64,000 nucleotides of DNA from Diacronema lutheri (taxonomy: Eukaryota > Haptophyta > Pavlovophyceae > Pavlovales > Pavlovaceae): the NCBI GenBank assembly GCA_019448385.1, contig JAGTXO010000005.1, forward strand, positions 744,001 through 808,000. Direction: 5' to 3'. Position 1 is the first letter of the stretch; every line of letters begins with the position of its first letter. The notes below the pieces were generated by a model that saw only the letters and a program-made list of their open reading frames with translations, ran no database searches and was not told where the DNA came from. This document shows, in pieces, positions 1 through 64,000 of this stretch. The translations under genes and the position numbers were made by a program.

Positions 1-809
1 ACTGCGTCGTACAGCTCGCGCAGCTCGCGGTTCGCCGGCTCGAGCGCGATGGCCGCGCGCAGGTCCGTCTTGGCCTCAGCGTACGATTGGAGGGCCTTGT
101 GCGCGCTCGCGCGGCGGAAGAGGGCCTTGACGTTGTTGGCGTCGAGCTCGAGCGCCGTGTTGCACGCGGCGAGCGCGGCCGCCGCGTCGCCCAGCTTGAG
201 CCGGCACATCGCCTCGTTGAGCAGGCACGTCACCTCACTCGCGAGCGCGTCGCGCGCCGCGTCGGCGGCCGCTTCGTCGAGCTCGTCGCCCACCTCGTGC
301 AGGTAGTCGGCGGCCGACTTGTACACGTCGGCGGCGTCGGCGAATGAGCCCGCCTTAAAAAGCGCGGTCCCTTCCGCCTTGCATTTGGCTGCCTCCGCGA
401 TGCGCTCGTCGGCCGACATCTCCCACTTGCTCTTCTTCACCGCCGCCCACGAGAAAAGCTCGACCTCAAAGTCGAGCGTCGCGCCGGGCGGGATCTTGGG
501 CGGCGAACCGCGCGCGCCGTAGGCGTATTCGGGCGTGCACGTGAGCACGGCCTTCTCGCCCTTGTGCATCGACGCCACGCCCACGTCCCAGCCCTTGATC
601 ACCTGCCCCTGGCCGATCACAAACTCAAACTCCGTCCCGCGGTCCCGGCTCGAGTCGAACTTGGAGCCGTCCGCAGCGAGCGTGCCGACGTAGTGCACCT
701 TGACGCGCGATCCGGCGGGGGGCGTCCCCGCCGACGGGTCGCCCGCCTCGAGCACGCGCTTCAAGCAGCCGGCGTCGCCCGACACGTCGATCGCCTCGGA
801 GTCGGCCAT
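1..809 (-). CDS. FKBP-type peptidyl-prolyl isomerase with TPR repeats (C-terminus cut by window edge)
   Basis: The protein starts [12 protein letters not shown] and has one FKBP fold at about residues 28-125, with [25 protein letters not shown] and the [16 protein letters not shown] loop typical of active FKBP prolyl isomerases. From about residue 135 to the edge it becomes helical with TPR signatures ([37 protein letters not shown]). Known FKBP-TPR proteins fold prolyl bonds and dock on the Hsp90 C-terminus through the TPR, so a cytosolic co-chaperone role is likely. Only one FKBP domain is visible, as in FKBP8 or plant FKBP42, not the two of FKBP4/5. An in-frame ATG ten codons upstream (839) is an alternative start. 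Any membrane anchor would lie beyond the window. Confidence 0.93.
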
Positions 810-1125
810 TGTTCCAGACGTTTTCTCAAACAAACGCATTTTCGCACGCGTGGAAGGCGAGGGCGATGTTGGCGAATGTTTTGATTGCCCTCGCTGTCGG
901 CCACGTGCGGGCCGCGCGCGTGGGCCAGCGCGCGGCGCCTGTGCAGGTGCGCGCGCGCGCGCGCGAGGCTTGCGCGGTCTGCGCTGCGCCCATTGCGCAC
1001 ACGCGCGGGCCGCAAGACGCATGCTAGCAACCCCCTGGCCGTAACGCACGCGCGTCTGAAGCGCGGCACGTCGCCGTGCGTGCGCGCGCGCGCGTTGGGC
1101 CACGCAGTCGCGCGCGGCGGTCTCG
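810..1125. promoter_or_regulatory. Shared spacer between divergent FKBP and EF-P genes
   Basis: About 316 bases separate the two divergent start codons and must contain both 5' ends. The stretch is rich in alternating GC and CpG with no TATA box that I can see. It could also hide a short first exon for the EF-P gene, because a CAG acceptor lies about 15 bases before the EF-P ATG. I see no RNA gene here. Confidence 0.4.
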
Positions 1126-1689
1126 ATGCTCACGTCAAACGACTTTAAGGTCGGCATGACGATTGAGTCGGACGCCGTCCCGTACAAGGTGATCGAGTTC
1201 CTCCACGTGAAGCCGGGCAAGGGCTCCGCGTTTGTGCGCTCAAAGTTGAAGAACCTGATCACCGGAAACACGATGGAGAAGACGTGGCGTGCGGGCGAGT
1301 CGGTCGGCGCTGCAGAGGTTGAAAAGTTTGACGTGCAGTACACGTACAAGGAGGGCGACCAGTATGTCTTCATGGACATGGCCTCGTTTGAGGAGATGCG
1401 CATCGACGCAAAGGCGATCGACCAGATCGACTTCCTCAAAGAGAGCGGCTCGGCGCAGGTGGCAAAGTGGAACGGCCAGATCATCTCGGTCGAGCTGCCC
1501 AACCAGATGAACCTCAAGGTGATCGAGACCATGCCGGGCGTCAAGGGCAACACGGTGCAGGGCGGCCAAAAGCCGGCGACGCTCGAGACGGGCGCGGTCA
1601 TCCAGGTGCCGCTCTTCATCGAGGAGGGCGAGGAGGTGCGCGTGGACACGATCGAGAAGAAGTACCTCTCACGGGCAGCCAAGGAGTAG
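1126..1689 (+). CDS. efp: Bacterial-type translation elongation factor P
   Basis: The 187-residue protein matches the full length of bacterial EF-P. The N-terminal KOW-like domain holds the loop [12 protein letters not shown], where the lysine of PGKGSA is the residue modified in many bacteria; the family signature [14 protein letters not shown] lies in the C-terminal OB domain. EF-P binds the ribosome beside the P site and relieves stalling at proline runs. It is distinct from the eukaryotic homologue eIF5A in having three domains, so in a eukaryote it should act in a plastid or mitochondrion. The encoded N-terminus ([10 protein letters not shown]) lacks an obvious targeting peptide. Either it lies on an upstream exon (a CAG acceptor precedes the ATG) or the true start differs. 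Identity is firm; compartment is inference. Confidence 0.93.
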
Positions 1690-1702
1690 CGCCACCGGGC
1701 CA

Positions 1703-1720
1703 GGGGGGGGAGGGGGGGGC

Positions 1721-1770
<50 letters not shown>

Positions 1771-1808
1771 CGGGGGCGGGGGGGCAGGGCGGGGGGGCAG
1801 GGCGGCAG
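1703..1808. repeat. Poly-G tract (uninterrupted run of about 48 G)
   Basis: Just after the EF-P stop the + strand becomes almost pure G, with an uninterrupted run at about 1723-1770 and shorter runs around it. Similar runs recur through the window, always in introns or spacers. The length may be affected by sequencing error. Such tracts can form G-quadruplexes and could act in termination or nucleosome exclusion, but nothing here proves that. Confidence 0.85.
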
Positions 1809-1895
1809 CCGACGGGGGGCTCGGGCTCCCCAGTGACACGTTTTTCAAAAATCAACGCGACGTCGTACGTACGACTCCATCGTGGCAGGTCGGAA

Positions 1896-2564
1896 ATGGT
1901 GTTCTACTTCGTGGGCCGGGACCCGCGCTACCTCATGTACATGGGGCGCGACAAAGAGGAGAACGAGGAGCTCATCCGCTACGGCTGGCCCGAAGACGTG
2001 TGGTTCCATGTCGACAAGCACAGCTCGGCGCACGTGTACATCCGGCTCCTTGAGGGGCAAAGCAGCTTGGACGACATCCCGGAGGAGGTTATCGAGGATT
2101 GCGCGCAGCTCACCAAGCTCAACTCAATCGAGGGCTGCAAGCTGAACGATATCACGATCGTGTACACCATGTGGTCCAACTTGAAGAAGACGGGCGACAT
2201 GGCGACCGGGCAGGTCGGGTTCCACAACCGCGCGGCCGTGCGCTTTACGCTCGTCAAGCGGAGGAAAAATGAGATTTGCAACCTGCTCAACAAGAGCAAG
2301 CGCGAGGAGAACCCCAACTTTGCCGATCTCCGAGACGCGCGCGACCGCCTTGAGATCCAGGCGAAGAAGAGGGCAGCGCAGGCGCAGCGGCTCGACGACA
2401 AGGCCCGCCGGCAGGAGTTTGATAAGGAGCGAGACATCAAGTCATACGCCGGCGTCTTCGAGGAGGAGCGTATGCAGTCCAACCAGGAGATCCTCGATAA
2501 AGTGAAGCAGGCAGGCAAAACCGACATCCAGGCCTGTCGCGAAATGGAAGACGACTTCATGTGA
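1896..2564 (+). CDS. CCDC25: CCDC25-family protein (NFACT-R domain)
   Basis: The 222-residue protein starts MVFYFVGRDP, the conserved CCDC25 beginning, which decides the start although the frame is open upstream. The NFACT-R fold fills residues 1-125 with YMGRDKEENEELIRYGWPED, WFHVDKHSSAHVYIRL, IEGCKLNDITIVYT and WSNLKKTGDM. The rest is a charged coiled coil ending in EMEDDFM, like human CCDC25 (208 residues). The NFACT-R domain also occurs in NEMF/Rqc2, where it belongs to ribosome quality control. Animal CCDC25 was described as a membrane sensor of extracellular DNA, but its conservation in protists suggests an older, unknown role. It is intronless and follows EF-P on the same strand across a poly-G spacer. 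Confidence 0.95.
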   Translation: MVFYFVGRDPRYLMYMGRDKEENEELIRYGWPEDVWFHVDKHSSAHVYIRLLEGQSSLDDIPEEVIEDCAQLTKLNSIEGCKLNDITIVYTMWSNLKKTGDMATGQVGFHNRAAVRFTLVKRRKNEICNLLNKSKREENPNFADLRDARDRLEIQAKKRAAQAQRLDDKARRQEFDKERDIKSYAGVFEEERMQSNQEILDKVKQAGKTDIQACREMEDDFM

Positions 2565-2796
2565 CTTGTGATTTGTGAGGCAGCACCTCGGGAGGGGCGG
2601 GGGGGGGGGGGGGGGGGGGGGGGGCGGGAAGGGGATGACGGGGGAGATGAAGGAGCACGCTCATCAATGACAGTCCAGGCCCACCCACAAGGGGTCCCTT
2701 CAGAGTCCAGACCCTCGTCCTCTCTCCCTGGGCAAGCGGAAGCTCGAATTTCGTCCGCCATCGTGCCCGTCGTCAGTTCAAGATGGCGACCTGACG
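2565..2796. other. Spacer with poly-G tract, no gene seen
   Basis: This spacer between CCDC25 and the exostosin-like gene contains a run of about 26 G near 2599-2624, then mixed sequence. I see no reading frame or RNA gene in it. It presumably carries the 3' end of one gene and the promoter of the next. Confidence 0.5.
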
Positions 2797-5193
2797 TTGA
2801 TGCGGGTCGTCCTGGCCGTCGTGGCGCTTGCGCGCGCGTCGGGGCAGCAGGCACCTGCCGATGACGCGGTTTATCTCCCGCCGATCCGTGCAGACCCCAC
2901 CGCGTGGCGCCTCTACGTGCACGAGGTTCCGTGGGCGCTCCTCAACATCAGCTCGGACGCGCGACGCTTGTACGAGCAGATGATCGCGGAAGAGCCGCCC
3001 CCTGCGCACGATGAGGGTGGGTTGTACCACGCGGTGGTCCACGACCTGCCTCGTCTCATGCCTCGCTGGCTGCCGAACGCGGTCGAGCTCGAAGCTGCGC
3101 TTGCGGCGACCGCCGGCGGCGCCGCTCCTGCTGCGGACGTTGCGCGCTTCGGCGACAACGTGCTCTTCCTGCTGCCACTTTCGCCGTATCACCTGTGCAA
3201 GGCGGTCGAGCATCCGCACGAGGCATGGGGCTCGGCATGGGCCGCAAAAAAGGGCTCAATCCCCACGTCCATTTCGGAGAGCATGCGTTCGGCTTTGCGC
3301 GACGGCCTCGCCTCGTACCGCATCACCTGCGAGACGTGCGGCGCGCGCGGCGCGCGGCCCTCCACTCGCACGACCGCGCGCGCCTCGCATGGCTTACACG
3401 CCTGCATCCGCCCGTGCCCCCCGCGACCCCGCGACCCCCCCTTCCCCTTCCCCCCTCCAAGCGCAGCTACGAGCGCGCGCTGCGTTGGCTTTTTTCAACA
3501 GCAGCATGGCGCCTCTGCCCCGAGCGGCACGTGTTCACGCACATGCTCACGCACGCGCTGCGCGAGGCCTTGCGCACGGACCTACGCCGGCAAGCGCACG
3601 GCCTCGGCCAGGCGCGGGGCTCGCGCGCACTGGCTGCTAGTGCAACGCCGCCGGCGCGCCCATCGGGCACGTACGCTCGCATGGGCGCGGGCATCCTTGT
3701 CTCTGCCGAGGACCGGAGATATGATTGGCTCGAGGCGAGGGCATGCGGTCACGTCGTACCAGCGCCCTACTACTCGCCACCCTTCTTCCTGCGCGGCACG
3801 GCGCCGTTCGCCCCGTCCGCCGCCGGTCTGCCCGCCCCTGGCGCCAGGCGCGCTCTCATCGTCGAGTCGGGCCCACGCTCCACCGCATGCCATCGCTTTG
3901 ACAACCGCGCAACTCCAAACCGGTGGGCGTGCCACGGCGCCGAGCTGCGCTACTCGCGATTCGTGCGCATGGCCGCCAAGTCAGCGATGCTGGACGTCGC
4001 GCGCGCGGCGGGCGAGCGCGTGGAGGCACACGCCACGCAGCGCACCGACAAAGGGTACGCTGAGCTTGATGGCCTGCTGCGCGCAAAGGCGGCCATGTAC
4101 GCGGCCTCCACCTTCTGCCTCGTGCTCGCGGGCGACTCGGTCATCACGACGCGCATCTTCTCGGTCGTCCAGTCGCTGTGTGTGCCCGGTACGCCGCGCG
4201 CTGTGTGTGCCCGATACGCCGCGCGCTGTGTGTGCCCGGTAAGCCGCGCGCTGTGTGTGCCCGGTACGCCGCGCGCGGTCGCCTGCGCCGGCCTGCGGGC
4301 GCTCGCCGACCCACCGCCGCGCCTCGCGCGGCGGCGCCCCTTCGGCGGGCGCGCGCGCACGCAGTGTTCGTGTTTGACCGCGACTTCCTCCCTTTCGGCG
4401 AGCTGATCCCGTGGAAGAACATCTCGTTACGCGTGCGCGGTGACGAGCTGATTCTCTTTGACAGGCACAGAGGGAGCGCACGCAATCCGCTCCTCGCGCT
4501 GCACGCCCTCGTCACCGAGCGGCCGGAGGAGCTGCGCGCTCTGCAGGCACGCGCCCTTTGCACGAGGCGCCCCTCCTTTCACGATGGCGCCCCTCCTTTG
4601 CACGATGGCTCCCCTTTGTTCGATGGCCCTCGCGCGCGCACTCTTCACACGCCGCCGTCGCGCTGCTGCGACGGTGACGCGCGCCACCGTCCTGCAGCTG
4701 CCCCCCCCCCCCCCCCCCCCCCCCCCCGCGGTTCCACCCGCGTGCATCCCGCCGTCCTGCATCTGCCCTTGCCCACCCCTTCTTCCTCTCACCGTCCAGC
4801 AGCTCCCCTTGGCCGCGCCGTCGCGCGCGCGGCGTACGGCACGGCCTTGCCACCCGCTCGCAGGAGGGCGTCGAGCGCGCGCGCTGGCATCTCACGTACC
4901 ACCGGCACGGCCGCGGCGTCGCAATCGCCGGCGCGGAGAATCGGCCGTCGGCAGGCGAAGCCCTGGTGCACCACCTTGTGCAAGCCGGCGCAGTGCGGCA
5001 GGCGCTCGCGCGCGTGACGGGCGGTGACGCGAGCTCGGTGCTGCGATGCACGGACGAGAGGCTCCGACGCCTCGACCGAAACGACAAGCAGCGCGCGATG
5101 CAGCTGCTGCTGCCGTGGCCGCGCGTGCAGAAGCGGGTGAGCGCTACGCGGAGCAGCGCGCGCGCTCAGTCGTCGCGGGCGGGGCCGGAATGA
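2797..5193 (+). CDS. Exostosin-family glycosyltransferase (GT47), four exons
   Basis: Proposed exons are 2797-3335, 3467-4188, 4365-4546 and 4864-5193, giving 590 residues with phases that match at each join. The N-terminus (MMRVVLAVVALARASG) is a signal peptide or anchor, so the protein should work in the Golgi lumen. The GT47 signature is FCLVLAGDSVITTRIFSVVQ followed, across an intron, by CVP and VFVFDRDFLPFGELIPW. The C-terminus has RARWHLTYHR as in other exostosins. The family transfers sugars to cell-surface or scale polysaccharides; the substrate cannot be read from sequence. The last intron would use a GC donor (CAG|GCACGC). Intron 2 opens inside a 25-bp minisatellite that repeats the donor site. 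A second GT47 gene lies at 13.4-14.9 kb. Confidence 0.85.
4176..4275. repeat. 25-bp minisatellite, four units, at a splice donor
   Basis: Four head-to-tail units of 25 bases (starting CTGTGTGTGCCCG and ending GCCGCGCG) run from 4176 to 4275 with one or two substitutions each. The first unit overlaps the end of GT47 exon 2. Units 1, 3 and 4 each offer a GT after CCCG (GTACGC, GTAAGC, GTACGC), while unit 2 has AT instead. Confidence 0.9.
4701..4727. repeat. Poly-C tract inside GT47 intron 3
   Basis: A run of about 27 C lies in the middle of the last intron of the GT47 gene. It continues the pattern of homopolymer G or C runs in non-coding parts of this window. Confidence 0.85.
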
Positions 5194-5221
5194 AGTTGAA
5201 AATAAAAAAAAATTCGAAGCG

Positions 5222-6649
5222 CTAGGCGGATTCGTCCAGCGGCGGCGGCGGCGGCGCGGCGCGCACGCCGATCGCGAGCGGCACGGGCGCAAGCGCGAAC
5301 ATGAGCGACGCGGCGACGGTGTAGGGCAGCGCGCCCGGCGCGACGAGGGTGCTCGCCGACCGTTGGAAGAGCGCGCCGGAAATCAACGGCGTGACGATGC
5401 GCGCGCCTGCGCGCGTGGACTGGACCATCGCCAGGTTGTGCGAGCGCTCGTCGCGCGAGCCCGACGCCTGCACGACCAGCGCGGCCGTCGACGTGTCGGC
5501 AATCCCCGAGCCAACTCTGTTGAGGAAATAAAAGCAGTGGTGAAAAGGCTGCGACACAACGCGCGAGAGGCCGCACAGGCCGGCGCTGACGCACACGAGC
5601 CCAACTGCGCACGTGCGGCGCTCGCCCCACGCGGCGAGCAGCCGCGGCACGAGCAGCAGCTGCGCGCCGACCGTCACGGCCGCGCCCGCCGAGAGCATTG
5701 CGGAAAGCTGCGGCTGCGCCCAGCCAAGCATCCGATATGCGAACAGAGAATAAGTCGAGACGCTCAGTGTGAGGGACCAGCCCACGCCAAGCGCAACCGT
5801 GCGCAGCAGCAGCTGCGCGCGCGCGGGCAGCAGCCGTCGTCGCACCGCCCCGCGCGCCGGCGCGCCGGGCGACGACGCGCTCGGCGGTGGCGCGGGCGGT
5901 GCGGCGTTGAGCCGCGCGCATGCGGCACCGTCGAGGGCGAGCACGGCGAGGGCGACCAGCGCCGAAGCGACAAACGCGGCGCGCACGCAGAGGTCAGCGG
6001 CAAGGCCAAGCCTGGCGAAGAGGCCCTGCAGCACCGCCGCGAGCGCGGGTCCGAGCACAACACCCGAGTTGGCGGCAGCTGAGAGACGAGCGAGCGCCTG
6101 CGACGCCTCGCGGCCCTGCGGCATGATCTCGGCAACGGCGGCTTGCGAAACGGGGACTGAGGCGGCGAACACGCCGCCGAGTAGCCGGCCGAGAATCACG
6201 CCGTTCGTCGTCGACGAGAGCGCAATCACCAGGCCGGCGGCGGTCGCGCCCGCGAGGCACGCGCGCAGCACGCGCGCGCGGCCAAGCCGGCTGGACGCGG
6301 CGACGACGAGTGGGCAGCAGAGCATCTGCGCGACGGAGAAGGCAGACGTCGCCGAACCAATCTGGATCGGCGTTGCCCCATACCGCGCCAAGTGCAGCGG
6401 GATCGTCGAGATCGCCACGCCCTCGCCGAGCATGAGCACAAATGCGCAGCGCTGCAGCGGCCGCAGGAGCCGCGCAGCCGTCGTGTCATCAACGTCGCGC
6501 GACGCGGCAGCGTCGGCGCGTATTGAGGGCAGCGCGCGGCGCGGGCCGCGCGCGCAGCCGACACGGAGCGAGCGCGCCCTCAATCCTCCGGGCGAGACGA
6601 ACAACGAACACGCGACGATGACCGCGGCCGTCGCCATGGCTCGTCGCAA
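5222..6649 (-). CDS. Major facilitator superfamily transporter with N-terminal targeting peptide
   Basis: The intronless 475-residue protein begins with a hydrophobic, arginine-flanked leader (MRRAMATAAVIVACSLFVSP) and about 60 residues rich in Arg, Ala and Ser, consistent with a signal or bipartite plastid presequence. About 12 hydrophobic segments follow from residue 70. MFS-type signals include SSRLGRARVLRACLAG between helices 2 and 3 and NGVILGRLLGGVFAASVPV. The loop at about residues 255-280 is the usual central cytosolic loop. It resembles the drug:H+ antiporter and sugar-efflux branch; the substrate is not determinable. It is convergent with the GT47 gene (28 bases between stops) and divergent from the SURF4-like gene (18 bases between starts), so the two starts share one promoter. 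Confidence 0.88.
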   Translation of the reverse strand: MRRAMATAAVIVACSLFVSPGGLRARSLRVGCARGPRRALPSIRADAAASRDVDDTTAARLLRPLQRCAFVLMLGEGVAISTIPLHLARYGATPIQIGSATSAFSVAQMLCCPLVVAASSRLGRARVLRACLAGATAAGLVIALSSTTNGVILGRLLGGVFAASVPVSQAAVAEIMPQGREASQALARLSAAANSGVVLGPALAAVLQGLFARLGLAADLCVRAAFVASALVALAVLALDGAACARLNAAPPAPPPSASSPGAPARGAVRRRLLPARAQLLLRTVALGVGWSLTLSVSTYSLFAYRMLGWAQPQLSAMLSAGAAVTVGAQLLLVPRLLAAWGERRTCAVGLVCVSAGLCGLSRVVSQPFHHCFYFLNRVGSGIADTSTAALVVQASGSRDERSHNLAMVQSTRAGARIVTPLISGALFQRSASTLVAPGALPYTVAASLMFALAPVPLAIGVRAAPPPPPLDESA

Positions 6650-6667
6650 CGAGCGGACCCGGGAGCC

Positions 6668-9163
6668 ATGGCGCGTTGGAGTGGGGTGCTGAATCTCGTG
6701 CTCGTGCGTTCACGCGCGCGCGCTCGCGCGTGCTCCGCGCGCGGCACAGGGCTCGCGCCCAACAAGCGCGCCATTTTTTGAGCGCCGCTCGCGCCTCGCG
6801 TCGCGCCGCCCGCGCCGCGCGCGCAGCCGCTGGCAGCCGCGCTGAGCAGGGAGGAGCAGCACACTACGCAGTGCGAGAGCTGGGCGGCGCAGGGCGAGTG
6901 CCTGCGCAACAGCCACTTCATGCTGGGCGCGTGCCGGCCGCAATGCACGCGCAGCTTGGTCGACACCAAGCCCGACTGCATCAACTGGGCGCGGGACGGC
7001 GAGTGCGACCACAACCCGGTCTTCATGGCCGGCGCGTGCAACGCGTCGTGCGTCGCGCGCGCGTCGGACGCGCAGGTGCAGGAGCGCGAGCGCTTGCGCG
7101 AGGCGGCGCGCATGGAGCGGGAGGCGCGTAGGGCGGCTGCGGCTGACGACTCACCGCGCAGAGCGCGCCAAGCCCGCTCGGCCGACGACGACGTCGAAGG
7201 CGCGCTCGCTGGCAACGACGGCGCGCCGAGCGTCGAGCTCGCGCGCGCCGCCGACGGCGTGCAGCGCGACGCGAGCGCCGCGCTTGAGGCGGCCGAGGCG
7301 GCGGCGGAGCGCGCTGAGGAAGACTTCGCCGAGGCGAAGGACGCGGCGCGGGCCGTCGCTGAGGCGCTAGCCGGCCAGCCTGTGCACGAGCCCGTGCGGC
7401 CTGGCCACGGCGATGCGCCCGGACTCAGTCCTGCCGCGAGCGGCGGCGAGGCGCGCGAGACGCTCAATGCGGGCGCAGAGGCGGACGCGAGCGTGGCGGA
7501 AGTACGTGCGCGCGCGGCGCAGCACCTCCAAGAGCTGCGCACGCAGAGCTCGCGGCCGCGCGGCGGCGCGCGCGGCGCGCGCAGCGGCGGCGCCGGCGGC
7601 GGTGGTGGCGGCGACGAGAACGACCTTGACGCGGCAACCGCGCTCGACCCGGCGCGACTGGAGCGCGAGCGCGCGGCGCGCGACGCGGAGCGGCTGGCGC
7701 GGCGCGAGCGCGCGCGCGCCGACGCGTTGCGCAAGCTTGGCCTGCGCACGTGGCTTCTCTTCCGCACGCTGCCCGTCACCTTCACGCTGCTGCTCGTCGC
7801 CATCTCCGCGAGGCGCGAGCGCGCGTCGGGCAAGGCGTCGAGCAAGCTGGCCTTCGCGCCGCCGGGCTTTGCGGTGGGCACGGGGCTGCCCGCCTGGGCG
7901 CGCGCGCTCGCCGACCTCGCGCACCGCCTGCGCCTCGCGTACGTGCGCGCGGGCGGGCCGGGCGTGGACTCGGTCGCACGCGCGCTCGTCGGCATGTATT
8001 ACGTCAATGAGGCGGTGGCGTACGTGGAGGAACTCGAGGACGTGCCGCTGTGGGAGGCGCTGCAGACGGTGAACGACGTGCTCGACATGGCACAGCTCCT
8101 CCTTCCCGCCATCGTCGCGTGCCTCGTGCTTGGCTACCGCACGACGCTCTGCTCGGCGCTCGTCGGGTTGGACGTGCTCAAGGATGTCCTCGCCGTCGGC
8201 GCTCGGATCGTGCTCGTGTGGATGCACGCGCATTTCCTCTACATCAACGAGCTGATGATCAAGAAGCTCTCGATGCTCGGTTGCACGCTCCTCATGCTCG
8301 CGAGCGTGCCCGAGAACCGCTCAAAGTCGAAGAGCCGCGCGATGTCGGGCGCGCTCATGGCCGACGCGCTGAACGCAGCCTCGGCCATCTCTGGGCCAAA
8401 GTCGGCCCTCCTGCTCGCAGCCCGCGTGCGCGCGCGCCGCGACTGCGTCCGCGCCACGCCGCGCCGCGCCGCAACGTGGCGCGCGGCTGATCTGCGAAGG
8501 CGCGCAACGTGGCGTGCGGCTGATCTGCGAAGGCGCCCAGCGCGCGCCGTGCGCCGCGCGCCGCGTGCCGCCCGCCGCGCGCTGCTGTGTTCCGCCTCCC
8601 GCCCGCGCGCGCAGCTGCTCGTCGCGTGTCTCTTCATGTACGTCGGCGTGCAGGAGGTGTCGCGCATCGTCGCCGGCCGCACGCCCTACATGCAGGGCGA
8701 CGCGCACGACACGCTCTGGCCAAAGATTATCGAGTTGTTCCTCGTGCTCCCGTTCATCCTCGGCTACCGCACGCGCGCAGTCTGCCAGGCGGGTGGCGCG
8801 CGCGCGCACCGCGCGCGGAACAGCGCGCGCCTCCCCACCCTCGCCCACGCGTTGGTCCGCGCCTCACGCGCCGCCGCGCTGAGCGCGCGCGCGCGCTCGC
8901 TGTGCGCCCTGGAATGTTCGGGAATGTTCGTCGTGCAGGTGCTCGCCGTGACGCTTCTCCTCGAGTCTGCGCTCGTGTGGACGTTCTGGCGGTCCGACCT
9001 CGACCTGCTGCGCGTGCACAACGTTGCGCAGGAGCTGCGCGTCCTCTCGCACATGCGCGAGCACTTCTGCACCAACGCGGCGGTCGCGGGCGGGCTGCTG
9101 CTGCTGCAGGAGCACGGCGGCGGCAAGTACACGCTCGACGAGTACATGAAGAAGCAGGACTGA
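6668..9163 (+). CDS. Secreted/membrane protein: two ShKT domains, coiled coil and SURF4-like membrane domain
   Basis: Proposed exons are 6668-6703, 6827-8425, 8615-8788 (end uncertain) and 8939-9163, about 677 residues. Exon 1 joined to exon 2 gives a clean signal peptide (MARWSGVLNLVLPLAAALS). Two ShKT-like modules follow, CESWAAQGECLRNSHF..C and CINWARDGECDHNPVF..C, each with the CxxW and closing cysteines. Residues about 75-280 are a charged, Ala/Glu/Arg-rich coiled coil. The remainder has several membrane helices and ends TNAAVAGGLLLLQ then a KK-containing tail, as in SURF4/Erv29, the ER receptor that packs soluble cargo into COPII vesicles. The TYR-rich loop GYRTTLCSALVGLDVLKD fits the same fold. 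ShKT on a SURF4-like protein is unusual. Introns 2 and 3 have no stop and are multiples of three, so retention is possible. Confidence 0.8.
8471..8536. repeat. 33-bp tandem duplication in an intron
   Basis: Two nearly identical 33-base units beginning GCAACGTGGCG and ending CTGCGAAGGCGC lie head to tail within intron 2 of the ShKT-SURF4-like gene. They differ at one base. Being 33 bases long, they keep the frame if the intron is retained. Confidence 0.85.
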
Positions 9164-9234
9164 TCTCGCCGTGGGTGCACGTCTCACGACCGGTCAGACC
9201 TTCTCAGACGCTCGGCGGTGGCGGCGCGTGTGTG

Positions 9235-10362
9235 TCACCTCCTCTGTGCTTGTGGGGCGAGTGTCCAGCGCGGTGCGTGTCCGACTGCGCGCAGCGGCGT
9301 CTCGCGGCCCGTATACGCGACACCGGCCTTCGCCGCGCGCATGAGCGCGCGCGCGACCGGTGTGAAGAGCCCCTTTGCCACGCCCGAGCAGTGGATCCAG
9401 CATGGGAGCGACTCCTGGCGTGGCGCCATCCACACCTGCGCGGCCCAGCGCGGCGCCGACGGCGCGAGCGCCTGGCTCAGGTTGAAGTGGATCCGGGGGC
9501 CGACGGTCGTGATGCGCGGCACCATCTTGTTCGCGTTGAGAAACAGGTCGGCGAGCGCGTCAAAAACGATGCGCGGCCCCGTGCCATCGGCATGGAAGCC
9601 GGCCGCAACGTACGTGTGGATGCACCGCTGGTCGTTGAAGCAGTCCGTCTCATTGAGCTCGGGGCCGGGAAAGTCGGGCCGGACGTAGCGCAGTCCGGTG
9701 GGGCAGCACCACGTCCACGGCGTGCCGCTTTCCCACGCCTCGCGCTGCCGCACAAAGTAGCGCGCCACGTCGCGCGCGCGGCCAGCGTACTGGCCCGTGT
9801 TGCCGTAGCGCAGCGGCGTTGGCGCCGCAGGGTACGGGTTTTTGACTTGGTGCTTGCGGATGAGCTTCTGCATCCGGTCGTACGGCCACAGGGCGACCTC
9901 AGCGCCGTGCACGATCCCGGCGTCAAAGGCGTCGAATTTGCGCTCGAGCTCGTCGGCCGAGCAGACGAGGTACGTGTCGGTGCAGTCGGCAAAGATGACG
10001 AGCGAGTCGGGGTGCACGGCCGCGCGCGAGCTGACGACGTCGTACGCCCAGATAAACTTGTTCATGTTGTTGAACACCTGCCGCCGCTCGCGGCTCGCAC
10101 ACTCCTCCGATTTTTGGCACTCGGCGTGCCGCCGCGCCGCGCCGTCAAACAGCCGCTCGTCGAGGTAGCCGACGATGAAGTCGACCGCCGCGTGCCGCAG
10201 CGAGAACAAGAGCGGCGCGCACTTCTCGCGCCAATCGTCCTTGTCGTAATGCGTGAGGACCACGACGCTAGGCGCCGTCGGGTTCGGGCGGGTGTTGTGG
10301 AGGATCACGCCGGCGCAGCGAGTGAACATCACTCCGAGCAGCCACCTCGCGCGAGCGCCCAT
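9235..10362 (-). CDS. PLOD-like glycosyltransferase (type II membrane protein)
   Basis: The 375-residue protein starts MGARARWLLGVMFTRCAGVI, a short signal anchor; this is the only methionine suitable before the conserved part. The body matches the glycosyltransferase domain of lysyl hydroxylases and collagen galactosyltransferases: VVVLTHYDKD, FIWAYDVV, LVIFADCTDTYLV in the nucleotide-sugar/metal position, GIVHGAEVALWP, RYGNTGQYAGRARDV and NDQRCIHTYVAAG. These correspond to the family's FSAE..CWP, YLNSG and DDQ elements. The metal motif here is DCTD and not the textbook DxD. It likely acts in the ER or Golgi on secreted glycoproteins; donor and acceptor are unknown. Its start lies only 26 bases after the stop of the WD40 gene on the same strand. 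Confidence 0.82.
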   Translation of the reverse strand: MGARARWLLGVMFTRCAGVILHNTRPNPTAPSVVVLTHYDKDDWREKCAPLLFSLRHAAVDFIVGYLDERLFDGAARRHAECQKSEECASRERRQVFNNMNKFIWAYDVVSSRAAVHPDSLVIFADCTDTYLVCSADELERKFDAFDAGIVHGAEVALWPYDRMQKLIRKHQVKNPYPAAPTPLRYGNTGQYAGRARDVARYFVRQREAWESGTPWTWCCPTGLRYVRPDFPGPELNETDCFNDQRCIHTYVAAGFHADGTGPRIVFDALADLFLNANKMVPRITTVGPRIHFNLSQALAPSAPRWAAQVWMAPRQESLPCWIHCSGVAKGLFTPVARALMRAAKAGVAYTGRETPLRAVGHAPRWTLAPQAQRR

Positions 10363-10388
10363 CGCGCAGCGCACGATGGCCGTCGGAT

Positions 10389-12635
10389 CTATCCGCTGAT
10401 CACGTACTCGGCCTGTAGGCAGAGCGTTGCTTCCATGCCGGGCGCGCCGCGGCACGTCGCCGTGGGCTCCGCAGCCAGCGCCGTGCGCGTAATATGCAGG
10501 CCGAGTACGTGCTGCGGCGAGCAGCCGCGCTGCACGCGCCGCTCTCGCCACTCGCCCACCGTGGCCTCGCCGTCGTTCGAGAGCCAAAGCGGCAGGAGCC
10601 GCACCGGGCAGAGCCCATCACCGCCGAGCACTGCGCCGCCGTCCGTGTCGGCGCCCAGACCGCCACAACGTGGAGCGCACCGCGCGTCGCGCTCAGCGCC
10701 CGCGCCGTCAAAATCGACGAGGCATATTCTCACATCGATACGCGCCGCCTTTCCCGCGTGGCTGCGCGCGGCGCGCTCGACGACGCACGCGGCGAGCGCG
10801 ATGCACGCGCGCGCATGCCAGCCGCCGACCGTCGCACGCAGGGGCACGCAGCGCACGTTGCACGCTGTGCGCAGGCACCAGACCGAGATCATGCCGCTCG
10901 TGCCGACCGTCGCCGCATACGGCTTGTCGTCGCTGCACGCGCAGCACGCGGCGATCGGCTCGGCGGCGATGAGCGCGCGCCACGCCTCGCCCTCCGAGGC
11001 GCGCTCACCCACCGCAGGGGCGACGTCGGGCGGCGGCGCGCCGCGCAGCAGCCAGAAGAGCACGTTGGAGCGCACGAGCAGGAGAGCGCACCCGCTCACG
11101 CCCACGCGCACGCCCCACACGCACAGCGCGCCGCCGTGCGCGCCGAAGGGTGGCTCGCGCAACAGCGGGCGCGCGAGCGCGTGCGAAACCGTCTCGACCA
11201 CGTCAAGCCAGTCCACGTCGCACACGCGCGCGAGCGGGTGGATCTCTCCGCCTCGCGCGCGCTGCGCCTCGCGCGGCTCCGATGCCGCCGTGCGCACGAC
11301 GTGCAGCTCCCACGCGCCCACCCCGCCGCGCTGCGCGCGAGCGCCCTTCGCGGAAGGCTGCGCGCCATCGCCCGCGCACAAGTAGACCCGCTCGCTCGCG
11401 CTCTGGCAAAGGCAGTGCGCCTGCGCCCGACCCTCGCCAATCAGCGCGGCCTCGGGAAGCGGCACAGCGCGCAGCGCGCCGTTCAGCATGGCCGCGAGGA
11501 GGTGCGCCGATGCGACCGCGTTGGGCTGCAGCACGAGCTGCGAGCAGCACGCGGCGAGGCCGGCGAGCGGCTCGTCCAAGGCGATGCGTTCGATCACGGT
11601 TGGCGCCATGCCGCAGAGCCGCTGCGGCGGCGCCAGCACGACGAGCAGGCTCGTCCGCGCGGGCGGCCACGGCGCCGCGCCGCACGCCGTGCGCTCCTCG
11701 AGCGCGACGGCAAATGCCAGGCCACTGGGCAGCCAGCAGGCCTGCGGCGCCGGGCGCGCAGCGTCGATTGGCGCTTGCAGCGAGCACGCGCTGCGCACGC
11801 GCCACGTCAACCCGCCGGCGTGCGCTTCGCCAAGCGCCTCGCCAGCGCCCGTTGAGCCATCCACGATGTCGACACTCCCGTCCCACGAGCAGACGAGCAG
11901 ACGCAGGCCGACGGGTGCCCATTCGAGGCACACTGGCCTCGAGCCTGTTGTCATGGTGCCAAATGCGGTTGCGATCGGGCTGGAGAAGGGCTGCGCCCCC
12001 TCCTCGCCCCCGCCGCCCACAGCGCGGTTGCCGACCGCCGGCTGCTCGCCGAGCGTCGAGCGCGCCACGATGGCGAGCAGGCCGTTCATGCCCGCGCACG
12101 CAAACCATGCGCCCGTTGGGTCGAAGGCGGCGCAACACACGGGACCGGCGGTCGTGCTGAACGAGCACCAGACCCGGAGTGCGCATGTCGAGCGCTGGCA
12201 CGGCTCGCGGGTGTCCGTGTGCGCGCCGCACGAGAGCACGCACATGAGTACGCCGGGTGCGCCGCCTGCAGCGATGATGCATGAGCCCAGATGAAAGCCT
12301 GCCGTCGCGCAGAGCGTGAGCACGGCAAATGAGAGCGGCAAGACGGCCACCTCGCCGTAGCCCTCGTCCGCATCGTATGCGCGCAGCGCCGAGCGCGTCG
12401 CCACCAAGAGAAAGCGGCCGTCCGCGGACCATGCCAGCGCGCGCGGCGGCTCGCCGCTGGTCTCGAACGTGCGCAGCGCCATGCCCCTCGTCGTCGCCAG
12501 CAGTACGCCTGGAACATCGAGCAGCAGGCTCACCGTCGCCCGCGCCGCGTCCGGGCATGCCGACAGGCAGTTGCACAACGCGCATCGCGGCACCGCCGCC
12601 ATCGTTGTCCAGTCGAAGGGGTGCATCGTGCTCAT
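10389..12635 (-). CDS. WD40-repeat (beta-propeller) protein
   Basis: This intronless 748-residue protein starts MSTMHPFDWTTMAAVP (start at 12635, or 12626 for the second Met). It carries degenerate WD40-type repeats, for example ALAWSADGRFLLVATRSALRAYD, CCAAFDPTGAWFACAG, CLEWAPVGLRLLVCSWDGSVDIVD and KPYAATVGTSGMISVWCLR near the C-terminus. The first 30 residues contain a CxLCNCLSAC cluster. The repeats suggest one or two propellers and a scaffold role. I cannot assign an orthologue; an aladin-like or vesicle-coat protein is possible but unsupported. It shares a divergent promoter with UFM1, whose start is 85 bases away. Confidence 0.7.
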   Translation of the reverse strand: MSTMHPFDWTTMAAVPRCALCNCLSACPDAARATVSLLLDVPGVLLATTRGMALRTFETSGEPPRALAWSADGRFLLVATRSALRAYDADEGYGEVAVLPLSFAVLTLCATAGFHLGSCIIAAGGAPGVLMCVLSCGAHTDTREPCQRSTCALRVWCSFSTTAGPVCCAAFDPTGAWFACAGMNGLLAIVARSTLGEQPAVGNRAVGGGGEEGAQPFSSPIATAFGTMTTGSRPVCLEWAPVGLRLLVCSWDGSVDIVDGSTGAGEALGEAHAGGLTWRVRSACSLQAPIDAARPAPQACWLPSGLAFAVALEERTACGAAPWPPARTSLLVVLAPPQRLCGMAPTVIERIALDEPLAGLAACCSQLVLQPNAVASAHLLAAMLNGALRAVPLPEAALIGEGRAQAHCLCQSASERVYLCAGDGAQPSAKGARAQRGGVGAWELHVVRTAASEPREAQRARGGEIHPLARVCDVDWLDVVETVSHALARPLLREPPFGAHGGALCVWGVRVGVSGCALLLVRSNVLFWLLRGAPPPDVAPAVGERASEGEAWRALIAAEPIAACCACSDDKPYAATVGTSGMISVWCLRTACNVRCVPLRATVGGWHARACIALAACVVERAARSHAGKAARIDVRICLVDFDGAGAERDARCAPRCGGLGADTDGGAVLGGDGLCPVRLLPLWLSNDGEATVGEWRERRVQRGCSPQHVLGLHITRTALAAEPTATCRGAPGMEATLCLQAEYVISG

Positions 12636-12719
12636 GTGCGTGGCGGGGCACCGCGTGCGCGACTGGTTGGGCGAAGCGACGCGGCAACGCATTTGGCTGA
12701 TCGCGCAGCGCGCGCGCCC

Positions 12720-13226
<507 letters not shown>

Positions 13227-13367
13227 CGCACACGCCACACGCGCCTGGCACGAGAAAGACCGGCCTCTGCGACCAGTGCGTGCGAAGTGCCGCCGCGGGC
13301 GCGGGCTCAGCAAGCTCGCTCATCATAGCTTCGCGTCGCGCTCCGGCCGACTCACACGGTCACACGA

Positions 13368-14933
13368 TCACACCGGTGCACGCAACAGGGTTGGCGCCTC
13401 GGCTTTCGGCAGGCGCGACGCGCGCGCGTCGGAGTGAGGGCGAGTCGCGTTCCCGTTTGCGCCAACATTGAGCTCGACACAGTCGGCAACCTCCTCGAGG
13501 AAGCGGGTGCCCGCCTGCGACCCCGGGAGCTGCAGCAAGATCTGGTGGCGATGCGCACGCAGCGCCGCTTGATGTCTCGAGACCTCAGCCGGGCTCATGG
13601 CGCGCAGCAGCTCGAGCACGCCTGCCGGCCGCCTGATGAAGCTGGCCGTGCTGTACTTGACCCAGAAGCTCGAGTAGGGCACGGGCGAGAGGTGCGAGCC
13701 CTCGCGCGCACCAAAGGGGCCGTGGAGCCCGTCGCACAGCACGACCGGGATGCAGCCGGCCGCGATCGCCGTGACGAAACGCGAGGTCGTGCACAGGTCG
13801 CCTGCCGGGCAGAGGCAAAACACGGACGACGCCATCATTTTGCCCATCGTCTCGTACTTGCTCGAGTTGGCGTCGTCTTGCCCGCCCGCGGCCTTCAAGG
13901 CGCGCACCAGCTCGCTCAGCGGCTGCTCGCGCTTGCGCGCGAGCAGGGTGAGTGCCTTCATCGTGCACGGCTGCGTGGGCAGGTTGAGCGTGGTGCTGAG
14001 GCTGCGCAGCACGTCGCCGCGCACGCCAATGTCCACGTGCACGTCGGCGGCCGACTCGAGGAGGAGCTGGCCGACCTCGCAGCGCACCTTCTTGCCCGTG
14101 CAGCACACGTCCAGCCCGCCCGCGAAGTAGAGCAGCGTCGGGCGCGGCGCGGCCGGCTTGAAGAGGCGGAGCGCAACCTGGTTTGGCTGGTGGCCCATAT
14201 CAAACGTGCACCGGCCGATAGAGCCGGGCTCGCGCCCGCTGCCGTGCGGTGTGCGTCCAAAGGCCTTCATCCGGCCGACGCTCGTCTGCGCGAGCAACTT
14301 GCCGAGCGGCGAGATGCGCTGCTGCAGCGACGCCGTCACCAGATGCATCCCCTCCGGCGGGGCGCCGCGCTTGTCCACGTACTCGGCGATGCGGTACTTG
14401 AGCCAACGCGCGGCGGGCTTCACGGGCGCGTACGTGACCTCGATGGCCATCGAGCTCGCCCAAAAGTGGTCGGCGCCCGCCGAGCGCCGAAAGTAGGGCG
14501 AGCGTTGCAGCGCCGCGTGGGCGGACGCCATCCGGTCGGCGTGGCTCGTGCCGTTGCACGTGCCGAGCCTGAAGCTCGCGTACTCCCAAAGCGGGATGTA
14601 GAAGAGCGAGGCGGTGCTCGCGTCGCGCGTGCGGTACGGATGCGCGCGGAGCGACGAGTACAGGTGCACCTCCTGCATCCCCTCGCCGTCGGCAGAGTTT
14701 ATGAGCTCGTGGAACCCCGCGCAGCGCTTGAGCCACGACATGTCGAGGCTCCCGCCATATGCGTAGAAGCGCAGCGCGCGCGGCACCTCGTCCCGGCCGC
14801 GCCGGCTGGTGTTCGAAGGGCCGCCAGCGCGCCACGGGGCGTGCGCGGCGCGTGCCGAGCGATGCGGCCCCGTCGGTGGGGACACAGCGGCTACCAAGCA
14901 TGCCAGCACGCGCGAAAACGCCGCCACCATCAT
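13368..14933 (-). CDS. Exostosin-family glycosyltransferase (GT47), single exon
   Basis: With the start at MMVAAFSRVLACLVAAV (14933) the protein has about 521 residues; an upstream in-frame ATG at 14984 would add 17. The leader is a signal anchor. GT47 hallmarks are RFYAYGGSLDMSWLKRC, STASLFYIPLWEYA, GADHFWASSMAIE, PTLLYFAGGLDV and the core VFCLCPAGDLCTTSRFVTAI with GCIPVVLCDG and PFGA following. The family adds sugars such as arabinose, galactose or glucuronic acid to surface polysaccharides in the Golgi. Unlike the GT47 at 2.8-5.2 kb it lacks introns, and the two are not close in sequence outside the core. Its 5' end overlaps that of the divergent hypothetical gene. Confidence 0.9.
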   Translation of the reverse strand: MMVAAFSRVLACLVAAVSPPTGPHRSARAAHAPWRAGGPSNTSRRGRDEVPRALRFYAYGGSLDMSWLKRCAGFHELINSADGEGMQEVHLYSSLRAHPYRTRDASTASLFYIPLWEYASFRLGTCNGTSHADRMASAHAALQRSPYFRRSAGADHFWASSMAIEVTYAPVKPAARWLKYRIAEYVDKRGAPPEGMHLVTASLQQRISPLGKLLAQTSVGRMKAFGRTPHGSGREPGSIGRCTFDMGHQPNQVALRLFKPAAPRPTLLYFAGGLDVCCTGKKVRCEVGQLLLESAADVHVDIGVRGDVLRSLSTTLNLPTQPCTMKALTLLARKREQPLSELVRALKAAGGQDDANSSKYETMGKMMASSVFCLCPAGDLCTTSRFVTAIAAGCIPVVLCDGLHGPFGAREGSHLSPVPYSSFWVKYSTASFIRRPAGVLELLRAMSPAEVSRHQAALRAHRHQILLQLPGSQAGTRFLEEVADCVELNVGANGNATRPHSDARASRLPKAEAPTLLRAPV

Positions 14934-15717
14934 GATGGATGCGGCCGCTGAGCTGCGGTCTAGCCGGGAGGAGTCGAGCCGCATCCTGCGCGCGACGTCC
15001 GGGGCGTATTACCAGACCAGCCTCGCTGCCGCCGGGTGGCGCGTCGCGGCGCTCGCCGAGCCCGACCGCCGCCGCACGATGCCCGCCGCGCAGACTGGCG
15101 CACGCGAGCTGTCGCTCGACGCGCGCCGGCCCGCGCCGGTCGTGCGCGAGCGCGACGCGAGCGCGTCGCGGCCACCGGATGCGGACGAGCTTGGCGGGAC
15201 GGCGCCACCGACGCCGGTGGGCCACTGGCTGCCCGCGCACCGCAGGGTCGCACCGCGAGGCGACGCGATTGCGGAGGACGTTCGCAGCCATGGCCCATCG
15301 CATCGCTCGATCGGCACTGAGCCCGCCTCCGTGCACGGCAAGGGCGCCGCCGACAGCCGCGTCGATTTCGATTCGCGCCCCGTGCGCCGCGTGTCAGCCG
15401 GCCTGGAGCGCTCGCGCACGCCCGAGCCGCAGCGCCTCGTCGCTCGCGCGTTCGACGCGGCGTCGGCGAGGCGCGCCGGGCCGAACGGAGACGATGGCGG
15501 CGAGTACTGGGCGGAGCGGCTGCCGAGCCGGTACGCGGCGCAGTGGGAGGAGACGGAGGCGCGCGAGCCGTCGGTTGGCGAGCCGCTGCCTCCGCTGCCC
15601 TCCAAGGCCGAGCTGCACGCCTACATTCGCGAGCTGGTCGAAGCGCGGTGCGAGCTGCGCGCGCACTTCACCACCGGTGCGTTTGCGGGCGTCAAGGCGC
15701 ACTACGCGGCACGCTGA
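14932..15717 (+). CDS. Hypothetical protein, 261 residues
   Basis: An open frame from MMDAAAELRSSREESSRIL to KAHYAAR is likely real because its composition resembles the neighbours and its C-terminal third looks folded (GEYWAERLPSRYAAQWEE, LPSKAELHAYIRELVEARCELR). The middle is disordered and rich in Arg, Pro and Ser. No signal peptide or membrane helix is visible and no family is recognised. Its start codon overlaps, on the opposite strand, the start of the GT47 gene: the palindromic CATCATGATG serves both. At least one of the two genes probably starts further downstream or is expressed under other conditions. Confidence 0.5.
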   Translation: MMDAAAELRSSREESSRILRATSGAYYQTSLAAAGWRVAALAEPDRRRTMPAAQTGARELSLDARRPAPVVRERDASASRPPDADELGGTAPPTPVGHWLPAHRRVAPRGDAIAEDVRSHGPSHRSIGTEPASVHGKGAADSRVDFDSRPVRRVSAGLERSRTPEPQRLVARAFDAASARRAGPNGDDGGEYWAERLPSRYAAQWEETEAREPSVGEPLPPLPSKAELHAYIRELVEARCELRAHFTTGAFAGVKAHYAAR

Positions 15718-16016
15718 TGCCGCGCTTGGGTAGCTGCGGACCGGCTTGCGCACGCCTTTGCGGGTTCCGCGGGCCGCCCGGCTGCCATCGGCATCCGGAT
15801 TCCGGAGGCGCACAATGCCGAGCCAATCGCCCCTGCTGCTCGAGGCACATGCCAACGACGCCTTGGCGGCCTTGGCGGCCGTGGCGGTTATGGCGAGCGT
15901 CGCTCTGCCCCCCAGTGCGGGCCGGTGGCCGACAAGAGGCGCGACTCCGGTTTCGACAGCTGGGTGGCTGAGTCAGTATCCGCCATCGCTGTCTCTTTTC
16001 GACCACGTGCACAAAC
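15718..16016. other. Spacer before eIF3h, no gene seen
   Basis: About 300 bases between two genes on the same strand. It includes a short GGCGGCCTT duplication near 15865 but no convincing frame or RNA gene. It should contain the eIF3h promoter. Confidence 0.4.
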
Positions 16017-17198
16017 ATGTCGGCCCCACCGGAGGAGGCGGCGCCGAGCGCGGCCCCGAAGGAGGTGGTCGAAGCGCCAGTGGGCAAGCCGGAAGAGCGG
16101 CCGCAGGTGGAGGTGGTTGAACTTGACGGCCTTGTGCTGCTCAAGGTGATCCGCCACTGCAAAGAGAGCCTGCCATCCTTTGTGACGGGCCAGCTGCTCG
16201 GGCTCGACATTGGCCGTGTGCTCGAGGTGACCAACTGCTTCCCCTTCCCCTCGCGCGACGACGCGGAGTACGGCGGCGAGGACGACAAGGACGGGGCTGA
16301 GTATCAGGTCGAGATGATGCGCTGCCTGCGCAATGTCAACGTCGACAACAACACGGTCGGCTGGTACCAGTCGACGCACCTCGGCTCGTACATGACCGAG
16401 TCGTGCCTCGAGCACCAGTTCCACTACCAGGAGAATATCCGGAACTGCGTCGTCCTGGTCTTCGACCCGATGCAGACGACGGTCGGCAACCTCGAACTCA
16501 AGGCCTTCCGCCTCACCGACGAGTTCATGGCGCTCTACCGCGAAAAGCAGTTCACGCCCGATGCGTGCGTCGCACAACCGCGCGGCGGCCGCGCGCGCGC
16601 GCGGCTGCGCACGCCGCACAGCTCGTGCGCCCGGCTGACGCGCCCTCGCGTGCGCGCCGCCCGCTGTCCGCCGCGCAGGCTCGCCGCCGCCAAGGTGAGC
16701 TCGACGAATGTGTTCCAGGAGCTTCCGATCAAGCTGCACAACTCGCACGTCGTGATGGGGCTGCTGCTCGAGCTCGAAGAGGGCGACGACGCCGTCGTCG
16801 AAGCGCAGGCGGCCTCGTTCGAGATGAGTGGCGGGCCGTACATCGAGAAGCACGTCGAGCTGCTCATCGACTGCATGGACGAGCTCTCGAATGAGTCGTA
16901 CAAGCTCCAGTTCTACGAGCGCAACGTGCAGCGGCAGAAGCTGATGCAGCAGCAGGCGGTCGCTGCCAAGCGCAAGGCGGATGGCGGGCAGCGCACACAG
17001 GGAGAGTTTGACGAGGAGCTCTCGAACAACCCGGCCTTCAAGCCGATTCAACCGCCCAACCGCCTCGAGGCGCTCCTTGTCGCGAACCAGATCAGTCACC
17101 ATTGCGAGCAGGTCAACAAGCTCTCGGCGCAGGGCCTCGGCAAGCTCTACCTGCTCAGCAACCACGGCGCGGACGCCGCCTTGCGTGACGCGAAGTGA
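16017..17198 (+). CDS. EIF3H: Eukaryotic translation initiation factor 3 subunit H, two exons
   Basis: Exons 16017-16564 and 16679-17198 give 355 residues, close to human eIF3h (352). The join yields FTPDALAAAKVSSTNVFQEL, which aligns with the animal protein better than the unspliced frame. The MPN domain (residues about 35-190) contains VTNCFPFPSRDD, YQVEMMRCLRNVNVDNNTVG and WYQSTHLGSYM. It lacks the HxH and Asp metal ligands of JAMM peptidases, as expected for this structural subunit. The C-terminus has QHCEQVNK-like and FGKLYL-like family elements (ISHHCEQVNKLSAQGLGKLY). eIF3h supports ribosome loading and reinitiation as part of the eIF3 complex. The 114-base intron has no stop and is a multiple of three. 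Confidence 0.95.
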   Translation: MSAPPEEAAPSAAPKEVVEAPVGKPEERPQVEVVELDGLVLLKVIRHCKESLPSFVTGQLLGLDIGRVLEVTNCFPFPSRDDAEYGGEDDKDGAEYQVEMMRCLRNVNVDNNTVGWYQSTHLGSYMTESCLEHQFHYQENIRNCVVLVFDPMQTTVGNLELKAFRLTDEFMALYREKQFTPDACVAQPRGGRARARLRTPHSSCARLTRPRVRAARCPPRRLAAAKVSSTNVFQELPIKLHNSHVVMGLLLELEEGDDAVVEAQAASFEMSGGPYIEKHVELLIDCMDELSNESYKLQFYERNVQRQKLMQQQAVAAKRKADGGQRTQGEFDEELSNNPAFKPIQPPNRLEALLVANQISHHCEQVNKLSAQGLGKLYLLSNHGADAALRDAK

Positions 17199-18241
17199 GC
17201 AGCGCGCGCGCCGCTGCAGGCACCGAACTGCGCGGGCGGCGTTGCTGATCTGCCCGAGTACGATCAGGGTCGTAATTACGAATATTAATGAATAATGACG
17301 CTCCATGCGCGGTAAGGACTGGGTGCTCTGCAATCCTCGCAGCCGGAAGGGTTGACCAAGCTGCCGCCCCCTTCACGGTGCCTACACTGATGCCGCTGAC
17401 ACACCCGCTCATGCTAGGCATCGCGCACACCCACGCACGCACTCCCTTCGGCTCGGCGCGCCTGACTTCGCTCCACCCACCTGTTGCGCCACGCGCAGGC
17501 GCGCTCGCTGCGCCCACGCGTTCACGCTCGAGCCGCCGGCTTGCGCGCACACACATGCGCGCCACTGTAACATTGTGCGGCAGCGCCGGACACGCATTGC
17601 CGCCGTGCTCGCCTAGGTCGTTGCGCCTGCGCCGAGCACGACCGCCAGCAAAAGCGCCGCCCGCGCTCGAGGAGTTCCTATGCTGCTACGCCAGAAGCAC
17701 GCGCACGATGCTCGCGCCCAAGCCAGTCTTCATGATCAACGTGAGACTTCGTCGCTTGCCATGCTGCCCAAAGCTGGCGAATCGATCAAGCGGCGCGTAA
17801 TGCCGCGCGACGCCGCTTTCGCCCCCCTCATTCGTCTGGACTTTGGCCGCGCCAGGCGGCGGTGTCTCGGCATGGTACATGCATCACGGCCGGCGGTTCC
17901 CCTTTTTCGTCCACGCGCACGACACACGCGAGCGCATCCACACCCCGACCAATGCGCCCTGGCATATCTCGAGACGAACACCTGCCGCAGCAGCACGAAC
18001 GCCTTGGCAAGGTCAAAGGTGCGCTGCGTGAAGCTGTGCCCGCACGTGCGCAGCAAATCGATGCATTGCTCGTCGACCGCAATTTACGGCACGGCGGGCG
18101 CTGGTGCTCGGTGCTCGACGGCGTGCCGCTGCCTAGGCACGCGGCTTTGTGGCGTCGGCGCGTGCCCACTGTCAATCTGGTCGTCGTGCTCAACGGTTCG
18201 AGCTCGGTGTCCCAGCTCGTGCAGCTGATGTCCCTCATCCT
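17199..18241. other. Spacer with possible remnant ORF upstream of a dispersed repeat
   Basis: The first 450 bases hold nothing I recognise. From about 17860 the + strand has a short open stretch (LGKVKGALREAV, then IDALLVDRNLRHGG, VNLVVVLNGSSSVSQLV) that runs into the dispersed repeat at 18242, but no start or family is clear. It may be the 3' part of an element ORF or a short host gene fragment. Other frames are no better. Confidence 0.3.
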
Positions 18242-18945
18242 CGCAGAGCCGCGCACCGAGCCCGAGTGCGCCAACGTGCCGCCGAACTCGCCCAAGCTCT
18301 CGTCGGTCGACAGCCTTGCCACCGAGTACAAGACCTACTACGCGAATTCACGTGCTCGCCACCTGCGAGGCTGCGACGCCTCGAGTTCACGCACGCGTTC
18401 GAGTCTGTGCAGGCCGAGGTCGCCAAGTCAAAGCGCGCCAAGGTTCCGGCCACCGGCGCATCCAGCCGCTGGCTGCGCAACACGGCTGTGCGCAACACCC
18501 GCAGCTCGGCCAACGGCAAGTAGCGCGCCGGCGCAGCGCACGGTATGCCGCGGCGAGCTCAGTCGCGAGGACTGTCCGAGGCCGCGCCCTCCAAGGGGTG
18601 CACGCGCACTCGGCGCGGTCCGGTCAGTCAGAGCGCCTCAGCTTGCGTCTACTGGGCGTCAATCGAGCCCTTCCCGTCGCCCGCATTCCGGGGTCGGACC
18701 CTCCGTCGGCCCGGCTCGGGCCCTCCGTCCGCCGCGCCCGCTGGACTCCGAATTCTACTCAAAATCGGCCGGTCAGGAGGGGGGTCTCGGTCCTAGGCTC
18801 GTCCTAAGCCTCGCTCCGACCCCTCGAGCGCTCATTCGCTGGCTTTCAACCCTTGATTGTACGACCCGGATCGTACTCTCAGCCTTACACTGGCCGGACC
18901 AGCCCGGACCGCGCCCTATATAGGCCGGACCGGCCCGGACCGCGC
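18242..18945 (+). repeat. Dispersed repeat R1, copy a
   Basis: About 700 bases here reappear inverted at 31098-31770 with roughly one difference in ten plus small indels. The first 280 bases contain an open reading stretch ending FESVQAEVAKSKRAKVPATG..SSANGK and a stop, in the same sense in both copies. The rest is non-coding and ends in a GGCCGGACCAGCCCGGACC motif duplicated next to a CCTATATAGG palindrome. The two copies share the end but differ upstream, so they look like two insertions or duplications of one family. No terminal inverted repeat or poly-A tail is evident, and the class is unknown. Confidence 0.75.
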
Positions 18946-19372
18946 CCTATGTAGCGTTCCCGCCACTTCGTGCGCTTCAGCGCAACGCCCGTGCGGCGCT
19001 ATTATTGCACGTTGCACGCGCATCCCGTGACCTTTTGCGTCTGCGCGATGACGGGCTCCTGTGAGGCTGGCGGCGGCGGCGTGCTCGCGCGCGGCGGTGG
19101 CGCAGCGGCATCTGCGCGCGCGTGTGTGTGACTCGGCGTCAATGCCGGCTGCGAAGCGTGCGCAATTGCCGCCGGAGCTGCGCCGCCGGGCGCGCCATTC
19201 CTGCGCGGCGCGGCGCGGCGCGGCGGGAGGGCGGCAGGGGCCCGAGCGCGCGTGAGCGCACGGAGGGCGCCGTTTGGCGCGTGCGCGAGGCGGCCGGGCG
19301 CGCGCGGGACGCGGAGCGTCGGCTAGCGCCATGCCCAGCACCCAAGCCCCTCGCGCTCCTCGTGCTCACCAC
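18946..19372. other. Spacer, no gene seen
   Basis: GC-rich sequence between the repeat and the UBE2K 3' end, with simple CGGCG repeats around 19200. The open frames on both strands here are low-complexity Arg/Ala strings without family features. Confidence 0.4.
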
Positions 19373-20117
19373 TCACGCGAGTCCGGCGAGGAGCGAGTCG
19401 AGCGCCTTGTTCTCGTCGCCGCCAAACTGCTTGAGTGCGCGCTTGCACACATCGACCTCAAAGCCCATTTCGACGAGCTTGCGGATCGCGTCGTCCTCGT
19501 TGCTCCCTGACGCGTACGTCTCCGTCCAGTATTTGGCCGTGCTGCTGAACTCCGCAGTGTTCTTCTTGTACTGCGAGGCGACGACGGCGTCCTGCGGGTC
19601 GTCCGGCTCGGGCGCCGACATGAGCGCCTGGAGCGAGAGGAGGGCTGTGCGGATTGTGAGCGCGGGGGACCACTCGTTTTTGAGGATGTCGAGACAGATT
19701 GCGCCCGACTCGCTCGAGATGTTCGGGTGCCAGATCCTCGTCTCGTACTTCATCTTTGGCGGCACGAACGGGTAGTCGGACGGCAGCTGGATGTCGATGC
19801 GGAAGATGCCACCCTCGTAGGGCGTGCCAACGGGGCCCTTGATCGTCGCCTTCCAGTGCAGCAGGTTAGACTCGTCGGGCATCGAGACGTCGAGGCCGGA
19901 TGTCTCCAGGTCCTTCTTGCATTCCGTGAACTCCTGCCGCGCGCGGGCGCCGGACGTGGAGCGCCCGGCGCGCACGGCGCGCGCGGCGCGCGAGCGGCCA
20001 AGGTTGGAGCGGGCGGGCGACGTCGCGGCGCGCGACGGAGTCGCCGCGGCGGGATCGAGAGGCTCCCAGCCTCCGACCATGGCCCCTCACCTTCCGGATC
20101 CGCTTGAGGTCGCTCAT
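19373..20117 (-). CDS. UBE2K: Ubiquitin-conjugating enzyme E2 K with UBA domain, two exons
   Basis: Exon 1 (20117-20091) encodes MSDLKRIRK and is spliced (AAG|GTGAGG, intron 157 bases, CAG acceptor) to exon 2 (19933-19373), giving 195 residues against 200 in human UBE2K. The UBC fold has WKATIKGPVGTPYEGGIF, PSDYPFVPPKMKYETRIWHPNI and SGAICLDILKNEWSPALTI, where the cysteine of AICLDIL is catalytic and HPN is intact. The C-terminal UBA domain (DDAIRKLVEMGFEVDVCKRA, then ALDSLLAGLA) favours K48-linked chain building. The two-exon reading is needed because a single-frame reading gives an unrelated N-terminus. It is divergent from the BET gene, 129 bases between starts. Confidence 0.96.
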
Positions 20118-20246
20118 GCCGCGCGCCGCGCGCCCCAAGCCGCCCCTTCCGGGCCCCTCCAAGCCACCTTTCGTCGGAAAAAGGAAGCAACAACGTACAC
20201 CTCCACGCCCTCCGGCGCGGGGACCCCCTCGTCGGGCCGACGCGCG

Positions 20247-21251
20247 ATGGCCGACGCGGGGCTTCACCGCGACAAGCGGCAACGGGGCTTGACGGGGATT
20301 CAGATCGACGAGAGCATGCTCAAGAAGTGCGACGCGATGCTCAAAGGCGTCGCCAAGCGGGGCATGGCCTCCGTCTTCCTGAGCCCGGTCGACTGGCGGG
20401 CGCTCAATCTGCCCGACTACCCCCAAATCGTCAAGCAGCCGATGGACTTGGGCACGGTTCAGGAGAAGCTGAGCAGCTACAAGTACTCCTTGTTGGAAGA
20501 CTTTGCGAACGACATCCGGCTGGTCTGGAAGAACGCGATGCTTTTCAACTCGGCCGACTCAGTATACTTCAAGAACGCGAAGCAGCTGTGCGAGGCCGCG
20601 GAGAAGAAGCTGGGCGAGCTCGAGCAGGACGGCTTGTCGACGCTCCCGCCGCTTGAGCCGCCCGTGCGATGCGAGCTCGTTCTCTCGGAGATCATGCGCC
20701 ATCCGATGTGCGAGTTCTTCCTCCACCCCGTTGATGTCGACGGCCTCGGGCTGAGCGACTACAGGACAGTCGTCGAGCGGCCGATGGACCTCAGCACGGT
20801 GCAGCGGGAGCTCAAGGCGGATAGGTACCAGACCGTCGAGGCGTTCGCGGCGGACGTGAAGCTCACCTTCGACAACTGCATCAAGTACAACGGTGCCAAC
20901 TCGATGTTTGGCGTTGTCGCGGGCCTCGTGTCGCAGGTCTTTGAGCGCAAGGTGGGTCTCTACCTGACAGTCGGCGCCGCGCACCCGCCGCGCTCGGGGC
21001 AACCCGTGCCCGATCGCGAAGGGTGGCCGAGTTTCTCGCAGAAGAAGAAGTTCTACGACGCGTGCACGAAGCTCTCCCTCATCGACCTGAACAACATCGT
21101 CAAGGTGGTGCACAAGTCGTGCGCGCTCGCGCTCAAGCACAACGGCGACAAAGAGGTCGAGCTTGACGTCGACAACCTCGACATGGACACCTTCAACAAG
21201 GTGTTCAAGTTTGCCAAGGGGCAAATTCTAAAGGCCGAGCCGGCGAGCTGA
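20247..21251 (+). CDS. BET-type protein with two bromodomains and NET domain
   Basis: The intronless 334-residue protein has bromodomain 1 at about residues 25-115 (FLSPVDWRALNLPDYPQIVK, QPMDLGTVQEKL, NAMLFNSADS) and bromodomain 2 at about 135-235 (FFLHPVDVDGLGLSDYRTVV, RPMDLSTVQREL, NCIKYNGANS). A NET/ET-like domain follows at about 265-325 (FYDACTKLSLIDLNNIVKVV, LDVDNLDMDTFNKVFKF). Both bromodomains keep the PMDL motif and the asparagine that contacts acetyl-lysine. Proteins of this type read acetylated histones and recruit transcription machinery. The start at 20247 (MADAGLHRDKRQRG) is chosen because the open frame upstream overlaps the UBE2K first exon and is low complexity. The long disordered tails of animal BRD2-4 are absent. 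Confidence 0.93.
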   Translation: MADAGLHRDKRQRGLTGIQIDESMLKKCDAMLKGVAKRGMASVFLSPVDWRALNLPDYPQIVKQPMDLGTVQEKLSSYKYSLLEDFANDIRLVWKNAMLFNSADSVYFKNAKQLCEAAEKKLGELEQDGLSTLPPLEPPVRCELVLSEIMRHPMCEFFLHPVDVDGLGLSDYRTVVERPMDLSTVQRELKADRYQTVEAFAADVKLTFDNCIKYNGANSMFGVVAGLVSQVFERKVGLYLTVGAAHPPRSGQPVPDREGWPSFSQKKKFYDACTKLSLIDLNNIVKVVHKSCALALKHNGDKEVELDVDNLDMDTFNKVFKFAKGQILKAEPAS

Positions 21252-21409
21252 GCGCCGCGTCGCGCGCGCCCGTCGCGCGCCTCCGTCCGATGCCTGCCGC
21301 CTCGCTCCGCCCGCCGCGCAGCGCGTCGCCGGCGCGCGTTGTGTGGCGAGTCAGCCACTGCCTCGACCATGACGGTCTACGGGCTCTGAAGTGCTGCACG
21401 CCACAGAAT

Positions 21410-23487
21410 TTATACTGCGCCCGCCAAGGGTGCGGGCGACGCGATGCGCGCGAGCTGCGGACCAGGCGAGCCATTGCGCTCAGCGCGCGACGCGTTCTTG
21501 TTGACGAGGTAGTAGTAGTGCACCACTTGCGCGAGCGTCTTGGTCCTGACGTCTTGCTGCACGGCCCGCAGGTCTGCCTCGTGCATGTCGTAAACAAGGA
21601 TGCTGTTGCTCTTGAAGCTCACGTTGAATTTGCGCACCTCCGGCTGAGGGAAAAGGGAAAAGGGAAAAGGGGGGGGGGGGGGGGGGGGGGGGGGGAGCGA
21701 GGGGGAGATCACGAGATGGGCTCGCGCGACGGGATGGGATGAGGAGCCTTGAACGCGGCACGCGCCGCACCGCTCGCGCGCACCTTGTTCCACGTGACTA
21801 CGGCGTGGTCGTCCGGCGAGAGAGCGGCAGAAGCTGCGACTGAGTCGTAGCCGTGCCCGAGCAGGCATTGCAGGCAGCGCTCCTGCGTGAGGCCGCCAAT
21901 CGCCGTCGAGTCGCTGTCGTTGAGCGCTGCGCAAAGCGCCGCCGAGGTTGAATTGGGCGTGCCGCCGCTGCCGACGCCATGCGCGAACGGCGAGCCGTGG
22001 CCGTGCGGCTGCGCGCGCGGCAGCCGGCCTGCAACCGCCATCGTGCGCGGCTGGCGCACGCCCATGCGCTCGAGGAACGCGTCCACGTCAGAGGCCGATC
22101 GCACGTCGGCGTTGGCCGAGCCGGCGAGTGGGCCACCCGCACGTGTGCGCGAGGCGGGCGGAGGCGGCACCCAGAGCAAAGTGTCTGCGCGCTCCGTGTG
22201 CGCGTGCTGCTGGGCGCCGTCGGGCAGCTCCGCTTGGAAGGAGGGGCCAATGCGTACATCGTGCCGGTCGCGCAGGTGGCCACCGGGCGAGAAAGGGGTG
22301 CCGCCGGGTGAGATAAGGAGGCTGCCGCCGTTCGCCAGCTCTGGGCCGTCCTGCAGCAGAAGGAGGCAGGGGAGGGGAGAGGAGGGGAAAGGAGGGGAGG
22401 GTGGTGCAGGAGGGAGAAGGGGGGGGGGGGGGGGGGGAACAGTGCACGGCCAGGGACCGGCGTAAGACGCGCGCGCGGAGGGCGACCGCGCGACCCCGCG
22501 CGCGTGCGCACCTGCGCGCGTGCGCACCTTGGACGGCTTGAAGCCCGCGGTCTTGATCCGCGGTACTGCGCCACTCTTAAGGCCCTTCAGCCCAGTCGAG
22601 ACGCTGCCAGTGAGGGCGGCGCCGTCCACGCCAGCCTCGCGGGCTGCCGACGAGGGCGTGCGTCGGCCATGCTGCTTGTCGGCGAGGGGTGGCTCGCGCA
22701 GGCGCGCCGGCAGGTAGATCTGGCGGCCGGACGTCTTCGACACGCCGCCGCTCACGGGCACCGCGGGCGGCTGCTCCGCCTCCTTGTCCGCTGGCTGCTT
22801 GCGCTTGAGGCTGGACGAGCCTTTGGCGGACGCGGCGCTCGCGCCCGGCTGCCGCGCGCCGCCGCTCGCCTTGAGGACCTTAGCCTTGGCGCCCTTGGCT
22901 AAGCAAAACGCGGCGCGCGCTGCAATCTCCTTTGCAAACTTTTGCTCGAGCGCCGGCAGGTCGTCGTCGCGCGGCAGCTCGCGCGAGGCGGTCGCGGCCG
23001 CGTGCAGCGCGTTCAGCTCGTTCTCGCACCGGGCCTCGGCCGGCTGCACGAGCTCGAGAAGGCGACGCTGCACGACGGCGCGCGCGCGCTTGCGCATGAG
23101 TAAAGGCAGACTCTTGTTCGCCTGCAGCCGCTGCAGCAGCCGCGACGCCGGCACGTTGGCGCGGAAGAGCTTGTCCTCGTATGACGGCTGCACGAGCCGC
23201 GCCGGCGTCCGCTCGCCGTCCGCACCAACGCCGCCGCTCGTGTCGAGGCGGCGCGAGACGGGCGCGCGTGCGGCAAAGGGACTGGTGGCATCGGCGCCCG
23301 TCGCCGAGCCCGGCGACGCGTCCGCCTGGAACACTTTTGTCTTGCGCCACGCGAGAGGACTCTTGCCGTCAGCGATGCGGAACTGCGTGTAGAGCTTGCC
23401 GGGCGAATAGTGGTTCTCCGGGAAGGAGCCGGCCGGACGCTTTGGCGGCGGCGACGCTGGGGCGGGCGCGACGCCCGGCGCGTCCAT
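21410..23487 (-). CDS. ELM2-SANT chromatin protein, three exons
   Basis: Exons 23487-22528, 22350-21784 and 21643-21410 join in phase 0 through GT-AG introns, giving 586 residues. The first 320 residues are basic and disordered with a charged helical patch. An ELM2-like start (HDVRIGPSFQAELPD) follows in exon 2. The SANT-like half straddles intron 2: AALSPDDHAVVTWNK joins PEVRKFNVSFKSNSILVYD and then TKTLAQVVHYYYLVNKN, the KT..Q.V.YYY motif that packs against class I HDACs in MIER, RCOR and MTA proteins. A corepressor role is likely. Both introns hold poly-C (coding strand) tracts, and intron 1 (177 bases) has no stop and is a multiple of three. It is divergent from TOP2 with 43 bases between starts. 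Confidence 0.78.
21669..21695. repeat. Poly-G tract in ELM2-SANT intron 2
   Basis: A run of about 27 G (+ strand), which is a poly-C tract on the transcribed sense strand just upstream of a TTTTCCC acceptor region. It sits where a polypyrimidine tract would be expected. Confidence 0.85.
22418..22438. repeat. Poly-G tract in ELM2-SANT intron 1
   Basis: A second G run of about 20 bases on the + strand, poly-C in the gene's sense, again inside an intron. A long purine-rich GGGGA stretch between it and the acceptor makes a CCTCC-rich pyrimidine tract in the sense strand. Confidence 0.8.
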
Positions 23488-23530
23488 CGCGCGCGCGCGC
23501 GCTCTCTTTCGGCGGCGGCGCGCCCGGCCT

Positions 23531-26500
23531 GTGCGAAACGAGATGCGACGAGCTCTCGTCCCCTTGCTCAAAAGCAACTGCGCGCCTCCCGAAATCAAAA
23601 CATTTTTAAAATCTCTGCGTACCTGGCTCGGATGGGCGATGGCGGTCGCGGGTTGTCGTGCGCGTGCACTCCACTGGCGCGCGGCGCCTGCGTGCCGCCG
23701 GCTGAGCTCGTACGTGCGGATTGATCCGGAGAAGCACGTACTCAAGCGGCCGGCCATGTACGTGGGCTCGACGGAGTTGACGTCCGACACGCAGTGGCTC
23801 GTCGACGCAGACGGCCGGCTCGTGCTCCGCCGGTGCGAGTACGTGCCCGCCGTGCTGAAGGTGTTCGACGAGATCCTGGTGAATGCCCTCGACGCGGCGC
23901 AGCGCTCAGCCGCGACCAACCGCATCGATGTGCGCATTGACGGCGCGAGCGCGCGCTTCTCAGTCCAGAACAACGGGCCGGGCATCGAGGTGCGCAAATA
24001 CGAGCACGAGGACGTCTGGATCCCCGAGCTCGTGCTGGGCAATCTCTTCACCGGGACCAACTTTGACGACTCCAAGTTGCTCACGGTCGGCGGCCGCCAT
24101 GGCTTTGGCGCCAAGCTGACCAACATCTTCTCGACCGAGTTCGCGGTTGAGACGGTCGACCTGGAGCGCCAGCTGCACTATGCGCAGCGGTGGACGTGCA
24201 ATATGGCCGAGTGCGCGCAGCCGAGCGTGCGCGCGGCCAAGGAGGGAATGCTCGGAACAGCGGGCCTCACGCGCATCGAGTTCACTCTCGACCTTCCCAA
24301 GCTCGGCATGCCCGACGGCGCGCTCGCGCACAGCGACACGCTCGGCCTGATCCGCAGGCGCGTCTTCGACTCGGCGGCGCTCGCCGGGCCGGGCGTGGTC
24401 GTCACGCTCGACGGCGCGGCGCCGCCCGCGCGCACCTTCAGCGAGTACGTGCACGCGTGCGCGCGCGCGCTCGCCGAGCCCAACGCCGGTGCGCACGGCG
24501 CCGCTGGCGCGCAGCACAGCAGCGACGCGTCCGCGGACAACGACGCAGGCAGTGCTCGCGTGGCGGAGACGTGCGCGCTTGACGCCGGCGCGCACACGTG
24601 GCAGCTCGGGGTTGCGTTCGCGCCGCAAGGGAACGGCCCGGACGCGAGCCTGAGCTTCGTCAACGGTGTGCACACGAGCAAAGGCGGCACGCACCTCGCG
24701 GCGGTGAGCGACGCGCTGTGCAAGGCCGTGGCGCCATTGCTCGCAAAGGCGCTGCCACCCGAGCTCACGCGAGGCCGCACGACCGCCGCGCGCGTCGAGG
24801 CGAAGGAGCAGGTGACGCCCGCGCTCGTCCGTGCGCACCTCTTTTTCGCGCTCTCCGCCCTCGTGGACAACCCGAACTTTGACTCGCAGTCCAAGGAGCG
24901 GCTCACGACGCGCGCGTCCGCGCTCGGCCTCGCCGACGCGCCGCTGTCCGCTCGGTTCGTCAAGCGCGTGAGCGAGCTGGCTGGGCTGCGCGAGGCGATT
25001 GCCGCGGCGGTCTTTGCGCGGCAGAGACTGATGCTCTCGAGCGCGCATGCGCGCAAGGCCCAAGCGCTGCGCAGCGGCCGGCCCAACGTGCCCAAGCTCG
25101 AGGACGCCATACTGGCGGGCGGCAGCCGTGCGGCCGAATGCACGCTCATTGTGACGGAGGGCGATTCCGCAAAGGCGGTGGCGGTCGCGGGCCTCGAGGT
25201 GGTCGGGCGGGAGACGTACGGCGTGCTGCCGCTGCGCGGCAAGACGCTCAACGTGCGCGACTCAGCCGTGCAGCGCGTAAGCGCCAACGCCGAGCTTGGC
25301 GCGCTTTTCCTTTCCCTCGGGATCTCACCGTTGGATGGCGCGGCCGCCGTCCCGCGCAAACTGCGATACGGCCGGTTGCTGCTGATGGCGGACCAGGATC
25401 ACGACGGCTCGCACATCAAAGGGCTAGTGATCAACATGCTCCACTTCTTCTGGCCGCAGCTGCTCGAGCGCGGCGACTTCCTCTGCCAATTCGTCACGCC
25501 AATAGTCAAGGCGAGGGCACGCGCGCAGGGCGCGGGTGGAGGCGACGGCGCGAGCGGCGACGGCGCGCAGCCGGGCGGCTCGGCCGGCGCGCTCTCCTTC
25601 TACTCGCTCCAGGAGTACGACCAGTGGCGTCGCTCGCTCGCCGCGCCCGGCGACGCGGTGACGCCCGTGCCCGCCGGCGCGGACGCCGCGCCCTCGCCGC
25701 CGCGCGCGCTCAGCAAGTACGCGATCAAGTACTACAAGGGGCTGGGCACGTCCACGTCGGCGGAGGCGCGCGACTACTTTGCGCAGCTCGACGCGCATGT
25801 CAAGCGCATGCCGTGGGGCGGCGAGGCGGACGCCGACCGCATCGACATGGCGTTCAACGCGGCGCGTGTGCTTGACCGTCGCGAGTGGATCCTGAGGGCG
25901 ACGGCGCGTGGCGCAGCCGAGCACGTCGGCGCGATCGAGCCGGTTGGTCTACCCGCGCTCGTGCGCGCGCACAGTGCGCCCACCGCAGCCGACCTGCCGC
26001 CCGCCGCCGAGCCGCTGCCCGGCGCGGGTGCGGGCGCAATCCGTGACCAGACGATTGGCCATTTCATCGACACTGAGCTCGTGCACTTCTCCCTCGCTGA
26101 CTGCGCGCGCTCGATACCGTCGGTGCTCGACGGGCTCAAGCCGTCACAGCGTAAGGTGCTCTTCTGCTGCCTGCGCCGCGCCGCGCGCGCCGACGCTGAG
26201 GTGAAGGTGTCGCAGCTCGCGAGCTCAGTGGCCGAGTCGACCGAGTACCACCACGGGGAGACCTCGCTCGTCAACACGATCGTCGGGATGGCGCAGGACT
26301 TTGTCGGCGCGAATTCGGTGCCGCTACTCGACGGCATCGGCCAGTTTGGCACGCGCGCGCGCGGCGGGCAGGACGCAGCTGCCGCCCGATACATTTACGT
26401 TCGCCTCTCGCCGCTCGCGCGCCTGCTCTTCCCGCGCGAAGACGACGCGCTGCTCCCGCGCGTCGAGGTGGAGGGCAAGCTCGTCGAGCCGGTAGCGTAC

Positions 26501-27733
26501 GTACCCGTGCTCCCGCTCGTGCTGCTCAACGGCGCAGCGGGCATCGGCACGGGCTGGTCGTGCAAATGCCCCGCCTTCGACCCGATGCAAGTCCTCGCGC
26601 AAGCGCGCACCCTCGCCGCGATGAGCGCCGACGCGCCTGACGACGAGATGCACGCGGCGCTCAGCCCGCTCGGGCTGTGGGCGACGGGCTTCACCGGCCG
26701 CTTCGCGCGGGTTGACAGCGCCGCGAGCGGCACGCGCGGGATGAGCACGGGCGTGGTCGAGCTGTGTGGCCTCTCGCTCGTCGTGCGCGAGCTGCCCGTC
26801 GGCGTGTGGACGGAGGCGTACAAGATGTTCTTGCTCAAGCTGCAGGAGGAGGGGCGGATCGACGGGTTCAGCGAGGCGCACACCGAGCGCCGCGTCCACT
26901 TTGTGATCGACCTGGACGCCGAGCAGCTCGCCGCGCTGCAGCGGTCGCGCCTGAGCGGCGCACTGCGCAAAGTGCTGCGCAGCGCGCTCGGCGACGGCGA
27001 CGCCGCTCCGTCAGACGAGCAGCTTGCGCTGCTGCACAACCTCAAGCTGGTGAAGCCCCACTCGACGAATAACATGCACTTCTTCTCGGCCAGCGGCGCA
27101 ATTACCCTCTACCCGGACGCGCGTGCAGTGCTCGTCGAGCACGCGAAGGAGCGCCGCGCGCTCTACGCGAAGCGCCGCGCGCACGAGCTGCGCGAGCTCA
27201 AGGCGGCGGAACTCGTGCTATCCAACCGCGCGAGGTTCGCGCAGCTCGTCACTGCGGGCGATGTGCGCGTGCTGGGCGCGCCGCGCGCGAGCCTTGAGGC
27301 CAAGCTCGCCGAGCTACGCTTCACGACGCGCTCGCAGCTCGCGAGCGGCAAGGGGGCCGACGGCGGCGAGGACGAGGCCGCAGCCGAGCGGGACGGTGGC
27401 CTTGGGGTAGTCGAGGGCGGCGAGTACGGCTACCTGCTGCGCATGCCGCTCAGCGAGCTGACGTCCGAGCGCGTCGCGCAGCTGCACGTGCAGCACGGCG
27501 ACTGCAGGGAGAAGATCAAAGCGCTGGGCAGCACGTCCGACCAGCACATGTGGGAGCGCGAGCTAGATGCGCTGCACGAGCCGCTCGAGCGTTTGATGGT
27601 AAACGCGGCTCGCGCGTCGAGCGGAGGAGCTGCAGAGCCGCGCCGTCGCCGCGCCTCGGCAGCAGGCGCGAAGCGGAAAGCCAAGCCGCAGCCTCCAGTT
27701 GCTAAGCCCCGCGTGCGCGGGGCCTCCCAGTGA
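23531..27733 (+). CDS. TOP2: DNA topoisomerase II (type IIA)
   Basis: A single open frame of 1,400 residues. The ATPase half has DEILVNALDAA, the NNGPGI loop and GGRHGFGAKLTNIFS. The TOPRIM domain has TEGDSAKAVAVAG, PLRGKTLNVRD and the acidic DQDHDGSH. The cleavage domain has GQFGTRARGGQDAAAARYI, with the catalytic tyrosine at about residue 954, and SPLARLLFPREDD. The enzyme passes one duplex through another with ATP and is needed for chromosome segregation. The first about 60 residues (basic, hydrophobic, WLGWAMAVAGCRARALHW) precede the usual EHVLKRP-type start (EKHVLKRPAMYVGS) and could be an organelle presequence or untranslated. The C-terminus ends in a short basic tail, shorter than in animals. 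Ala/Gly-rich insertions occur in several loops. No introns are evident. Confidence 0.96.
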   Translation: MRNEMRRALVPLLKSNCAPPEIKTFLKSLRTWLGWAMAVAGCRARALHWRAAPACRRLSSYVRIDPEKHVLKRPAMYVGSTELTSDTQWLVDADGRLVLRRCEYVPAVLKVFDEILVNALDAAQRSAATNRIDVRIDGASARFSVQNNGPGIEVRKYEHEDVWIPELVLGNLFTGTNFDDSKLLTVGGRHGFGAKLTNIFSTEFAVETVDLERQLHYAQRWTCNMAECAQPSVRAAKEGMLGTAGLTRIEFTLDLPKLGMPDGALAHSDTLGLIRRRVFDSAALAGPGVVVTLDGAAPPARTFSEYVHACARALAEPNAGAHGAAGAQHSSDASADNDAGSARVAETCALDAGAHTWQLGVAFAPQGNGPDASLSFVNGVHTSKGGTHLAAVSDALCKAVAPLLAKALPPELTRGRTTAARVEAKEQVTPALVRAHLFFALSALVDNPNFDSQSKERLTTRASALGLADAPLSARFVKRVSELAGLREAIAAAVFARQRLMLSSAHARKAQALRSGRPNVPKLEDAILAGGSRAAECTLIVTEGDSAKAVAVAGLEVVGRETYGVLPLRGKTLNVRDSAVQRVSANAELGALFLSLGISPLDGAAAVPRKLRYGRLLLMADQDHDGSHIKGLVINMLHFFWPQLLERGDFLCQFVTPIVKARARAQGAGGGDGASGDGAQPGGSAGALSFYSLQEYDQWRRSLAAPGDAVTPVPAGADAAPSPPRALSKYAIKYYKGLGTSTSAEARDYFAQLDAHVKRMPWGGEADADRIDMAFNAARVLDRREWILRATARGAAEHVGAIEPVGLPALVRAHSAPTAADLPPAAEPLPGAGAGAIRDQTIGHFIDTELVHFSLADCARSIPSVLDGLKPSQRKVLFCCLRRAARADAEVKVSQLASSVAESTEYHHGETSLVNTIVGMAQDFVGANSVPLLDGIGQFGTRARGGQDAAAARYIYVRLSPLARLLFPREDDALLPRVEVEGKLVEPVAYVPVLPLVLLNGAAGIGTGWSCKCPAFDPMQVLAQARTLAAMSADAPDDEMHAALSPLGLWATGFTGRFARVDSAASGTRGMSTGVVELCGLSLVVRELPVGVWTEAYKMFLLKLQEEGRIDGFSEAHTERRVHFVIDLDAEQLAALQRSRLSGALRKVLRSALGDGDAAPSDEQLALLHNLKLVKPHSTNNMHFFSASGAITLYPDARAVLVEHAKERRALYAKRRAHELRELKAAELVLSNRARFAQLVTAGDVRVLGAPRASLEAKLAELRFTTRSQLASGKGADGGEDEAAAERDGGLGVVEGGEYGYLLRMPLSELTSERVAQLHVQHGDCREKIKALGSTSDQHMWERELDALHEPLERLMVNAARASSGGAAEPRRRRASAAGAKRKAKPQPPVAKPRVRGASQ

Positions 27734-28240
27734 CGCGCACGGTCTCCGATCAAGACGAAGCTGTGAGTGGTGTTCAAAACGACCGTCCGTCGCGACGGCC
27801 AGGGGCGGTGCAGTCAGTGGGTGTCGTCAGGATTCCTCGCGGAGTCGAACCGCTCGCGATGCTCGATGTGCGCTCATTCCTCTGAGGCTTGCTCCGCCCG
27901 CAGTGGCGCTCATTCCTCTGGGTCTGCGCGAGCGGGCTAGCACCACTGCGCCTGCCTCATTCCTCATGAGGCCTCGCTGTTCCGTTCCCGTTGGCCCAGA
28001 TGTGCTCATCCTCTGGGGCTCGCGCTCACAGCTTCGTCTTGAGCGGGTTCGGCCATTTCGCGCCATCGCCACCCCAGACCATGTACATGATCGGCAGTCC
28101 GCACAAGCCGATGAGCGCCTGCCACCGCAGCTGGCGGAGCGCGCGCTTCGTCGACGGCGGCATCCTGCGTTGGAAAAGCCCCTTTTGTAACGTCCTAATG
28201 GGGACATGCCTATGCATACTCTCTTTTTGATTCCTTCACG
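27734..28240. other. Spacer with short imperfect repeats
   Basis: The spacer has four imperfect copies of a CTCATTCCTC motif between about 27870 and 28020 (for example GCGCTCATTCCTCTG twice). A less GC-rich stretch around 28150-28230 lies just before the LRR gene start and may hold its promoter. No convincing coding frame was found. Confidence 0.4.
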
Positions 28241-31087
28241 ATGGTGGACGCCGAGTTGCGCCAAGAGGAAGAGGACGAGCCGCTCGTCATTGACGCAGAC
28301 CCGCTCGAGAGCGAGCCGGAGAGCGACGATGACGACAACGGCGTGTATAGCCCCGAATTCATTGCCTCGACGGGGGTGCGTGTCTACGAGGCTGCGTGCG
28401 AGCGGCTCAAGATCACCCCCGTGCAGCAGTTCATCGCGATGATGGACCAATCGTCGGTCAGCCTCAAGCACCGCGGGCTGGGCGCAGCGGGCGGCGTCGC
28501 GCTGTTTGAATGCCTGCGCATTAACACGTGCATCCAGGCGCTCGACGTCGAGGACAACCAGCTCGGGCTGGGCATCGACCCGGACGCAGGCGGCCTCGAG
28601 CACATCTCGTCGGCGCTCTCCGACAACAAGCTCCTCTCACTGCTCGACCTGTCGTACAACAACTTGTCGTCGCGCGGGTGCGCGGCAATCTCGGAGGCAC
28701 TCTCGCGCTCGTGCCTAGCGGAGCTCTCGCTTCGCGGCAATGCGATGGGCGACCTGGGCGCGCTCGCGTTTGCACAGGCGCTCGGCTCCAACCGCACCGT
28801 CACGAAGCTCGACGTCTCCGACAACAACATCGACGAGGCAGGCGCAGTGGCGCTAGCTTCACTGCTGACGCGGTGCGAGCAACTCCGCTACGCCGACTTT
28901 TCGTGGAACTCGATACGGCTGAACGGCGCGCAGGCGCTCACGGACGCGCTCAAGGCGTCCAAGGTCGCCCGCCTCAACCTCGCGTGGAACGGGCTGGGCG
29001 ATCGCGGCGCGAAGACGCTCGCCGGTGCGCTGGCCGAGAATGCGGAGCTGCAGTTCCTCGACATCTCGAAGAACAACCTGAACGAGGAGGCGGCGGTCGC
29101 GCTCGCGCGCGCGCTCGCGCTCAACTCGACGTTGCGCTCGCTCCAGCTCAACGGCAACCAGCTGTCGGCCAAGGGCGTCGGCCTCATCGTCCAGGCGGTC
29201 GGCGTCAAGTGCACGCTGCGCGATCTTGGCCTGCGCGGCGTCGCGCTCGAGCACTCGGGCGTCGGCCTCTTCGACCCGCTCAACCCGACCGGCCGCTTCA
29301 CCGTTGACCTCGCCGACCCGTTTGAGAGATCGATTGTGCATAGCCACCTCGAGCTCGATCGGCAGGACGAGGCGTCGGGCATCGACAACTTTTTGAACGT
29401 GAAACTGAACGGGAAGGAGGTGGTGTTCGGCGACGGCGGCGACATCCAGAGCTGGCGCTTACCCGCCGCGGGCACGCTCACGTACGACTATGTGAGCGGC
29501 AAGCGCGTGCCGCGCGACGCGCGCGCACAGCGTGACGCCGTGTTCGCGAGCTTCTGCTCGGAGATGGAGAGCTCGCATTCGGCGGACGCGGAGCGACTCG
29601 TCGCGCTGCGCCTCGCATGCATCACGCACTTCTTCACGTGCGCGCAGGCGCGCCAGCTCCTCGTTCTCTTCACGTACACGCAGCGCGCAGACGCAGCGAT
29701 CATCCTTTTCAGACGGTGCGTCGACCCTCAGCACTTTGGCGCCATCTGGCAGCTGCTCTCGGCGGCGGAGCGGAACGACATGCACGAGCGACTAGGAGAG
29801 GCTCTCGAGCCCTACCTGCCCGAGGACGAGCGGGTCAAGGTCTTCCTTACGCAGATGGACGCAAACACGAGCGGCGCGCCTGCGCCGCTCAAGGCCGAGC
29901 TCGACGCTGTGTGGCAGCAGATCCTGCCCGCACTCAACGCGGCGCTCGGGGCGGCGCTTGGCGCCGAGCAGCGTCCGAGCGTGGCGATGGCGGACGCTGC
30001 CCTCATCGCCGCGCACGCGTCCGAGCTGCGCGCGGTGCTCGACGCCGAGTTTGAAAGCCTGCGGGCCGTCTATCGGTGCGCAGCGCGCGCGCGCGCCCGT
30101 GCGCGTAGGGCGCGCACGGTCGGCCGCACCAAAGTCCGTTGCGCCCAAGCCTTTTGATTCTATGCGACCTCCGCTGATGTGGCGTGTAAGCGGCGTACCG
30201 GGCGCCTCGGAACGCCTCCCACGTTGCTCTCTGCGCGCAGGTTCTACGCGGCGGGCGATGAGCGCGAGGCGAGCAGAGCAATGGATGCGCTCGACGATGT
30301 TTCGGCGCTTCGGCTGAGCGTGCGAGAGCTGTGGCACCTGTGCACGGCGTGCAAGCTGTGCAGCAGCAGTCTGCCCCTCTCTGTCGTCGACGCGCTCTTC
30401 TTCGAACCGGACGGCGAGCAGCAGACTGCAATCGACCAGGGCGAGCTCGAGATCGAGCTGGCCGGCTTCCTCATTGGGCTCGTCCGGCTCGCCCTTGCGC
30501 ACAGGGCGCTCCTAGTGCGCGGCGCGGCCGCGCACGGTGGCGCGGCCGGCGTGCCTCCACCGCGCGAGCAGCTGGTCGAGTTGTTACACGGCTCTGTGCT
30601 CAAGTACGGGCAGCGCGAGGAGGCGGACAGCTTCCGCAAGGAGTTTTGGATGGCGCAGGTGCAAAACGCGCTCATCCCGCTCTGGTATCCGCTCAAGGCG
30701 GTCTTCGACCGATGGAAGGCTATCGACCACTCCGAGGGCGCAAACAGTCGCACGATGAGCGTGGTCGAGTTCTGCAGCATGCTTAAGACGAAGGAGCTGC
30801 TCGACTACTCGGAGCTGCCCGAGTCGCTCAAGATGCATGAGGCGATCGACGCATTCCATCTCGCGCGCGCAGCGGGCGACTACGAGAGCGAGGCAGGGGT
30901 GCACGACTCGCAGGCGAGCGCAGACGGCGCAGAGGGGAGCAGCGGCGCCGAGCTGATCTTCATCGAGTTTGTCGAGGCGATTGGGCGGTGCGCAGTCAAG
31001 TCAATTGACGAAGATCTCGGCGAGCACTACGCGCAGATGCCACTCGCGGAGAGACTCGTGATTTTCATAAACAAGTTGATCGCCTAG
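28241..31087 (+). CDS. Leucine-rich-repeat protein with DUF4476-like domain, two exons
   Basis: Exons 28241-30075 and 30241-31087 join as TATCG|G to give 893 residues. After an acidic N-terminus come about eight RNI-type leucine-rich repeats (LLSLLDLSYNNLSSRGCAAI, VTKLDVSDNNIDEAGAVAL, ARLNLAWNGLGDRGAKTL, LQFLDISKNNLNEEAAVAL). Next is a region like DUF4476 (VFASFCSEMESSHSADAERL, ITHFFTCAQARQLLVLF, DAAIILFRRCVD). Exon 2 adds a helical domain with a calcium-sensor-like feel (VSALRLSVRELWHLCTACKL, GELEIELAGFLIGLVRLAL, LIFIEFVEAIGR). LRR proteins with this tail are common in flagellated protists, so an axonemal role is plausible but not shown. Without splicing, the frame would stop 27 codons into the intron. 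Confidence 0.82.
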
Positions 31088-31097
31088 TCTCTGAAGT

Positions 31098-31764
31098 AGA
31101 CCTATATAGGGCGCGGTCCGGGCTGGTCCGGCCAGTGTAAGGCGAGGGGTCGGGGCGAGGCTTATGACGAGCCTAGGACCGAGACACCCTCCTGACCGGC
31201 CGATTTGGAGTAGAATTCGGGGTCGAGCGGGCGCGGCGGACGGAGGGCCCGAGCCGGGCCGACGGAGGGTCCGACCCCGGAATGCGGGCGACCGGAAGGG
31301 CTTGGGTGATTTACGCCTAGTAGAATAGAATGGCGGATTCCGGGGGGGCTCGCAACTAGCATCGCGCAAGCTGAGGCCCCCTGACTGACCGGACCGCGCC
31401 GAGTGCGCGTGCACCCCGTGGAGGGCGCGGCCAGTCGGACACTCTTCGCGACTGAGCTCGCCGCGGCATACCGTGCGCTGCGCCGGCGCGCTACTTGCCG
31501 TTGGCCGAGCTGCGGGTGTTGCGCACCGCCGTGTTGCGCAGCCAGCGGCTGGATGCGCCGGTGGCCGGAACCTTGGCGCGCTTTGGCTAAGCGACCTCGG
31601 CCTGCACAGACTCGAACGCGTGCGTAAACTCGAGGCGTTGCAGGTGGCGAGCACGTGAGTTCGCGTAGGAGGTCTTGTACTCGGTGGCCTGACTGTCGAC
31701 CGACGAGAGCTTGGGCGAGTTCGGCGGCACGTTGGCTCACTTGGGCTCGGTGCGCGGCTCTGCC

Positions 31765-31770
<6 letters not shown>
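31098..31770 (-). repeat. Dispersed repeat R1, copy b (inverted)
   Basis: This is the reverse-complement partner of 18242-18945. It starts 10 bases after the LRR stop with the shared CTATATAGG/GGCCGGACC end. Relative to copy a it lacks about 50 bases near that end and has about 40 extra bases around 31300-31350. The conserved coding end (FESVQAEVA..KRAKVPATG..SSANGK) is present but interrupted. The identical end point in both copies suggests a defined element terminus at the TATATAG side. Confidence 0.75.
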
Positions 31771-31797
<27 letters not shown>

Positions 31798-32930
31798 CTT
31801 CGGACTCGCTGCCCGGCTCTGCCTGTGCGGGCGCGATGCACTCGGACTCGATGCCCGGCTCTGCCTTCGTGGGCGCGGTCGCGGGCACGGGCGCGCCCTC
31901 GACCCCGTCGCGGTTGAAGACATCGAACTCGACGCACACGCCGTGGTCCTTGAAGTCGGTGGCCTCGCTGTCGTTCGCGTAAGCCTCGGGCGAACTCGCA
32001 ACGAGCGACGACATCTCGGCGTGGAGCCAGCACATCTCATGCTGCACCGCGTGTTCAGGTTCTCGAGCGCTCCGTTGAAAGAGTCACTCTCACCGAGGCG
32101 CTCGCTGCACCACACCAGATAGCCATCGAGCTTGTGAGCGTGCTCGTGCGCCCGTGCGAGGTCCTTGGAGAGCGCGTCGGCGCGCGCGCACATGCCGTCG
32201 CATGACTTGGCCGGTGTCATGCTGTGCTTCCAAGGCCTGGTGCTCGGCGTTGAGCGTGTCGTGATCCTCGCGAACGAGCTGCAACCAGCTGCAGCAGCCG
32301 CGCGACGCCGCTGTCGCCGACGATGCGCTGGAGCATGTGGCCCATGAGGTGTGCGCGGCACGTGGCGAGCGCCACATTTTTGCGCAGCAGCGCGAGGATC
32401 CGGGCGCCGCGGACGAGCCGGCCCATGCACTTGAGCGCGTAGATTCGGCCGCACATGCACGCGCCGACGACCGAGTCGGCGGGCCCGCCGTCGAGCCAAA
32501 AGTTGGCCTCGGCCGCATCGCGGCGGCGGGCGACGCGCTGAAGGATGCGCACGCGGTAGTGCCGGTCGACGAGCAGCTCGTCGCCGAAGATCTCGTCGGG
32601 CAGCAGCTCGGAGACGTTCTGGGGGTACATGCTGTGCGAGCGTGCACGCGACGAGATCTCGTCGGGCGTGCCGTCCGTTCGTTCAGAGCAGAGCGCGTCG
32701 GACCGGCAGACAGACGATGCAGCGCGCGAAGGCACCTGCGGCGCGCGGCGTGGCCTCGCGTGCCGTCACGAAGCCGCCTGCGCGCACTGCGGAGGCGGCG
32801 AGCGCGACGAGGGCGGGCGCGGACGAGGTGCTGAGCGGCGTCACGTACGCGCCCTCGCTCGCCGAGCTCGACGCCGCGGCGCTGACGATGCGCGCGGCGT
32901 ACCACACCGACCGCCCCTGAGACGATGCGC
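31771..32930 (-). pseudogene. Decayed ORF continuous with repeat R1b, function unknown
   Basis: Reading toward lower coordinates, open stretches in more than one frame follow each other as if from one protein: YPQNVSELLPDEIFGDELLV and HYRVRILQRVARRRDAAEA, then LVREDHDTLNAEHQALEAQH (coiled coil), LSKDLARAHEHAHKLDGYLV, and HAEMSSLVASSPEAYANDSE before a Pro/Arg-rich linker leading into R1b. The segment ACMCGRIYALKCMGRLVRGA recalls a nucleic-acid-binding loop but matches nothing I know. It is probably the body of the R1 element ORF, of which copy a keeps only the end. It looks broken in several places. Confidence 0.35.
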
Positions 32931-33056
32931 GGCGCCCGCGGAGGACTGGTCCGTTGGCGCGCAAACCGTGGGCGAAAGGGCGCGAAGCCAACGGCCGTCC
33001 GCGCACGTTCAAACGCGCGCATACGGGTGGCATCCTCCCACCTTCGGCGCCGCTTT

Positions 33057-33353
33057 CTAAAAGGGTGTAGGGTGTAGGGTGTAGGATGCAAAACAAGCCC
33101 TCCCCACATTTGGGCCCGACGTCATTCCTCTTCGAAGCCGTGACGTTACTCACATACGAGTACCTTTACTTAGTGTAGGATGTATCTATTCTCTAGGTAT
33201 TTGCATAGTGTAGGGTGTAGGATAAGTACGGTTATGAAAGTCCCATAGGGGGGAGAAGGAATGACGCTGTGACGAAAGAAGGAATGACGTCGGGCCCAAA
33301 TGTGGGGAGGGCTTGTTTTGCATCCTACACCCTACACCCTACACCCTTTTAGA
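33057..33353 (+). mobile_element. MITE-like element with about 73-bp terminal inverted repeats, copy 1
   Basis: The element begins AAAAGGGTGTAGGGTGTAGG and ends with the reverse complement. The inverted repeats run through GCAAAACAAGCCCTCCCC and TTTGGGCCCGACGTCATTCC, about 73 bases in all. The centre contains ATTCCTTC motifs, more GTGTAGG units and TACTCACATACGAGTACC, itself partly palindromic. It has no coding capacity. Short size, long inverted ends and absence of a gene are typical of MITEs, but no target duplication was identified. Confidence 0.65.
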
Positions 33354-33609
33354 AAGCGGCGGCGCCTCGGAGCATGGCGGCTCGACAGCATGGCGCCTCG
33401 ACAGCATGGCGTCGTCCAGCGTGGCGTCCAGGATGGCGACTGCGCCCGGGCCGTGACGCCGCGACGTCGTTCGGCTGCGTCACGGAGGAGCGCCATCCGT
33501 GCGCCACGGAGGAGCGGCAGGACCACGACGCGGCGTGACGCTGGACGACGCCATGCTGTATAGGCGCCATGCTGTCGAGCCGCCATGCTCTGAGGCGCCG
33601 CCGCTTTTC

Positions 33610-33904
33610 AAAAGGGTGTAGGGTGTAGGGTGTAGGATGCAAAACAAGCCCTCCCCACATCTGGGCCCGACGTCATTCCTTCTTTCGTCACAGCGTCATT
33701 CCTTCTCCCCCCTATGGGACTTTCATAACCGTACTTATCCTACACCCTACACTATGCAAATACCTAGAGAATAGATACATCCTACACTAAGTAAAGGTAC
33801 TCGTATGTGAGTAACGTCACGGCTTCGAAGAAGGAATGACGTCGGGCCCAAATGTGGGGAGGGCTTGTTTTGCATCCTACACCCTACACCCTACACCCTT
33901 TTAG
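33610..33904 (-). mobile_element. MITE-like element, copy 2 (opposite orientation)
   Basis: Same element as copy 1 with the central part reversed; differences are only a few bases (for example CATCTGGG versus CATTTGGG in one inverted end). Both copies are followed or preceded by the same AGCGGCGGCGCCTC flank, so either the target was duplicated or the element is larger than its inverted ends suggest. Confidence 0.65.
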
Positions 33905-34012
33905 AAAGCGGCGGCGCCTCAGAGCATGGCGCCCGCCCGCTCGAGCCGGACCTCCGCGCAGCCGGACTCGCCCCGCCCCGGGCTGCTCTGGCTGGGCGAC
34001 GTCGTGCGCGCC

Positions 34013-34486
34013 TCAGAACGCCGCGCTCGCCACGCGCACGTAGCCCTCGTCCGGGTCCGGCTCGGGCGCCGCGTCGCGCACCGAGCGCGACGCGGCCTCG
34101 ACGCCCGGCGTTTCGGCACGCGAGGCGACGGATGCCTCGTCCGGCCGGCCCCACGGCAGCTGCAGCTCGAGCTGGCGCTGGATGATGCGCGGCGTCGCCA
34201 CGCGCCCGTGCTGCACCTCGCGACGTCGCGCGCGCACGTAGAGCACGATCGCCACCGAGCCGCTGAGGCCCATCATCGCGCCGAGCAGCACCGAGATTGT
34301 GGTCTCATTGTCTGCTTGGGCGCGAACGGAAAACGCGCGAAGGGTGGCGACGAAGATCGTTGGGTTGGGTTGGGCCACCGGCTCCCGAGGATTGCTTGTG
34401 GCGCTCGACTGACCGTTGGCCCAGCTTTTTTTTTTCTCGAACCTACCTACTGTGGAGCCGCCTGCAGCGTGATCTCCCGCGCACAA
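34013..34486 (-). CDS. Small single-pass membrane protein, hypothetical
   Basis: The 157-residue frame has one clear transmembrane helix at about residues 70-92 (ISVLLGAMMGLSGSVAIVLY) followed by a basic stop-transfer patch (VRARRREVQ). A soluble, partly acidic tail ends DEGYVRVASAAF. The N-terminal third is polar and lacks a signal peptide, so an upstream exon is possible. The helix and basic patch make a real protein more likely than the opposite frame. Its start lies 5 bases from the start of the helicase ORF on the other strand. Family unknown. Confidence 0.45.
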   Translation of the reverse strand: MCAGDHAAGGSTVGRFEKKKSWANGQSSATSNPREPVAQPNPTIFVATLRAFSVRAQADNETTISVLLGAMMGLSGSVAIVLYVRARRREVQHGRVATPRIIQRQLELQLPWGRPDEASVASRAETPGVEAASRSVRDAAPEPDPDEGYVRVASAAF

Positions 34487-34491
34487 CGACC

Positions 34492-36930
34492 ATGGCCGCC
34501 ATCGACCTGCGCGCCTTCGACGCGGCGCTCGTCAACTGCGAGATCGTGAGCACGCGGCCGGTCAAGCCGAGCGAGCAGGCGCGCACGGTCGACAAGCTGA
34601 GCTACGGGCCGTCGCGCCGCGCGCTCGCCTTCGTCTCGCCGCCCTGCGTCGTCGACTGGCCCGAGCTCACGGGCGACGGCAACTTTGGCACCATGTACGG
34701 GCCGACGGACGTCGACAAGGCGGCGTACACGGCCGGCGTGACCGACAAGGAGCTGCCGATTGAAGGCGCGCCGCTCGCGCAGATGGACGCCTACTTTGGC
34801 GCCCTGCGCGCCATCGACGATCAGCGCGTCGAGACGGTGCACGCGCGCCAGAAGGAGCTGCTCAACACGCGCGGCCTCTCGAAGGAGGAGGTGCGCGGCA
34901 AGCTCTCGCCCGCCGTCAAGCCCAAGTACGAGGACGACACGCTCGCGCACACGCGGCTGAACATGTCGACGCGCACGTTCACGTGGGCGGGCTCCGAGCG
35001 CGTCGTGCCGCTCGTCGACGCGCGGCGCGAACCGGTCGACGAGATCCGGCACGAGGACGTCTGCGCCATCGCCACGCAGCTCGACCGCGTCTACACGGGG
35101 CTCACGGGCTCGATGTTTGGCACCAAGTGGAACGTGTGCGGGGTCATGCTCCTGAAGCGCGCCGAGCAGCGGCCGCAGCCCGGCTCGGACGCCTTCGCCT
35201 CGTACGGCGTGCCCGCCTGGGCCGACACGTTCGACTCCACGGGGCTGTACGTGCCCGACGAGCGCGAGCGCGCGGCGGCGCTCGCGGCGGTGGCCGGTCT
35301 GCGCACGGCGCGCGCGCCGGCCGGGCCGGGCGGGCGCGAGCTCGCGCGCGCGCAGGGCTACCATCGCGCCGAGCGGGCTGCGAGCGCGGCGGCGGCGCGC
35401 GCGGCGATGGCCGAGGGCGGCCAGCAGTGCGCGCTCCACGGCGCGGTCGTCAAATCGGCGCTGCGCGGCGTGGGCAACCGGCTGCATCTTTGCGACGCGC
35501 CGGGCGGAACGGGCAAGACGTTCGTCGAGCGCGCCATTATCGCCGCCGTGCGCGCGGATGGGCACGCGGTCGTCGTGGGCGCGTCCTCGGGCGTCGCCGC
35601 CACGCTGCTGCCCGACGGCCGCACCTTCCACTTGACCTTCAAGGTGCCCGGCGGTGCCGACTCCGACGGGCAAGCCGTTCAATGGCGTGCCGCGCTCCGA
35701 GCGCGGGCGCTCCCTGGCCGCCGCGGCGGCTGGTCGTGTGGGACGAGGCGCCGATGCAGACGCGGTGCCACCTCGACTCGCCTGATCGGTGTTTGCGCGA
35801 CGTGACGGGCGTCGACGAGCGCTTCGGCGGCGAGACGCTGCTGCTCGCCGGCGACTTTCGCCAGTGCTTGCCGGTGGTGCGGCGCGGCTCGCGCGCGCAG
35901 ATCGTGCGCTCCTGCCTCAAGTACTCGGCGCCGTGGCAGCACGATCGGCAGCACGCCTTGGTCGAGAACGTTCGCGCCTCGAGCGCGGCGCGCGACACGG
36001 GCGACGCGCTCGGCGCGGGCGAGTGGGCGGAGCTGCTGCGCAGCCCCGGCGACGGCGCCGTTCCCGCGGCGGTGCCGGCGGCCGGGGCCATGCCCGGCGC
36101 ATTCCCGCTCGATCCCGTGCAGCTGCCCGAGGCCGTCGGCGGCGTCCCCATCCGCGTGGGCTCGGCCTACCCGACGGAGCTCGTGACGACTTTGTCCACG
36201 GCGCGACGTGTTGGACCGACGACGGCTCGCTGTGCGACCGCGCGGTGCTCTGCGCCAAGCAGACGGACGTGGCGCGGATCAACTGGCTGGCGATCGGCCG
36301 CTTCCCGGGCGCGGCGGCGAGGTGCGCGTCGGCGGACGAGCTGGCGCGACGACGGGGCGGGCAAGCAGATTGCGCGGGCGTCGGTCGAATTCCTCGACTC
36401 GCTCGAGCACGCGCAGATGCCGCACCGCGTCCTCGACCTGAAGCCCGGGATGGTGGTGATGCTGCCGCGCAACCTCTCGCCCGGCGAGGGGCTGTGCGGC
36501 GGCACGCGGCTGATCGTGCGCGGCGTGCGCGCCGGCGGCCGGCTGCTCGAGTGCGCACGCCCCGGCGCGGCCGCCGGGCGCGACAGCACCGTGCTCGTCG
36601 CGCGTGTCGACCACCACTCGCCCGACGACGGCACGTTCGCGCTTGTGCGGATGCGCCGCCAGTTCCCCGGTGCGGCCGGCGTAACGAGGCGCAGGGGCAA
36701 GCGCTCGGGTGCGCGGGCGTGTGGCTCGCCGAGCCGTGCTTCACGCACGGCCAGCTCCACGTGGCCGCTTCGCGCGTCGGGCACACGTCGCGCGTCCGCT
36801 TTGCGCTCGGCCCGGACCTCGTGACGCGCAGCGTCGTCTTCAAAGAGGTGCTCCGCGCGGTCAGCGGTGGCGAGGCGGCGGCGGCGGCGCTCGCCGCGGC
36901 CGCCGTCGCCGCCGCGCGCGAATGCGCGGC
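34492..36930 (+). pseudogene. Broken Pif1-type helicase with unusual N-terminal region
   Basis: The first about 260 residues (from MAAIDLRAFDAALVNCEIVS) are a folded-looking domain of unknown family, with SRRALAFVSPPCVVDWPEL and GDGNFGTMYG. They loosely recall single-stranded-DNA-binding proteins of large DNA viruses; that is a guess. A Pif1/Helitron-like helicase follows: Walker A CDAPGGTGKTF, VVGASSGVAATLLPDG, Walker B LVVWDEAPM, GDFRQCLPVVRRGSRAQIV, RVLDLKPGMVVMLPRNLSPG, GLCGGTRLIV and the C-terminal FTHGQLHVAASRV. All main motifs are recognisable in order, but not in one frame, with several breaks; some could be introns. No HUH Rep domain was found, so a Helitron is not shown. It may be a remnant of the replication module of a mobile or virus-like element. 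Confidence 0.75.
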
Positions 36931-38391
36931 GGCGGCGCGCGGTGGCGGCGGGCGCGGACGGCGCGCGCGGCGCCGGCGGCGCGCTGGCGGCGGGCGCGCC
37001 GCCGGCGCGCGGTGCTGGCCAGCACCCGCCGGCGCGACGCCCGCCGCGCCGCTCGCGCCGACGCGCAGCCGTCGGGTGCTCGCCAGCACCGCGCGCCGCG
37101 CGACCGGCCCGCGTACCTGCGCGCCCTTCTAGGGCGCGCAGGGCGGCGCCAATGCGGCCGGCGCGCAGGGGCCTCACGCTGGCGCGCTGCCCGCCGCCGC
37201 GTGGGTCGCCGCTGCGCGCGTGCCGTCGGCGCTGCCGCCGCCCGGCGTCGCGCTCGCGCCGCAGCCGCAGCCGCCGCCGCCGCCGTCGCCGCCGCCTGCC
37301 GCCTGCCGGCAAGCTGGGCAAGTGCGCAGCGGCGGCGACGGCGGTGCGCGACCCGGCGAGCAGGCGGCGCGCCGCCGAGCCGGGGGCGGGCTCCGTGGGC
37401 GACGAGGCTCGCCCGCCACTCGCACTACTCGCGCGCCAAGTGCGCACAACGCGCCCCCCCCCCCCCCCCCCCCCCACCCCACCCCCCGATGAATTTAATG
37501 CTCATACCATGGCGTCGCGCCACGGCAGTACGCCCGTGGCCCCGGCGGCCAGCCTCGCGCCGCTACGCCGTGTCGTCGCGGCCGGCGCACACAGCGAACT
37601 GTGTTTCCGCGGCACATGCCCGGCTGCTCGCGCGCTGCAAGCTTGCCGAACTGCTCGCGCTGGAATGGCGCGTTGCGGGCGTGCCCGCGCACCGCGCGTG
37701 TGCCATGCGCGTTCCGGGAGCGCCGCGCCGCGCGCCAAAGCGGCGCGCGGCGGACGTGCGGCCTCGGGCCGAAGAGTGGCCGGCGCGACCGGCCGCGAGG
37801 CGGGCGCAGACGCTCGGCGTGCCGGTCGATGCGTCGTCCAAATCCGCGTCGGGCGGATGCGCGCCTGGGCCGGCGCTGCGTGCAGTCGGCGGGGCCCGGC
37901 CACGCGCTCGGGCGTAACGTTCGCGCCTGTTCGGCCGAGGCGCACTCGCCGTCCCCTCGCGCCGGCAACGTGCGTGCGGGCCAGCACGCAGGCAGCGTAC
38001 GATGCCACGGCAGCGGCGAGCGCGTCCCCGCCGGTGTGCCGCTCGGCGCCCCGTCACGCGCAACGTGCGCGCCGCCCGCTGCATGCGCACGCATACGCGC
38101 GCTGGCAGCGTGCGCAAAATTGCCCGGGCAAGATCGTCCCGCGCTCGCGCCGCCGACGCATCATTCCATGTGTCCGTTTCGGCATCTGCCACCATCCACC
38201 AGCCCTCGAAAGCCGGCTTGCGCGTGGGCGCCCGTCCGGTGCGAGAAGCGGCTCGCGTCCTCGCGCGGGGCGCCTCCGCGCCAGGCGCCCGGCGCGCGCT
38301 CGTCTTGCCGCGCCACCACGCTGATCTGCGCCCAACCCTCGCTCGCCAATTCCCCCGTCGTCCCTGCTGCGCAGCCCGCAACAGCGCGCGC
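36931..38391. other. GC-rich spacer with poly-C tract, no gene seen
   Basis: From about 36870 to 37420 the sequence is built of GCG/CGC-rich low complexity. A run of about 32 C follows at 37454-37485, then ordinary GC-rich DNA up to the USP gene. Long open frames occur on both strands but consist of Arg/Ala strings with no recognised motif. The USP promoter should be near 38300. Confidence 0.4.
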
Positions 38392-39815
38392 ATGGCGCGT
38401 GCACGGCGCGGCGCCTTGAGCAAGTTTTACGTCGTCGGTCGGCAGCCTGTGGAAGACGCGTTTGACGGCCCGATGTGGCCGGTGAGAGTGCCCGGCGTGC
38501 CGCGTGGTGAGCGCCTGCACGGCTTGCCGGGCTCGGCGCGCGCCCAGCCAGCCTCCCTCCATCCCGCCGCAAACCGTGCGTGCGCACCCCGCACACCCGG
38601 CGCTGCGCGGCGCGGCGCAGGCGCGAAAAACGAGGGCAGCGCGTGCTACACGACCGTCCTTATGCAATCGCTCTTCGCCCTGAACATGCTCCGTGCGATG
38701 CTTCGCTCCGCTTCGCGCCGTGCCAACAGCGTCGAGAGGGCGCGTTTTCGGGACTTTGGCACGCTGATCGAGGACACCAGGGCGCCGACACGGCTGTGTC
38801 TTGTGTCCGTCATCGACGTCATCTCGGGCCGTGGCGCGCGAAGGACGCCGCAGGATGCCGCTGAGTTCTTCCGGTTGCTGCTCGGCCGAGTGCCCGGGCT
38901 CGCTGCGGCCTTTGAAGCCGACACACGCGTCGGGCCAGTGCTCGAGCAGATCGCCGTGCCTTCAGAGGCCGGCGAGGGCATCGCCGTACTCGTCAGCGTC
39001 GGCGGCGATGCGGCGCGCGCGCTTGCACACGCTCTGGGGGGCGCCGCTGGGCCGCCGCGGGATCGCCACACGAACGCGGGCCACTCGGGCGTGCTCACGC
39101 CAGCCAGCATTGCTGTCGAGGCGCCGCGCACGACGCGCGGCAATGGCTCGCAGTGCAAGAACAACCGCGCGCTCGTGTGCGCGCCGCGGCTGCTGCTCGG
39201 CGGGCGCGACCACCTCCCCGTCGCCGGCGTGGTGCACGTGGGCGAGGGGCCGATGAGCGGGCACCTTGTCGCCATCGTGCTCCGCAACGAGGCTTGGTTT
39301 CCGTGCGACGACTACAACGTGCGGCGGCGCGCACGGTCGCTCGGTGCCGCGACCGGCGGTCGAGCGCAGCCGCGACCGCCCCGTCCTCCCGCGCGGCACG
39401 CGCGCGTGGCCTGAAAGCTCGCGCGCGCGCCTGCCGCACGCACGCGCGTTGCCCGCGCAGATCTACAACGTGCCTGAGTCCGACGCGCTGGCGTGGGCAA
39501 GTGGTGCGAGCATGCTCGTTCACAGCCGGCTCGACGTGGAGCCGTTGGACCCGGCGCTGGGCTCAGCGTCACCGCCGTCGGCCGCATCGCCTGCGTGGCC
39601 GAGCTCGGAGCCCGACGCGCCGACCTTGCCGGCAGCCTGGCCGCGGGTGCGGCAGATGGCAGCGGTGCCAACAGATGCGACGATCGGCATCGCGGAGACG
39701 GCTGCAGACATCTCTACGGCGGCGATCGGCCCAGCTGCGTGCGAGGCCCGCCAAGTTGTCTCCGTGACGCGCGCATTGCCAACAGCGGTGAGTGCGTCCT
39801 CGTCTCCGGCGGCCG

Positions 39816-39848
<33 letters not shown>

Positions 39849-40065
39849 ACACACACACACAACTCTCCCTACCTTCTTCCTCCTTTCGCACCTCGCACGC
39901 GCACGCCGTCCGCTGTCCGCTGTCCGCGGCCCAAATTGCCTTGCGGAAGCCGAGCAGGCAGAGCCCTGCTTGGATGGCTCCAGCGCGCATCTTGTGGATG
40001 GCGACGCTGTGGGCGAGCACGGACGCTCAAATGTGACCAGTGGCGCGCACGTGCACGTGCGCTAA
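38392..40065 (+). CDS. USP-type ubiquitin-specific protease, four exons
   Basis: Exons 38392-38506, 38621-39318, 39461-39787 and 39958-40065 join in phase via GT-AG introns, giving 415 residues. The Cys box arises at the first junction (VPRG joins AKNEGSACYTTVLMQSLFAL, nucleophile about C47). PQDAAEFFRLLLGRVPG is the usual QDAHEF-like helix. The His box is VVHVGEGPMSGHLVAIVLRN (about H253) with WFPCDDYN supplying the acid, and SGASMLVHSRL replaces the usual AYMLFY end. The protein is compact, with little fingers region, and ends in a short tail encoded after a poly-C/CA-rich intron. USPs remove ubiquitin from proteins. Its place between a broken helicase and the giant Fanzor gene raises the question of whether it belongs to a mobile element. 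Confidence 0.85.
39821..39860. repeat. Poly-C followed by CA repeat in USP intron 3
   Basis: About 28 C followed by six CA units, a strong pyrimidine-rich block within the last USP intron, again in line with homopolymers being confined to non-coding DNA. Confidence 0.85.
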
Positions 40066-40822
40066 CTGGACGTCGAGCGTGTGCGCCTTGTCCGCACGTG
40101 TGCACTCACGTGCGACTGCGGCGATCTGCCCGGCGTAGTAGTCCGCGCGCGCGGGAGCCGCGTCGGCAGTAGGAGCAGGATAACGTACTTGCGCCTGACG
40201 AGGACGGCGAGAAGTGCGGCTTTTCGCTCGGGGTCTACCATGCCGCCGAGGTTGGCGCTGGCGCGCGTGAGGCAGTCGGAGCGCGCTGGGCCCGGGTTGA
40301 AGGCCTCACCCCCGGGGACGGGAGGATTCAAGGCGCCGAGCCGCTGCGGGTGCGGCGGGAGGCCCCGGGCGGGTGTGCTAATGCGGCTCGATGGCCGCCT
40401 GCCGGGGGGGGGGGGGGGGGCGTTGGGCCGCCCGCGGAAACGGAGGTGAGCGTGTGGGAGCGGCGCGCGTCGGCGCGCGCGGCTGGCGTGCAGCACGGAT
40501 AAGTCTTGTGTGGACTTCGCGGGGCGGATCCCGGTGCAGGGATTGCCGACGTAGGCCGCGAGCGCGAGCAGGGCGGGGATGAAGACGGATGATGGGGTTG
40601 GGGCCAAGGCCGCCGCACCCGCAGCTATCACGGTGGCAGCGACCGCCACGGTCAGTGCGAGGCTCGCGTGGCCGCTGCGCGGGCAGCTCGCCCGCCAGGT
40701 CCAGGAGGGCCGGCCTGCGGCCTCAGTGCCCAGCGTTGGGCATGTCAGCGTCTGCGTCTGCGGGCCCGCCACTGCGATGGCGCATTGAGCCTGGCGCACC
40801 AAAACGCAATCGGTCCGCCGAT

Positions 40823-40860
<38 letters not shown>

Positions 40861-42700
40861 CGAGGCGTGCGCGGGGGCTTGGGGTGGGCTCCGGGTGCCG
40901 GCGCTGTGCCAGCGGCGGGCTTGGTTGACGCCGTCTCGCCGGGGCCCTTGCGCCTTGCGGCGCGAGCGTCGCGGAGGGGCGTCGGCTGCGCTGGCTCCGC
41001 GTCGGCGGTGGCGTGGGGCAGGCTCTTGTGGAGGGCGGAGCGCTCGCGCACGAGTCGGTTGCCAAGGCGGGCTGTCTGCGTGCCGTTGGGCTGCGCTTGG
41101 GCAGGTAGGACCTGCGGCCTCGGGGGCGGGCGGGTTTTCGTGTTGGGCCAGGCGGCAACGCGCACCGGCCGTGTTCGCGGCCGGCAGGCGGACGTCCGCA
41201 GCGGGGCGGAGAATGCGGGTGAAGCGCTTGCACGGGCGCGGTTCGCACCTGGCGGCCAGGCGATCACGAACCGTTGGGTCGCCCGGCTGTTTGGTGGAGC
41301 CGAGGGCAGCAAGGATAGCGAGCTTGGCCGCCTCATCGGTGACGAGCGGCACTGTTGCCCAGCTCTGTACCTCGAAGCCCTGGATGTGCAGGCGTCGGGG
41401 AAGTTCCCGGCAGCGTCGCCTGCGTCCGTCGAGAGGCGGACCGAAGTCGCGCCCGTGCCCCCGTTGGCGACACCGAGCTCTCGCTCGTTCACACCGGCCC
41501 GCCGACGCGGGCGCGTGGTGCGCGCGCGTTGGGTGCGTGTCTGCCTCGAGCAGCGTGCCCAGTCGCAGTGTGGGCGCGTGTCCGTCTGCCTCAAAACGCC
41601 ACGTGGAGGGGAAGGCGCGGGGCGGGCTCGCCGAGGAGGTGCCGCCGCTCGCTGCCACCCGGCGCGGGCTCGGGGCAGCCGTCTTCGGGTGCCGCGCTCT
41701 TCGCGCCATGCACGAACGTTCCGCCGCGCTCGCAGCGCGCGAGCGCACACACAGAGCGCGCGGCGACCCCGGCGGGGGCAGTGCGTCCCGGTGGCACTCG
41801 CGGGCGCGCGCCTGGCCTGGGCGCAGCTGGGCGCGTTGCCGCCCGCGCAGCGAGCCGCCCGCGCGCCTCGCCGCGCGCGCGCTTCGTCGCACGCGTGCGC
41901 CCTGCATGCACGCGCACAGCGCGCGGCGGCTCGGCGCAGTGCAAGGCAGAGCGTGCTGCAACGGTTGCGAGGGCGCGCACGCGCGGCGCGGCGCGCCCCT
42001 GTGTGGTCGCCTGCGCGCGGCGCGTGGTCCGGACGCAGCTCGGTGGCGTGATGCCGTTCGTGCAACACAGTGCGCGTGAGAGCCGCACGTGCACACCTGC
42101 AGTGCAACGCGGCATTGCGCGCGTTGCGTGGGCGGAGCGCGGCTGGATGTGCTTGAGGTCGCGCAGCATGCCGCGCGCCGCGCGCTGTGCGGCGCAGCGA
42201 GTCGGCCATGCCCCTGGTCCTCGTCTCCGGGGGGGGGGGGGGGGGGGGTGGTGGTGGCAACCAGGATCCGCCAGCGCGTGGTGGGCGCCGTCCAACTCCC
42301 AGCCAGGATGCGCCCCGTTCTTCCCCGACACTCTCCGTCCAAACCCGCCGCCCAGCCTGCCGCCGCACCCGCCGCCAACGCCGCCGCGCACCCATCCGCC
42401 GAGCTCACCTCGCGCGCGCTCGCGCTCACGCTGCGCGACGAGGCTGCGCAGGCCGGCGCGCGGCCGTGCAGAGCAGCGCAGGCCGGCGCGCGGCCGCGCG
42501 CGCGCGCTCACGTTGCGGCCGCGCAGCGAGCTTTCGCCGCGTCGCAGCCCCTCCGAGCAGCCACGATGCACGCCCCCGGAGGACGTTGGCCGCGCTCGGA
42601 GGCCGCGCTCGGGCGCGCAAAGAGAGGCGGCGCGGGCAAACGAGTAGGCTCGGCGCGCTGGCGGGTCCTGGTTGTGGGAGAGCGGGGCATTCTCCAGGGC
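40066..42700 (-). mobile_element. GC-rich stretch with possible LINE remnant
   Basis: On the minus strand a frame near 40.06-40.35 kb reads GGEAFNPGPARS, then ASANLGGMVDPERKAALLAV and LVRRKYVILLLL. This recalls the start of many non-LTR retrotransposon ORFs, where a 2A-like NPGP (40285-40296) precedes an endonuclease beginning with an asparagine strand, an R-rich helix and a hydrophobic strand. The match stops there: the expected QET and later motifs are missing. Further upstream (41.2-41.5 kb) the minus strand has another coding-like piece, FEVQSWATVPLVTDEAAKLA. A G run of 37 at 40824-40860 and another near 42230 interrupt the region. No reverse transcriptase was found, so the call is tentative. 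Confidence 0.25.
40824..40860. repeat. Poly-G tract, about 37 G
   Basis: Longest G run in the right half of the window, in the probably non-coding stretch between the USP and Fanzor genes. Confidence 0.85.
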
Positions 42701-42767
42701 ATCATGTAAATTCTCCCAAGTATCATCCGGGCCGCCATCCGGACACTGACGTGCCCACAGTCTGCAG

Positions 42768-45700
42768 ATGGAGGACTCCGTGAAGGACGCTTTGCCCGGC
42801 GGGCGGGGCGGCTCGGACAGTTTCTCGCTGGCCCTCAGCACCATTCTGTCGCCGGGAGATACCCACCCCCACGTGGTCCCATCCACTTGCCTCATCGCCC
42901 TGCTGCGTTACGCGGATTTCGGCACGAGCAGGGTTAGGGTGGGCGACACGGGGTGCTCGCAGCATGCGCTCAAGGTGGCGCTGCGCAACCTGCGCAAAGC
43001 ATGCGCGGATGCGGACCGGTTTGGGCAGGTGCTCGTGGTCGTGCTACCGCTCTGCCTCCGCGCGTCCAGCGGCCTCGTGCACTGGACGGCGGCGTACCTG
43101 CTCCTCGCGCCGCCCGCGCAGCGCGGCGCGCCGCCCGGCGCCGCGCTCGCCCTGCTCGCCGATTCGCGCACCTTGGGCAACGGCGAATCGGCGTACGCCA
43201 CGGCGGCCGGCGTGCTCATCAAGAAGCTTGCGCAGCGCATCGGCAGAACAGCGCCGCCCATCGATGCCTTCAAGGCGCCCCCGCAGAGTGGGGCCGCGTG
43301 TTGCTTCGCCGCGGCAACAGTCGCGGCCGAGGTCGTGGCGAGCGCATCGACGCTCTACGGCCGCCGCGCGAGTGTCCTTGTCGACATCAAGAAGGCTTTG
43401 GACGCGCGCCTCGCGCGCCTCACGACGGCCGCGTACGAGGAGACCCGCGCGCGCACGCTCCGCGCCGCCATCGGCGCTCTGCTCGGCGACCGCGCCAGGC
43501 GCTTCGGCCCGTTCACCCGCGAGGCCGCGCGGCTCGCCGAGGCCGCGCGGCTCGCCGAGGCGTGCGATGCCAGTGTCGGCGGATCCGCGCCCGACGGGCT
43601 GCTGCAGGCCGTCGAGGCGGCGCTGCGCGCGCCCGACGACCGCATCGCACGCACGGCCGCGCTCGACGCGCTCACGGGCGCTGCAGGCCGCGCGCTGTCG
43701 ACGGCGGCCAGGCCGCGCGGCGCGGCGGCGCCAAGGCCGCCGTCGCGAGCGCCACCGCCGCGTGCGCCGCAGCGGCGCGCCGCCTCGGCGTGGGGGCCCC
43801 GACCATTCAGCAGCCTCGGCGGGGGCGAGGGCGACGGGGACGATGGCGACGCCACCACCGCTGACGACGGGGAGGGCGCGGAGGACGGGGACGACGACCC
43901 CGCGGGCGCGGCGGCTGCGGCGGTGGCGACGGGCACGGCGGCGACGAGCGCGGTGGCGGCGGGCGCGGCGCCAACCTCGCCGGCGGCGGCGGACGGCGGT
44001 GGCTCGGCGCCGCTCGAACGCCGCTGCGTCTACACTGCGCCTGATGAGGGCGACGCGGACGCGCGCGTGTACGACGCCAAGGACCCCGAGCAGCTAAAAG
44101 CGGGCAGGGCGCGGCTACGGGCGAACAGCGGGCGCGCGCCCGCCGTGGTCGACACGCTTTTCGCGCACGCGACGGGCACGATCGTCACGCGGCAGCGCAC
44201 GGAGGGCGTGACCGGCGCGGGCATGCACCACCTCGCCGCCCCGACGCAGGGCGCGGGGTACGGTACCGTCGTGCGGGCCGAGCTGGGCGAGCCCGGCTTC
44301 GCGGGGACGACATGGCACATGACGTCGGGCGTGGAGAACCAGCCGCGCGCGGTACGAGCGGCCGCGCGCGCGTACGCGCACGACGGCTGGGGCGGCGTGT
44401 ACAATGCGCACGAGGACTTTGCCGCCTTCGAGGGCTTGCCGCGGCTCGCCGCGCCCGAATCGCTCGCGGCCATCGCCGGCGGGTCGGCGGACGCGGTGTT
44501 CTGCTGGCGGTCCGGCCGGTCCGTCATCGGCGAGGTGACGACGGTTCACTTCAATGGCGACCGCGCCGCCGCCATCGACCACGCGCGGGCGCTGCGCGTC
44601 AGGCCCGATTGGCGCTCGCAGCCCAGGATCTACGAGGCGGCGTGCGGCGCGGAGGGCACGGTGCTGCTCGTGTGGGTCGTGCCCGACCGTCACAAGAACC
44701 CGCGGCTGGACTGGGCGCCGATTCTCGTCGTGATCCACCTGCCCGCCGACCCCGACTGGCTCGCGCGCGCCACGCCGGCGATCGCGAAGGCGCGGCGCGA
44801 GGTCGAGGACGGACGCGCGCGCGCGGAGGCGCGCGGCGTGCCGCAGCACCTCGCCTACACGCTGAGCCCACGCTTCCGAGGCACCGCGCCGCGCGGAGCC
44901 GCGCGCGTGCCGCCGCGCCTCGGCGCGAGCGACGCGCGCGAGGCGCGCGCGCTCGCGGCGCTCGAGCCGGCGCTCATGTTCGCGCCGGCCTGGCGGCGCG
45001 CGGTGCGCGCGGCGAGCCGCGCCCCCGGCAGTGGCGCCGCGGCCGTCGAGCGCGCGCTCGCGCGCCTGCACAACGCGCTCGAGCCCGATGACGAGAGCGC
45101 GCCCGAGTCGACGCGCGTCGCGCCGCTCGCCGCCGCGCTCGAGCAGTCGGCGGGCTGGCCGGCGGGCACGGCGCGCATGGCGGCAAGCGTGACCAAGGGC
45201 CCCGGCGTCGGAGATGGCGCAGGTGGCGACGAAGTGACCAAAGTGGAGGAAACGGCGAAGACGAGCGGCGACGGCTGCACCGGCACGCCTCCTCTGCGCC
45301 CGGCCGCGCGCGCGGCCGGCGCGGCGGACGACGGAGGGGCGGCGGTCGTGGCGGGCGTCGAGGGCGAGCGCGACGCACTCGCCAAGACGGGTGCCGGCGG
45401 CTGCGACGACGACGCTCGCGAGCCGCTGTCGGCCGGCAAGCCCGGCGCACTCGCCGCCGCGGCGACCGTCGGGGGTCTCGGCGAGCTCGTCGGCAGCCTA
45501 TGCGCGTGGCTGGCGCGCGGCGCGGCTGGCGGCGCCATCGCGGCCATCTCCCCCGGGACGGCCGCGCGCGGAGCAAACGGCACGCCGCAGCGCGCCGAGC
45601 CGCCGGCCGCCGGCGATCCCGTCGCTCCGCACGCGCGCGTCGCCGCTGCGGCGCCCTTGGCGGGCAGCGCGGCGGCGCCGTCGTCGGCCGCGCGCGACGC

Positions 45701-48700
45701 GCAGCGCGGCGTCGCGGGAGTCGACGCGGCCGCGCACGCGCACGCGCGCGACGGCAGGCGGGCGGCACGGCGGATGCGCGAGCACGAGGGGGCGGTGCAC
45801 AGGGCCTTCCGCATGTCCCTCTGGCGCGACGCGACGTTTGTCGAGTTCGTTGAGAAGCTGCGCCCCGACGGCGGCGCGCAGCTGCTCGCGCGCGAGCCCA
45901 CGCGGCGCGCGGCGGCGGTGCTGTGCGAGCTCGCGCGCGGCCGCGACGGCGCGAGCGGCGCGGCCGGGCTGCTGCACGAGATGAGAGCCGCCGATGCGCG
46001 CGCGCGCGAGGCCGCCAAAGCGGCGGAGGCAGCGCGGCCTGCGCACGGGACGCTGCGCATCGTGGCAACCGTGGCGCTGGGCGGTGCGGTCTTCGCCGGC
46101 ATGTCAGCGCTGGTCGTTGCTTGCGCGGCGCGCACGGCGACCGGTGCGCTTTTTGGGGCCCGCCGCCCGCGGGCGGCCGCGCGCGGAGCCGACGACGCGC
46201 TCGGCACGCTGCAGCGCGCCGAGCCGCCGCCCGCCGACAAGGGCAAGCGCAGGCGCGCCAGAGCCAACGACGACCCCGTCGACGCGGCGCGCAAGGCCGT
46301 GGGCAAGGCGGAGGGCAACTGCCGCAAGGCAGCCCGCCGGCTGCACCTCGCTGCACTGGGCGAGGAGGAGGCGCAGCAGCGCGTGCTCGACGCCGAGGCG
46401 GCGGAGCAGCTGGCGCGCTCGCGCGAGCCGGCCGGCGGCTGGGTAGGCAGCGCGCGCGCGCGCGCGCGCGCGCGCCCCGCCGCGCGCGCGCCCGTCGATT
46501 GGCGTGCGCGCAGCGCAGAACGGCGCGCCAGCTCCGTCACCCGCGCGCCGCCGCGCCCGTGCCCCTCGCGCGCAGGGGCGCCCTGCGGACCTGCGGCTGC
46601 AACAGGCGCACTTTGGCATGCGCGAAGATGCCGACGCGGAAGTGCGCCGCGCGCACGAGGCGCTGCGCCGGGCGAGACAGGGTGTGGCGTGCGCCAAGGC
46701 CAGCGTGCGGCAGATGGAGGCGGCGTTGCTCAACGCGACGCGCTGCGCCACCGCGGTGCTCGCGCCGCGTGGCGTGCCGGAGGGTGACGAGCAGGCCGCG
46801 GCGAGAGAGCAGGCGGCGCTGGACCGGGAGGCGCCGCCGGCCGCGCAACGCGCGGCGCCGACGGCGCGCTCGCCCTCGGAGCCGCCGTCCGAGTGGGGCC
46901 CGCCAGCGGTCGGCCGGCGCCCGACGCCGCGTGCACTGTCGCACGCCGCGGGTCGCGGGGACGACAACCCGTTTGCGCCGCTCGCAACCGTCAGCGGCGA
47001 TTGGTCGCCCACGCCGAGCTCGCGCTCGCCGTCCTCGCCGCCGCGGCAGCCGCCGTCCGACCGCCGCAGCGCGCAGCGTCGCAGCGCGCGCGCGCGGCCG
47101 CCGAGGCCGACCGTTTCGCCCGAGGACGCGCTCGCAGCCGAGCGCCAGGCGCGCGCGCTGTCGGAGCAGGCGGAGCAGAGGCGCGCCAAAAAGGCCGCCG
47201 CCAAGGCCGCGCGCCGCGCCGCGCGCGCCGCCGACAAGCGGACGGCGCGCGTCGTCCACGCGTGCGTAAGCGCCGCCTTGCGGCGCGTCTGCACGAGCGT
47301 CGCCACGGGCACGCCGCTCGCCGTGCTCCGCGAGCGCGCCGAGGGGCCGCGCGCGCCGAAGCCCGCGCCCGCGCCGCCACGCCGCGCAGCGGACGGCGGC
47401 CGCGCGCTCCGCCACGCGCGCCGTGCGGCCGCCGCGGCGGCGGAGCGCGAGGCGGCGGTGGCGGCCGACGCCGACGAGCGGTTCGAGCGGCAGCCCTCCG
47501 CCGCCCGGTTCGACGGCGGCGATGGCGGCGGAGGCGGCCACGTCGAGGCGAGCGCGCGACCGCGCGCCGGCGAGGCCGGCGAGGCTGGCGCGCACGGCGC
47601 GCCTGGCGCAGCGGGGACCCCGGCGGCGTCGCTCGCGTCGCGCAGCCCGTGTGATGCGCGCCGCACGGCACGCCTCCCGCACGCACGCGCCGCAGCCACC
47701 TGCGCACGCAACGGCGGCTGGGGTGGCAACGTCGGCGGCGACGTGTGCGGCGGTTGTTTCGGCGGCGGCGGCGTCCGTCGCGACGCCTGCGGCGGCGGCG
47801 ACGCCACCTGCGGCTGCGGCGATGGCGGCGTCGGTGCTGGCGCTGGCGAGGCCCCTGCACACGGTGCGCCGGCGCGCGCGACGGCGTCGCGCTTGCTGCG
47901 CTTGCTCGGCGCGCCACGCGCCGTGCTCGGTGCGATGGCGCACGCCGCGGCCGTGTTGGCGCGCGGCGTGGCCGCAGCCGTCGCTGGCGTGCGCGCCGCC
48001 GCGCGCGCCGTGCGGCGCGCGCGCCGCCGAGCGCCTCGCGCGCGCCGCACGGCTGCGCGGCGGGCTCGCGGCCCGCCGATGCGCGACGTCGACGGCGCCC
48101 TGCGGCCCTCGCCGTCCTGGTTGCGCACACGCCTCGTCTGCGGCCGGCGCCTCGCGCCTCTGCGCCGCGCGGGCGCGCGCCCGCCGCCCGCACACGCCGC
48201 GCCGAGTTCCCGCGCGCGCGCTGCGCAACCCGACAGCGACGCGCCGGCGTGCGCGCCGCGGCGCTCGGCGCCTGTCGGTGCGCCGCCGCGCGCGCGTGGC
48301 CTGCGCGCGGCGCGCGCACGGCGCTTCCTCGACGTCGCCGGCCGCGCGGCGCGGAGCGCGCGCCTCGGCGCGCGCATCACGCGCCAGCGCACGCCGGGTT
48401 CGCCATCGGAGCCCTGCACGGCCGAGAGCGGCGACGGCGCGGGCGCCGGCGGCGTCGGCGCGGCGGCGCCTGGCGCGGCGACGATGCGCGCCACCGGCGC
48501 GCGCGCAGCGCGCGCTGCGGCGGCGGCGGTCGGTGGCGCCTCGCGTCTCGCGCGCCGCGCGATGGCAAGCGCCGCCGCCGCTGCCAACTCCATCGCCGGC
48601 GCTGCCGCCTCCACCGTCGCCGCCGCCGCCGTTGCCATCGGCGCGGCCGTCACGTCACCGGCGTTCGCCGCGGCGCGCGGCATGGCGGCCGCATGCGTCG

Positions 48701-51023
48701 CTGCCTGCGCCCGCCCCACCGCCGCGCAGGCGGCCGCGTCGCGCGCGCTCGGCGCGCTCTTCGTGCTCGTCGACGCGGCCGACGCGGCGGGCGACAGCGA
48801 CGCCGCGCTCGGCGCGCTCGCGGCCGCGGTCGACGCGACGGAGCTGCGCCCGCCGCCGGCCTTTTGGCGCGCGGGCCGCGCCGCGGCGTACGCACCGCGT
48901 CCGCCGCCCCTCGACTCGGCGCGGCCGCGCTACAACCGGCGCGCGCGCGCACCTAGCCCTCCCGTCGCGGCCGCGCGGCGCAATCTCGCGCGCGCGGTGC
49001 GCGAGCTCACGCGCGCCGCGCGCGCTGAGCGCGAGCGCGCGCCGGCGCCGCGCGGCGCGCGCGGCGGCGTGCTCCACGCGCTGCGCGCGTCGCTCCCCGT
49101 GCACGCGCGTGCCGCGCTCGGCACGGACGCGGAGCTGCGCGCGGACATCGCCGCGTTCGCGCGCGCGCGCCGCGAGCTGCACAGCCTCACCGACGCCGAG
49201 GTGGCGGCGCTCGCGCGCCCGGACGGGCCGCCGCTGCCCGTGCGGCTCGCGTGCACGGCGGTCGCGCGCGCGCGCGGCGTGACCGTGCTGCTCGACATCG
49301 TGCCGCGCGGCGGCGGCGCGCCCGAGCGGCTCGTGTGCCGCGCCCGTCGCCGCGGCGCCGCCACGCGCACGCCACGGCCGACAGCCGCCGTTATCGCGCG
49401 CGCGCCTTGCATAGCGGCGCGCGTTGGCCACACTGAGCCGGCGCGCGCGTGCGCGGGCGGATCGATCGGGGTCGCGCGCCTCCGTTCAGCGCGCCGCCGC
49501 TCTTGGCGTGGGGCGCGGCTCGACGTGCACACCCGCGAGCGGCTGGCCACACCGGTGCCAGGCCACGTCGTGGCCTGCGCCGCCGCCTCGGCCATCGGCG
49601 CGTGCGTCGCTCGCGCGCGGCTTGGGCTTGCACGGCTGGCGCGCGCGTGGCCCTGCGCCTCCGCTCCACTGGCCGCTGCTGCTGTCGCCTTCGCGCCTGC
49701 CGCCGACGGTGTTTTCTGCGCCCCGCTGGGCGCTCCTGCATCCGCCTTCGCGCCTGCCGCCGACGGTGTTTTCCCCGCCGCACTAGCCGCTGCTGCATCC
49801 GCCTTCGCGCCTGCCGCCGATTTTCCCGCCCCACTAGTTGCTCCTGCATTCGCCTCCGCGCCTGCCACCGACGGCGTTTTCCCCGCCCCACTAGCCGCTG
49901 CCGCTGCCGCGTCCGCGCCCGCCGCCGCGGGCGCGTCTTCCGCCCCACCAGCCATCGCCGCCGCGCCCGCCGCCAACGCGCGCACCGCCAACGTGCCCGT
50001 TGCCAACGAGGCTACCGCCACCGAACCAGCCGCCCTTGAGCTTCCCCTCCAACCCGCCAACTCGGCGCTGCTTGCGTGGGCGGGCGACGCGGCTGCGCGC
50101 CGGCTGGCCGCCGCCGCCGCGAGCGCCGGCCTCCCGCAGGCAGATGTGGAGCGCATCGCCAGCGGCGACATGCTCGCCTCAACCGTCGACGCGTGCTGCG
50201 AGGTCGTGCTGCGCGTGCACGGGCAGGCCGGCGGCGGGCATGTCTGCCACGTGCCGCTCGCCGCGCAACCCGCGGTGTTTCAGGACGACGCCGAGCGCGC
50301 CGCGCTGCTGCACCGCCTGCGCAGCGAGGCGACAACGCAGGCTGTCATCGGCGTGTGGAGCCCGTCGGACGAGCGCGGCGGCGCGGGCGGTGACGACGGC
50401 GCGCAGCTCGCCTCCGGCCATTTCACCGCGTTGCGCCTTGTGCGCGTCGCGCGCGCGGGCGAGCATCGCTACGACGCGGTGCTCGTCGACACGCTCGCGT
50501 CGCCCTGCAGGCAGGCGCTCATGCTCGCCAAGGCGATAACTGCCACGCTGCACGCGGCGGGTCTCGACATTTCGCGCGTGCGCCGCGCGCTGCTGCTCAA
50601 CGAGGCGGCGCAGCGTGGCGCGACGTGCGGCCTCGCGATAGTGGGCGCGCTCAACGACGCGCTCGCCGCGGCGGGCTGCTCGTCCGCGCCGCGCACGTTC
50701 AGCGTGGCGGACATGTACGCTGTCGGCGAGCGCCTCCGCGTCGCGCTGACCGGCGCGGCCAGCGATCGTGCGCCGGGCGGCGTCTGCGCGGTCACGAGCG
50801 CGGTGCGCGGCGGGGGCAGCCCCGATGGCGCCGAAACGCCGCCGCAGACGCGCGGCGCCAAGGCCGCCGCTGGCGTCACCGCCGCCGCCACCGCCGCCGC
50901 CACGCCGCCGCCGCCCGCGCTGGGCGCCGCCGCCGCCGCCACCGCCGCCGCCGCCGCTGCTGCCGCCGCCGTGGCCGCGCCGCCACCGCCGCCACCGCCG
51001 CCGCCGGCCGGCGACGCGGGCGA

Positions 51024-51099
<76 letters not shown>

Positions 51100-54000
51100 G
51101 CCGCGCGCACGTTCTTGAAGCTCGCGCCCAGGGCGCGCGCGGCCGCCTCGGCGCGTGAGGCGTTGCGCGCCGCGTGTGCGCGCGCGGACGCGGCGGCGTC
51201 GTCACACGCGTCGGCGCCGCACGCGCCCGCCGGTGCGCGCCGCCGGCGGCGCGCGGGCGCAGGCGAGCTGGCGCTCGCGGCTGCGCGCGCGCTCGCCTCG
51301 ACGGAGCACGGCGATTTGACGGACGACGCGCTCGAGGCCGCCGTCGAGCAGGAGCTGGGCGACGAGCGCGGCCAACTGCTGCTGTGCACGCGGGGCGCAG
51401 CGGCGCAAAGGCCCGCGCTTTGCCGGCTCCTGAAGCACGCGTGCGCGTCGGCGCGCGCGGCGAAGCGCGCGCAATTCACGGTGTTCGTCGTGCGCGCGGC
51501 CACGCGCGGCGAGCGGGGGGGCGCCGCCGCGAGGCGCGTGGACTCGGTGGTCGAGCTGTCGTGCGCGCTGCACGAAAAGGCGGGCGCGCTCGGCGGCCTC
51601 CAGAGCGTCTGTGTGCGTGGCTTTGCCCTCGAGCGCCGCCGGACACTCGACGGTGGCGCCGAGGCCGGCGCGTCCGCCATCGGCCAGGACGAGCAGGTCG
51701 AGGCAGAGGCGGGCGAGGCGTCCGTCGCCGGCGTGACGATGGCCAAGCAGCTGCGTCAGTTTGCCGAGCAAGCTGCCCGCGACGACGTGCTCTTCCGCGT
51801 CGCCGTGTCCGAGGCCGACGCCCACGCCCGGCTGGCGCGCGTTGCGGGTGACGATGTCGGCGCGTACAGCGTCGTGCTCGCAGTCGCCGGGCTCGTCTGG
51901 CTGGCCAAGGCCGACGAGGTTGCGCCGGCGGCCGCCCGGTCCGCCGCCGCGCCGCCCGCCGCCCCGCCTGCTGCCGCCACGTCCGCCGACGCCGAGCGCG
52001 ACGCCTCGCCTTCCGACCGCCTGCGCGCGCTGACGCTCGCCGTGCGAGTCGCGCTCGCGCGCGGCGTGCTGCGCCACCTCCTCGCCGACGCGTCGCCGGG
52101 CGCGTCCGCGACCGCTGGCGGTAGTTGCGCGACGCCCGTCGAGGCGGCCACGTCCGCCGCCGCGCCGCCCGCCACGGGCGTCGTGACGAGTGGCGTCGCG
52201 GCGGGCGCTGTGGCGGCCGCACCGGCTGCTGCGGGCGGTGCGACGGCGGGTGCATCGCCCATCACGCGGCCGGCGAAGCGCGCGCGGCGCACGCTCACCG
52301 CCGCTCCAGCCGCCTCGGCCGTTGCGGCCGCTGGAGGCGCACGCGCGGGCGCACGCGGCGCGGCCGGCGCGCCTCGCGCGCGCGCCGCGCGCGCGCCGGC
52401 CGAGTACGTCTGGCTTGCCATCGCGCGCCGGATGCTGGCGGCGCGACACGCGGCGGCCGCGGGCGGCGACTTTGTCGCGTCGTGCGTCGCCGCGATGCAG
52501 GCCGAGTACGGCGACGGCTGTGCCGTCGTCGTCGGCGACGCGCCTGATGACGCCTTGGTCGAGGCTGCGGCGGCGGCGCTGCTCGAGGGCAAGCACGCGG
52601 CGGTGAGCCTCGGCTGCGTCGACCGGCCGGCGGTGCTCGTCGTGCAGCGCGCCGTGGACGCGCCCACGTCGCGCGTGCACGGGTGGTGCGCGCACGCGGC
52701 GGGCGCCGCCGAGTTTGACGAGGGCGCCGCGCACGGCGTGTTCAACGCGATCGTCGAGCGCGCGTGGGCGCTGCGTCCGGACCCGGCTGACGGCAGCCCG
52801 CCGCCCACGCGCACGTGGGAGGTCGAGCAAATCGCTGGCGACGCGCCCGACCAGGCGGGCGTGGCCGCGCTGCGCGTGCTCTACGCGCTCGTCGCGGCGC
52901 ACGGCCGCTACCGCTCGGCCGCCGCGCTCTTTGGCGCGCTCGCGCAGCTGCACGCGCCCGACGCCGCCGGCGCGCGCGCGGAGGTCGTCGCGGCGGCGTG
53001 CGCGGTGCCGCACGGCGCGCGGCCGGGCGCCGCGCCGGCGGCCGCGCGGGACGACGCGAGGGAGCGCGCATGGGAGGGCGCTCAGATCGCCGCGCTCGCC
53101 GTCGGCGCGGACGCTGCGCGCAGGCGTGTCGCGCCCGTGCGCGCGCTCGTCGACGCGCTCGGCACGCCACCGACCTCGGCGATCACGGGCGGGCCGGCGG
53201 TCCGGCTCGCGGGCGCGGGCGACGGCGGCCACGGTGCACGGTGGGTGGGCGGGCAGGCGGCGACGCCCGCCGAGCAGCTGCCGAGGGAGCTGCTGCGCGC
53301 CTACCACGAGGCGGTGCTGTGCGTCACGCCCGGCAGCCTCCAGCTCGGCCCGGCGGCGCTCGACGCGGTCACGCGGCCGCGCGAAAACGACACGCTGGAA
53401 GGCCTCCTCGCGCGCGTCAGCTGGCAGTGCGGCGCGAGGGCGAGCACGTGCGCCATGCTCGCCACGTTTTCCGAGCAGGCGGGCACCGGCTCGCGCGTCG
53501 CGCTCAAGGCCCTCCGCACGAGCTCCGACCTGGCCGGGCTGACGGCGGCTGCGGTCGGGCAGCAGGCGCCGCAGACGCCGCCGCCGCCGCTGCTCGTGAT
53601 GCTCGGCCGCTGCCCCAGCCCGCTCGTCGGCGGCGGCCTCTTCCCGCCCGACCGCGCGACGGGCGAGCCGGCGGTGCACGCGGCGACGTCCGAGCTCGCC
53701 GTCGAGCTGCTGCGCGACGCGCGCGCGCTGGCCGGCACGGACGGGCGGCTCGTCGTGCTGTGCCTCGAGGCGTCCAACCCGCTCTGGTTCTGCCCCAAGG
53801 TGCGCGAGCTCGAGCTGCCGCGGACGCGGTCGGACGGCGTGCGCGCGTCCGGCTGCACCTGCCCTGCGACGTGCAGCGATGCGCGCGGCGCGGCGGGTGG
53901 CGCTGCCCGCGGCGCATCGACGCGGCCGGCGGCGCGCGCGATCAACAAGGCGGTGCTCGACCACTTCGTCGCGCTTTTCGGCCGCGAGGGCTTCGCGACC

Positions 54001-57000
54001 TTTGAGTTTGCGGGCGGCGGCGAGGCGAGCTGGCTGTGCGACAGCGCGGCCGGCACGACGACCGTCGCGGCGTGCGCGTCGCTGCCGCCGCGCATGGGCG
54101 ATGGGCAGCTGGCCATCCGGCGGCACACGCTCGGCACGGGCGCCGACGCGCCGGCGCACGCCGTCGTCTCGCTCCGCGTCGCGCACGTGAGCCACGCCAT
54201 CCGCCGCGCGGCGGACGACGGCGGCGCGCGCGCCGAGCGGATGGCGCGCGCCGCGCGCGCGTTTTGCGATGTGGCGGCCGCGCTGCGCGTCGACGCGATC
54301 CTGGCGGAGGTGCCCGAGGACCGCCCGACGGGCACGCCCTTCCTTGGCGGGCTGCTCGAGTTTTGGAACAAACGCCACGGGAGCTCGACGGCGCCAGCCA
54401 CGCTCGCGCTCGGAGACGTGCGCGAGGTGGCCAAGCGGACGGCCGACGCAGCGGCCGGCCGAGCGGACGAGGTCCCTGCGGCTGGCCGTCCGCAGGTCGC
54501 GGCGCGCGCGTGCGCTGGCGCGATTGGCGGCGGCGCGGGCGCGGCGGGCGCCTCGGACGCTGCGCCCCGTGCACTGGCGGGCGCGTCGGGTGCGCGCACG
54601 GACGGCGGCCCTGCCGACGCACCGCGCCAGCTGGAGAGCCGCTACGGCGAGGCGAGCAAGCTCGACCTACCCCAAGATTCCACTACGGGCTGCGTCCTCG
54701 ACGCTCGCGAGGCCCAGGACCGCGCGCGCGTGCCTGCTGCGCCCGACGGCACAGCGCTGCGCCGCGTGCTCGACGCCGTCGGCGCGGGCGCGCCCGCGCA
54801 GCGCAGCCCGCGCTGGCACGACGAGCGATGGGAGGAGGTCACGGGCAGCAAGGTTGGCGACGTCGTGAACGACAACGCCGGCGTCGCGCACGAGACGCTC
54901 ACCGACGAGTACGTGCACCGGCGGCGGCGCGAGGTGCGGACCAAGGCGACGACCGCGGGCATCCTCGGCGAGGCCGTCGCGCTGCGCAAGCTGGCGGCCG
55001 CGTACGGCATCACCGTCGTGTGCAACCTGCCGATGGTGCGTGCGGACCCGCACGACAAGAGCGCGCCGTTCGCCTTCTCGCCGGACGGGCTCGCCATCCT
55101 CCCCGAAGACAACGAGCAGGTCCTCGTCGAGGTGAAGACGCTCACCAAGGCGGACGCCAAGGCGCACGAGGACGGGCCGCCGCAGCCGCACCGCGATCAG
55201 CTGCAGCTCGGCATGCACGTCCTCGGCGTGCGCAAAGCGCTCTACGTGCAGTACCTCAGGCACGAGGACCGGATCGTCGTGCACGTCGTGACGCGCGGCG
55301 TCGGCTGGCTTGCATTCGCGCAGCCGAGGGTGCAGGCCTTCTGGGCGCGCGTCGTCGAGCGGCGCGCGCGGCTCGAGCGCGCGCGCGCCGACCACCCGGC
55401 TGCGAGCCGGCGGCACCGGCGGCAGCAGACGCCGGCCGGGCCGCCGCTCGTGCTCGCGCTGGACGGGCGCATCCCCGCCGCGCGCGCCGCCGCGCTGCAC
55501 GCCGTCGCGCACGGCACCGCGAGCGCGGCGGCGGTGGCGGCGACGGCGGCGACGGGCGACGCGACGGCGTTGCAAGACGCGATCGCGGCGCTGCGCGCGC
55601 CCGTCGGCAATGCGGCGATCGACAGCGCAGCGCGTGCGGAGCGCGCGGCCGTCGAGCGGGCGATCGAGTACCTCGGGCAGCCGGCAGGCGACGCCGCCGC
55701 CCGCGGCACGGCCGAGGCGGCCGAGGAGGAGAGGACGGTCGACGCCGACATCTGCGCGTTGCTGCACCAGCTCGGCGCGAGCGTGGCGCACGTGCACGTC
55801 GAGGACGCGGATTGCGTCACGCGTGAGCACTGGGGCGGGGCGGTGCTCGCTGCAGCGGGCGACCCGTCGAGCGCCCCCGCCATTTCGAGCGTCATCGTCG
55901 CGCACATCGTGCGGCTCGCCGGCTTTGGCGTCGAGCTCCCGCAGTCGATTCGCGTCGCCCCCAGCACGGCCGACTGGCACGAGGGCTGGCTCGACGTGCA
56001 GTGCGTGCTGCTGCGCACGCGCCGGCGCGGGCGGCGCGACGACGACTTTGTGGCCGTCGTCAGGCGCGGTGGGCGCTGGTTTGCGTGCGAGCCCGGCCGC
56101 GCGCGGCGGCTGCAGTGGCGGTCGGTCCTGCGCCGCGCGCGCGGCGGCGTCGACGGGACCGGCGAGGAGGCGTTCGCGGTCGTCTACGTGCGGCGCGGCG
56201 ACGCGGCCGGCGACGCGGCTGGCGACGCGCAGGCCGAACGGGCGCGCGGCGGGCGCGCGCGCAGGCGCACGCGCGGCGGCACGCGCAAGCGCAAGCGCGG
56301 CGCCTCCGCCGGGCTCGAGGCGGCCGCGCCCGCCGGCGCGCCGGCGGGCGCTGCTCACCGCCCGCCCGCCAGGCGTGCCACGGTCGCCGCGCGCACCACG
56401 CGCTCTGTGACCGACGCGCGGCACTCGGCGCCTGCCGCCACGGTTGCACCTGTCTTCGACTGGCGCGCCGGCCGCCCGCCCCCTGCCGCCGCCGCCGCCG
56501 CCAAGCGCGGCCAGGCGCTCGAGCCGGGGCAGTTCGCGCGGCCGCGTGGGCGCGCGCCATGGGGCAAGGTCTGGGACAGAGTCTCGGGTGCGTGGGCGGA
56601 CAAGCCGACTGGTGCTGCCGTCGCCGCCGCGCCGCCGCCGCTGCCGCCCGCCGCCGCGCCGCCGCCCGCCGCCGCGCCGCCGCCCACCGCCGCGCCGCCG
56701 CCCGCCGCCGCGCCGCCGCCCGCCGTCGCGCCGCCGCCCGCCGCCGCGCCGCCGCCGCCGCCGCCACCGGCGGCGCTCGGCCGCCGGCAGCACGTCGGCG
56801 CGGGCGGCAGCGCGGCGGGCCGGCGGCTCGCGGCCATCGCACGGCGGCAGCGCGGCGTGCGCGCGCCGCCGCCCGCCGCGCGCTTCCTCGCCACGCTGCC
56901 GCCACCGCCACGCGACGGCCTCGCGCGCACGAGCAAGCAGGCGCGCGCGAGGCGCAACGCGGACGGACGGCCGGCGCACGCGCGCGCGGCCAACGCGCGC

Positions 57001-60000
57001 GCCTTCTACCGCGGCGTGGAGCTCGGCGTGCACGCGACGCGCGCCATCGTCGACGCGCGCCACGCCGACCTGCCGCAGGCCGTCTTCGTGGCGGAGGCGC
57101 GGGCGATCGTCGCGCGCTCCGCCGGCGGCGGCGCGCTGCTCGCGCCGGACGACGTGCGCGACCTGTGCGACGCGCAGACGGACGCCGATCGCGCTGCGAT
57201 CTGGGCGTCGGTGGGCGCGCACGAGGCGACGCGCATCTTCGCGCTCGTCACGCGCAACGCGAGCTTGGCGGGCGCGGCGCTGCTCGTGCTGCACACGCCG
57301 GCGGGCGCGCCGGCGCGCGCGCTCGGGCTCGTGGCGACGCGCTCGCGCGCGCCGTCGACGGGCGCGCCGCGCGACGCGCACAGGGCGCTGGTGCAGCGGT
57401 TGGACGTGCTGATGGACGCGATCGCCGCGGCGCGAGGCGCGTCGCCGCTCGAGCTCGAACACGCGCTCGCGCCCGAGCCGCAGAGCGCGTGCAACGCGCG
57501 TGCGGCCGCGCTGCTCTGCCTGCAGGCCGTCGCGGACGCGAGCGGCCGTCCCGCCGCTGAGGACGCGCTGGCCGCGCTCGACGACGCGCGCGGCATCGAC
57601 CGGCACTGCCACGCCGTCCGGCAGCAGATCGAGGCGAAGCTCGCGTGGCGGCGCGCCGACGGCGCCGTCGGCGTTGACGGCGCCGACGGCGCGCCCGCGC
57701 TCGCGCCTGCCGCCGCACCGCCGGCGTGCGCGCCGGCGCACGCTGCCGGCGAGGCGGCGGTCGACCAGGCGATCGTCACGCGGGTGCGCGACGCGCTGCG
57801 CGCGTGGGCGACGACTGGCACCGCGCCCAGCGCGGCGGTGCTCGACGACGCCTGCGCCGCGTACACGGCGCGCGCACGCGCGCGCAAGGACGCGCGCACG
57901 GCGCTGGGCCCGACGCGCGCGGCCGAGCTGCTCGCCGCGGCCGCGCGCGGCGGAGCCGACGGGGCGGATGCCGCGCGCGCGCTGCTCGGCGGCACGCCGC
58001 GCCTGCTCGTCGTGCTCCTCTGCGTGCCCGTCGCCGCGCCGTCCGGCGAGCCGCCGCGCCCGGTCGGGCTGCTCGTCGCCGACCGGCCGACGGACGACTC
58101 GCGCCCGGCCGCGCTCGTGCGCTACGACTTTGCGCCGCTCGACGCGGACGTGGCCGTCGCGGTCGGCGCGCATGCCGTCGCGCTGGCCAGTGCGATCTGG
58201 CCGCTGCTCGCGGCCGAGGGGGAGCCGCGGCCATCGCCCGTCGTGCGCTCGCAGCCGCGCGGCGGCGACGATGGCGCGTGTGCGCTCGCAACGTTCGCGT
58301 GCCTCGACGCGCTGATGACCGCCAGCGTCGGCGCGCACGGCCTCGCGGGCGGCGCGGGCATGCTGCCCGCGCTGGTCGCGCGAGGCGCCGCGGCCGCCCA
58401 GCGCGAGCGGCAGCTGCGCGCGGCCGCCGAGAGGCTGGGCGGCACGGTCGCTGGGTGGCCGGACACGGGCGCGAGCGCGGCGGGCGCGAGCGTCGACGAG
58501 GAGGCGCGCACGTACGAGGTCGAGGCGGTCGTCGACGAGCGCCGCAAGGCGGGCAAGAAGGTGACGTTCCAGTTCCGGATCAGGTGGCGGGGCTACGACG
58601 AGAGCGCCGACACGTGGGAGCCTGAGGCCAACGTGAGCAGCGACCTCGTCGCCCAGTTCCGCAAGACGCGCGACGAGCAGAAGCGGCGCGCGGGCGGATC
58701 GGGCAGCGGCAGCGGCGGCGCGGGCGCGGCGTCGGCATTGGCGTCGGCGCCGCTTCGCGCGCACGGCGAGTCGGGCGCCGCGGGCAAGCGCGCCGCGGCG
58801 GGTGCCGCCGCGAGCGCGCGCGACGCCGCGGGCGCGCGCGCGCCGAGCGTTCCCCGCGCGCGCGGCGTCGAGCGCGCGCGCGTGGACGAGCCCGCTGCGC
58901 CGAGCGCGCGCGCCGCCGGCGGCGCGACGGCGCGCACGCGCGGCAGCGTGCTCCCGGGCTTCGTGGTCAAGCGCTCGACGCTCAACGCGGGGCCGCAGGC
59001 GGTGACGGCGCAGCCCGGTGCGCGGAAGGAGCTGCGGCGCATCGCGGCGGCCGTGCACAGGCTCACGACACAGGCGTACCGCGTCATCAACAAGGTGGTG
59101 CGCGACGAGGCTGCGGTGGCGAGCGCGCAGGCCGTCGGCGCGGCGTCGGGCGGCCCGTCGACCAGCGTGCACACGTCGACCACGATGGACAAGGGAACCG
59201 TCCGTGCGATCTTCTCGGCCATCGGCTGGCACAAGGACGAGAGCACGTACGGTGCAGCGCCCCGAGGCAAGCCCGCCGAGCAAGCCGCCGCGCAGACCAA
59301 GGCGGCGACGGCGCGCGCCGTCGGCGAGATGGCCGAGGGCGTCCAGCCCGTCTGCGCGGTGGGCCTCACGGAGATCCTCGAGGCGGAGGCGACGCAGGTG
59401 TCCACCGCGTGCCTGATGCATCCATCGCGCGTCGTGAACGGGCTGCTCCGCGACGTCGTCCGCGCGGCAGTCGAGCGCGACGAGGCGCTCGTCGCGCTGC
59501 CCGAGATGCAGCGAAACGCGCGCGTGCGCGAGCTGTGCGAGCGGCTGCTGCGCGGCGACGTGGAGGGCGCGCGCGTCGGCTGCCCCGCCGCGCTCGACCG
59601 CCACCTGCCCGACATGGTCCTCCACAAGATCGACTACAAGTGCACGCCCACGAAAAGGTGGAACTACGACCGGCACACGACGCGCTACTTCCTCGTGCAG
59701 ATCCGCACCCTGCAGCACGTGGCCGAGGGGCAGGCGCTGCTCTGCCGGCTCGCGCACATCCACACGCAGCTGACCGGACGGCCGCCGCGGTACAATGTGG
59801 CGCCGCTGCGCACGCACAATGTGCGCGCGAGGCGTGGCTGCCGCTGCCGCCGCCGAGCGCCCAAGCGCGCGCGCGCCGCCGCCGTGCGCGCCGCCCCGCG
59901 GCCAGGTTGGTCACGCGCCCGCGCGCTCGCGCGCCGCGCGCTGCGCGCAGGTGCCGCGCAACGTGCGCTTCGCCGCGAGCGCCATCTGGGTGACGCTTTC

Positions 60001-61675
60001 GGATGACGAGCGCAAGGAGCTGCGCGCGCGGCTCAAGGCGCTGGACCTGCGCGACCACGATGGCGAGCCGATCAAGTGGACAGGCACAAACGGCAACACC
60101 CCGCCGATGTCGGACGTGCGCGTCAGGTACGCGGTCTTTGCGACGCGCTTCGACATCTCCAACCGCGTCTTCGACTACGCCGGGCGCGAGCGGCCGCCGG
60201 CCGATCTGCCGTGGCACGCGCGGCGCTCGTGGGTTGGCCTCGCGCCGCTGCCGCGCGTGCCGCTCCCGGGCCGGCAGCCCGTCAAGTCGGTGGTGACAGA
60301 TGGCGTCGCCGTGCACGCCGTCGGGACCGTCCTCGTGCCGAAGGCGCAGGCGCCGGCCGGCGGCTCGGGCGTCCTGCACCGCTGGCGCCGGCCGGACGGG
60401 CGCATCGCCGTCGCGCTCGGCTCCGAGCTGCGGCGGGCGATCGACGTCGAGGCGGCGGTCGTCGTCGCGGCCGACCCGAACATGGGCAACATCACCACCT
60501 ACTCTGCGCACGTCGGGCGGGCGGCCGTCTGGCGGCAGTTCACGCAGCGCGCGCGCGCGCGCGCCGCGGGCTTTGCGCGCGAGACGGCCAAGACCAACGC
60601 GGCGCGGCGGCGCGTGCGCAAGGACGGGCGCGGCGAGGAGTTCAGCGTGGAGGCGGACGAGGCGCGGCTTGGCGAGGCGCACAGCGCCAAGGTGCTCGGC
60701 GAGGGCGAGTTCCACGCCTTCCACCGCGAGAGCGCGCGGGTGCGCGAGCGCGCCGCCGAGCACGTGTACGACGCGCCGGCGCGCCGGAAGGAGCGCTGGC
60801 GGCGCGACAGCGGCGGGCGGTCCAACGCGGCGCGCGTCGCCGAGGCGCTCATCGCGGCGCACTGTGTCGACGGCGTGACGCGCGACCGGCTGCTCGTGTG
60901 CGTGGGCAAGTGGCTGCGCGACCACAAGGGCGCGCAGCCCAAGGGCGCGCCGCCCGCCTTCCAGGTGGGGCTGCTGCGCGAGCTGCGGCGGCGCGGCGTC
61001 GCGGCCGTCTTCGTGCCCGAGCCGTACACGTCGATGCACTGCTCGATGCCGCGGCTCGCCAAGGGCGGCAGGCTGCAGCGCTGCGGCGCGGAGCTCGCGC
61101 AGAACCCGCGCCTGCCCGTGGCAAAGGGCGGCACGCGCACGGTGCACGCGCTCGTCATCTGCCCGGCGTGCAACGGCGGCAAGAAGCCCGTGCACCGCGA
61201 CTACAACGCCGCGCGCAACATCTTCTACGACGTGCACGACATGGCGGCGCACGCGGCCGGGCGCGACACCACGTCGACGCCTGAGCGCTTTGCCCTCGTG
61301 CTCGCCTGGTGGGCGCGCGGCGAGGTGTGGGAGCGTGAGGAGCGCATGGTGCACGGCGAGGGCGACGACTGCGACGACGAGTGCGACGGCGACGACGAGG
61401 GCGACGACGAGGGCGACGACGACGACGACGACGATGGCAGCGGCGACGGCGGCGGCGGCGAGGGCGACGGCGACGGCGACGGCGACGGAGGCGGCGGCGG
61501 CGACGACGACGATGACGGCGGGGGAGGCGGCGGCGGCGACGGCGGTGGCGACGACGGCGGCGGGCGCGGCGGCGGTGGCGGCGGCGGCTCTCGCGCCCGC
61601 ACCCCCGCCCGCGGAGCTGCCAGCGCCAGTGCCGGCGGCGGCAGCGCGCGCGGGCCGAAGCGCGGCCGGCGTTGA
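42768..61675 (+). CDS. Giant multidomain protein ending in a Fanzor/TnpB-like nuclease (about 6,204 residues)
   Basis: Exons 42768-46442, 46606-59820 and 59951-61675 join in phase 0 (TGG|GTAGGC..CAACAG and AAT|GTGCGC..GCGCAG). Order of parts by residue: Ulp1-like peptidase 30-200; possible degenerate nuclease 500-660; a transmembrane helix about 1095-1120 (RIVATVALGGAVFAGMSALV); Ala/Arg-rich coiled and disordered stretch to 2370; second Ulp1-like peptidase 2400-2600; poly-Ala; peptidase-like module 3200-3330; unknown folded region 3440-3830; YqaJ nuclease 3950-4150; peptidase-like region 4350-4430; proline repeat; two more peptidase-like modules 4690-5135; chromodomain about 5190-5250; Fanzor 5340-6095; Asp/Gly-rich tail. 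All recognised domains lie in one sense and connected frames, so the ORF is real despite its GC content. Self-cleavage by the peptidases is an attractive but untested idea. Confidence 0.8.
43070..43340 (+). other. Ulp1-like cysteine peptidase domain A (within giant protein)
   Basis: The domain shows the C48/Ulp1 order of catalytic residues: His in SGLVHWTAAYLLL (about residue 104), Asp in ALALLADSRTL (about 131), then Gln and Cys in APPQSGAACCFAAATVA (about 173 and 178). Spacing is tight, as in Ulp1-like domains of DNA transposons. Known relatives remove SUMO or cut similar folds, or process element proteins. It sits at the extreme N-terminus, where an autoprocessing enzyme could act first. 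Confidence 0.65.
49680..49950 (+). repeat. Coding repeat of an Ala/Pro/Phe decapeptide
   Basis: At least four imperfect repeats of a unit reading roughly AFAPAADGVF-PAPLAA are encoded here (about 45-60 bases each), forming a flexible linker just before peptidase domain B. Confidence 0.75.
50370..50690 (+). other. Ulp1-like cysteine peptidase domain B (within giant protein)
   Basis: His in ASGHFTALRLVRV (about residue 2496), Asp in YDAVLVDTLASP (about 2519), Gln and Cys in NEAAQRGATCGLAIVGALND (about 2560 and 2565). This is the best Ulp1/C48 match in the protein, including the TCGL box equivalent to DCGV. The preceding 300 residues contain AFAPAADGVF repeats. Confidence 0.75.
51010..51110 (+). 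repeat. GCC trinucleotide repeat encoding poly-alanine
   Basis: About 30 successive GCC codons encode poly-Ala between peptidase domain B and the next region. Length is probably variable between individuals or subject to assembly error. Frame is kept because the unit is one codon. Confidence 0.9.
52440..52900 (+). other. Peptidase-like module C, probably inactive (within giant protein)
   Basis: The layout mimics Ulp1-like domains: EGKHAAVSLGCVDRPAVLVV in the His-strand position, then WEVEQIAGDAPDQAGVAALR in the Gln/Cys position. Here the expected Cys is replaced (DQAGVAAL), and no convincing catalytic triad can be drawn. Followed by a helical segment like that after domains A and B. Calling it a diverged duplicate is inference. 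Confidence 0.35.
54795..55390 (+). other. YqaJ-type PD-(D/E)XK exonuclease domain (within giant protein)
   Basis: The family order is complete: SPRWHDERWEEVTGSKVGDV (entry motif), TTAGILGEAVALRKLA with the first Glu, FSPDGLAILP with the Asp, VLVEVKTL with the E-x-K pair, and HRDQLQLGMHVLG as the Q motif. YqaJ/lambda-exonuclease-like enzymes resect DNA ends to leave 3' single strands for recombination and are frequent in phages, giant viruses and some eukaryotic mobile elements. The active-site residues are all present, so activity is plausible. Confidence 0.85.
55960..56220 (+). other. Josephin/USP-like beta region (within giant protein)
   Basis: DDDFVAVVRRGGRWFACEPG followed by RRLQWRSVLRRA and EEAFAVVYVRRG resembles the His-containing strands of Josephin or USP peptidases (HFVAL..dg.WY..DS), but the His is replaced by Asp. 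A cysteine-box partner is not clear; upstream VDADICALLHQLGASVAH may contribute. Tentative. Confidence 0.3.
56630..56775 (+). repeat. Coding repeat of AAAPPP units
   Basis: About seven 18-base units encode alternating Ala and Pro triplets, a stiff linker between the nuclease/peptidase-like half and the C-terminal modules of the giant protein. Confidence 0.85.
57000..58340 (+). other. Peptidase-like modules D and E (within giant protein)
   Basis: Two successive blocks share a layout with domains A-C: RIFALVTRNASLAGAALLVL then PEPQSACNARAAALLCLQAV (D, Gln-x-x-Cys present), and RLLVVLLCVPVAAPS then RSQPRGGDDGACALATFACL (E, Gln and DGAC present). In both, the His strand is not convincing, so activity is uncertain. 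Each is followed by a helix like the one after the Cys of domain B. Confidence 0.35.
58500..58680 (+). other. Chromodomain (within giant protein)
   Basis: A textbook chromodomain: TYEVEAVVDERRKAGKKV, then TFQFRIRWRGYDESADTWEP and EANVSSDLVAQFRK. The aromatic cage positions (Y near the start, W of RIRWRGY and W of DTWEP) are all kept, so it should bind methylated lysine, probably H3K9 or H3K27. It lies about 100 residues before the Fanzor N-terminus. Chromodomains on integrases and transposases steer elements to heterochromatin. Confidence 0.93.
58950..61350 (+). other. Fanzor/TnpB-like RNA-guided nuclease domain (within giant protein)
   Basis: The N-terminal part has LRRIAAAVHRLTTQAYRVIN, similar to the first helices of TnpB/Fanzor. 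After the second intron come the RuvC parts: RuvC-I VVVAADPNMGNITTY (Asp about residue 5805), RuvC-II AVFVPEPYTSMHC (Glu about 5987) and RuvC-III HRDYNAARNIF (Asp about 6047). Between II and III lies the zinc insert with cysteines in TSMHC, LQRC and CPAC; the usual second Cys of the first knuckle is moved. Fanzors are eukaryotic TnpB relatives shown to cut DNA guided by an RNA encoded beside the gene. All catalytic acids are present, so it looks active. It could be confused with IS605-type TnpB, but the spliced gene argues for Fanzor. Confidence 0.88.
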
Positions 61676-62084
61676 CGCACGGCCGAGCCGCGCAGCGGTC
61701 GACGCTTTGCGGGCTCTGCCCAGGTCGCGCGCGGCTGGCGACGCGTGCCGCGCGCGGCACGACCGTGCACGCCGCCACCCGTGGCCGAGCGCGCCGCACC
61801 AGCCGGCCCGCTCCAACCGCCGTGCGGATCACGGACGCTCGCTACGGCTCGTCGGCGCGCGTCACCTGCGCCGGCGGCCACGGCGCCGTCTGCTCCGGCC
61901 TCGTCGCGAGCAGCCCGACCGCTGCTCGCCGCCCGCACGCCGCCGCAGCAACGCTGCGCGTCGTGCTCCCCCGCTCGCCAAACGCGAAGAGCTCCCTCAC
62001 AAGGACGTCCTTCCGAACGGCCCGCGCTGCACTCGGGGCGCGATCGTGCCCCTGATCGGATTTGGCTTGACCATCTATACGTGG
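61676..62084. ncRNA. Candidate location of a guide RNA downstream of the Fanzor gene
   Basis: TnpB and Fanzor guide RNAs usually overlap or follow the 3' end of the nuclease gene. This 409-base spacer, which ends at the convergent TFIIIC gene, is the only non-coding DNA in that position. It is GC-rich with several possible hairpins (for example around GTGCCGCGCGCGGCAC at 61744) but no structure can be asserted by eye, and no element end was recognised. Confidence 0.25.
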
Positions 62085-62088
62085 TCAT

Positions 62089-62124
<36 letters not shown>

Positions 62125-64000
62125 AACACCTCAAATGCGTCCGGCAGCTCGCCGCCGGCGGCGGCATCAGCGCGCGCCTCGCGCAGCTGTTGCCAGGCGA
62201 CGAGCGTCTCGAGCATGCCCGCGTCAGCGCTCGCCGCGACGCCGCGGCGGTCTTGCTCGCTGTCGGCGTCGTCGTCGTTGTCGTCGCCGCGATCATCACC
62301 GTCGTCGTCTGCGCCCACGCCAACCTCTTCGCAGTCCTCATCGTCCGCCTCGAGCTCCTCGCCCTCCTCCTCCTCCTCCACGCTGTCCTCGGCCATGGCA
62401 TCGTCTTCGCCCTCAAGCTCGCCGCCATGCGCGCCGACGCGGCCGCGCGCCGAACCGTGCGGCCCGCGTGCCGAATTGGAGAGCGAACGGCTGCCGGCGC
62501 CAGCAGCGCCCACTGCAGCCGCCGTAGCCGCCGAGCTATCGTGCGTGTCTCGCGCCAGCGGCGCTGGCCGAGCGGGCTCGCAAAGCACCGCGTCGACCAC
62601 CGCGATGCCGCCCGCATCGCCCATCGGGTAGGCGAGCACGTGCCCAGGGCCTTGCGCGCTCCCGGCGCGCGCACTGCGCTCGTCGCTCGGCGCGCGCTGC
62701 TCGCCCGGCGGCGCGCGGGGGCGCGCCGAGAGCGCGGTACCGCTCGTCACGCCCGCGCGCCCGTCATCCGCGTGCGCGCCTGCCTGCTGCGCGAGGAGCT
62801 GCTCTTTCACAATGGCGCGGAGCGCCGCGAGCGTGTCCGCAGAAAACCAGCCATGCTTTGGGTCATACACGCGGCTGCGCGTCTCGTACGCCTGGTCGAG
62901 CACGGCCTTTTGGCGCTCGTCGCAGACGCGTGGCATGTCGCACAGCTGGTAGTTGAGCTGCCGCTGCTGCGGCGCCAGCTCGGCCGCGCCGTCGGCCGCA
63001 CTGTCGTCGCCGTCGTCTCCAATCGCGTGCGCGCGGCCACGGCTGGCGTGCAGCGCGTGCTGCCGGATGCGCGAAGGAAGCGCGCGCTGGACAACGCCGG
63101 TCTTGCGCGGCACGAGCTCGGCGAGCAGTGCCTGCTCAGCCACCCTGCCCGCGCGCCGCGCCGCGCGCCTCCTCCTGGCGGGCTCGGCCGAGTGAAAGAG
63201 GCGCACATCGAGCGCCTGGTATTCGTAGGACAGAGGCTCGACGCGCGGGTCATACCCAAGGCGGACGTAGCAGCGGCTCCACGGGCCGGTGATGCAGTAG
63301 TAGGCGACGAGCGGCAGCGCCTCCTTCACCGCCCATTTTCGCGACGTCGGCTCAGCGTTCGGCCCGCCGAGCGCCTTATCGAGCGCCAGGCGCGTCCAGA
63401 TGGGTCGGCGCGCAAAGAGCGCGGTCAGACGATCATACGCACGGTGCGCGCTGTCGGTCAGCTTTGGCGGCGGCTTGGCGGTGGGTACGGGTGCCTGCAG
63501 CGTGAGGTCCACCCGGCTGAGCGGCTGAGGCCGGTCGGGCACCGGCTTGTACCGCTTCTTGTCGCGCAGCGCGGTCGTGAGCAGCCGCTTGCCGCCCCAC
63601 GTCAACGCATACTCTTGCACCACGTCGACGGGCGAGAAGAGAGTGGGCGGAATCTCGAGGTCAAGATCCGCGCCAGGCGGCGTCAACGACGCGGCCGCGT
63701 CGAGCTCGGCGCACACGGAGCGCTGCCCGCGCACGATGTACTGGAAGTCAGCCATGCCACCGAACCGCACCGCGTGCTGCACGCGCGCGACGACCGTCGC
63801 GCTCGCGCTCTGGCGCGGCGACGGCAGCGTGCCGAGCGCGGTCGAATCTGCCGCGCCCGGCCTGCGCACGCGCAGCAGCAGCGCGGCCATCGGGACCTTC
63901 TGCCCAAAGATCGGGTGCGAGTACGGGTCGTTTGGTCGCAGCCGCAGGTGAAGCAGCGAGTCGCTCGCGCGCTCCGTGGCACGGCTGACGGTCGAGATCG
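62085..64000 (-). CDS. GTF3C5: General transcription factor IIIC subunit 5 (tau95-like), N-terminus cut by window edge
   Basis: About 637 residues are visible. The N-terminal tau95 region includes LHLRLRPNDPYSHPIFGQKV, then VPMAALLLRVRRP. The DNA-binding/dimerising half has RPIWTRLALDKAL, LPLVAYYCITGPWSRCYVRL and GYDPRVEPLSYEYQALDVRL, all typical of the family. The C-terminus is long, acidic and ends in a run of about eleven Asp, coded by GAC repeats (GTC on the + strand). With the other TFIIIC subunits it binds the A box of tRNA genes and recruits TFIIIB and RNA polymerase III. It is convergent with the giant Fanzor gene. This is a clear host gene and marks the right limit of any inserted element. 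Confidence 0.92.

Follow-up and report, generated by a model that had tools for sequence, protein, structure and literature searches.

Three long open frames at this locus had been read in the initial annotation as one gene whose protein ends in a Fanzor nuclease, which raises the question of whether a single giant polypeptide is encoded here and to what kind of genetic unit it belongs. The window (the whole stretch of DNA that was analysed, 64,000 nucleotides, C82:744001-808000) was studied together with its genome, of which 43,492,796 bases in 103 contigs were searched.

Gene structure and predicted domains

All three frames are present on the forward strand (42750-46787, 46447-60006 and 59774-61675), as are the two in-phase GT-AG introns that had been proposed to join them, and the three exons add up to a conceptual gene of 6,204 codons. 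The predicted parts are as follows, with the basis of each in brackets.

42768..46442, +, predicted exon 1 of the giant gene (frame, third-position G+C, splice phase)
46443..46605, +, proposed intron 1, 163 bp, GT-AG (sequence)
46606..59820, +, predicted exon 2, 4,405 open codons (frame, stop counts)
59821..59950, +, candidate intron 2, GT-AG, 130 bp here and 128 bp in copies c71, c9 and c27 (copy comparison)
59951..61675, +, predicted exon 3, Fanzor catalytic half followed by an acidic and glycine-rich tail (PF07282, motif positions)

The frame 46447-60006 runs for 4,519 codons without a stop. Within the 4,405 codons of the exon 2 span there are 0 stops, against 8 to 45 in each of the other five frames, and at that density the probability of the span being open by chance is about 2e-11; the long middle frame is not a chance frame. 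Third-position G+C tracks the expected frame in all three exons.

The two junctions differ in strength. The proposed intron 2 has comparative support across the copies described below, as its length is 130 bp in the window and in c29 and 128 bp in c71, c9 and c27, with donor and acceptor strings identical in all five copies compared. This intron splits the Fanzor, so exons 2 and 3 should be joined if a whole Fanzor is to be made. The candidate intron 1 is present as the same 163-bp version in c71, c29 and c9 and, being invariant there, gains no comparative support; the first two frames overlap over 46447-46787, where alternative GT-AG pairs could join them. The predicted exon 1-exon 2 junction is therefore the weaker of the two.

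Seven domains or domain-like units were assigned to the predicted protein in addition to the exon 3 catalytic half.

42873..43349, +, Ulp1-like peptidase unit 1 (H, D, Q...C motif read by eye)
50179..50676, +, Ulp1-like unit 2 (motif read by eye; the string also occurs in the 21.6-kb copy on C27)
52465..52905, +, Ulp1-like unit 3, apparently degenerate and without a cysteine at the expected place (by eye)
54790..55383, +, RecE/YqaJ (lambda-exonuclease-like) nuclease domain (phrog_434, TIGR03033, YqaJ)
57835..58326, +, Ulp1-like unit 4 (motif read by eye)
58510..58680, +, chromodomain of HP1/CDY type (PF00385)
58942..59820, +, presumed Fanzor N-terminal half in the chromodomain's exon (position; FVVKRSTLN at 58960)

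Profile matches support three components of the predicted gene, namely the RecE/YqaJ nuclease, the HP1-type chromodomain and the TnpB/Fanzor C-terminal domain. The chromodomain matches PF00385 above the Pfam cut-off (E 5.7e-12), and its best matches in a sequence search of solved structures are CDYL, CDY1 and HP1. The residues that we take to be its aromatic cage appear to be kept. The nuclease domain matches the RecE-like exonuclease PHROG phrog_434 (E 2.1e-15) and lies below the cut-offs of TIGR03033 (26.1 of 68 bits, 7.9e-6) and of Pfam YqaJ (15.8 of 22 bits, rising to 21.3 of 22 bits, 3.6e-4, when searched as a segment).

The Fanzor domain passes the cut-off of TNB PF07282 at 60983-61222 (E 2e-6, 28.3 bits against 26.3), and NCBIfam guided_TnpB is far under its own (13.8 of 100 bits). 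Its motif reads D-X184-TS-XX-C4-X8-RD, beginning with a first D at 60473 (in the third frame, P0003, the residues are D234, TS419-420, C423, C437, C463, C466 and RD475-476), and fits the published Fanzor pattern D-X(125,275)-[TS][TS]-XX-C4-X(5,50)-RD (PMC3627910, cited here, like the other papers, from excerpts of its text). The RuvC1 motif reads DPN and not DPG, which the excerpts of PMC10711439 describe as near-exclusive in Fanzors; the D and P are kept and the G is replaced. No profile match of its own was found for the presumed N-terminal half (58942..59820). The solved-structure sequence search of the third frame gave as its best match a Cas12f1 at an unconvincing E of 0.3, and those of the nuclease and of two Ulp1-like pieces gave nothing convincing.

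The peptidase assignments proposed earlier fared differently from the chromodomain, Fanzor and YqaJ-type nuclease, all three of which are borne out by profiles. The Ulp1 pattern, which we take to be His-Asp-Gln-Cys, is visible by eye in units 1 and 2, yet no Pfam peptidase match was found in the giant protein, either whole or in the segment-wise search that raised the YqaJ score. The four Ulp1-like pieces aligned poorly, and these alignments do not prove kinship. The self-cleaving polyprotein suggested earlier would draw on these peptidase parts, which no profile supports. The sole profile-supported peptidase is the ubiquitin carboxyl-terminal hydrolase (UCH) domain of a neighbouring frame (37918..39411). 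Long stretches of P0001 and P0002 gave no family match in the profile scans.

A giant interspersed element and its copies

The giant gene belongs to an interspersed element of about 31 kb with about 200 copies, a setting that the initial annotation had not recognised and that turns the question from an odd gene to the working of a giant transposon. The following parts were annotated outside the gene.

31102..62080, +, whole mobile element, 30,979 bp in this copy by coordinates (copy alignment)
31102..31142, +, left terminus, starting CTATATAGGGCGCGGTCC (copy alignment)
33045..33916, no strand, palindrome of about 870 bp inside the element, 92.5% self-complementary
34267..36824, +, PIF1-family helicase gene in two frames, linked by either an intron or a frame change (PF05970, Pif1_2B)
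37918..39411, +, frame with the UCH domain (PF00443 at E 4.3e-8, scoring 33.5 bits where 23.9 is the cut-off)
61676..62080, +, non-coding right end, candidate guide RNA site (right-terminus 19-mer)

Three copies (c71, c29 and c9) align with the window at both borders, 31102 and 62080, and differ from it in their flanks. They differ from the window copy in 0.29%, 0.12% and 1.76% of aligned bases respectively, and all three have 56 bp more near the left end. The c9 copy has internal deletions, among them deletions in the helicase region, and measures about 29.1 kb. Genome-wide, the right-terminus 19-mer has 196 exact matches; the other signatures, counted with at most one mismatch, gave 199 left ends, 231 Fanzor, 153 exon-1 and 146 helicase matches, and 204 matches to a 28-mer for an 18-bp palindrome that lies just inside the left end and is absent from the window copy. 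Reversed controls gave 0. The element makes up roughly 10-15% of the genome if full lengths of 21.6 or 31 kb are assumed. The repeat section of the genome paper, in the excerpts of PMC8379373, names LTR and LINE repeats and not a 31-kb element.

Pairing of exact matches, among the matches listed on contigs C1-C39, placed a Fanzor match 17.8-19.1 kb downstream of 61 of the 71 exon-1 matches and left 10 without one; 36 of the 97 Fanzor matches had no exact exon-1 match, and partners can be hidden by mismatched copies or contig ends. Subtraction of end coordinates also gives shorter forms, of about 21.6 and 26 kb, each occurring several times. In the 21.6-kb copy on C27 (c27), about 2.4 kb of different DNA stands in place of 39819-50048 of the window copy, a stretch that takes in the giant gene's first 7.3 kb, and no match to exon 1 is present in this copy. 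Its long frame, which bears the downstream domains, is likewise free of stops, at 4,088 codons from stop to stop, and has a different N-terminus. The joining of Fanzor with chromodomain and RecE/YqaJ nuclease in a single frame is well supported and recurs behind another N-terminus. The exact nuclease string is missing from c27, and the exact helicase Walker-B string from both c9 and c27.

Between the window copy and c9, c71 and c29, dN/dS is 1.04, 1.54 and 1.17 respectively; against c27, exon 2 gives 0.71 and exon 3 gives 3.9, the latter with one silent change. Substitutions between copies are not concentrated at third positions, and with dN/dS near or above 1 a comparison of this depth reveals no selection at the protein level. 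The codons of c71, c29 and c9 that align without gaps contain no stop, and neither do those of c27 from 50050 on; among the 216 changes to c9, 0 stops were observed against 3.7 expected, which is mildly unexpected (P 0.02). Exon indels between the window and c9 are multiples of three, singly or, for one neighbouring pair (29 and 4 bp), in sum, and a 2-bp indel at 59865 falls in intron 2. The spacing from exon 1 to the Fanzor fits an open frame, with an intron of 130 or 128 bp, in 53 of 61 cases among the matches listed and does not in 8, with a P of 0.0003 that assumes independent copies, which these are not. Counted as distinct lengths, 7 of 34 are out of frame (P 0.08), and triplet repeats favour spacing lengths in threes. 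All five copies compared carry the strings of the Fanzor motif and of the chromodomain.

Two host frames flank the element and converge on it. The frame to its left (30158-31087, forward strand) ends at 31087, and a TFIIIC Tau95-like gene (62085-63998, reverse strand, PF09734, 6.9e-25) ends at 62085, with 4 bases between it and the right end. The exact right-end string occurs in the window at 62080 only. A relic of the left end, about 0.7 kb long and with pieces 93-95% identical, lies on the reverse strand at 18243-18954 and contains the terminal motif repeated in tandem, in units of 31 bp.

Termini and probable kinship to Helitrons

Twenty further copies, picked for a fully matching right end and counted by eye, begin with TATATA or a near variant, followed by GGCGCGG or [CG]GGCGCGG; a C precedes the TATATA-type start in 16 of them. 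Their right end reads CATCTATAC, the 3' end being CTATAC, and the Helitron1 ends (5'-TC and CTRR-3') are not seen at the termini. Target duplication was assessed in 18 copies, two of the twenty having been dropped because they end at a contig end. One has a 13-bp flank repeat and the other 17 share at most 6 bp, compared with a longest shared run of 10 bp among 306 mismatched flank pairs, six of which reach at least 8 bp. No terminal inverted repeat was found at the element ends, and no asymmetric terminal repeats of Helitron2 type were found by eye. A hairpin was seen by eye at the right end, and the terminal folds have z values of -1.37, -0.19 and -0.57. The fold of the non-coding right end hardly beats its shuffles (z -1.13; 12 of 100 fold as well), and Rfam searches at the gathering threshold and tRNA searches were empty. 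In five of the twenty copies, short repeats (about 60-120 bp, of two kinds) that end in or near GTTAGT lie directly left of the left end.

The helicase gene is well recognised by PF05970 (E 4.2e-14 and 1.8e-24) and Pif1_2B (6.2e-13). Its product shares with Helitrons the PIF1 type, and the element shares with them the lack of terminal inverted repeats and of regular target duplication; no Rep (HUH) endonuclease fused to the helicase was found in the element frames scanned. Pfam detected no transposase or recombinase family in the giant protein or the 19 other element frames scanned, nor Helitron_like_N in the element frames scanned; Pfam and NCBIfam together gave no transposase and no HUH family there, and a scan for HUH motif patterns gave no convincing Rep. 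In PHROGs the Fanzor part weakly matches phrog_506, labelled transposase (E 0.15). The solved-structure sequence search of the N-terminal ~270 residues of the helicase gave nothing convincing.

In the genome as a whole, searched in six frames with introns ignored, Helitron_like_N has a single, partial match (73-163 of 191 positions), at C63. The Y1 transposase family has no match in this genome and matches in 5 of 14 control genomes. Residues 289-367 of the helicase (P0004) are 56% identical over 81 columns (E 5e-9) to that locus of the Helitron Rep fragment (L072, C63:30001-40000), the similarity lying downstream of the Rep match. This shared linker suggests that the helicase derives from a Helitron RepHel protein in which the Rep part was replaced by another domain. 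A long repeat-rich frame follows at about 8.3 kb of the same locus.

Possible mode of spread and relation to known systems

We favour, with a probability of about 0.5, a giant element derived from Helitrons, without a recognisable Rep of its own, whose spread would be aided by Fanzor cutting, resection and PIF1-driven copying. The kinship of the helicase, the lack of terminal inverted repeats, the flank repeat in only 1 of 18 copies and the left ends at TATATA all argue for such a derivation, whereas the lack of a Rep in the element, the non-canonical termini, dN/dS near 1, the DPN motif and the lack of a guide RNA fold weaken it. Movement would be as single-stranded DNA or by a rolling circle; Rep would act in trans or be a protein as yet unrecognised, and insertion would be into TATA-containing sites, mostly without target duplication. 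The presence of Fanzor, nuclease and PIF1 together suggests a second, break-and-copy step. In this step the Fanzor, with a guide RNA transcribed out of the right end and on into the flanking DNA, may cut the empty matching site, the RecE/YqaJ nuclease may resect the break and the PIF1 helicase may drive the extensive DNA synthesis that copying 31 kb requires. The chromodomain could keep the complex on methylated chromatin, and the peptidase parts might process the polyprotein or free repair proteins of SUMO or ubiquitin. The copies, their ends, the domains and the frame are seen in the sequence, from which the enzymatic activities, guide RNA, chromatin targeting and processing are all inferred. 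A stricter version strikes us as quite improbable: a transposase-free element that would spread by RNA-guided cut and copy, with one polyprotein as homing and copying machine, in which breaks by a chromatin-targeted Fanzor would be resected by the fused RecE and PIF1 would drive break-induced replication over 31 kb.

That the locus holds two or three separate genes, namely exon 1, the long middle frame and a Fanzor read from its own start, is in our judgement rather unlikely. The copies compared do not vary at intron 1, and the loss of exon 1 from c27, where the long frame opens with a different N-terminus, indicates that exon 1 is a detachable module; however, the Fanzor N-terminal half shares one uninterrupted frame with the chromodomain and nuclease (4,405 codons, and 4,088 in c27), and the aligned codons of all four copies (c27 from 50050) are free of stops. 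A transposase or recombinase of another class could also lie hidden among the at least 2,000 residues of the giant protein that match no family, which would make the element autonomous. Much of P0001 and P0002 would leave room for such an enzyme and the near-identical copies point to recent movement, yet the Pfam scans of the giant protein and 19 other frames were negative, and we hold this reading to be doubtful.

The frame may instead be an old passenger on ends mobilised by a Helitron-type enzyme, its proteins having no role. The dN/dS near 1 between copies, the recurrence of shorter copies of about 21.6 and 26 kb and the out-of-frame spacing in 8 of 61 copies among the matches listed are all consistent with this, whereas the stop-free exon codons (0 stops where about 3.7 were expected in the c9 comparison, P 0.02) and the Fanzor motif and chromodomain strings kept in five of five copies make it unlikely. 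YqaJ and UCH genes are also found in large DNA viruses. So are Fanzors, according to the excerpts of PMC3627910, but an endogenous virus of the haptophyte is barely credible here, as the profile scans made gave no capsid, polymerase or packaging family and the scans of viral contigs (with exon 3, the nuclease, the helicase N-terminus, and the chromodomain with the Fanzor N-half) found no relatives.

To our knowledge this element is unusually large for one bearing a Fanzor. The CRe elements of Chlamydomonas are much shorter than 31 kb. CRe-1, 2 and 3 are Helitron2 elements that carry Fanzors, and Fanzors have been captured by Helitron, Mariner, Sola, MuDR and IS4-like elements (PMC3627910, excerpts), with Crypton and hAT added in those of PMC10711439. 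The initial statement that Fanzors stand alone or beside a transposase agrees with both sources and with the excerpts of PMC10432273. The present element resembles CRe-1, 2 and 3 in being algal, bearing a Fanzor, having no transposase of its own reported, being presumably mobilised by Helitrons and lacking target duplications in intact-ended copies (PMC3627910); in contrast, it measures 31 kb, keeps a PIF1 helicase, carries the Fanzor as the tail of a 6,204-codon gene that includes a nuclease and a chromodomain, and has ends that are no close match to the pattern in print.

A PIF1-type helicase likewise occurs alongside a cysteine peptidase and an accessory nuclease in those Helitrons and Helentrons that have acquired further domains (RPA, OTU protease, AP endonuclease; PMC6431247, excerpts), whereas here there is no recognisable Rep domain, the nuclease is of another class and a Fanzor is present. 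The C-terminal motif, zinc finger and RD are shared with the stand-alone Fanzor1 SPu-1 (PMC3627910), which differs in lacking the N-terminally fused chromodomain and giant protein and in having DPG for DPN. Like the TnpB of IS200/IS605, for which a break-and-copy role has been proposed, as it has, as a possibility, for Fanzor, whose biological roles remain unknown (PMC10432273, excerpts), the Fanzor lies beside one end of its element and would serve break-and-copy maintenance; the system is, however, eukaryotic and giant, with its own resection-type nuclease and helicase and a guide RNA that is a candidate.

A Fanzor fused to a chromodomain or to RecE/YqaJ was found neither in the excerpts of PMC3627910 and PMC10711439 nor in the open-licence literature searched, where no paper joins Fanzor with YqaJ or joins PIF1, YqaJ and a transposable element; Fanzor, haptophyte and transposon co-occur there in a CRISPR review. 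We see here a giant Fanzor-bearing element related to Helitrons, in which the fusion is new. The Fanzor would be fused to a nuclease that resects ends and a domain that reads histones, inside an element that accounts for roughly 10-15% of the genome of a culturable alga. If true, RNA-guided cutting would be linked to resection and copying in one molecule and the break-and-copy model would become testable.

Many contigs start or end at or near the right terminus of the element among the matches listed (starts in C1, C5, C6, C10, C12, C26 and C29; ends in C3, C8, C14 and C32), and these are probably assembly breaks. The left terminus lies at few contig ends among the matches listed (C32, C49 and perhaps C69). 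A telomeric role, which the contigs ending at the right end had prompted, was rejected as the main reading because the window copy and many others among those listed are internal and TTAGGG telomere-type arrays occur at the ends of other contigs (C15, C29 and C30 among the 100 of 212 matches listed). Short TTAGGG arrays, interior or near the ends, were also found in C16, C17 and C21 among the same 100 of 212.
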